A stretch of 32,372 nucleotides of DNA from NCBI GenBank assembly GCA_028696185.1, contig JAQVHL010000020.1:1-32372 (forward strand), given 5' to 3'. The DNA comes from Halothiobacillaceae bacterium (GTDB lineage: Bacteria > Pseudomonadota > Gammaproteobacteria > Halothiobacillales > Halothiobacillaceae). Made by a program: the position numbers and the translations under genes. The notes under the pieces are model-generated. The model did no database searches. It was not told where the DNA came from and worked only from the letters and a program-made list of their open reading frames with translations. Below, one piece after another: positions 1-32,372 of this stretch; the first letter of the stretch is position 1; each line of letters begins with the position of its first letter.

Positions 1-25
1 TCCTTCGTCCGGCGCTGAATTGTCC

Positions 26-43
26 GCAAAACCTTCGTTTTGC
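26..43 (-). terminator. Hairpin downstream of the PhnA-like gene (possible terminator)
   Basis: A perfect 7-bp inverted repeat, GCAAAAC and GTTTTGC around a 4-base loop, lies 11 bases beyond the stop of the minus-strand PhnA-like gene. No clear T-run follows on the minus strand, so termination is only suggested by position and symmetry. Confidence 0.35.
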
Positions 44-53
44 AAACACCCGC

Positions 54-278
54 TCATGCCTTCTTGAGAAAACAGGTCTTGAGCACCAACCCCTTGACCT
101 TGTCCGCATTGCACTCGATTTCCTCGGGATCGTCGGTCAGGCGGATATTCTTGACGAGGGTGCCGCGCTTCAAGGTGGTTGAGGTACCCTTGACCTTGAG
201 GTCCTTGATGAGGGTTACCGAATCGCCGTTCTGAAGTTGCGTGCCGTTGCTGTCGCGGACAATGATCGAATCTTCCAA
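54..278 (-). CDS. phnA: Short PhnA/YjdM-type protein (C-terminal domain only)
   Basis: The 74-aa product matches the C-terminal SH3-like domain of the PhnA/YjdM family. It contains VRDSNGTQLQNGDSVTLIKD, followed by LKVKG, VKNIRL and a final LKKA-like end. Full-length PhnA (about 110 aa) has an N-terminal zinc ribbon, which is absent here; short forms of this kind are common. The role of the family is unclear despite its name (alkylphosphonate utilisation operon), and no phn genes are nearby. I chose a TTG start at 278 because an AAGGAG Shine-Dalgarno sits 6 bases upstream and family similarity begins there. A longer reading to 353 adds unrelated Pro-rich residues and reads through a hairpin. 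Confidence 0.8.
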   Translation of the reverse strand: MEDSIIVRDSNGTQLQNGDSVTLIKDLKVKGTSTTLKRGTLVKNIRLTDDPEEIECNADKVKGLVLKTCFLKKA

Positions 279-303
279 GCGGAATCTCTCCTTGGGGGGT
301 GGT

Positions 304-325
304 AAAGCCCCGCACAGGGGCGGGG
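304..325 (-). terminator. Possible terminator after the ComFB-domain gene
   Basis: CCCCGC (308-313) pairs with GCGGGG (320-325). On the minus strand the stem is followed by CTTTA, a weak T-run. A second stem, GGTGGC (332-337) with GCCACC (346-351), lies between it and the gene end at 370. Together they probably separate the ComFB-domain gene from the PhnA-like gene. Confidence 0.4.
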
Positions 326-369
326 ATAGGCGGTGGCCAGAGTAAGCCACCAATGACAGGAAAAGGCGC

Positions 370-651
370 TTACGTCACCTCGCCACCGTGTTCCGAATGC
401 CGGCGACGGATGGTTTCCACCGCAAACATCAACGCCCGCTCCACCTCGTCGAACATTGCGGCCCGCTCCTCGTCCGAGATATGGGTGAGCAGGTCGATGC
501 TGTTACGGATATAGCGCGGCTTGAGCTGATTGAGCGCAAGACAGGCGATGTCCTCCAGATGATCCGGTGTCAGCGTCGGATCATCGCGCAGATCCCGGTT
601 GATCCGGTCGAACACGAGGATTTCGTAATAGTTCTCGATGGAGCCGAACAT
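370..651 (-). CDS. ComFB-domain protein (late competence protein family)
   Basis: The 93-aa protein carries the ComFB signature: an N-terminal NYYE (8-11), a central DIACLALNQLKPRYI (34-48) and a helical C-terminus. The family is named after Bacillus ComFB. Cyanobacterial and other members have more recently been reported as cyclic-di-nucleotide (c-di-GMP) receptors that affect type IV pili or competence. The cysteines present in many members are reduced to a single one here (C37). The start at 651 has AGAAGGA upstream. The gene stands alone between two hairpin regions. A c-di-GMP-binding role would fit the c-di-GMP genes and pilus ATPases elsewhere in the window, but that is inference. Confidence 0.75.
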   Translation of the reverse strand: MFGSIENYYEILVFDRINRDLRDDPTLTPDHLEDIACLALNQLKPRYIRNSIDLLTHISDEERAAMFDEVERALMFAVETIRRRHSEHGGEVT

Positions 652-691
652 GGAGAAGCTTCCTTCTGCGGGGCGTGTCCTGTGACTTTAG

Positions 692-714
692 CAGAAAAGC
701 CCGCCCTGGCGGGC
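692..714 (-). terminator. Rho-independent terminator of ybiT
   Basis: On the minus strand GCCCGCC and GGCGGGC form a 7-bp GC stem (699-705 with 708-714) followed directly by TTTTCTGC. It lies 45 bases beyond the ybiT stop. A further stem, CACCGGG (716-722) with CCCGGTG (731-737), precedes it. Confidence 0.75.
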
Positions 715-758
715 GCACCGGGAACACGGCCCCGGTGCCGTAACGCGGCGCGAGACGC

Positions 759-2351
759 TTATTCCACGCCTTGCGAGCGCAGGTAGTCGTCGTAGCTGCC
801 GCCAAAGTTCACCACGCCATTGGGGGTGAGCTCGATGATGCGGGTCGCGAGCGAGGAAACGAACTCACGGTCATGACTGACGAAGATCAGCGTGCCGGGG
901 TAGTTTTCCAGTGCCAGGTTGAGCGATTCGATGGATTCCATGTCCAGGTGGTTGGTCGGCTCGTCCATGACCATGACATTGGGCTTTTGCAGGATGAGCT
1001 TGCCGAACAGCATGCGCCCCTGTTCGCCACCGGAAATGACCTTGACCGATTTTTTGCTTTCTTCCTGCGAAAACAGCAGGCGCCCCAGGGTGGCACGCAC
1101 CGCTTGTTCATCGTCACCGGGCTGACGCCACTGGTTCATCCAGTCGAACAGGTTCATGTCTTCGGCAAAATCGGCGGCATGATCCTGGGCAAAATAGCCC
1201 AGCTTGACGTTCTCGGCCCATTTGACCGTGCCGGCGTCAGGCGCGAGTTCGCCCACGAGCGTGCGCAGCAGGGTAGTCTTGCCGATGCCGTTGGGGCCGA
1301 TAACGGCGATGCGCTCGCCGACCTCGACCATGAGATCGAGCCCGCTGAACAACGGATCGGCGCCATAGCCCTTGCTCAGCCCCTCGACTTCCACTGCCAG
1401 ACGGAAGAGTTTCTTTTCCTGATCGAAGCGGATGAACGGGTTCTGGCGGCTGGAGGGCTTGACGTCTTCCAGCTTGATCTTGTCGATCTGCTTCTGGCGT
1501 GAGGTGGCCTGACGCGCCTTGGACGCGTTGGCGGAAAAGCGACTGACGAAGCTTTGCAACTCGGCGATCTGCGCCTTTTTCTTGGCATTGTCGGCCAGCA
1601 GGCGCTCGCGCGCGGCGGTGGCGGCGATCATGTAATCGTCGTAATTGCCGGGGTAGACGCGCAGCTCGCCGTAGTCGATGTCCGCCATGTGGGTGCAGAC
1701 GCTGTTCAGGAAGTGACGGTCGTGGGAGATGATGACCATGGTGCTGTTGCGTGCGTTGAGCACGTTTTCCAGCCAGCGGATGGTGTTGATGTCCAGGTTG
1801 TTGGTCGGCTCATCCAGCAGCATCACGTCCGGATCGGCGAATAGGGCCTGGGCCAACAGCACGCGCAGCTTCCAGCCCGGTGCCACCGCGCTCATCAGGC
1901 CATAGTGCTGCTCGATGGGAATCTCCAGCCCCAGCAGCAGCTCGCCCGCGCGCGACTCGGCGGTATAGCCATCCAGCTCGGCGAAGCGCACCTCAAGCTC
2001 CGCCACCTTCATCCCGTCCTCCTCGCTCATCTCGGGCAGCGCGTAGATGCGGTCGCGTTCCTGCTTGACCGCCCACAGCTCGGCATTGCCCATGATGACG
2101 GTGTCGATGACGGTGTGGTCCTCGAACGCGAACTGGTCCTGGCGCAGCTTGCCCACGCGGATGTCCGGCTCAACCATCACCGTGCCGGAAGTCGGCTCCA
2201 GGTCGCCGCCCAGGATCTTCATGAAGGTGGATTTGCCACAACCGTTGGCGCCGATCAGGCCGTAGCGGTTGCCATCGCCGAATTTGACGGAGATGTCCTC
2301 GAACAGGGGCTTGGCCCCGAACTGCATGGTGATATTGGCGGTGGAAATCAA
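759..2351 (-). CDS. ybiT: ABC-F family ATPase YbiT
   Basis: This soluble protein has two ABC ATPase cassettes and no membrane segments, which is the ABC-F architecture of ribosome-associated ATPases that act on translation. From the TTG start it is 530 aa, the length of E. coli YbiT, and it is close to that protein along its whole length. The first Walker A is GANGCGKST (34-42), with [10 protein letters not shown] as Walker B and a degenerate SAVAPGWK in place of the LSGGQ signature. The linker is rich in Lys/Arg ([19 protein letters not shown]). The second cassette has [17 protein letters not shown] and [10 protein letters not shown]. The TTG at 2351 has AAGGA 7 bases upstream and is where family similarity starts; the same frame stays open to 3029 but that extension is not supported. 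Confidence 0.95.
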
Positions 2352-2399
2352 CGGCGTATCCTTGAAAGCGTGAGAGCATCGCGCGGGCAATGAGGGAGA

Positions 2400-3125
2400 A
2401 TGAGCCGATTGTCGCACATCCGGGACATGAAATTGCCGAATGAGAATCTTTCCGCGCCCTGCCCGCTGTGCGGGACGCAGGCCGCTTTCTGGCAGGCGGA
2501 CGCGCGCCGCCCGTATCTGCGCTGCCCTCTCTGCGAGCTGGTTTTCGTCCCCTCGCCCTGGCAGCTCGACAGCGCCTCGGAAAAAAGCGAATACGACAAA
2601 CACCGCAACGCACTGGATGATCCGGGCTACCGGCGCTTTCTCGAACGGCCGTTCGCGGCGCTGCGCGAACGGGTGAGTCCTCCGGCCGAAGGGCTGGATT
2701 TTGGTTGTGGGCCTGGCCCGCTGCTCGCCCGCCTGCTGGAAGAGGAGGGCTTTTCGATAGCGCTGTACGATCCCTTCTACGCCAACGCACCCGATACGCT
2801 CTCGCGGCGCTATGATTTCATCACCGCCACGGAAGTGTTCGAACATCTGCGCGAACCGGGCCGGACACTGCAGCGGCTGCTCAATTGCCTGCGCCCTGGC
2901 GGCTGGCTGGTGGTAATGACCAAACGGGTGCGTGACCGCGAGGCTTTCGCTCGCTGGCACTACACTCACGACCCGACGCATGTGGCTTTCTTCAGCGAGA
3001 CCAGTTTCACCTGGATCGCCAAACAGCATAATTTACACTTGGACATCGTCGGCGCCGATGTCATCGCGCTGCGCAAGGCGGCGCCCGACGCGGAAAAATC
3101 CACCACAACCGGGTGCATCTGTTAG
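2400..3125 (+). CDS. Class I SAM-dependent methyltransferase with N-terminal zinc ribbon
   Basis: The 241-aa protein begins with two CPLC motifs about 23 residues apart (CPLCG, then RCPLCELVF), a likely zinc ribbon. A Rossmann methyltransferase domain follows, with motif [10 protein letters not shown], an acidic motif II region (ALYDPFY), TATEVFEHL and the post-motif [11 protein letters not shown]. Cysteine-ribbon plus methyltransferase is a known but poorly characterised combination, and the substrate cannot be read from the sequence. The gene is divergent from ybiT with 48 bases between the starts. An alternative in-frame ATG at 2427 would remove nine residues. The TAG stop is part of a promoter-like TAGAAT element for rhlE. 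Confidence 0.8.
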
Positions 3126-3128
3126 AAT
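3120..3128 (+). promoter_or_regulatory. Extended -10 promoter candidate upstream of rhlE
   Basis: TGTTAGAAT is an extended -10 element (TG, one base, TAGAAT). It overlaps the stop codon of the methyltransferase gene, leaving a leader of about 135 bases before rhlE. No good -35 is visible at normal spacing, which is tolerable for extended -10 promoters. The same CTGTTAGAATC string recurs at 16852-16862 ahead of the acetylation genes. Confidence 0.45.
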
Positions 3129-3264
3129 CGCCGCCCGCGGCCTCCCCAGTCATCCGGCCGCGCTTTTTCGAACTGCGGTTCGTCACTTCCGTCTGCCTAA
3201 GACTGGCGTCGCCTCCCCTGTGGAAGTCGCGGCGACAGGCCGATGATTTCCCAAGGAAAAATCA

Positions 3265-4632
3265 ATGTCCCTTGCCACGCCCGATTTCGCATCGCTGGGC
3301 TTGTCCGATCCCATTGTCCGCGCCGTTGCCGAACGCGGTTACACCACCCCGACTCCGATCCAGGCGCAGGCGATTCCCGCCGTGCTCTCAGGCGGCGACC
3401 TGCTGGCCGGCGCGCAGACCGGCACCGGCAAGACCGCCGGCTTCACCCTGCCGCTGCTGGAGCGCCTCTCCACCACCCCGGCACGCGGTCGCGGCATCCG
3501 CGCCCTGGTGCTCACCCCGACCCGTGAGCTGGCCGCCCAGGTCGAGGAAAGCGTGCGCGAGTACGGCAAGAACCTGAAGCTGCGCTCGATGGTCATGTTC
3601 GGCGGGGTCGGCATGAACCCGCAGATCGAGCGCCTGCGCAAGGGCGTGGACATCCTCGTCGCCACCCCCGGCCGCCTGCTCGATCATCATCAGCAGGGCA
3701 CGGTGAACCTGTCCGAGGTGGAAATCCTGGTGCTGGATGAGGCCGACCGCATGCTGGACATGGGGTTCATCCGCGACATCAAGCGCATCCTCGCCCTGCT
3801 GCCGAAGCAGCGTCAGAACCTGCTGTTCTCCGCCACCTTCTCCGACGAGATCAAATCCCTGGCCGACAGCCTGCTCAAGACCCCGGCGCTGATCGAGGTC
3901 GCGCGGCGCAACGCCACCGCCGACACGGTCAAGCAGACGGTCTACCCGGTCGATCGCGAGCGCAAGCGCGAGCTGCTTGCCCATCTGATCCGTGAACACA
4001 ACTGGTACCAGGTACTGGTCTTCACCCGCACCAAGCACGGCGCCAACCGCCTGGCGGAACAGCTTTCCAAGGAAGGCATTTCCGCGCTGGCCATCCACGG
4101 CAACAAGAGCCAGTCGGCACGCACCACCGCGCTGTCCAAGTTCAAGGACGGCAGCCTGCAGGTGCTGGTGGCCACCGACATCGCCGCGCGCGGCATTGAC
4201 ATTGCCGAACTGCCGCATGTGGTCAACTTCGAGCTGCCGAACGTGCCGGAGGACTATGTCCACCGCATCGGTCGCACTGGACGCGCCGGTGCCGAAGGCG
4301 AAGCCCTGTCGCTGGTTTGCGTGGACGAGCACAAGCTCCTGCGCGACATCGAACGTCTGATCAAGCGCCCGCTGGAGAAGATCGTGCTCTCCGGGTTCGA
4401 GCCGGACCCGAACATCAAGCCCGAACCGATCCAGAACGGCCGCAACGGCCCGCGCGGCGCCGGCGGTTGTGCTCGCGGTCCGCGTCCGCCACAGCGCGCC
4501 GGGGGCAGCCGCGAAGGCGGTCAGGCGCGGCGTGGCACACCGGGCAATCACCGCAGTGAAGGCCACGGCGGCAACCGCCCCGACACGCATCCGGGCAACG
4601 CCCGCCGCCCCGGAGGCGGGCGTCACCACTGA
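3265..4632 (+). CDS. rhlE: ATP-dependent RNA helicase RhlE (DEAD-box)
   Basis: The 455-aa protein shows the full DEAD-box set in order: a Q-motif region ([13 protein letters not shown]), motif [25 protein letters not shown], motif [15 protein letters not shown], motif III SAT, and the second RecA domain with ARGIDI and [10 protein letters not shown]. The last ~80 residues are a Gly/Arg-rich, disordered RNA-binding tail, as in RhlE proteins. RhlE enzymes unwind short RNA duplexes and act in ribosome maturation and RNA turnover. AAGGA lies 7 bases before the ATG. The gene has its own promoter-like element and a strong terminator, so it is likely transcribed alone; the long GC-rich leader may be regulated. 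Confidence 0.95.
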
Positions 4633-4650
4633 CGCTCCCCCCTGTACTGA

Positions 4651-4680
4651 CGAAGCCCGCCTTGTGCGGGCTTCGTGTTT
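4651..4680 (+). terminator. Rho-independent terminator of rhlE
   Basis: A perfect 10-bp stem, CGAAGCCCGC (4651-4660) with GCGGGCTTCG (4666-4675), encloses a 5-base loop and is followed by TGTTT, 18 bases after the rhlE stop. Confidence 0.85.
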
Positions 4681-4731
4681 CAGGCCCTCCACTGTCATCG
4701 CCGCACGGTAGCCGACCGCGCCCACACGCGG

Positions 4732-4737
4732 TATAAA
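4732..4737 (+). promoter_or_regulatory. -10-like TATAAA upstream of lemA
   Basis: TATAAA lies 38 bases before the lemA ATG and just past the rhlE terminator, where a promoter for the lemA operon is expected. No convincing -35 is seen at 16-18 bases upstream, so only the -10 element is proposed. Confidence 0.4.
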
Positions 4738-4774
4738 TGCAGACCACGCCCTCACTCCAACAAGGAATTTCGCC

Positions 4775-5350
4775 ATGAGCGTAACCGGATGGATCATCCT
4801 TGGCCTGATCGTGCTCGCCCTTCTGTACGGCGTGCTGATCTACAACCATCTCGTCAGCCTCAAACACGGCGTGTCCAAGGCTTGGTCGAACATCGACGTG
4901 CTGCTCAAACAGCGCCACGACGAGCTGCCCAAGCTGGTGGAAACCTGCCGCCAGTACATGAAATTCGAACAGGAAACCCTGGAGAAGGTCATGCAGGCGC
5001 GCGCCGCCGTGTTCGATGCACGCGGCGCACAGAACATCCCGGCCCTGGGACAGGCGGAAAGTGCTTTGCGTCTGGGCCTGGGCAATCTGTTCGCCGTGGC
5101 CGAAGCCTACCCGGACCTCAAGGCCGACTCGACCTTCCAGCACCTGCAGGCGCGCATCACCGGCCTGGAAAACTCCATCGCCGACCGGCGTGAGTTCTAC
5201 AACGAGGCCGTCAACCTCAACAACGTGCGCATCGAACAATTCCCGGATCTGATCGTCGCCCGCCTGTTCAACTTCGGCCCGTTCCAGCTGCTCGAATTCT
5301 CCGAAGAAGAGAAAAAGGACGTCGATCTGCGCCAGCTGTTTTCGAGCTGA
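4775..5350 (+). CDS. lemA: LemA family membrane protein
   Basis: The 191-aa protein has one N-terminal membrane segment (about residues 5-24) followed by a mostly helical domain. Family motifs include YNHLVSLKHGVSKAWSNIDV, LLKQRHDELPKLVETC and a late FYNEAVNLNN. LemA proteins are widespread, but their exact biochemical role is not established; the topology is a short outside end with the helical bundle on the other side of the membrane. AAGGA lies 8 bases before the ATG. It is followed after 6 bases by a GIDE-domain gene, a pairing seen in many bacteria that suggests the two proteins act together. Confidence 0.92.
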   Translation: MSVTGWIILGLIVLALLYGVLIYNHLVSLKHGVSKAWSNIDVLLKQRHDELPKLVETCRQYMKFEQETLEKVMQARAAVFDARGAQNIPALGQAESALRLGLGNLFAVAEAYPDLKADSTFQHLQARITGLENSIADRREFYNEAVNLNNVRIEQFPDLIVARLFNFGPFQLLEFSEEEKKDVDLRQLFSS

Positions 5351-5356
5351 TCGCGC

Positions 5357-6313
5357 ATGCCGCTGACCGGACTTGCCGGCGATGTACGGACACTGGGAGC
5401 GGGCGAGTTCGGCTTCGCCGTAGCCCTGCTGCTGATCGCTGGACTGGGCGCCACAGCCTACGGGTTGCGCCACGCGGCACGGGCACGCCTGATACAGGAC
5501 ACCCCCACCTCACGCGTGCGCTCGGCCTCCCAGGGCTATGTCGAGCTCGAAGGCCATGCGCGGATCATGCCCGGTCCGCCCATCGTCTCCCCACTTACCG
5601 GCCAACCCTGCGTGTGGTATCGGTACAAGGTCGAGCACCGCGAGCAGGATGAGCGAGGCAGCAGCCAGTGGGTTGTCATCCGCGAGGGCGTGAGCGAATC
5701 CATCTTCCTGCTGCGCGACGATACCGGGGAGTGCGTGATCGACCCGGAAGGCGCGCACATCTACGCCAGCTACCGCCGCGTATGGACAGGCAATACACCC
5801 GCACCCGTAATGAGCACCGCAGGAGCCATCCATCCGGCGGGCTTGACCTGGCTCGCCACCCAGAAGCGCGACTATCGCTACAGCGAAACCCTGCTGCTTG
5901 AAGACGAACACCTGTATGTCATCGGTGCGTTCCGCAGCCTTCAGGACGAGGCAGGACAAAGCCTGAATGAAGCGGTCAGCGCCCTTCTCGCGCAATGGAA
6001 GCGCGACCCGGAACGCATGCAGCGCTTCGACACCAATGGGGATGGGCGCATCGATGCCGAGGAATGGGAAGCGGCCCTGCTCGAAGCAAGGCGCGAGGCC
6101 CTACGCCAACGCGTGGAAAATGTGGCGCACAGCAGTCAGACCCATGTCATGACCCGTCCGAGGGACGCCCGCCCCTTTATCATCTCCTCGATACCCCAAA
6201 AAATCCTGGCCCGCCGCTATCACAACAAGGCGTTCGCCTTTCTTGGCCTCGCGCTCGCCGCCATCGGCGGGCTCGGCTGGCTCATCAACGCCCGCTTTTT
6301 CACCGGAGCCTGA
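5357..6313 (+). CDS. GIDE-domain membrane protein with EF-hand calcium-binding loop
   Basis: The 318-aa protein has an N-terminal membrane segment (about 18-38), a soluble middle part and a second membrane segment near the C-terminus (293-313). The middle part resembles the GIDE domain of bacterial relatives of the MULAN/E3-ligase membrane region (GYVELEGHARI, SPLTGQPCVWYRY, SESIFLLRDDTGECVIDP). These bacterial proteins have no RING finger, so ligase activity is not implied. Residues 225-236 form a textbook EF-hand loop (D225, N227, D229, I232, D233, E236) before a charged helix, indicating calcium binding. It is paired with lemA and ends 4 bases before xthA, suggesting one transcript. The start is chosen for spacing; no strong ribosome site is visible. 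Confidence 0.8.
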   Translation: MPLTGLAGDVRTLGAGEFGFAVALLLIAGLGATAYGLRHAARARLIQDTPTSRVRSASQGYVELEGHARIMPGPPIVSPLTGQPCVWYRYKVEHREQDERGSSQWVVIREGVSESIFLLRDDTGECVIDPEGAHIYASYRRVWTGNTPAPVMSTAGAIHPAGLTWLATQKRDYRYSETLLLEDEHLYVIGAFRSLQDEAGQSLNEAVSALLAQWKRDPERMQRFDTNGDGRIDAEEWEAALLEARREALRQRVENVAHSSQTHVMTRPRDARPFIISSIPQKILARRYHNKAFAFLGLALAAIGGLGWLINARFFTGA

Positions 6314-6317
6314 CCCC

Positions 6318-7094
6318 ATGCCCATCCTCGCTTCCTGGAACGTAAACTCGCTGAAGGTCCGCCTGCCACATCTCCAGCAATGGCTGACCCAGGTCGGGCC
6401 CGACGTGCTGGGGCTTCAGGAAACCAAGACCCAGGATGCGGATTTCCCACGAGAGGCCATCGAAGCAAGTGGTTATCAGGTCGTGTTCAGCGGCCAGAAA
6501 ACCTACAATGGCGTGGCCCTGCTCTCGCGCGAACCTTTGAGCGACGTGCTGACGGAAGTCCCCGGCTTCGATGACCCGCACCGCCGTGTCATCGCCGGCA
6601 CCCTGGGCGATACGCGCATCATCAATCTGTATGTGGTGAACGGCGAAGCCGTCGGTTCGGACAAATACGCCTGGAAGCTGAACTGGCTGGAGGTCATCAC
6701 GCGCTGGATCGCGGAGGAACGGCTCCGCTACCCGAAGCTTGCCGTCATGGGCGATTTCAATATCGCGCCCGATGACCGCGATGTGCACGACCCCGCCGCC
6801 TGGCACGAAAAAATCCTGTGCAGCACCCCGGAGCGCGCCGCACTACAGCGTCTTCTCGATCTTGGCATGAAGGACACCTTCCGCCTGTTTGAACAGGCGG
6901 AAAAGAGTTTCAGCTGGTGGGATTACCGTGCGGCAGGTTTTCGCCGCAATCTCGGCCTACGCATCGACCTGATCCTGGCCAGCGATGCGCTGGCCGCAGA
7001 GTGCCGGGAAGCCTGGATCGACCGCGCACCGCGCGGCTGGGAGCGCCCCTCCGACCATACGCCGGTTCTGGCACGCTTCGAAGCGGCGCCGTGA
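6318..7094 (+). CDS. xthA: Exodeoxyribonuclease III (AP endonuclease)
   Basis: The 258-aa protein belongs to the exonuclease III / EEP nuclease family, which cuts at abasic sites and digests 3' ends in base-excision repair. It starts MPILASWNVNS, with metal-binding E35 in LGLQETK. The active-site motifs GDFNIAP, a late RIDLILAS and the C-terminal SDHTPVLARF carry the catalytic Asp/Asn/His. Its length is normal for the family. The ATG at 6318 is chosen because the family begins exactly with this sequence; an upstream in-frame start at 6243 lies inside the GIDE gene. It is the last gene of the lemA transcript and converges with the pilU genes. Confidence 0.95.
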   Translation: MPILASWNVNSLKVRLPHLQQWLTQVGPDVLGLQETKTQDADFPREAIEASGYQVVFSGQKTYNGVALLSREPLSDVLTEVPGFDDPHRRVIAGTLGDTRIINLYVVNGEAVGSDKYAWKLNWLEVITRWIAEERLRYPKLAVMGDFNIAPDDRDVHDPAAWHEKILCSTPERAALQRLLDLGMKDTFRLFEQAEKSFSWWDYRAAGFRRNLGLRIDLILASDALAAECREAWIDRAPRGWERPSDHTPVLARFEAAP

Positions 7095-7245
7095 AGCGCA
7101 ACGCGCCTGCCGCATGTTCGGCGCTCGTCGTTCCACACCGCTTGCGCCTTCGATAGGCTTTTCAGGCCGTCAGGCAAAGCCGTCACAGAGGGCGCAGGCG
7201 ACAAGGGGCGATGCGACACAAAGCAGGCCTTGCGGCCAAACGCAC

Positions 7246-8412
7246 TCACAGCGGCGGCAAGCCACCGTTATCCGTATCGGCCCCCAGGCCATCGCTCGCC
7301 ATGGCCTGGGAATTGAGCGTATCGGCCATTTCCTCGGCCATTCCTGCACCGAAACTCATGCGCCATTCAAGGTTGGTCTTGGAGTCGGCGTTACGCAGGG
7401 CTTCTTCCCGGCTGATTTTCTCGCTCTTCCACAGGGCATGAAGCGACTGATCGAAGGTCTGCATGCCCGCCATGCGGTTTTGTTCCATGGCCGCCTTGAT
7501 CTCGTCCACACGCCCACGCCGGATCAACTCCTGAACGAAGGGGGTATTGAGCATGATCTCGACGGCGGGCACACGCTTGCCATTGAGACCCGGAATAAGA
7601 CGCTGGGAAATGATGGCACGCAGGTTGAGAGAGAGGTCCATCAGCAACTGGTCACGCGCCTCGGGCGGGAAGAAGCGGATGATGCGGTCCAGCGCCTGGT
7701 TGGAGTTGGTCGCATGCAGGGTGGAAAGGCACAAGTGGCCGGTATCGGCATACGCCAGGGCATGCTCCATGTTGGTCTTGTCACGAATCTCGCCGATCAT
7801 GATGACATCCGGCGCCTCACGCATCGCTTCCTTCAGCGCATTGGCATAGCTCAGGGTATCCATGCCCACTTCGCGCTGGTTGACGATGGAGCGTTTGTGG
7901 CTGAAGGCGAACTCCATCGGGTCTTCGATGGTGAGGATGTGCCCCGGCATGGTGAGGTTACGGTGCTCAACCATGGAGGCAAGCGTCGTGGACTTGCCCG
8001 AACCGGTGGCCCCCACAACCAGGATCAGGCCCGTTTTGAGGGTAATGAGCTCGTTGAGGCTATCGGGCAAGCTCAACGAGCCGACATCCGGCACATCGGT
8101 TTTGATGAAGCGGATGACCATCGCCACCTCACCGCGTTGCACGAAGATATTGACGCGAAAACGTCCCAGATGAGGGTAGGACAGGGCCAGGTTGAGCTCA
8201 AGGTTGTCCTCGAAGCGTTCGATCTGTTCGGGGGTCAAGACACTATAGGCCAGGGAGCGAACCTGCCCCGGCATCAGTTTGTCCCGCCCGATGAAGCGAA
8301 TCTCCCCCTCGATCTTGACCGCCGGCATCGTGCCGGTGCTGAAAAAAAGGTCGGAACCGCCCTTCTCGGCCATCAGTTTGAGGAAGGGTTCAAGATTCAG
8401 CGTGGTTTCCAT
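7246..8412 (-). CDS. PilT/PilU-family type IV pilus retraction ATPase (second PilU-like copy)
   Basis: This 388-aa secretion ATPase has the PilT/PilU layout: an N-terminal PAS-like domain (GGSDLFFSTGTMPAVKIEGE), Walker A GATGSGKSTTL, an Asp box (ILTIEDPMEF), Walker B (PDVIMIGEIRD), a His box (LCLSTLHATNSNQALDRII) and a PilU-type C-terminal tail beyond the MQTFDQSL segment. It is related to, but clearly diverged from, the PilU-like protein encoded just upstream (8479-9651), and the last ~30 residues differ completely. PilU proteins assist PilT in pulling back type IV pili under load. The gene ends the pilT-pilU transcript, 66 bases behind its neighbour, and faces xthA. Confidence 0.88.
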   Translation of the reverse strand: METTLNLEPFLKLMAEKGGSDLFFSTGTMPAVKIEGEIRFIGRDKLMPGQVRSLAYSVLTPEQIERFEDNLELNLALSYPHLGRFRVNIFVQRGEVAMVIRFIKTDVPDVGSLSLPDSLNELITLKTGLILVVGATGSGKSTTLASMVEHRNLTMPGHILTIEDPMEFAFSHKRSIVNQREVGMDTLSYANALKEAMREAPDVIMIGEIRDKTNMEHALAYADTGHLCLSTLHATNSNQALDRIIRFFPPEARDQLLMDLSLNLRAIISQRLIPGLNGKRVPAVEIMLNTPFVQELIRRGRVDEIKAAMEQNRMAGMQTFDQSLHALWKSEKISREEALRNADSKTNLEWRMSFGAGMAEEMADTLNSQAMASDGLGADTDNGGLPPL

Positions 8413-8478
8413 GGTGCGTCCAGCGTTCAGGTATTACGTGGTCGGGTTTGGCGCGCCGTATAAAGCGCTGGGGCAAGA

Positions 8479-9651
8479 CTACCTCACCAGACCGCCCATT
8501 TTCTTGTCCTCGTCCTCGACGATTTCCATGTCGCCAGCTTCGGACATGAGGTCGCGCGTGCGCGCCCGCTTGCTGTTGAGCTTGATGTTGATGCGCAGAT
8601 CGTTGACGGAGTCCGCATTGCGCAGGGCCTCCTCGTAACTGATCTCGCCGGTTTCATACAGCTCGAACAGATGCTGGTCGAAGGTCTGCATGCCATGCTC
8701 GCGCGAGCGCTTGATGAGCTCCTTCATCTCATGCACCTTGCCCTGGAAGATGAGGTCCGCCATCAAGGGCGTGTTGAGCATGACTTCCACCGCCGGCACA
8801 CGACCATTACCATCTTCGCGCCGCACCAGTCGCTGGGACACCACGCCCTTGAGGTTCAGCGAAAGATCCATCAGCAGCTGCGAGCGACGCTCCTCGGGGA
8901 AGAAGTTGATGATGCGGTCCAGCGCCTGGTTGGTGTTGTTGGCGTGCAGTGTGGACAGACAGAGGTGACCGGTTTCGGCAAAGGCGATGCCGTAGTTCAT
9001 GGTCTCGCGGTCACGTATCTCGCCGATCAGGATTACATCCGGGGCCTGACGCAGGGTGTTCTTCAGCGCGATCTCGTAGCTGTCGGTATCCACACCGACC
9101 TCGCGCTGGGTGATGATGCAGCCCTTGTGCCGGTGCACGAATTCGATCGGATCCTCGATGGTGACGATATGCCCCTGACTGTGTACGTTGCGGTAATCGA
9201 CCATCGCCGCCAGCGAAGTGGACTTACCCGAGCTCGTTGCGCCGACGAAAATCACCAATCCACGCTTGGTCATGGCGATGTCGCGCAAGATGGGAGGCAA
9301 ACGCAGTTCCTCGAAACTGGGGATTTCCGACTGGATCATGCGCAGGACCATGCCCACGCTGCCGCGCTGAGTGAAAGCGTTTACACGAAAACGTGCCACG
9401 CCCGGCAGGGAAATGGCGAAGTTGGCCTCGTGATGCGCCTCGAATTCGGCGGTCTGCTTGTCGTTCATGATCGAACGGCACAGCAGTTCGGTGTGCGTGT
9501 TGCTCAAGCCCTGATTGGTCAGCGGGGTGATGACGCCGTTGAGCTTGACCGACGGCGGAGCGCCGGCGGTGATGAAAAGGTCGGAGGCGTTTTTTTCCAC
9601 GACCCGCTTGAGCAAGTCCTGGATGTAACTGGCGGCTTGTTGTCTGTCCAT
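8479..9651 (-). CDS. pilU: Type IV pilus retraction ATPase PilU
   Basis: The 390-aa protein is the closer of the two copies to Pseudomonas PilU. It has KNASDLFITAGAPPSVKLNG near the start, Walker A GATSSGKST (a variant of the usual GATGTGKST that keeps the GKST core), IVTIEDPIEFVH, Walker B DVILIGEIRD, CLSTLHANNTNQALDRIINF and a C-terminal acidic tail. PilU is an accessory ATPase that works with PilT in pilus retraction. The ATG at 9651 is preceded by AAGGCAGA; a longer reading adds 21 Arg-rich residues with no family support. It lies 31 bases after pilT, so co-transcription is likely. Confidence 0.93.
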   Translation of the reverse strand: MDRQQAASYIQDLLKRVVEKNASDLFITAGAPPSVKLNGVITPLTNQGLSNTHTELLCRSIMNDKQTAEFEAHHEANFAISLPGVARFRVNAFTQRGSVGMVLRMIQSEIPSFEELRLPPILRDIAMTKRGLVIFVGATSSGKSTSLAAMVDYRNVHSQGHIVTIEDPIEFVHRHKGCIITQREVGVDTDSYEIALKNTLRQAPDVILIGEIRDRETMNYGIAFAETGHLCLSTLHANNTNQALDRIINFFPEERRSQLLMDLSLNLKGVVSQRLVRREDGNGRVPAVEVMLNTPLMADLIFQGKVHEMKELIKRSREHGMQTFDQHLFELYETGEISYEEALRNADSVNDLRINIKLNSKRARTRDLMSEAGDMEIVEDEDKKMGGLVR

Positions 9652-9682
9652 GAATCTGCCTTGTCTTTTACGTCGCCTGGTT

Positions 9683-10723
9683 TCAGAAATCGGCCTTGTT
9701 CTGCGCCGCGGCACGCGCCGAATCGCGGGTAATCACGCCGCGCGCGACCAGATCCTTGAGATTCTGATCCAGGGTCTGCATGCCCAGCGACTGACCAGTC
9801 TGGATCGAGGAGTACATCTGCGCGATCTTGTTTTCGCGGATGAGGTTACGGATCGCCGGGGTACCGAGCATGATCTCGTGCGCAGCCACGCGACCGCCGC
9901 CGATCTTCTTGAGCAGGGTTTGGGAAATGACCGCGCGCAGCGATTCGGAAAGCATCGCGCGGACCATTTCCTTTTCCGCCGCCGGGAACACGTCGATGAT
10001 GCGGTCGATGGTCTTGGCCGCAGAGCTTGTGTGCAGGGTGCCGAACACCAAGTGACCGGTTTCCGCGCCGGTCAGGGCCAGGCGGATGGTTTCCAGGTCA
10101 CGCATCTCACCGACCAGGATCACGTCCGGGTCTTCACGCAGGGCCGAGCGCAGCGCGTTATTGAAGCTGTGGGTATCGCGATGTACCTCGCGCTGGTTGA
10201 TCAGCGCCTTCTTGCTCTGGTGCACGAATTCGATCGGATCCTCAATGGTGAGGATGTGCGAGTATTCGTTCTCGTTGATGTGGTTGACCATGCCCGCCAG
10301 GGTGGTGGATTTGCCCGAGCCGGTCGGCCCGGTCACCAGCACGATGCCGCGCGGGTACATGCAGATATCGCGGAAGACCTTCGGCGCGTTCAGGTCATCC
10401 AGCGAAAGCACCTTGGTCGGAATGGTACGGAACACCGCACCGGCACCGCGGTTCTGGATAAAGGCGTTGACACGGAAGCGCGCCAGATTCGGCACTTCGA
10501 AGGAGAAGTCCGTTTCGAGGTTGTCCTCGTACTCCTTGCGCTGCTTGTCGTTCATGATGTCGTAAATCATGCTGTGCACTTCCTTGTGCTCCAGCGGAGG
10601 GGCGTTGATTCGACGGATGTCGCCGTCCACACGGATCATGGGAGGCTCGCCCGAAGACAGGTGCAAATCGGATGCCCCGTTCTTTACGGTAAAGGCAAGT
10701 AGGGTTTCAATATCCATGGCCAT
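9683..10723 (-). CDS. pilT: Type IV pilus twitching motility ATPase PilT
   Basis: The 346-aa hexameric motor drives retraction of type IV pili for twitching, DNA uptake and surface sensing. It shows NGASDLHLSSGEPPMIRVDG, Walker A GPTGSGKSTTL, HILTIEDPIEFVHQ, Walker B DVILVGEMRD, FGTLHTSSAAKTIDRIID and the PilT hallmark AIRNLIREN near the C-terminus. An internal ATG at 10717 could also serve as start. It is divergent from yggS, an arrangement found in many Gammaproteobacteria. The intergenic region has a TATAGT element facing pilT about 70 bases upstream, without a clear -35. Confidence 0.97.
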   Translation of the reverse strand: MAMDIETLLAFTVKNGASDLHLSSGEPPMIRVDGDIRRINAPPLEHKEVHSMIYDIMNDKQRKEYEDNLETDFSFEVPNLARFRVNAFIQNRGAGAVFRTIPTKVLSLDDLNAPKVFRDICMYPRGIVLVTGPTGSGKSTTLAGMVNHINENEYSHILTIEDPIEFVHQSKKALINQREVHRDTHSFNNALRSALREDPDVILVGEMRDLETIRLALTGAETGHLVFGTLHTSSAAKTIDRIIDVFPAAEKEMVRAMLSESLRAVISQTLLKKIGGGRVAAHEIMLGTPAIRNLIRENKIAQMYSSIQTGQSLGMQTLDQNLKDLVARGVITRDSARAAAQNKADF

Positions 10724-10819
10724 CTTGGTCTTCTCCCCCGGCGGACAACGGTCTGCGGCCCATCACTGGCCGACGCCTGATTTCCGAAAACACTATAGCT
10801 TCGCGAGCCCGGACGCAAC

Positions 10820-11500
10820 ATGAACGACTTGCAACACCGATATGACGACCTCCTGGCCCGCATGGCCCGTGCGGCGCAGCAGGTCGGGCGCAAGCCGGCA
10901 GAAGTCCGCCTCATCGCTGTCAGCAAGACCTTCCCGCCTGCGATGCTACGCACTCTGGCCGAGCTCGGGCAGCGTGATTTCGGGGAAAGCTATGTGCAGG
11001 AAGCCCTGCCCAAACAACACGCGCTGGCCGATCTTGAGCTGTGCTGGCACTTCATCGGCCCCCTGCAATCGAACAAAACCCGACCGGTGGCGGAACACTT
11101 TGACTGGGTGCATGGCGTGGACCGTCTGCGCATCGCGGAGCGCCTGTCCAGCCAGCGCCCCGACTCACGGGGAGCGCTCAATGTCTGCCTGCAGGTCAAT
11201 ATCGACGACGAAGCAAGCAAATCCGGCGTCGCGCCTGCCGACCTGCCCGCGCTGGCCGAGCAGGTGGCGAGCCTGCCCCGCCTGCGCCTGCGCGGGCTCA
11301 TGACCCTGCCGCGACCGCGCGGCCCCGGCGAGGATCCGCACGAGCCCTTCCGCGCGCTGCGTGCCCTGGCCGATACGCTACGTGCGCACGGACACACTCT
11401 GGACACGCTGTCCATGGGCATGTCCGAGGATTTCGAGGCCGCGATTCACGAAGGCGCCACCCATGTACGCGTCGGTTCGGCGCTGTTTGGCCGACGCTGA
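10820..11500 (+). CDS. yggS: Pyridoxal-phosphate homeostasis protein YggS (PLPBP)
   Basis: The 226-aa single-domain PLP-binding protein is of the alanine-racemase-fold type that buffers free PLP. The PLP lysine is K36 in LIAVSKTFPP. Other conserved parts are RDFGESYVQEALPK, WHFIGPLQSNKTR, VNIDDEASKSG, LRGLMTLP, LSMGMSEDFEAAI and the final GATHVRVGSALFG. Length is normal. It starts the yggS-proC-yggT-yggU cluster, with a gap of about 150 bases before proC. Confidence 0.96.
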   Translation: MNDLQHRYDDLLARMARAAQQVGRKPAEVRLIAVSKTFPPAMLRTLAELGQRDFGESYVQEALPKQHALADLELCWHFIGPLQSNKTRPVAEHFDWVHGVDRLRIAERLSSQRPDSRGALNVCLQVNIDDEASKSGVAPADLPALAEQVASLPRLRLRGLMTLPRPRGPGEDPHEPFRALRALADTLRAHGHTLDTLSMGMSEDFEAAIHEGATHVRVGSALFGRR

Positions 11501-11652
11501 AGAATCCTGACCGGCCCCCGTCCGTCCACGGCAGGCGCAGGCAGCCATACACGAACGGTGTGATAGGCTAGCAGCCTGTGCAGCCACCGGCTCTTCTGTC
11601 TGGAAAGCGACCGCGCAACGCGATTTCATCCATAGCGACGACACAAACACCC

Positions 11653-12480
11653 ATGACGACACCAAGCATCACCTTCATCGGCGCCGGCAACATGGCCCGC
11701 GCACTGATTGGCGGCCTGATCGCCGATGGCACCGAACCGACACGGTTGCGGGCCGCCGACCCTCATCCTGAAGCCCTGGAGCGCATCGCGCAGCTCGGAC
11801 CCGTCCTGACCGGCACGGACAGCCTGGACGCTGCCAGCGGCGCGCAAGTGGTGGTTCTGGCGGTCAAGCCCCAGGTCATGAAGGCCGTGGCCGAATCCCT
11901 GGCCCCGATCCTGACCGAGGGACAACTGATCGTCTCCATCGCCGCCGGCATTCGCGTCGCTGACCTGTCGCGCTGGCTGGGAGGCCATCGACGCATCGTA
12001 CGCGCCATGCCCAATACGCCCGCACTGGTGCAATGCGGCGCCACCGGGCTTTACGCGCCAGACGGACTGGACGAGGACTCACGCAGCCGCGCCGAATCGA
12101 TCCTCCGCGCCGTCGGCCTGACACTCTGGGTCGAAGACGAAGCGCAGATGGATGCCGTAACGGCGCTCTCCGGCAGCGGCCCGGCGTATTTCTTCCTCGC
12201 CATGGAGGCCATGCAGGCCGCCGGAGAAAAGCTCGGGCTGACGCGCGAAAGCGCGCGTCTACTGACCCTGGAAACCGCGCTGGGCGCGGCACGCCTGGCC
12301 ATCGAGAGCAGCGAGGACATCGCCCTGCTGCGCGAGCGCGTCACCTCGCCGGGCGGCACCACCGAGCGCGGCCTGGCCGCTCTGCAGGCCGGCGGGCTGC
12401 ACATGCTATTCGAGCAGGCCCTGGCCGCCGCGCACAACCGTGCCGGTGAGCTTGCCGACCAGCTGGGAGCGCAATCATGA
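11653..12480 (+). CDS. proC: Pyrroline-5-carboxylate reductase ProC
   Basis: The 275-aa enzyme catalyses the last step of proline synthesis (NAD(P)H-dependent reduction of pyrroline-5-carboxylate). It has an N-terminal Rossmann motif FIGAGNMARALIGGL, VVVLAVKPQVM, RAMPNTPALVQCGATGL, SGSGPAYFF and the C-terminal signature SPGGTTERGLAAL. I chose ATG 11653 because family similarity begins at the following TPSITFIGAG; the open frame upstream to 11578 has no support. The stop overlaps the start of yggT in ATGA, showing translational coupling. Confidence 0.96.
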   Translation: MTTPSITFIGAGNMARALIGGLIADGTEPTRLRAADPHPEALERIAQLGPVLTGTDSLDAASGAQVVVLAVKPQVMKAVAESLAPILTEGQLIVSIAAGIRVADLSRWLGGHRRIVRAMPNTPALVQCGATGLYAPDGLDEDSRSRAESILRAVGLTLWVEDEAQMDAVTALSGSGPAYFFLAMEAMQAAGEKLGLTRESARLLTLETALGAARLAIESSEDIALLRERVTSPGGTTERGLAALQAGGLHMLFEQALAAAHNRAGELADQLGAQS

Positions 12481-13043
12481 ACGCAACCGATCCTTTTGTT
12501 TTTCTCGTCTACGCGCTGTTCCAGCTCTATCTGTTCATCGTATTGTTGCGTTACGTACTGCAGCTGTTCCGCGCCAGCTTCTTCAACCCGGTTTCGCAAC
12601 TGGTCGTGCGCGCCACCGACCCGCTGCTGCGCCCCCTGCGACGCCTCCTGCCCGCCATGGGGCGGCACGACATTGCTGCGCTTGTCCTGGCCTTTGTCCT
12701 CAATCTGCTGATGTGGCTTATCATCGCCGCGATTCAGGGCGTCAGCCCCAGCGTGGGCGCCCTGCTGGTCAAAAGCGTGGCCAGCCTGCTGACCCAGGCC
12801 ATCGACCTCTTCTTCTGGGCCGTGCTGATCCGTGCCATCTTGAGCTGGGTTGCCTCCGGCAACCGTAATCCAGCCGTGGCCTTGATCGAAGAAATCACCG
12901 ATCCCTTGCTGGCCCCGGTGCAGAAAATCCTGCCGCCCTTGGGCGGCATCGATCTCTCGCCACTGGCGGTACTGCTGGCTCTGCAATTCGTTTCCATCGC
13001 CATCCAGGCATGGGTTTTGCCTGCATTGATCGGTGTACTGTAA
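12477..13043 (+). CDS. yggT: YggT family integral membrane protein
   Basis: The 188-aa protein consists of two YggT repeats, each with two hydrophobic segments (roughly 8-28, 60-85, 100-122 and 155-180) and the motif RxTDPLLxPxRxxLPxxGxxD in the first copy and EEITDPLLAPVQKILPPLGG in the second. YggT proteins are linked to osmotic or membrane stress and, in some bacteria, to cell division or chloroplast-type assembly (CCB3/YlmG relatives); the exact role is unsettled. It overlaps proC by 4 bases and abuts yggU (TAAATG). Confidence 0.92.
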   Translation: MNATDPFVFLVYALFQLYLFIVLLRYVLQLFRASFFNPVSQLVVRATDPLLRPLRRLLPAMGRHDIAALVLAFVLNLLMWLIIAAIQGVSPSVGALLVKSVASLLTQAIDLFFWAVLIRAILSWVASGNRNPAVALIEEITDPLLAPVQKILPPLGGIDLSPLAVLLALQFVSIAIQAWVLPALIGVL

Positions 13044-13349
13044 ATGAGCACCGACTGGGCGCGCTGGGACGGCCCCGATCTGCTTCTGGCCGTGCGCGTT
13101 CAGCCACGCGCCAGCCGCAACGCCTTCGCCGACATCCAGGGTGACCGGCTGCGCATCGCGCTGACGGCCCCCCCGGTGGACGGCGAAGCCAATCGCCGCC
13201 TCACAGCCTTCCTCGCCGAATCCTTCGGCGTGGCGCGCAGCAAGGTGCACCTGCTGGCCGGCGAAAGCAGTCGCGAAAAACGCCTGCGCATCGAAGCGCC
13301 GCGCCGCCTGCCCGAGTTGCCGGCCCCCCTGCCCGCACCGCCCACCTGA
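13044..13349 (+). CDS. yggU: DUF167 family protein YggU
   Basis: The 101-aa protein contains the DUF167 core: LAVRVQPRASRNA, RLRIALTAPPVDGEANRRL, FLAESFGVARSKVHLLAGESSREKRLRI. The family folds as a small alpha/beta domain of unknown function and usually follows yggT, as here. The C-terminus has an added Pro-rich tail (LPELPAPLPAPPT). Its ATG directly follows the yggT stop. It ends the housekeeping cluster; the next gene begins 37 bases later, so read-through into the signalling genes is possible. Confidence 0.92.
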   Translation: MSTDWARWDGPDLLLAVRVQPRASRNAFADIQGDRLRIALTAPPVDGEANRRLTAFLAESFGVARSKVHLLAGESSREKRLRIEAPRRLPELPAPLPAPPT

Positions 13350-13386
13350 TCGGTGGCTCGGGCAGCCCTACCGAACGGAAGTTGCC

Positions 13387-14229
13387 ATGAACGAGCCCCA
13401 ACCTCACCCCATCGACGTGCTGGCTGAACTCAGACGCCGGCTCGAACAATGCGAACGGGAAAAGCACGATCTGGAGCTGATGCTTCAGACCACCATCGAC
13501 CATGGTGACGCCATCGAGGAACAGCTCTGCGAGGCCAATCGACAGCTGGAAATCGAGATCGGCGAACGCCTGCGCGTCGAGGAAAGCCTCAACGCCCTGC
13601 TGCGCGCTCTGGCACAACAGAAAAAAGATCTGGAACTGCTGGTGAAGCTGCTCTCCGAGCACGGTGACGAACTTGACATCCAGTGGATAGAAAAGCTGCG
13701 CCGCCTTGAGGAAGAAGCCCGCCACGACGCCCTGACCGGTCTGCCCAACCGCCGCGCGCTGGGCGAAGTCCTGGAGCGCGAATGGCGAGACGCGGTACGC
13801 TCCGACCAGCCCCTATCCCTGCTGCTGTGCGATGTCGATCACTTCAAGCGCTACAACGACACGCTGGGGCATCCGGCCGGCGACAAATGCCTGCACGAAG
13901 TGGCGCAATGCCTGCGCACCGCGCTGCTTCGTCCGCGCGACAGCGTGGCGCGCTACGGCGGTGAGGAATTCTGCGTCATCCTGCCAGGCACCGACCGCGC
14001 GGGCGCACGCGAAGTGGCCGAAGTCTTGCTTACCAAGGTAGCCGCCCTTGGCATGGTGCACCCCGACTCCCCCTACGGCTGCGTGACCCTGAGCATAGGC
14101 ACAGCCAGTTGCCGCCCGCGTGCGGCCGGGGAAAGCCCGGTGGAGCTGCTGGCGCGTGCCGATCAGTCGCTCTACCGTGCCAAGCAGAAAGGGCGCAACC
14201 GCCTCCACCAGCATGAGGACGAATCGTGA
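13387..14229 (+). CDS. Diguanylate cyclase (coiled coil-GGDEF), SiaD-like
   Basis: The 280-aa cytoplasmic protein has an N-terminal coiled coil (about 10-112) and a C-terminal GGDEF domain (113-275). Active-site features are HDALTGLPNRR, the metal-binding CDVDHFK (from residue 148) and GGEEF (191-195). The inhibitory I-site RPRD (182-185) lies exactly five residues before GGEEF, so product inhibition is expected. It makes c-di-GMP from GTP. There is no transmembrane or sensory domain. Like Pseudomonas SiaD, a coiled coil plus GGDEF encoded beside a kinase-like, a STAS and a PP2C gene, it is probably controlled by protein binding to the coiled coil. The stop overlaps the next start (ATCGTGAGC). 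Confidence 0.93.
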   Translation: MNEPQPHPIDVLAELRRRLEQCEREKHDLELMLQTTIDHGDAIEEQLCEANRQLEIEIGERLRVEESLNALLRALAQQKKDLELLVKLLSEHGDELDIQWIEKLRRLEEEARHDALTGLPNRRALGEVLEREWRDAVRSDQPLSLLLCDVDHFKRYNDTLGHPAGDKCLHEVAQCLRTALLRPRDSVARYGGEEFCVILPGTDRAGAREVAEVLLTKVAALGMVHPDSPYGCVTLSIGTASCRPRAAGESPVELLARADQSLYRAKQKGRNRLHQHEDES

Positions 14230-14804
14230 GCGAAACCCTGGGTGATTTTCTGAGCGAGCGCGACTGTGGTGAACACCTCCTGCTGTCTTTCTCCAAAGGC
14301 TCGCTGCCGCTCAAGGAGCGCTGGCGCAACAACAGCCTGACGGCCGACTTCCTGGCGGATTACGCCATCACCTTCTTCCCGGCCGGGCGGGGCGACGATA
14401 CGCGAGCGCTCAAACGCCAGCGGGAAATCAAGGACAGCGTGAGCTACATCGCCAATGAGCTGCTGGAAAACGGCCTCAAATATCACGAAGGCGGTGCGGC
14501 CCACGACCTGAACATCCGCTTCGAGATTCACAGCGACCGTCTGGTTATCTCCCAGACCAACGTGACCGGCGCGTCACGTGCCGAGCGTCTGCGCCATCTG
14601 GCGCGCGAATTGCTGGAAGAGGACATCGACACGCTGTTCCTGCAGCGCCTGGAAAACACAGACGAGACCAGCGCCGGCCTGGGTTTGATTACCATCCTGC
14701 ACGATCATGGTGCAGCACTGGCCTGGCGCCTGAGTCCGCTCCCCAATGCGCTGCACGCCGTGACAACCCAGGCCACGCTGATCCTGAACCCGGAGGAGGA
14801 ATGA
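14226..14804 (+). CDS. ATP-binding regulator of partner-switch type (SiaB / Slr1658-like)
   Basis: The 192-aa cytoplasmic protein has features of a GHKL-type ATPase: an N-box (NELLEN at 77-82, followed by GLKYHEGG) and a glycine-rich GLGLI (151-155). This resembles the slr1658 / SiaB family of serine-kinase or anti-sigma-like regulators encoded beside STAS proteins. By analogy it would phosphorylate the STAS protein encoded next door and so set its binding state. The start is GTG at 14226, overlapping the cyclase stop by 4 bases; the ORF ends by overlapping an ATG of the STAS gene. Assignment rests on the motifs and on context; kinase activity is inferred. Confidence 0.75.
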   Translation: MSETLGDFLSERDCGEHLLLSFSKGSLPLKERWRNNSLTADFLADYAITFFPAGRGDDTRALKRQREIKDSVSYIANELLENGLKYHEGGAAHDLNIRFEIHSDRLVISQTNVTGASRAERLRHLARELLEEDIDTLFLQRLENTDETSAGLGLITILHDHGAALAWRLSPLPNALHAVTTQATLILNPEEE

Positions 14805-14806
14805 CC

Positions 14807-15163
14807 ATGTCGGACGCGCCTGCGCCCATCGTCGGCGAAAACCACCGCGCGCTGTTCGATCCCGCGCAGGGCGTCGCCCGGATCGAAGGCAGCTTCCGCC
14901 TCAACGGCCTGGAGGAATACCGACCGCTGATGCAGGCCCTGCTCCAGCTCTGCGAACAATGCGATCAGGTGACCCTGGATCTGCGTGCGCTGGACTTCCT
15001 CAACAGCTCGGGCATCGCCATGCTCTCGAAGTTCGCGCTCGAAATGCGGGCGCGCGATGCACTGAAACTGAGCATCCTCGCCTCGGATAGCATTCCCTGG
15101 CAGGGCAAATCGCTCAAGAACATCCAGCGCCTGTTGCCGACGCTGGAACTGCGCTTCGAGTAA
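14807..15163 (+). CDS. STAS-domain anti-anti-sigma-type protein (SiaC / Slr1659-like)
   Basis: This ~118-aa protein is a single STAS-like domain. The conserved loop is LDLRALDFLNSSGIAMLSKF, where the Ser pair before Gly is the expected phosphorylation site of STAS partner-switch proteins. Such proteins bind their kinase when unphosphorylated or dephosphorylated, and in the SiaC case bind the diguanylate cyclase to activate it. I prefer ATG 14807 because AGGAGG ends 7 bases upstream; ATG 14801 (two residues longer) would sit almost on the ribosome site. It is followed after 5 bases by the phosphatase gene, as expected of one operon. Confidence 0.82.
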   Translation: MSDAPAPIVGENHRALFDPAQGVARIEGSFRLNGLEEYRPLMQALLQLCEQCDQVTLDLRALDFLNSSGIAMLSKFALEMRARDALKLSILASDSIPWQGKSLKNIQRLLPTLELRFE

Positions 15164-15168
15164 GAAGC

Positions 15169-16815
15169 ATGCCCGCCGCCCCGTCGGAGTTCACCACGCT
15201 GCGGCAGGCCTACCCTACCACGCTCGCCCGGCAGCTCCTGCTACCCACGCTGGCCTTCTTTGCCCTGGTCATGGGCGGCCTGGTGCTGTTTCTCACCACG
15301 CACTACAGTTCGCGCATAAAGCACCAAACCGAAACCCAGCTCATCCAGACCGCCCAACGCGTGTCCGAGGTGATGCGCGCCCCGGAAACCGCACACACTG
15401 AAATGCTGAGCACGCTGCTGCAAACGCAGGCGCAACGGGACGATTTGCAGTGGGTGCTTCTGGAATACCGCCACTCGCCGCCCGAACGCCCCCGCTGGCA
15501 AGGCATCGCCCACACCGAGGGACAACTCCCGCTGCCGGATGCCACCCGTTTGCAGGCCGCACGGGAGGGAAGCGCCTCACTGAAACGGATCAGCCAAGGC
15601 GGACAAACCCACCTGAGCTATCTGCTTCCGCTCCCCGACAGCAACGGAACCCCCTCGCGCGCCTTGCTCGGAGTGATGAATCTGAGCGCGGACATGGAAC
15701 GCGACGAGCGCGAAACCATCCTCGTACTGGGCGTCGCACTGCTCGGCCTGTTGCTGGGCGGGTTCGCCCTCTGGCAGGTGCTGACCCGACAGCTGGCCCC
15801 ACTGCACCGCATGGGCGAACTGGCGCGCGACATTGCCCGAGGCGAACACACGCGGGTACTCGACCTGCAACAGCTACGCGCCGGTAATCTGGAAATGCAG
15901 CAGATGATCGAAGCCGTACACCACATGGCGGAGCGGATGGTCGATCTGGTCGGGGATCTCGAAGCGCGCGTAGCGGAAAAAACCGCCGATATCCGCCACC
16001 TCAACGAGCAACTCCACTCGGAAAACCGCCGCATGGGTGCGGAGCTGGACATACAGCGCCATCTGCATGAAATGCTGCTGCCACGCCCGGAGGAGCTCGC
16101 CGCCCTGTCCGGTCTTGACGCCGCCCTGCTCTCGCGGCCTGCACAGGAAGTGAGCGGGGATTACCTGGATCTGTTCCCCCGCCAGGACGGAGCGACCCTC
16201 GCCATGGGGGATGTCACGGGCCACGGGCTGGAAAGCGGCGTCGTGATGCTGATGACCCAAAGCATCCTGCGCGCCGCCCTCCTGGACGAAACGGCGGACA
16301 ACGCCCAGCGCCTTGAACGGCTCAACCGCGCCCTGTACGACAACCTGCGCCGTGCCGGGATCGAACGCAATCTCAGCCTGTGCCTGCTCGATTTCCGCCC
16401 TCAGGGAGAAGGCGCTCGCCTGAGCGTTACCGGCCAGCACGAAACCCTGCTCATTGCCCGCGCCGACGGGCGCCTGGAAACCCTGGACACCGACGATCTG
16501 GGCTTTCCGCTGGGCCTGCTCGATGACATCGCCCCCTTCATCGACCAACGCCACATCGAGCTTCAGGCAGGCGATGTCGTCCTGCTGTACACGGACGGCG
16601 TGACCGAGGCGGAAAATCCCCAGGGCGAATTCTACGGCCAGGATGGCCTCGCCCGCGCCCTTCTGGAAAACCGCCACCGGCCCGTACAGGCCTTGCTGGA
16701 CGCCCTGCTCGAAGACATCGACCGGTTTGGCGGCGGACGCCCCCAACAGGACGACATCTCATTGATTGCGCTGAAATCTCACGCTCACTCACGCAATAAA
16801 AAGCCGGTTTTTTAA
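15169..16815 (+). CDS. Membrane HAMP-PP2C (SpoIIE-type) serine phosphatase, SiaA-like
   Basis: The 548-aa protein has a membrane segment at about 22-44, a ~135-residue periplasmic sensor region, a second membrane segment (183-206), a HAMP domain (207-260), a coiled coil (260-300) and a PP2C/SpoIIE phosphatase domain. Metal-binding motifs are VSGDYLDLF (D331), MGDVTGHGLESG (D348), LLYTDGVTEAEN and QQDDISLIAL. It most likely dephosphorylates the STAS protein encoded just upstream in response to an external signal, the role of SiaA in Pseudomonas. The periplasmic part is not a domain I recognise. It closes the four-gene signalling operon; no clear terminator follows. Confidence 0.9.
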   Translation: MPAAPSEFTTLRQAYPTTLARQLLLPTLAFFALVMGGLVLFLTTHYSSRIKHQTETQLIQTAQRVSEVMRAPETAHTEMLSTLLQTQAQRDDLQWVLLEYRHSPPERPRWQGIAHTEGQLPLPDATRLQAAREGSASLKRISQGGQTHLSYLLPLPDSNGTPSRALLGVMNLSADMERDERETILVLGVALLGLLLGGFALWQVLTRQLAPLHRMGELARDIARGEHTRVLDLQQLRAGNLEMQQMIEAVHHMAERMVDLVGDLEARVAEKTADIRHLNEQLHSENRRMGAELDIQRHLHEMLLPRPEELAALSGLDAALLSRPAQEVSGDYLDLFPRQDGATLAMGDVTGHGLESGVVMLMTQSILRAALLDETADNAQRLERLNRALYDNLRRAGIERNLSLCLLDFRPQGEGARLSVTGQHETLLIARADGRLETLDTDDLGFPLGLLDDIAPFIDQRHIELQAGDVVLLYTDGVTEAENPQGEFYGQDGLARALLENRHRPVQALLDALLEDIDRFGGGRPQQDDISLIALKSHAHSRNKKPVF

Positions 16816-16833
16816 ATTACCCTGTCCGTGGGA

Positions 16834-16861
16834 TTGTCGCGCCCGTCTCAGCTGTTAGAAT
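16834..16861 (+). promoter_or_regulatory. Promoter candidate for the cellulose acetylation genes
   Basis: TTGTCG (16834-16839) and an extended -10, TGTTAGAAT (16853-16861), are separated by 16 bases from hexamer to hexamer. They lie about 65 bases before the SGNH start. The -10 region is identical over 11 bases to the element before rhlE. Confidence 0.55.
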
Positions 16862-16927
16862 CAGGCGGCGGAATGCGTCATCCGTCTATCGAACCCTCAC
16901 TATTCAATACAAAAAAGGAACGCCTCG

Positions 16928-17581
16928 ATGTCCAGCGGTGCACTCGTCGGCCTTGCTCTCCTCGTCATCGGTGACAGCCATCTGGCCACGCCCTCCTACC
17001 TGATCGGCCCCCTGCATGACCAGCTCACCGAGCAGGGCGCCACGGTTCACAGCATCGGTGTCTGCGGCGCGAATGCGGCCGACTGGGTCAAGACCTCGCC
17101 GGGCGAATGCGGACGCGCCGAGCGCTCGGGCAATGCCGCCGCACAGAAGCTCAACGAAGGGGCCACCACCACCCCGATCAAGGATCTGATCACCAAGGAC
17201 AAACCGGATGCGGTCGTTGTGGTCATCGGCGACACCATCGGCTCCTACAACAACCCGGAATTCCCCAAGTCCTGGGCTTACCAGCAGGTCACCGCCCTGA
17301 CCAAGGCCATTGCCGCCACGGGAACGGCCTGCTACTGGGTCGGCCCGGGCTGGAGCAACAACCCCGGTCGCTTCAACAAGACCAACGAACGCGTTGAAAC
17401 CGTCAACGCCTTCCTTGCCGAAAATGCAGCGCCCTGCACGTATATCGACTCCACCCGGTTTTCGCAGCCCGGCGAGTGGAAAACCATCGACGGGCAGCAC
17501 TACACCGGCGGCTTCTACAAAAAATGGGGCGCGGCCATTGCCGACGCCATCGTGAACAACCCGCCGAAGAAAGCCCAATGA
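16928..17581 (+). CDS. SGNH/GDSL-type hydrolase, WssF-like cellulose acylation protein
   Basis: The 217-aa protein has the SGNH hydrolase block I, GDSHL (15-19), near its start, a central VVVVIGDTIGSYN, a WVGPGWSNN segment and a C-terminal DGQHYTGGF with the Asp-x-x-His pair. These supply the Ser, Asp and His of an esterase or acyltransferase. Its position before AlgF-, AlgI- and AlgJ-like genes matches WssF of the Pseudomonas fluorescens wss operon, which acts in cellulose acetylation. AAAGGA lies 7 bases before ATG 16928. The N-terminus is hydrophobic but lacks basic residues, so export is uncertain. The stop overlaps the next start (ATGA). Confidence 0.72.
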   Translation: MSSGALVGLALLVIGDSHLATPSYLIGPLHDQLTEQGATVHSIGVCGANAADWVKTSPGECGRAERSGNAAAQKLNEGATTTPIKDLITKDKPDAVVVVIGDTIGSYNNPEFPKSWAYQQVTALTKAIAATGTACYWVGPGWSNNPGRFNKTNERVETVNAFLAENAAPCTYIDSTRFSQPGEWKTIDGQHYTGGFYKKWGAAIADAIVNNPPKKAQ

Positions 17582-18243
17582 AGCACCCACGCACACTCAC
17601 CCTGCTGGGCCTGGGGCTCTGCCTTGCCCAGGGCAGCACACAGGCCGCGCCCCAGCTCTATGAAACCGGCCCAGCCGAAGACGCCGCCTTCGTACGCTTC
17701 ATCGACGCCCTGCCGACGGCGCTGGATGTCCGTGCCGGCAAGGGGGCCCACATTGCCCTCACGCCCGAGGAACGCGCCACGACCTGGCAGCCCGTCAAGG
17801 CCCGTGCCGCACTTGGCGCCACCCTCGAACAGGGCGGACGCAGCGAAAAAGTAGAGCTGAGCGTCGAGCCCAGCGAATTCGTCAACGTGGTCGCCGTGCC
17901 GGACGGTGCCGGCTGGCGCGTCGAAATCGGTCGGGAAAAGCCCGACGACTTTTCCGCCCACAAAGTTTCTCTCGGTCTGCTCAACCTGGACACCGCCTGC
18001 TCCCGCGCGAGCCTGCGTGTCGCCGGCAAAACCGTGATGATCGTCGAAGGCGTGGCCCCGCGGGAGACTCGCCGTCGGCAAATCAACCCGGTCGCCCTCT
18101 CGGTCGATCTGCTCTGCGATGGACAGCCCAGCGGTAGCCCGCTCGACCTGGGCAGCCTGCGCGCGGGTGAGCGCTGGACCCTGCTGGCTCACCCGAGCCC
18201 CGCCGGGACACGCCTGCTGCCCATCCTCGACCGGATGCCTTGA
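17578..18243 (+). CDS. wssG: AlgF/WssG-like periplasmic acetylation protein
   Basis: The 221-aa protein has a signal peptide (basic start, hydrophobic core, cleavage near TQA-AP at 22-24) and begins after it with LYETGPAEDAAFVRFIDA, closely resembling the mature start of AlgF. AlgF is a periplasmic adaptor in alginate O-acetylation, and WssG is the equivalent in cellulose acetylation. Two AlgF-like beta domains are plausible (mature residues to ~110, then DKVSLGLLNLD-type residues to the end), but no catalytic motif is expected. It overlaps the SGNH gene by 4 bases, so the two are translated together. Confidence 0.75.
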   Translation: MKHPRTLTLLGLGLCLAQGSTQAAPQLYETGPAEDAAFVRFIDALPTALDVRAGKGAHIALTPEERATTWQPVKARAALGATLEQGGRSEKVELSVEPSEFVNVVAVPDGAGWRVEIGREKPDDFSAHKVSLGLLNLDTACSRASLRVAGKTVMIVEGVAPRETRRRQINPVALSVDLLCDGQPSGSPLDLGSLRAGERWTLLAHPSPAGTRLLPILDRMP

Positions 18244-18342
18244 GCCCTGCAGCGGGTCTGACCCACGCGCCGCGTGACTCCGACCCGCCTGCTACGCCCC
18301 AGCCCCTCCGCCCGATCCATCTGCCGTCACGAGGCGCCGCGC

Positions 18343-19743
18343 ATGGTCTTTGCGTCGCTCGAATTCCTGAGCCTGTTTTTTCCGCTTTTCCTGCTCAGCT
18401 ATGCCGTCACACCCAAATCCTGGCGCAACCTGACCCTGCTGCTTTTCAGCTGGGCCTTCTACGCCTGGTGGAGCCCGGCCTTTCTGTGGGTTCTCAGTGG
18501 CGTCACCGTGCTCGCCTGGGGGGCGGGTCTGGCATTGGGCGCCACCCAGGGCGAACAGGCGCGCCGCTGGCTTCTCGCCCTGTCCATTGCGGCGCTCGCC
18601 GGGCTCCTGGCCTTCTACAAATACGGTAATCTTGTCGCTGAATCACTCATCCTTCCCCTGGCCCGCGCCGAAGGCCATGAGCTGAGCTGGGAGCGACTGA
18701 TCCTGCCCATCGGCATTTCCTTCATCGTGCTGCAGGCCATTTCCTATATCGTCGACGTGTACCGTCGAACCGTGCATGTCGAACGCGATTTCATCGGTTT
18801 CGCCGCCTATCAGGCCATGTTTTCACAGCTGATCGCCGGCCCCATCGTGCGCTACTCGCATGTCGAGAAAGAGCTCCACGGCCGCCCTTTCGACCTCCGG
18901 CACATTGCCTCCGGCCTGCGTTACTTCATGGTCGGGCTGTCGATGAAGGTCATCATCGCCGACACCCTGGCCCCCGTAGCGGACGCCTGTTTTGCCCAGA
19001 GCGCCCCCAGCTTCGCCGACGCCTGGCTGGGCACCTTCGCCTATGGCATGCAACTGCTGTTCGATTTTGCCGGTTATAGCGCCATGGCCATCGGCATCGG
19101 CCAGATGCTGGGCTTCCGGTTCCCGGAAAACTTCGACTCGCCCTATATCTCACGCTCCATCCAGGAATTCTGGCGCCGCTGGCACATGACCCTGGGCAGC
19201 TGGTTGCGCGACTACCTGTACATTCCCTTGGGCGGCAGCCGTGTCGCCGCCTGGCGGGTGTATCTGAACCTGATGCTCATCATGGGCATCTCGGGCCTGT
19301 GGCACGGCGCGGACAGCCTGAACTTCCTGCTCTGGGGCCTGCTGCACGGGCTGGCCATGGTCATCCAGCGTTTCTGGGAACGTCACGGCGGCCCTGCACT
19401 GCCCGGACTCCTTGCCTGGGCACTGACCATGCTATTCGTGTTCTGCGCCTGGGTGCTGTTCCGCGCGCCTGACCTGCCGGGCGCCTGGGCCATGTATCAG
19501 GGGCAGCTGGGCCTGCACGGTTTTTCGCTGAGCGAGGAAATCGCCCTCGTCCTGCGACCTGTGCATCTGCTCACTCTGATGCTTGCCAGCCTCGCTGCCA
19601 CCTGGCCGCTCTGGCGCCCCCATGTCCGCCTGCCGGCTGCCATCGGTGAAGCCCTGGTTTTCTGGCCCATCCTGGGTCTGTTCGCCTCTGCCGCCCTGAT
19701 GTCCAGCCGAGGCGCTTCCCCCTTCCTCTACTTCCAGTTCTGA
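18343..19743 (+). CDS. wssH: MBOAT-family O-acyltransferase (AlgI/WssH-like)
   Basis: The 466-aa multi-pass membrane protein is of the AlgI type. It begins MVFASLEFLSLFFPLF, has FYAWWSP, and carries the MBOAT core RRWHMTLGSWLRDYLYIPLG (H281) and GISGLWHGAD with the catalytic His at residue 321, close to the position known in AlgI. It should pass acetyl groups from the cytoplasm across the membrane to the periplasmic SGNH partners for transfer to cellulose. The ATG at 18343 matches the family start; the frame is open to 18274, but the extra residues are Arg/Pro-rich without support. A gap of 99 bases separates it from the AlgF-like gene, and 4 bases separate it from the next gene. Confidence 0.93.
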   Translation: MVFASLEFLSLFFPLFLLSYAVTPKSWRNLTLLLFSWAFYAWWSPAFLWVLSGVTVLAWGAGLALGATQGEQARRWLLALSIAALAGLLAFYKYGNLVAESLILPLARAEGHELSWERLILPIGISFIVLQAISYIVDVYRRTVHVERDFIGFAAYQAMFSQLIAGPIVRYSHVEKELHGRPFDLRHIASGLRYFMVGLSMKVIIADTLAPVADACFAQSAPSFADAWLGTFAYGMQLLFDFAGYSAMAIGIGQMLGFRFPENFDSPYISRSIQEFWRRWHMTLGSWLRDYLYIPLGGSRVAAWRVYLNLMLIMGISGLWHGADSLNFLLWGLLHGLAMVIQRFWERHGGPALPGLLAWALTMLFVFCAWVLFRAPDLPGAWAMYQGQLGLHGFSLSEEIALVLRPVHLLTLMLASLAATWPLWRPHVRLPAAIGEALVFWPILGLFASAALMSSRGASPFLYFQF

Positions 19744-19747
19744 CGCC

Positions 19748-20923
19748 ATGTCCCAGGAATTCCACGACGCACTGATACGCAGCAAACGGCAATCCTGGAT
19801 TTTCATCCTCTGCTTTACCCTGCTGCTGGGCGGTTTCGTCGCCAGCCTGCTGCTCGCCTGGAGCGACGGGGCCATGACACGCAGCACGCAGAATGGCTGG
19901 AAAGATTTCGCTCATGGCGCGCCCATGCGTGCGCTGGCCGAGGATCTGCGCCAGACACCGCTCGCCAACTGGCTGGGGCGCAAACAACGCGAACTGGGCT
20001 GGCTGGCGCTGGACGACCTGGGGCCGCGCGTCAGTGCCGGCTGCCCCGGCTGGCTGTTCCTGAACGATGAACTGACCGTGCATCCCGATGGCGCACATCA
20101 GGCCGAAGCACGCGCCCGGATAGTGCAGGAGATTCACCACGACCTGCGCACGCGCGGCAGTCAGCTGCTGGTCGTGCTGGTGCCGGACAAAAGCCGGGTC
20201 GAAGCGGCGCACGGCTGCGCCCTGCCCCGGTCGCCCCGCCTGGAGGCACGCTACGAAGACTGGAAAAATCGCCTCGACGCCGCCGGCATCCCGTGGGTGG
20301 ACCTGCTGCCGGTATTGACGCAGGTACACCAGAACACCGGTGCGGCCTTCGACCGCAGCGATACGCACTGGAATATCGACGGCGCCCGCGCCGCAGCCGA
20401 TGCGACGGCGCGAGAGCTGAAAAACCTGGGCTTTGCTCCCGCCACGCCAATCCACTTCAAAATCGATACCGGCACCCCACAAGCCCGTTGGGGCGACCTT
20501 GTACGCCTGGCCGGCCTGGAGCAACTGCCGGAATCCTGGCGCCCTGCCCCGGACACGGTGCCGCTGGTTAACATTACCTCACAGGCTCCCGACGCCGCAG
20601 AGCTTGGGGCCGACGCTCTGTTCGGCGACAGCCAGGACAGCCGCGTGACTCTCGCCGGCACCTCGTTTTCGCGCAACGCCCATTTTGCCGACTTCCTGGC
20701 GGCCGCCCTGAATGCGGAGGTGGGCAACCTTGCTCGCGATGGCGGTGGATTCGCCCGCTCAATGCGCGATGTCCTCGAACAGGAACAGAGGGCGTCCCAG
20801 CCCACCCCCTGGGTGATATGGGAAATACCGGAACGAATGTTGCAGGAGCCTTTGACAGCAGAAGAAGAGAGCCTGCGCCGCCTGCTCAAAACCGGAGCGA
20901 CGGCACCGGTCCCAACCATGTGA
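19748..20923 (+). CDS. wssI: AlgX/AlgJ-like SGNH acetyltransferase (WssI-like)
   Basis: The 391-aa protein has an N-terminal membrane anchor (about 17-37) and a periplasmic SGNH-fold ALGX/AlgJ domain. Typical features are GCPGWLFLNDELTVHP, LVVLVPDKSRVEA, the catalytic DxH in SDTHWNIDG (D205, H207), a GDSQ segment and AGTSFSRN with the likely catalytic Ser. In alginate and cellulose systems these proteins transfer acetyl groups onto the polymer. It is the last gene of the acetylation group, and a strong hairpin without a T-run (20993-21011) follows within 90 bases. Which of WssI or AlgX it corresponds to cannot be told from motifs alone. Confidence 0.85.
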   Translation: MSQEFHDALIRSKRQSWIFILCFTLLLGGFVASLLLAWSDGAMTRSTQNGWKDFAHGAPMRALAEDLRQTPLANWLGRKQRELGWLALDDLGPRVSAGCPGWLFLNDELTVHPDGAHQAEARARIVQEIHHDLRTRGSQLLVVLVPDKSRVEAAHGCALPRSPRLEARYEDWKNRLDAAGIPWVDLLPVLTQVHQNTGAAFDRSDTHWNIDGARAAADATARELKNLGFAPATPIHFKIDTGTPQARWGDLVRLAGLEQLPESWRPAPDTVPLVNITSQAPDAAELGADALFGDSQDSRVTLAGTSFSRNAHFADFLAAALNAEVGNLARDGGGFARSMRDVLEQEQRASQPTPWVIWEIPERMLQEPLTAEEESLRRLLKTGATAPVPTM

Positions 20924-20951
20924 GTTAGCGTGATTGAGCCGCCTTATCGTC

Positions 20952-20964
20952 AGTGTTTCAATCC
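20952..20964 (+). repeat. 13-bp repeat, copy 1
   Basis: AGTGTTTCAATCC occurs here, 28 bases after the AlgX/J-like stop and about 85 bases before the first small membrane protein gene. An identical copy lies at 21301-21313, before the second paralogue. It may mark the duplicated unit or be a regulatory site. Confidence 0.6.
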
Positions 20965-20973
20965 ACGTCACCC

Positions 20974-20985
20974 CATCCATGGATG
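20974..20985. promoter_or_regulatory. 12-bp perfect palindrome CATCCATGGATG
   Basis: This perfect inverted repeat has no loop and lies 10 bases after the first copy of the 13-bp repeat, upstream of the first small membrane protein gene. It could be a protein-binding operator; no known regulator site is recognised. Confidence 0.3.
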
Positions 20986-20992
20986 CCCCTCG

Positions 20993-21011
20993 CCCTGTCG
21001 CGGCGACAGGG
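20993..21011 (+). terminator. Hairpin between acetylation genes and first small gene
   Basis: CCCTGTC (20993-20999) pairs with GACAGGG (21005-21011) around GCGGC. There is no following T-run (GCTGAATAAAA), so it is a weak terminator or an RNA-processing/stability stem ahead of the small gene. Confidence 0.4.
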
Positions 21012-21036
21012 GCTGAATAAAACCAGGACATTTACC

Positions 21037-21258
21037 ATGACCATGCACAGACTTGCCCTGCTCATCGCACTCCTCGTCGCCCTGCCCCTGAGCCTGTGGC
21101 TGGGGCTGACCTGGGGCGCGCTCATCGGACTCATGAGCTACCTGCTGACCCGCACCATTCACCTCAACCAGGAAATAAGCCGCATCCACCGGCAGATCGA
21201 TGCCGCATTCGACGCACTGCCCGAGCGCGTGACGTACCTGGCACGGCAGCAAAGTTGA
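21037..21258 (+). CDS. Small membrane protein, paralogue 1 (unknown function)
   Basis: The 73-aa product has a positively charged tip, a hydrophobic segment of about 30 residues (6-38, possibly a helical hairpin around LTWG) and a short helical tail ending in LPERVTYLARQQS. It matches no family I recognise. Its core WGxLxGLxxYLxxR...LPExVxxLxRQQ is shared with the first ~75 residues of the next gene, so the two are tandem paralogues. AGGA lies 8 bases before ATG 21037. Sitting between the cellulose acetylation and synthesis genes, it probably serves the cellulose machinery, but this is inference. Confidence 0.7.
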   Translation: MTMHRLALLIALLVALPLSLWLGLTWGALIGLMSYLLTRTIHLNQEISRIHRQIDAAFDALPERVTYLARQQS

Positions 21259-21629
21259 GCACAAGCCGGCTAAAAAACACGTTTGACCCCGAAAAAAGTT
21301 AGTGTTTCAATCCCCTATACTTATCAAGTTTTCAACTTACCCGCCGACAAACGCTCACTCAGCGTGTGCCCAGGGCAAGCTTGAAGGATGAACACACCTC
21401 GTGGGGGTTCCCCACACCGCCGAGCTGAGGGCAGGTGCATGATGCACCCCCTGCCCCGCTCTCGCCCCAGGGCGACCGATAAACGGCCCGGATAAGCATC
21501 CGCGACCGGTCGGGGCCTTGACTGAAGCTCGCCAGGGATGCCGTTTTCAGTCCCCTCGCCACATAGCGATGGCGTGGGTCGCGATGGATTGCGACATGAA
21601 CCTTGAAAACCGCAATCAGGCAACGTCGC
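21259..21629 (+). other. 371-base non-coding leader rich in hairpins, upstream of the bcs genes
   Basis: I see no convincing gene here. It holds the second 13-bp repeat (21301-21313), a -10-like TATACT (21316-21321) and several stems: GTGGGG with CCCCAC (21401-21415); GGGCAG (21429-21434) with CTGCCC (21451-21456), continued by GTGCA/TGCAC around TGA; and GTCGC with GCGAC (21578-21595). I looked for a c-di-GMP-I (GEMM) riboswitch: AGGGCAAGC followed by TTGAAGG is faintly similar, but the required second half is absent. A transcribed, structured 5' leader to the bcs operon is plausible. Confidence 0.45.
21301..21313 (+). repeat. 13-bp repeat, copy 2
   Basis: Second copy of AGTGTTTCAATCC, 349 bases from the first and followed 2 bases later by a TATACT -10-like element. 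It lies in the leader before the second membrane protein paralogue. Confidence 0.6.
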
Positions 21630-22349
21630 ATGCACAGTATTCTGACATTCGCATCCATTGGGCTGGGCTTGGCGCTGACGCTACTGCTCGGCCCACAGTG
21701 GGGAATTCTCGCCGGACTCATCGCCTACCTTACCGGGCGCAATATGCAACTGAGCAAGGAGCTTCAACGGCTGCAGGCCCAGGTGGACAAAAACCTCAAC
21801 GAGCTCCCCGAACTGGTAGCCCATCTGCTGCGACAGCAGAATCAACCGGCACAAGACAGCCTTACCCCCACGCAGCAAGCCGCGCCGGAAGCACCCGCTC
21901 CTGCGGAGCCCGTATGCACCACGCCGCCCGTCGAGCAGCGCATCAGCGAGCTCGATCATAAGCTGGACCGCCTGCTCCATCGTCTGGAGCCCCCTGCCAC
22001 ACAGGCGCCCGCCGAGCCCCCGGAATCGGCCAGCACCGTGCAGAACGAAACCGAAGCCCCCCCGCCCGCACTGCGCGATCTGCTGGCGAAGATGGACGAG
22101 CTATTGCAACTGCATGCAGCCACCCAGACCGCGCCAAACCTTCCGGCTCCAGCACTGGAAGCGCAAGCCGCACAGCCCTTCGCGCCCCCACCGACTGCGG
22201 CTGCCCAGACACAAGCCCCCGAGGTTCCGCCACCGTCGAAAGTCACCGGCACGGATGGAGCCCGCGCCCCGTCCATCGACCTGCTGCGCGCCGAACTGGA
22301 CAAACTCACCCGCGAGCTGCGCGCGGAGCTGGGACGCACTGCGCACTAA
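21630..22349 (+). CDS. Membrane protein, paralogue 2 with Pro/Ala-rich tail and three helical motifs (unknown function)
   Basis: The 239-aa protein begins with the same hydrophobic module as the upstream 73-aa gene (LLLGPQWGILAGLIAYLTGR, then QLSKELQRLQAQVDK and LPELVAHLLRQQ). A long Pro/Ala/Gln-rich, probably disordered region follows, interrupted by three short amphipathic helices with the same rhythm: ISELDHKLDRLLHRLE, LRDLLAKMDELLQLH and IDLLRAELDKLTRELRAEL. No known family is recognised; BcsO/BcsH-type Pro-rich accessory proteins are only an analogy. It ends 6 bases before bcsA, so the two are surely co-transcribed. The start could also be TTG 21603 (nine residues longer); ATG 21630 matches the paralogue better. 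Confidence 0.75.
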   Translation: MHSILTFASIGLGLALTLLLGPQWGILAGLIAYLTGRNMQLSKELQRLQAQVDKNLNELPELVAHLLRQQNQPAQDSLTPTQQAAPEAPAPAEPVCTTPPVEQRISELDHKLDRLLHRLEPPATQAPAEPPESASTVQNETEAPPPALRDLLAKMDELLQLHAATQTAPNLPAPALEAQAAQPFAPPPTAAAQTQAPEVPPPSKVTGTDGARAPSIDLLRAELDKLTRELRAELGRTAH

Positions 22350-22355
22350 GCCATC

Positions 22356-24656
22356 ATGCTAAACCGTCTTCTGCCCTCCAGCACGTCGCTGGACAAACTG
22401 CTCGACCGTCGCGGACTGCTGTTCTGGATCGCGGGCCTCTTCACCCTGCTCTGGCTCGCGCATCTGCCGCTCACACGCGATGCGCAAACGGTAATGGCGG
22501 CCACCCTGGTCATCACGCTGTTCGTCATCATGCTGAGCATGGACCGTCTGGAAATCGCACAGGCGCGCCAGATCAAATACCTGCGTCTGCTGGCCATCCT
22601 CCTCGCTGCCTTTGTCAGCCTGCGTTACTTCTCCTGGCGCATCAACTACACCATCAGCTATCACGACCCGCTGAGCCTCATTGGTGCCTTCCTGCTGCTG
22701 GGCGCGGAAATCTACGGCCTGGGCATTTACCTGATCGGCGCCTATGTCAATTCCTGGCCAATCAACCGTAACCCGCCGCCGCTGCCGGAAGACGCAGATC
22801 AGCTGCCGACCGTGGACATCCTCATTCCCAGCTACAACGAAGCCCCCGAGCTTCTGGAGCTGACCCTGCTCGCGGCCACCCAGATCGATTACCCCCGGCA
22901 CCGCTTCAAGGTTTATCTCTGCGACGACGGCGGTACCGTCCAGCGCCGCAACACCCCGGCGCTGTCCACAGCGGCATGGAAAAGACACCACACGCTCAAG
23001 GCGCTGTGTGAGAAAGTCGGCGCAATCTACGTCACCCGCGAACGCAACGAACACGCCAAGGCCGGCAATCTCAACGCCGCCCTGCGCGATCATTGCGACA
23101 GCGAGCTGGTGCTGATTCTCGACGCGGACCACATCCCCACGGTGGACATCCTGCGCAACACGGTCGGCTTCTTCCTGCGCGACCCCAAGCTGTTCCTGGT
23201 CCAGACGCCGCACTACTTCATCAACCCGGATCCGCTGGAGCGCAACCTGCGCACCTACGAGCAGATGCCCAGCGAGAACGAAATGTTCTATACCGTGATC
23301 CAGCACGGCCTGGATTTCTGGAACGCCTCGTTCTTCTGCGGCTCGGCGGCCCTGCTGCGCCGCGAATATCTGGACAAAATCGGCGGCATCGCCGGTGAGA
23401 CCATCACCGAGGACGCCGAAACCGCCATGACCCTGCATGGGCTGGGCTACAACAGCGTCTACTACGGCAAGCCGATGATCGCCGGCCTGCAACCGGAAAC
23501 ATTCAGCGGATTCATCGTGCAACGCTCCCGCTGGGCGCAGGGCATGGTACAGATTTTCCTGCTCAAGAATCCCTGGACCCAACCGAAGATGAATATTGCC
23601 CAGCGCGTGGCCTACACCTCGTCGGTGTTTTTCTGGTTCTTCCCCTTCGCGCGCATGGTGTTCTTCATCGCCCCCGCACTGTACTTGCTGTTCTCGCTGA
23701 AAATCGTCGATGCGTTCCTGCCCTGGGATCTTGTGGCCTATGCCCTGCCGCATGTACTGGCCGCGATGATCCTCAGCAACATCCTGTACGGACGCACGCG
23801 CTGGCCGCTGATTTCCGAACTCTACGAAACCATCCAGTCCGTCCACGCCCTACCGGCGATCATCAACGTGCTGCGCCACCCGCGCTCACCAGCTTTTGCC
23901 GTAACCCCCAAAGGCGAGCGGCTGGAAGACAACTTCATCTCACAGCTCGCCCTGCCCTTTTACCTGATGCTGCTGCTGGACATCGTCTGCCTGATTGCGG
24001 GGGCAATACGCCTGGTCGTGGTGCCCGAGGACATAGGTGTCATCACCCTGACCATGGTGCTGACCGTGGTCAACATGATCTTCTCCATGGCCGCCATCGG
24101 CGTAATGCTGGAAAAATCGCAAAAACGCGCGGCCTACCGCATTCCCGCCCAGCTTTCCGACATCGCCGCCAGCGTACGGCTCGATACGCAGCGCGCCCCG
24201 GTACGCATTGTCGATCTCAGTCATGCAGGCGCCGGCCTGCTCAGCACGCAGAACCTGCCCAAGGGCGAGACCGTCCTGCTCAGCGTGGCCATACCCGCCT
24301 GGAAAGGCCGGCAGGTCGACATCCCCGCCCGCATCGTGCGCCACAAATACGCACGCAATCACCGCTGGGAGCTCGGTCTTTTGTTCGAGCCGGAAAACAT
24401 CGATCAGCAACGCGCCATCGTCGCGCTGGTCTACGGCGACAGCGACCTGCACCAGGCCAACCAGAACCGCCGCCAGCGCCGCATCGGGCTGGGCGAAGGC
24501 TTTGTCTTCCTGATGAAGACGGCCATCACCCGCTCCGGTGAAAACTTCCTGTTCCTGACCCGCGTGTTCCTGACCCGCGTGTTCCTGCACCGCCTGACGC
24601 AGCGCGCGCTGTCCCTCATTCCCTTCAAGATCAAGAACGCAAGGACTCCCTCATGA
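22356..24656 (+). CDS. bcsA: Cellulose synthase catalytic subunit BcsA (GT2-PilZ)
   Basis: The 766-aa inner-membrane protein polymerises UDP-glucose into cellulose and feeds the chain through its own membrane channel. N-terminal membrane segments (about 20-130) are followed by the GT2 domain: SYNEAPELLELT, CDDGG (189-193), LDADHIP (255-261), FFCGS (326-330), TED (351-353) and QRSRW (389-393). More membrane segments lead to a PilZ domain. RAAYR (591-595) and DLSHAG (620-625) keep the RxxxR and DxSxxG motifs that bind c-di-GMP, so c-di-GMP activation is expected. The C-terminus has a short duplicated segment (24551-24587). The stop overlaps bcsB by 4 bases. Confidence 0.97.
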   Translation: MLNRLLPSSTSLDKLLDRRGLLFWIAGLFTLLWLAHLPLTRDAQTVMAATLVITLFVIMLSMDRLEIAQARQIKYLRLLAILLAAFVSLRYFSWRINYTISYHDPLSLIGAFLLLGAEIYGLGIYLIGAYVNSWPINRNPPPLPEDADQLPTVDILIPSYNEAPELLELTLLAATQIDYPRHRFKVYLCDDGGTVQRRNTPALSTAAWKRHHTLKALCEKVGAIYVTRERNEHAKAGNLNAALRDHCDSELVLILDADHIPTVDILRNTVGFFLRDPKLFLVQTPHYFINPDPLERNLRTYEQMPSENEMFYTVIQHGLDFWNASFFCGSAALLRREYLDKIGGIAGETITEDAETAMTLHGLGYNSVYYGKPMIAGLQPETFSGFIVQRSRWAQGMVQIFLLKNPWTQPKMNIAQRVAYTSSVFFWFFPFARMVFFIAPALYLLFSLKIVDAFLPWDLVAYALPHVLAAMILSNILYGRTRWPLISELYETIQSVHALPAIINVLRHPRSPAFAVTPKGERLEDNFISQLALPFYLMLLLDIVCLIAGAIRLVVVPEDIGVITLTMVLTVVNMIFSMAAIGVMLEKSQKRAAYRIPAQLSDIAASVRLDTQRAPVRIVDLSHAGAGLLSTQNLPKGETVLLSVAIPAWKGRQVDIPARIVRHKYARNHRWELGLLFEPENIDQQRAIVALVYGDSDLHQANQNRRQRRIGLGEGFVFLMKTAITRSGENFLFLTRVFLTRVFLHRLTQRALSLIPFKIKNARTPS
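24551..24587 (+). repeat. 15-bp tandem repeat in the 3' end of bcsA
   Basis: The 15-base unit GTTCCTGACCCGCGT is present at 24551-24565 and 24566-24580, followed by a partial third copy (GTTCCTG). In frame it repeats FLTRV in the C-terminal tail of BcsA. It looks like a slipped-strand duplication that kept the frame. Confidence 0.85.
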
Positions 24657-26947
24657 GCCGCCTGTCCCTTCGCCACACGCTGATCGCCGCGTTCCTCACG
24701 GCCATCGGTACCCATACCGTCCTGGCCCAGGGTAACGATGCCCTGCGCATCGTCCACGACGAAAGCGACTACATCATCCCGCTGGGCTGGCTCAACGGAG
24801 GCGGTCGCGCACCCATCGAACTGCGCGGTGCCGACGCCCGCTATGCCATGAAGCTGCCGATTCCCCAGCGTCTGGCCATCGAGGAAGGCAAACTGGAAAT
24901 GGTCTACACCAACTCCATTTCCCTGATCCCGCGTTCGCAACTGGCCGTCACACTCAATGAGCGCGTTCTGGCGCAATTGCCGGTCAAGGCCGACGAGCCG
25001 GATCATGCGGCGCGCATCACCCTGCCGCTGGAAGGTTTGCGCCCCGGCTACCGCGACCTGGGCTTCCGTGCTGCCCAGCATTACACCCTGGAATGCGAAG
25101 ACCCTTCCGCACCCGAGCTCTACTCGCAGGTCGATGCGGTGCAGTCGGTATTGCGACTGAAGGTCAAGCGACGCGCCCTCGCGCCTTCACTGGCACGTCT
25201 GGGCGATGTATTCGACCGCAAGCTGTGGCTGGATCGCTATGCCCTGCAGCTGATGGTCCCCACCGGCGGGCTCGAAAGCCATGAAGACATGCGCCAGGCT
25301 GCCGCACAGATCAGCCAGTCCATCGCCAACGTCTTCGACTACCTGCCGGTTTCCGTGCAGGTACATGAGCTGCGCGCACAGGGCGCCACCCACGATCCTC
25401 ACCAGCGCTTCTATGGCGTGCAACTCTCCGACGGCGCCTGGGACGGCATCCTGCTCGGCACCCGCGACCAGCTGGCGCCCTTCCTGAACGAAAGCATCCT
25501 CGCGCAGATCAAGGAAGGCTATATCGGCCTGTTCCCCAGCGATCAGGACGCCTCGCGCTACATTCTCGTCATCAGCGGCACCACACCCGCCGAAGTGCGC
25601 GAAGCGGCGACCGTGCTCAACCTGCCTGGCATTGCCCTGCCCGACCGGCAGGACATCAGCATCTCCGAACTGCGCCTGGACCAGGGCTTCCAGCGCACCC
25701 AGCCGGCGCAGATCGACAAGGGATGGATCAGCTTCGCCAATCTGGGCTTCCGCACCCTGACCATGAAGGGCATGTACGCCCAACCCGCGCGCCTGGAATT
25801 CTGGGCCTTCCGCGAAATGCTCGACCCGGCCCGCCCCTTCATCGAACTGCAGCTCAATTACGCCTATGGCGCGGGCTTCGACAAGAAATCCGCGCTCAAT
25901 GTGATGCTCAACGGCAACTTCGTGCAGGCATTGCCCCTGCAGGATCTCAAGGGCGAGCAGATTTTCCGTGCCAAGGTGCGCATTCCGACCATCGCCCTGC
26001 GTCCGGGCGTGAACGAACTGCAGTTCATGCCCACCGTGACCGGGATAGACCTGGGGGGCGCCTGTCAGCCCCTCTTCACCGAAAACCTGCTGGTATCGAT
26101 CTTCGAGGACTCGCGCATCGAGCTGCCGCCGATTTCCGACTACATGCGCCTGCCTGACCTGGGGCTCTTCGGCAAGACCGGCCTGCCCTATACCCGTCTG
26201 GCCGACGGCTTGGGCATCGGGGTGATGGTCGGTGATATGAAGCCCGAAACCCTGGGCAGCGCCCTGACCCTGATCGCCAAGCTGCGCCAGACTCACAAAG
26301 GCCCGCTGACCTCGCTGCGCTTCCTGTCGTCCAAAGACGCCACGACGGGCCTTGACGGGCTGATCGTCGTCGGCAGCGCCGCCGCCCTGCCCGAAGCGAT
26401 TCGCGAAGAGATGACCGCCTTCCTGCCCGCGCAACGCTGGCAGACGGTGGGTATCGGCACGCGCAAGAGCACCGACATCAAGGAAGGTGCAAAACGCTGG
26501 CTGGACCAGCCGCTGGCCCCCTTCATGCAGCTGGCCCAGGTCAACGACCCGGCCACGGGCGAGCTGATCCTCAGCGAAGGGCTTGGACGCAGCGCCGCCC
26601 TGGTGCAGTACGTCTCCAAAACCGGCAACACCCCGGTCACCGTCCTGACCGCGGCCGACCCAACGCACCTGCTGCAGGGCGCCAGCCGGCTGGTCGAACA
26701 TACCACCTGGGGCATGCTCGACGGCTCGGCGCTCCTGTGGAGCATGGACGGTGAAGCCGTGGCGCGCGCTGAATCGGTGCACCATGAGTTTGTCGGTGAG
26801 GCCCCGGCCATCAACCCCATGAGCTACCTGATTTCCGACCGTCCCTGGCAAGCGGCCCTGGCCGTGCTGATCCTGATCGGCCTGCTGGCTGGACTGGCCT
26901 GGTGGCTGCTGCGCGCCCGTGCCCGCCGCCTGCGGATGGAAGACTGA
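24653..26947 (+). CDS. bcsB: Cellulose synthase periplasmic subunit BcsB
   Basis: The 764-aa protein is exported by a signal peptide (cleaved near TVLAQG) and anchored by a C-terminal membrane segment (about 731-752) that docks with BcsA. It carries two repeats of carbohydrate-binding and flavodoxin-like domains that guide the glucan through the periplasm. Family motifs include IPLGWLNGGGRAPIELRGAD, a late GAGFDKKSALNVMLNG and GVNELQFMP. Length is normal. It overlaps bcsA (ATGA). The antisense open frame over this gene is a codon-bias shadow. Confidence 0.95.
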   Translation: MSRLSLRHTLIAAFLTAIGTHTVLAQGNDALRIVHDESDYIIPLGWLNGGGRAPIELRGADARYAMKLPIPQRLAIEEGKLEMVYTNSISLIPRSQLAVTLNERVLAQLPVKADEPDHAARITLPLEGLRPGYRDLGFRAAQHYTLECEDPSAPELYSQVDAVQSVLRLKVKRRALAPSLARLGDVFDRKLWLDRYALQLMVPTGGLESHEDMRQAAAQISQSIANVFDYLPVSVQVHELRAQGATHDPHQRFYGVQLSDGAWDGILLGTRDQLAPFLNESILAQIKEGYIGLFPSDQDASRYILVISGTTPAEVREAATVLNLPGIALPDRQDISISELRLDQGFQRTQPAQIDKGWISFANLGFRTLTMKGMYAQPARLEFWAFREMLDPARPFIELQLNYAYGAGFDKKSALNVMLNGNFVQALPLQDLKGEQIFRAKVRIPTIALRPGVNELQFMPTVTGIDLGGACQPLFTENLLVSIFEDSRIELPPISDYMRLPDLGLFGKTGLPYTRLADGLGIGVMVGDMKPETLGSALTLIAKLRQTHKGPLTSLRFLSSKDATTGLDGLIVVGSAAALPEAIREEMTAFLPAQRWQTVGIGTRKSTDIKEGAKRWLDQPLAPFMQLAQVNDPATGELILSEGLGRSAALVQYVSKTGNTPVTVLTAADPTHLLQGASRLVEHTTWGMLDGSALLWSMDGEAVARAESVHHEFVGEAPAINPMSYLISDRPWQAALAVLILIGLLAGLAWWLLRARARRLRMED

Positions 26948-26966
26948 GCGTAGGGAGACGAGCGCC

Positions 26967-27986
26967 ATGCACCGATTGCGCCGGGTTCTCGCACTGCTGA
27001 TCGGCCTTGTCAGCGCACCGCTTCATGCCGCTGTGCTCCCCGCCGACCAGTGGCAGGACTACCGGGCGCTGTTCGTAAGCCCGGACGGTCGCATCGTCGA
27101 TACGGGCAACCAGGGCGTCAGCCACTCCGAAGGGCAGGGCTATGGCCTGCTGCTGGCCCTGGCGGCGGAAAATCGCGCTGACTTTGAACGCATCTGGAAC
27201 TGGACCCGCAGCAACCTCCAGCGACAGGACAAACTCTTCGCCTGGCAATGGAGCCCGCGCCTCGACCCGCCCGTCAAGGACTGGAACAACGCCACGGACG
27301 GCGACCTGCTGATTGCCTGGGCACTGGCCCGCGCCGCCGCACACTGGCAGGTGCCGCAATGGCAGGACGAGGCCCGCACGATTGCCGTGCGCCTGCGCGG
27401 CACCCTGCTGCGCGAGGCCCCCTTCGGCCCGCTGCTCCTGCCCGGCCAGCAGGGCTTCGAGGAAAAGGGGAGTCTGCTCGTCAATCCAGCCTACTGGGTC
27501 TACCCGGCGCTGGCTGAGCTCGCGCGAATCGACCCCGAAGGCCCCTGGGAGGCCGTAAGCCAGAGCGGCCAGCGCCTGCTGCGTCTGACGCGCTATGGCG
27601 CAGCGGGGGTACCGCCGGACTGGATCCGCTTGCATGCGGACGGACGCCTGGCCCTGCCCGCCGAAAGCGCGCAGCGACGGCTCGGGTTTGAAGCCATTCG
27701 CGTGCCCCTCTATCTGTGCTGGGCCGGGTTGCACGACAATGCCCTCCTCGAAGGCTTCCTTCGCGCCTGGCCGGACGAAGGCGCCCCGGCCTGGATCGAC
27801 CTGAGCAACAGCGACCGGGCGGCTTATCCGCTTACCCTGTCGCAACGCGCCATGCGCCAGCTCGTGATCGACTGCCGGCAAGACCGACCGACCCAGGCCC
27901 TGCGCCTGAGCGCGGACGATTACTACGGAAGCACCCTGACCCTGCTGGCGCAACTCGCCCTCGCCCGACCCAAGAGCCTGCCATGA
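26967..27986 (+). CDS. bcsZ: Periplasmic endoglucanase BcsZ (GH8)
   Basis: The 339-aa enzyme has a signal peptide (MHRLRRVLALLIGLVSAPLHA) and a GH8 (alpha/alpha)6 barrel. The general acid Glu lies in VSHSEGQGYGL at residue 55, the same number as in E. coli BcsZ, followed by the conserved NATDGDLLIAWAL. It cuts beta-1,4-glucan, clearing misplaced chains and tuning cellulose output. AGGGAGA lies upstream of ATG 26967; the upstream frame from 26919 is inside bcsB and lacks a signal peptide. The stop overlaps the bcsC start (ATGA). Confidence 0.95.
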   Translation: MHRLRRVLALLIGLVSAPLHAAVLPADQWQDYRALFVSPDGRIVDTGNQGVSHSEGQGYGLLLALAAENRADFERIWNWTRSNLQRQDKLFAWQWSPRLDPPVKDWNNATDGDLLIAWALARAAAHWQVPQWQDEARTIAVRLRGTLLREAPFGPLLLPGQQGFEEKGSLLVNPAYWVYPALAELARIDPEGPWEAVSQSGQRLLRLTRYGAAGVPPDWIRLHADGRLALPAESAQRRLGFEAIRVPLYLCWAGLHDNALLEGFLRAWPDEGAPAWIDLSNSDRAAYPLTLSQRAMRQLVIDCRQDRPTQALRLSADDYYGSTLTLLAQLALARPKSLP

Positions 27987-30055
27987 ACAAGACCGTCGCC
28001 CTGACCTCCCTGTTGCTGCTGGGTACCGCCCCCGTCCATGCCGAGGTCGAAATCCTGCCGCTTCCGTCAAATACCGGGCAAACGCAGGCTCTGCCGCAGG
28101 ATCTGGAAATGCAGAGCCGCCGTCCGCGCGTGGAGTCACTCCAGACGCAACCGGCCCGCGTGGAGTCCCACCGTCCAGCCGACACCCCCGTCCGCGATGT
28201 AACGCCGCCGCCCCCCGCGCCGTCCCCGGTACTCACAACGCCGACGACAGCGCCTCACCCCGCCCGGCCCGCGCCTAAATCGCGCGCTGCAAAAACCGCC
28301 CAGGCTCCCAGCCCCCAAGCCGCCAGCACAGCAGCGTTCGGCGACGCCCGGCTGTTTCGTTACAACAGCACCGTACAGCCAGCCATTCAGGCTTTCGACG
28401 AAGGACGTTACGAGGAATCGTCCCGTATCCTCAAGGGCGCGTGGGAGGACATCGTCAGCTACGGCGACGTGGGCATGATGGCCCTGCTGGGCTTTTCCGC
28501 CATGCGCACCAACGACGAGGAAACCGCCCTGCGCGTGCTGAAAGAAGCGGCAGACCTGACCGAGGACGACGAGTTCTACAAGGCCCAGGCCGATGCCCTG
28601 CTCTATTTTCATCACGCCGACGAGGCCGAGCAGGTTCTCAACAAGATGTCGCCCTCGCCGGAGCGCGACCAACGCCTGGCCACGCTGGCCATCGCCCAGG
28701 CCCAGACCGCCTATGAGAGCGGTCGCTATGCCGATGCCGAAACACTGCTCAAATCGCGGCAGGCCCAACTGGACCCCGGTGGACTGGAGCTGCTTGGATG
28801 GATTCAATATCGCCTGGGCAAGCTCGATGATGCGGCGCAAAGCTTTGCCACCGCCTACAGGGCGCACCCGAGCCAGGGCAGCGCACAGGGCCTGAGCTTC
28901 ACCCTGCATCGCCTCCAGCGCTATGACACGCTGCTGACCATCGCGGCAGAAAAGCCCGGCCCGCTGGATGAGCTGCTCCCCACCGATGTCAGGACACGCA
29001 TCGCCGATGGCGGACGGCGCTTCGGCGTGGATGCCAACGGACGCCTGAACGTGGCCGCCAGTACGGGCAGCGGCCCCGAGCCTGGCCTGTCGGTACGCGT
29101 CGAACCCAAAATGCGCGACAAATACGGCAACCCCGGCGAAGGCAAGCTGCTGCAGCGCGGCGTAGAGGCCCGTATCGGATGGGAAGGCGAACGCGACAGC
29201 CTGAGTCTGAACGTCGAACGCCAGCGCGCCGACAACCGCATGGACAGCGCCACCGGCGAGCGCTTCTACGGTCTCTGGCGCCACCGGGACGAACAGGGGT
29301 TCGAATACCGCTTCGGCTTGGGGCGCACCCTCTCAGGCGGCGCGGTCGACCCGGCCTTTACCGGCGAAATCGGCGCCGCCTATCACACCCCGGACTGGGG
29401 CCTGGGCTTGCGCGCCTTCCGACGTGGTAACGAGGAATCCCTGCTGGCCTTGAGCGGCCATCTCGACCCGACAAACGGCCTGCGCTGGGGGCGGGTGATG
29501 GAAACCGGACTGACCCTCGACGGGCGCCACCGGATCGGATCATGGCAGGCACTGGGCGCCTTGACCGCCGCGAGCGTCACGGGCCAGAACGTCGCCGACA
29601 ACCGCAAACTCGAATTCTATGGCCAGGCCCTACACCCGGTCCCCGGCCTGGACAGCCTGCAGCTCGGCCCGGAAGTCTATGCCAGCGCCTTCGAGAAAAA
29701 CCTCAGCGCCTTCGAACCGGGACACGGCGGTTATTTCAGCCCGAAAAGCTTCGTCAAGCTGGGCGCCCTCGCCCGATACGAGGCCCATCTGGGCGAGCTG
29801 GATTTAAGCGCCCAAGCCGGACTGGGCTGGGGCTGGAGCCGGCAGGACGCCGCGCCGGGCAACCCGCTGACCGGTGCCGAACCCGAGAAGTACGCCGCTT
29901 CGCGCAGCAATGGCGTGGCCTATCACGGCCAGGTCGATGCACGCTGGTCCCTGAACAGCCACTGGCAACTCGGTTTCAATGCCGGCGGCCAGAAAAGCCC
30001 CGATTACACCGACTGGCGCGCGGGCCTCTATGCGCTGCGCCGCTGGAACGACTGA
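27983..30055 (+). CDS. bcsC: Cellulose exporter BcsC, unusually short
   Basis: The 690-aa protein has a signal peptide (cleaved near PVHA-EV at 20), then a Pro-rich segment (about 30-115), TPR-like helices (about 125-330: AIQAFDEGRYEESSRIL, TALRVLKEAADL, RYADAETLL, KLDDAAQSFATAY) and a C-terminal beta-barrel of the BCSC_C type (about 345-690), ending in LYALRRWND. BcsC makes the outer-membrane pore and periplasmic TPR scaffold of cellulose export. Canonical BcsC is about 1,100-1,300 aa with many more TPRs, so this is a short form with a flexible linker in place of most TPRs. No frameshift is visible; the ORF is intact. The ATG at 27983 overlaps the bcsZ stop. Confidence 0.85.
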   Translation: MNKTVALTSLLLLGTAPVHAEVEILPLPSNTGQTQALPQDLEMQSRRPRVESLQTQPARVESHRPADTPVRDVTPPPPAPSPVLTTPTTAPHPARPAPKSRAAKTAQAPSPQAASTAAFGDARLFRYNSTVQPAIQAFDEGRYEESSRILKGAWEDIVSYGDVGMMALLGFSAMRTNDEETALRVLKEAADLTEDDEFYKAQADALLYFHHADEAEQVLNKMSPSPERDQRLATLAIAQAQTAYESGRYADAETLLKSRQAQLDPGGLELLGWIQYRLGKLDDAAQSFATAYRAHPSQGSAQGLSFTLHRLQRYDTLLTIAAEKPGPLDELLPTDVRTRIADGGRRFGVDANGRLNVAASTGSGPEPGLSVRVEPKMRDKYGNPGEGKLLQRGVEARIGWEGERDSLSLNVERQRADNRMDSATGERFYGLWRHRDEQGFEYRFGLGRTLSGGAVDPAFTGEIGAAYHTPDWGLGLRAFRRGNEESLLALSGHLDPTNGLRWGRVMETGLTLDGRHRIGSWQALGALTAASVTGQNVADNRKLEFYGQALHPVPGLDSLQLGPEVYASAFEKNLSAFEPGHGGYFSPKSFVKLGALARYEAHLGELDLSAQAGLGWGWSRQDAAPGNPLTGAEPEKYAASRSNGVAYHGQVDARWSLNSHWQLGFNAGGQKSPDYTDWRAGLYALRRWND

Positions 30056-30069
30056 GCACAATCCACCCC

Positions 30070-31182
30070 ATGCACCTGCACGCAACACCCTCCCTTCTGA
30101 TCGCCGGCCTGCTGCTCGGTCTGTCCGGCTGCAGCACGGCCCCCATTCCGGATGCGGGCTCAGCGCCACCCACGCTGGGCACTCCCCCGTCACCCACACC
30201 GCCGGCCCATGCCCGCGCCAGTAGGCAAGCTACGGCGCATCAGCCCGCCCTACCCCTCAGCCAAGCCGCGCCGGTCAGTGCCCCCCCTCTGCGCGTACCC
30301 GCGCCAAGAACAGCCGCCCCCGAAACACTGACCCTGCCCGCCCCCCGTCCCGGCGAATGCTGGGCGCTCGCCACGGTTCATCCCCGTGAAGAAACACGGA
30401 AAACCGAGATCGTGGTGCAGGATGCCGTCAACCGCATCGAGGTCCGTCCGGCACGCCTGGAAAAAGCACAGCGGGAAATCGTGGTGCACGAAGGCGGTGT
30501 CACTTACCGCATCGAGCCGCCGGTGTACGCACAGGTGAAGGAAAAAATCGAAGTCAAACCGGAAATCCGCCGTACCGTGGTGATTCCCGCCGTGTTTGAA
30601 GAACGCGAGGAGCGCGTCCAGATCGAGGCCGCCCACACCGAGCTTGCCCCCTGCCGGGTTCCCGGTGCGGAAAACGCGCAGGAATCCGGACTCTGCGCAC
30701 AACAACGCCCCGCACGCACGGAAACCGTCAAACGTCGCGTACTGCTGCGTCCGGAAAGCACGGATGAAATCGTCGAACCGGCGCAATACCGGGAAATCAC
30801 CCGGCACATCATCCGCCGTCCCGCACGGATTGTCGCCATCGAGCGCCCGGATCGCACCGCCGCCATTGAGGTTCGGCAAATGGCCGAACCCGAGAAAATC
30901 GACGAACAACAGCTTCCCCCCCAAGTGCGTCACCTGCTGACCACCCGTTATGTGGGTGAGCCGGGCATGGTCATCCGTCAGACCGTTTGCGCCGACACGC
31001 TCACCCCAAGGCGCGTGCGTCAGGTGCAGGACGCCCTTCGCGCGGCGGGTTTTGACCCCGGCCCCTCCGACGGCAAGCTCGGACGACAGACGCGCCTTGC
31101 GCTGGACCGCTACCAGCGCACCCACACCCTGGCCGCCGGCGCCTTGACCCTCGAAACGCTGGCGCATCTGGGGCTGCATTGA
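30070..31182 (+). CDS. Lipoprotein with repeated strands and C-terminal peptidoglycan-binding domain
   Basis: The 370-aa protein has a lipoprotein signal (LLGLSGC, Cys at 21), a Pro-rich linker (to ~95), a middle region (about 105-290) of repeated ~20-25-residue units with the pattern V-x-x-P-A and alternating charged residues (IEVRPARLE, IEPPVYAQV, VIPAVFEER, IVEPAQYREI, IIRRPARIV) and a peptidoglycan-binding domain at the C-terminus (about 310-368: RVRQVQDALRAAGF...DGKLGRQTRLALDRYQ). It would link outer membrane and cell wall. It lies 14 bases after bcsC, so it probably belongs to the operon; I know no standard Bcs protein of this layout. The frame extends upstream over bcsC, but only ATG 30070 gives a lipoprotein signal. 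Confidence 0.78.
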   Translation: MHLHATPSLLIAGLLLGLSGCSTAPIPDAGSAPPTLGTPPSPTPPAHARASRQATAHQPALPLSQAAPVSAPPLRVPAPRTAAPETLTLPAPRPGECWALATVHPREETRKTEIVVQDAVNRIEVRPARLEKAQREIVVHEGGVTYRIEPPVYAQVKEKIEVKPEIRRTVVIPAVFEEREERVQIEAAHTELAPCRVPGAENAQESGLCAQQRPARTETVKRRVLLRPESTDEIVEPAQYREITRHIIRRPARIVAIERPDRTAAIEVRQMAEPEKIDEQQLPPQVRHLLTTRYVGEPGMVIRQTVCADTLTPRRVRQVQDALRAAGFDPGPSDGKLGRQTRLALDRYQRTHTLAAGALTLETLAHLGLH

Positions 31183-31293
31183 CAAGCGGCGCGTGACCGG
31201 CAATCCTTGGTGCCGATTCAATCGATATATGGCCCGATTCAGGGCCTGAAACCGAGCATGCCTTTCATCCCCAGCACCGAGAAGGAACTCTCC

Positions 31294-32372
31294 ATGCCGA
31301 TACGTCGCGCCCCCTCTGCCACCGCCCTGGCCCTGAGCATCGCCCTCGCCCTGGGCGCCAGCGCGCTGCCCGCACAGGCGTACCAGATCAGCAACGGCAA
31401 ACTGATCGACGACCAAGGCCAGACCATCCCCCTGCGCGGCGTGAACTGGTTCGGCTTTGAAACCCATAACCACGCTCCGCACGGGCTGTGGGCGCGCTCG
31501 ATGAACGACATGATCGCGCAGATGAAATCCCTCGGTATCAATGCCGTGCGCCTGCCTGTCGCCCCCGGCACCTTGAGCGGCGCGTCGGTGAGCAGTATCG
31601 ACTACGGCCTCAACCCGCAACTGGCAGGCATGAATGGCCTGCAGTTGCTGGATCATGTGGTGCAGGCCCTGGATCAGGCCGGGATCTATATCCTCTTCGA
31701 TCACCACCGCCCGGACGACAACGCCATCTCCCCGCTGTGGTACACATCCAGTTACAGCGAGCAGCAGTGGCTTGCCGACCTGCGCCTGCTCGCCACCCGT
31801 TACCAGCATGTACCCCATGTGTTCGGCATCGACCTGAAAAACGAGCCGCATGGTGAAGCCAGCTGGGGTACGGGCAATATCGCCACCGACTGGAATCTGG
31901 CGGCCGAGCGTGCCTCGCGCGTGGTTCTGTCGGCCAACGAGCGTCTGGTGGTCTTCGTCGGCGGCATCGAAGAGCAGGCGCAATGCGCCACGCCCCATGC
32001 CCACGGCTGGGGCGGCAATCTCGAACCGCTGCGCTGCACGCCGCTGGACATTCCCGCGAACAAACTGGTCCTGGCCCCGCATTTCTATGGTCCGGACGTG
32101 TACATGTACAGCTACTTCAACGACCCGGCCTTCCCGGCCAACATGCCGGGGATATGGAACACCAATTTCGGCTTTGCCCGCGATCTGGGCTATGCCGTCA
32201 TCCCCACCGAATTCGGTAGTCGTTACGGACACGGCGGTCTGGCCCTGGAAGTCACCTGGTTCGACGCCGCCATCGACTGGATGGTGCAGAAAGATCTGCG
32301 TGACGGTTTTTTCTGGTCATGGAACCCCAACAGCTCCGATACCGGCGGCCTGCTCAAGGACGACTGGACCCA
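31294..32372 (+). CDS. Secreted GH5 cellulase (partial, cut by window end)
   Basis: The frame runs from ATG 31294 to the window end (359 codons, no stop). A signal peptide ending in LPAQA (residue 29) precedes YQISNGKLIDDQGQTIPLRG, the usual start of plant-pathogen-type GH5 endoglucanases. Further motifs are GINAVRLPV, LFDHH, the acid/base DLKNEPHG (E184) and the nucleophile region VIPTEFGSRYG (E306), then GFFWSWNPNS. The enzyme cuts beta-1,4-glucan. It follows the lipoprotein gene after 111 bases that contain a GGCCC/GGGCC stem (31231-31246). AAGGA lies before the ATG. A C-terminal carbohydrate-binding module may follow beyond the window. Confidence 0.92.
   Translation, partial: MPIRRAPSATALALSIALALGASALPAQAYQISNGKLIDDQGQTIPLRGVNWFGFETHNHAPHGLWARSMNDMIAQMKSLGINAVRLPVAPGTLSGASVSSIDYGLNPQLAGMNGLQLLDHVVQALDQAGIYILFDHHRPDDNAISPLWYTSSYSEQQWLADLRLLATRYQHVPHVFGIDLKNEPHGEASWGTGNIATDWNLAAERASRVVLSANERLVVFVGGIEEQAQCATPHAHGWGGNLEPLRCTPLDIPANKLVLAPHFYGPDVYMYSYFNDPAFPANMPGIWNTNFGFARDLGYAVIPTEFGSRYGHGGLALEVTWFDAAIDWMVQKDLRDGFFWSWNPNSSDTGGLLKDDWT

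Follow-up and report, generated by a model that had tools for sequence, protein, structure and literature searches.

In Pseudomonas aeruginosa the SiaABCD module combines a PP2C phosphatase, a GHKL kinase, a STAS-like protein and a coiled-coil cyclase with two stalk motifs; the chemistry of SiaA, SiaB and SiaC (PMC7647112) and the structure and mechanism of the SiaC-SiaD pair (PMC8457831) have been described. A STAS protein also promotes cyclase activity in the HptB-HsbR-HsbA-HsbD system of the same species, with a wiring that differs from that of the locus presented here (PMC7647112; compared by its description). The BgrRSTUWV system of S. meliloti is a partner switch of PP2C, kinase and STAS proteins controlling a cyclase, its output being c-di-GMP and a mixed-linkage beta-glucan according to Baena et al. 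as cited in PMC8457831 and PMC7647112. Published work on slr1658 of the Synechocystis Slr1658/Slr1659 pair concerns iron recovery and Pgr5 (PMC7555055), and no molecular output of the pair was found in the open papers searched. The pair is present in cyanobacteria, proteobacteria, Acidobacteriota and other groups.

In this work we have analyzed a four-gene operon in a contig of 32,372 nt (the window) from a Halothiobacillaceae bacterium, establishing its families, folds, conserved residues, gene order and the co-occurrence of a cyclase stalk motif with such modules. The four genes very probably form an on/off protein switch controlling a c-di-GMP-making enzyme. As a gene set it belongs to a known type, of which it is a variant; the repeated stalk motif is new.

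Organization of the operon

Positions 13387-16815 hold four open reading frames, all on the (+) strand and tightly coupled in the order D-B-C-A: D and B share a start-stop overlap GTGA, B and C overlap by ATGA, and 5 nt separate C from A. The diguanylate cyclase D (13387..14229, 280 amino acids) consists of a coiled-coil stalk and a GGDEF domain in which the GGEEF motif is at residue 191; the I-site, RPRD, lies five residues upstream and is intact (RPRDSVARYGGEEF). Together they give the signature (GG[DE]EF preceded by RxxD) predicted for an active cyclase subject to product inhibition. The GHKL ATPase B (14226..14804, +), a proposed STAS kinase, carries the N-box NELLEN at 77 and the G-box SAGLGL at 149. 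The STAS protein C (14801..15163, +) contains NSSG at residues 68-71, with N68, S69 and G71 invariant and S70 conserved in at least 90% of 54 relatives; NSS(G) resembles N67-T68-S69 of SiaC, and the Ser69-Ser70 codons (15005..15010, +) specify candidate phosphosites. The membrane phosphatase A (15169..16815, +) scores over the cut-off for PP2C/SpoIIE (143.5 bits) and retains the aspartates of the motifs DVTGHG, TDGV and DDIS, its HAMP domain scoring 19.8 bits against a cut-off of 25. The region between its two predicted transmembrane helices, judged by eye, is the proposed signal input.

These results bear out the sequence-only reading in the coupling and order of the genes, the intact I-site of the cyclase, the N-box of the regulator, the Ser-Ser-Gly of the STAS protein and the HAMP-PP2C architecture of the phosphatase, and with them the SiaABCD-like parts list that it had drawn up. 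The D-B-C-A set was found again in 17 loci from several proteobacterial families, where this order is standard, so that the arrangement is not due to chance.

Family assignment and predicted folds

The regulator and STAS protein had been placed nearer to Slr1658/Slr1659 than to SiaB/SiaC, and profile searches agree. As in Synechocystis and its cyanobacterial relatives, both proteins pass the superfamily cut-offs of 100 bits: B scores 166.5 bits against the slr1658 superfamily NF047703 (166 in the whole-genome search) and C 118.3 bits against the slr1659 superfamily NF047705. B falls short of the cyanobacterial slr1658 equivalog NF052618 (172.7 bits, cut-off 200). All four proteins stay under the cut-offs of the Sia models, with B at 18.5 bits for SiaB (NF038262, cut-off 85), C at 14.3 for SiaC (PF09345, cut-off 24.5), A at 77.7 for the SiaA equivalog (cut-off 700) and D at 160.6 for SiaD (cut-off 290). 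The module thus differs from SiaABCD in the families of B and C as well as in gene order.

A comparison of folds was needed for B and C because phmmer searches of both against PDB sequences gave nothing useful; the AF2 input excluded plasmid rows. SiaB and SiaC proved to be the closest solved folds. The predicted fold of C is nearest SiaC (Z 13.2, 113 residues aligned), the next STAS protein reaching 11.5 over 100 residues. That of B is nearest SiaB (6kko_A; Z 14.3, 154 aligned) by aligned length and ties on Z with UsfX (13.8, 127 aligned). Both proteins are therefore predicted to share the Sia folds, a likeness that by itself shows no function.

On another contig of the genome, a locus of A-B-C-D order contains SiaB- and SiaC-family genes of its own; its SiaB-family gene (the C63 gene) scores 209.1 bits against NF038262. 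This second module was missed in the sequence-only reading; on its account the window module was rejected as the siaABCD of this genome.

Comparison with the Bgr system was made through a six-gene cluster on pSymB (L210), which has slr1658/slr1659 genes and the make-up of Bgr and which we infer to be bgr; no bgr locus tags were given in the open papers found, and the bgsBA region (L211) yielded no slr1658/slr1659 matches. Under this identification, Bgr differs in lying on a separate branch of the kinase tree, in having a STAS-methyltransferase gene and in its GGDEF-EAL partner, which lacks the stalk motif. B, the most diverged member of the tree (end branch 1.22), falls outside the rhizobial clade, and D is a small GGDEF-only cyclase, which places the module outside the Bgr system as so defined.

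A duplicated motif in the cyclase stalk

Where SiaD-type stalks have two SiaC-binding motifs, that of D carries two copies of another motif, DLExxLxxxxEHGDxIExxL. Copy 1 (DLELMLQTTIDHGDAIEEQL; 13441..13569, +) scores 68.9 bits and copy 2 (DLELLVKLLSEHGDELD; 13597..13728, +), which follows 53 residues after it, 53.3 bits; both are proposed STAS docking sites. The EHGDxIE cores are thus spaced 53 apart, compared with 32 for ARISDxYQ of SiaD. The duplication had escaped the sequence-only reading, and the motif strings were absent from the open papers searched.

With a model built from module neighbours, a motif-bearing protein was detected in 67 of 81 module loci, nearly always at most about 1.2 kb from the kinase gene; none was detected in the other 14, some of which lie on cut contigs. 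Diguanylate cyclases are not its only carriers: next to such modules the motif is also present on PAS and CheW proteins, histidine kinases and nucleotide cyclases. GGDEF enzymes are not the motif-bearing partner in most of the cyanobacterial loci, where class III nucleotide cyclases or kinases take that place. The STAS and GHKL folds are equally those of SpoIIAA/SpoIIAB and RsfB/UsfX, as would suit a classical partner switch in which C controls a sigma or anti-sigma factor and the cyclase is a mere neighbour; but what is conserved next to the module in the 67 loci is a signalling enzyme with the motif rather than a sigma factor, and the predicted fold of C matches SiaC better than SpoIIAA, so that we regard such control as very improbable.

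The motif occurs almost only in genomes carrying the same switch. Among 194 cyanobacteria all 29 carriers were slr1658-positive, and the motif was found in none of 157 slr1658-negative genomes (Fisher p=1.4e-27, uncorrected for phylogeny); eight of 37 slr1658-positive genomes were without it, and 13 of 41 motif ORFs lay more than 5 kb from slr1658. Strong matches in 57 relatives and 398 genomes of the phylum were confined to the three genomes that have the cyanobacterial-type kinase. Within the genome studied the motif is present on one of 53 GGDEF domains, the cognate one. Such a restricted distribution is not expected of a generic coiled coil, and it weighs against the view that the motif serves only as a dimerisation or signalling helix while C acts on D elsewhere, for example at the GGDEF domain, or B binds the stalk. 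That view draws on the position of the motif in a predicted coiled coil and on the tandem spacings of 53, 60, 67 and 25, all 4 mod 7 (57 and 64 were each seen in a single case), a pattern that coiled-coil register could by itself account for. Also against it is an in-register likeness to stalks of SiaC-linked cyclases, and we consider it unlikely.

This likeness was seen with the motif HMM, which matched ten stalks of SiaC-linked cyclases in register at 5-11 bits and 20 other GGDEF stalks at no more than 1.7 bits, and with hhalign, in which the motif aligned to SiaC-linked Halothiobacillaceae stalks with a score above all 200 column shuffles. The hhalign comparison with Pseudomonas SiaD stalks was not significant, the signal coming only from the Halothiobacillaceae stalks; hence the link to the crystal contact passes through an intermediate group. 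Because of this resemblance the stalk motif reads as a putative STAS docking site.

Relation to the cellulose locus

Downstream of A, on the same strand and after a gap of 112 bp, lie acetylation genes headed by an SGNH/DUF459-like protein (16928..17581; 20.6 bits, below cut-off), followed by an AlgF-like protein (17578..18243; 27.9 bits, below cut-off) and, by profile match, an AlgI/WssH-like MBOAT O-acyltransferase (18340..19743) and a WssI/AlgJ-like ALGX-domain acetyltransferase (19748..20923). Then come the cellulose synthase BcsA with its PilZ domain (RAAYR...DLSHAG; 22356..24656; TIGR03030 812.9 bits, cut-off 699) and profile matches to BcsB (24653..26947), BcsZ (GH8; 26973..27986, start codon provisional) and BcsC (27980..30055), all on the (+) strand. 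The neighbourhood is as first described. The dedicated local circuit read into it, running from signal through phosphatase, STAS protein, cyclase, c-di-GMP and PilZ to acetylated cellulose with BcsA as its main target, does not hold as stated, the module being widespread without cellulose genes: BcsA passed the TIGR03030 cut-off in one of 33 sampled module genomes, this one, and the flanks of the other loci among 80 named ones held no strong match (L102 gave a weak one, 69 bits).

The adjacency and the PilZ domain speak for such a circuit, as do related rhizobial slr1658 modules whose neighbours include exopolysaccharide synthase genes (bcs in L006, GT2 in both L004 and L210) and, on the citations of Baena et al. 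in PMC8457831 and PMC7647112, partner-switch control of a c-di-GMP-activated beta-glucan in S. meliloti. Against it stand, beside the survey, the 53 GGDEF domains of the genome and a sigma70-like promoter match between the two units (16834..16861, +), the only one in the 10 kb scanned and a weak one, 1.3 being expected by chance. On this weak site a single transcription unit of module and bcs genes was dropped. Driving BcsA as the main job of the module is somewhat doubtful; a c-di-GMP output through BcsA, among other receptors, is possible.

Proposed mechanism and wider implications

We think it probable that the module is a partner switch relaying a membrane signal to c-di-GMP, with C docking on the stalk motifs of D. 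B would phosphorylate C on the NSSG serines, and A would remove the phosphate when its membrane signal is present. Unphosphorylated C, but not phospho-C, could then dock on the stalk at its two HGD motifs, straightening or dimerising it and so turning on c-di-GMP synthesis, which the I-site would limit; the c-di-GMP may then act on the adjacent BcsA, among other receptors. The scheme is that of SiaC driving SiaD in Pseudomonas, but its proteins are of the slr1658/slr1659 families and its stalk motif is another one.

More broadly, and with somewhat less assurance, we favour slr1658/slr1659 as a general-purpose switch whose output would depend on a portable docking tag of coiled-coil type (DLExxLxxTxEHGDxIExxL), which cyclases usually carry in tandem. 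Any tagged enzyme (c-di-GMP or class III nucleotide cyclase, histidine kinase, PAS or CheW protein), near or far in the genome, would be controlled by the same phospho-STAS protein, SiaC/SiaD being one offshoot. The tag further suggests a broader docking scheme in which the action of SiaC on SiaD is a single instance. Since it is found also on other signalling enzymes, and almost only in switch-bearing genomes, it makes a poorly understood switch testable: it marks the probable outputs, so that targets can be listed in any genome.

Organization of the module

Contig C34, which carries the window, belongs to a 2.9 Mb genome assembly of 112 contigs. Genes assigned from their translations as proC-yggT-yggU precede the module, and the cyclase gene D (13387-14229) starts 37 bp past the yggU stop. 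It is coupled with the genes for the kinase-like protein B (14226-14804), the STAS protein C (14801-15163) and the phosphatase A (15169-16815), so the four-gene module noticed in the sequence-only reading is confirmed; the set has its full complement of catalytic signatures. A gap of 112 bp separates A from the acetylation genes, followed by bcsA-bcsB-bcsZ-bcsC, and holds the region's single promoter-like match, a number no higher than expected by chance. The encoded BcsA has a PilZ domain. Residues ~46-180 of A, between two predicted transmembrane helices and without a Pfam match, are probably the signal sensor. Directly 5′ of bcsA a 248 aa ORF (21603-22349), also without a Pfam match, encodes an N-terminal membrane segment and is rich in proline/alanine. 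At 7246-10723 on the minus strand, three PilT/PilU-like ATPase genes, judged from translations, stand in tandem, where two are usual beside yggS-proC.

Family, fold and gene order

B and C score over the curated cut-offs of the slr1658 (kinase) and slr1659 (STAS) superfamilies and below those of SiaB and SiaC, respectively; D and A fall below the SiaD and SiaA equivalog cut-offs. Among fold matches to the high-confidence predicted structures (pLDDT 95.7 for C, 92.2 for B), SiaC ranks first for C (Z 13.2 over 113 residues; next STAS 11.5 over 100) and SiaB for B (Z 14.3 over 154 residues), tied on Z with UsfX (13.8 over 127). The earlier interpretation is thus supported in part: it was right to place B and C with slr1658/slr1659 rather than SiaB/SiaC, and "SiaABCD-like" holds for the modelled folds, but the dedicated circuit driving BcsA is less likely than not. 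The module is ruled out as the siaABCD locus of this genome; a second partner-switch and cyclase locus, ordered A-B-C-D, is on contig C63 (L151:8251-11351) and encodes a kinase of the SiaB family (209 bits against a cut-off of 85), a homologue of SiaC (89.8 bits, below the equivalog cut-off of 150), a PP2C protein with a weak CBS match and a coiled-coil cyclase with an HSD stalk.

Among 80 named loci and the window, annotated with local HMMs, the order D-B-C-A occurs 17 times, exclusively in proteobacteria, and is a lineage standard and no peculiarity of the window; cyanobacterial loci are mostly A-B-C plus another enzyme. Mapped onto the kinase tree, partner type needs at least 8 changes, against a minimum possible of 3, so partners have probably been swapped. 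Placement of the window kinase is unsure because its branch is the longest (1.22).

A stalk motif that travels with the kinase

The coiled-coil stalk of D reads DLExxLxxxxEHGDxIExxL in two copies. A 44-residue motif HMM gave mostly >40 bits for true copies and mostly <6 for background, with few intermediate scores. A motif-bearing protein is encoded in 67 of the 81 loci, nearly always adjoining the kinase-STAS pair; outside the GGDEF enzymes it is carried by class III nucleotide cyclases, by histidine kinases of both hybrid and simple type, by PAS proteins and by one CheW protein. The motif strings did not occur in the literature searched. Single open frames joining three motifs, GGDEF and kinase (L066:8858-10573) or kinase and STAS protein (L126:13074-14078) are apparent natural fusions, consistent with a physical link of the parts.

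In the window's genome (G000) the motif is on one of 53 GGDEF domains, that of D. Across 57 relatives and 398 genomes of the phylum, strong matches were confined to G000, G024 and G111, also the only genomes with the cyanobacterial-type kinase. Among 194 cyanobacteria all 29 motif genomes belong to the 37 with the kinase, and none of the 157 kinase-negative genomes has the motif (Fisher 1.4e-27, uncorrected for phylogeny). Thirteen of 41 cyanobacterial motif ORFs lie >5 kb from the kinase gene, among them plain GGDEF enzymes and some large histidine kinases; a tag for docking a partner would be expected to share genomes with the switch in this way, whether or not the genes are linked. Cyanobacterial motif-bearing PAS-histidine kinases of ~725 aa (G451:C98, G452:C1:5375450, G454:C16, G501:C134, G591:C7), far from any slr1658 gene where checked, are likely extra targets of the switch. 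Eight cyanobacteria with slr1658 over cut-off and no detected motif (G553, G571, G581, G587, G607, G613, G636, G649) must have different outputs or a diverged motif.

In the SiaC-SiaD structure, T68 of SiaC enters between the stalk helices at S82/Q86 (PMC8457831). SiaC-linked cyclases of Halothiobacillaceae carry IxHSDRTExELxxANQRL in their stalks. With whole stalks, the motif HMM matched ten SiaC-linked ones in register at 5-11 bits, against ≤1.7 for 20 other GGDEF stalks. Profile alignment with the Halothiobacillaceae stalks gave 17.95 (maximum of 200 shuffles, 14.3), and these stalks aligned with Pseudomonas SiaD at 19.3, also in register. The segments had been picked by SD pattern, which somewhat favours a match; direct profile alignment of the motif with Pseudomonas SiaD stalks was not significant. 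Given these comparisons, the motif is likely, rather than proven, to be homologous to the SiaC site. Tandem copies are spaced by 53 (28 times), 60 (4), 25 (2), 67, 57 and 64 residues, all but 57 and 64 being 4 mod 7; the 32 residues between the two SiaC sites of SiaD (S50/S82, PMC8457831) follow this rule too, but since many of the 53s are homologous, this agreement is a hint only.

Proposed switch and its output

The phosphosite of C may be Ser69, which is invariant and aligns by eye with T68 of SiaC, or the nearly invariant Ser70, which we take to be the equivalent of SpoIIAA S58. Most likely, A would detect a signal across the membrane and then dephosphorylate C, B would phosphorylate it, unphosphorylated C would bind the tandem HGD sites of D and turn D on, and phospho-C would let go. 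All steps from phosphorylation on we infer from SiaABCD (PMC8457831, PMC7647112), where phosphorylation of SiaC prevents SiaD binding (PMC8457831).

That this switch forms a circuit dedicated to BcsA is rather doubtful: its adjacency to the bcs genes is real but stands alone, BcsA being over cut-off in one of 33 module genomes (G000), where 53 GGDEF domains compete. Within the rhizobial branch of both families, bcs genes adjoin one plasmid locus (L006) and GT2 genes lie near L004 and L210, and a partner switch acting on a cyclase for beta-glucan in S. meliloti is cited in PMC8457831, which together make a polysaccharide output plausible for this type of module. In the Rhizobium plasmid (L006:2514-16499) the slr1658/slr1659 genes are ~2 kb upstream of bcsA, followed by bcsB and GH8. 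The six genes of L210 (S. meliloti pSymB, 459.7-466.5 kb) encode GGDEF-EAL, UbiE-like, STAS-methyltransferase, SpoIIE phosphatase, slr1658 and slr1659 proteins near a GT2/GH26 polysaccharide cluster; this content fits the bgr operon.

The D-B-C-A operon is a known kind of system in a variant form, and the putative docking tag is its novel, testable element.
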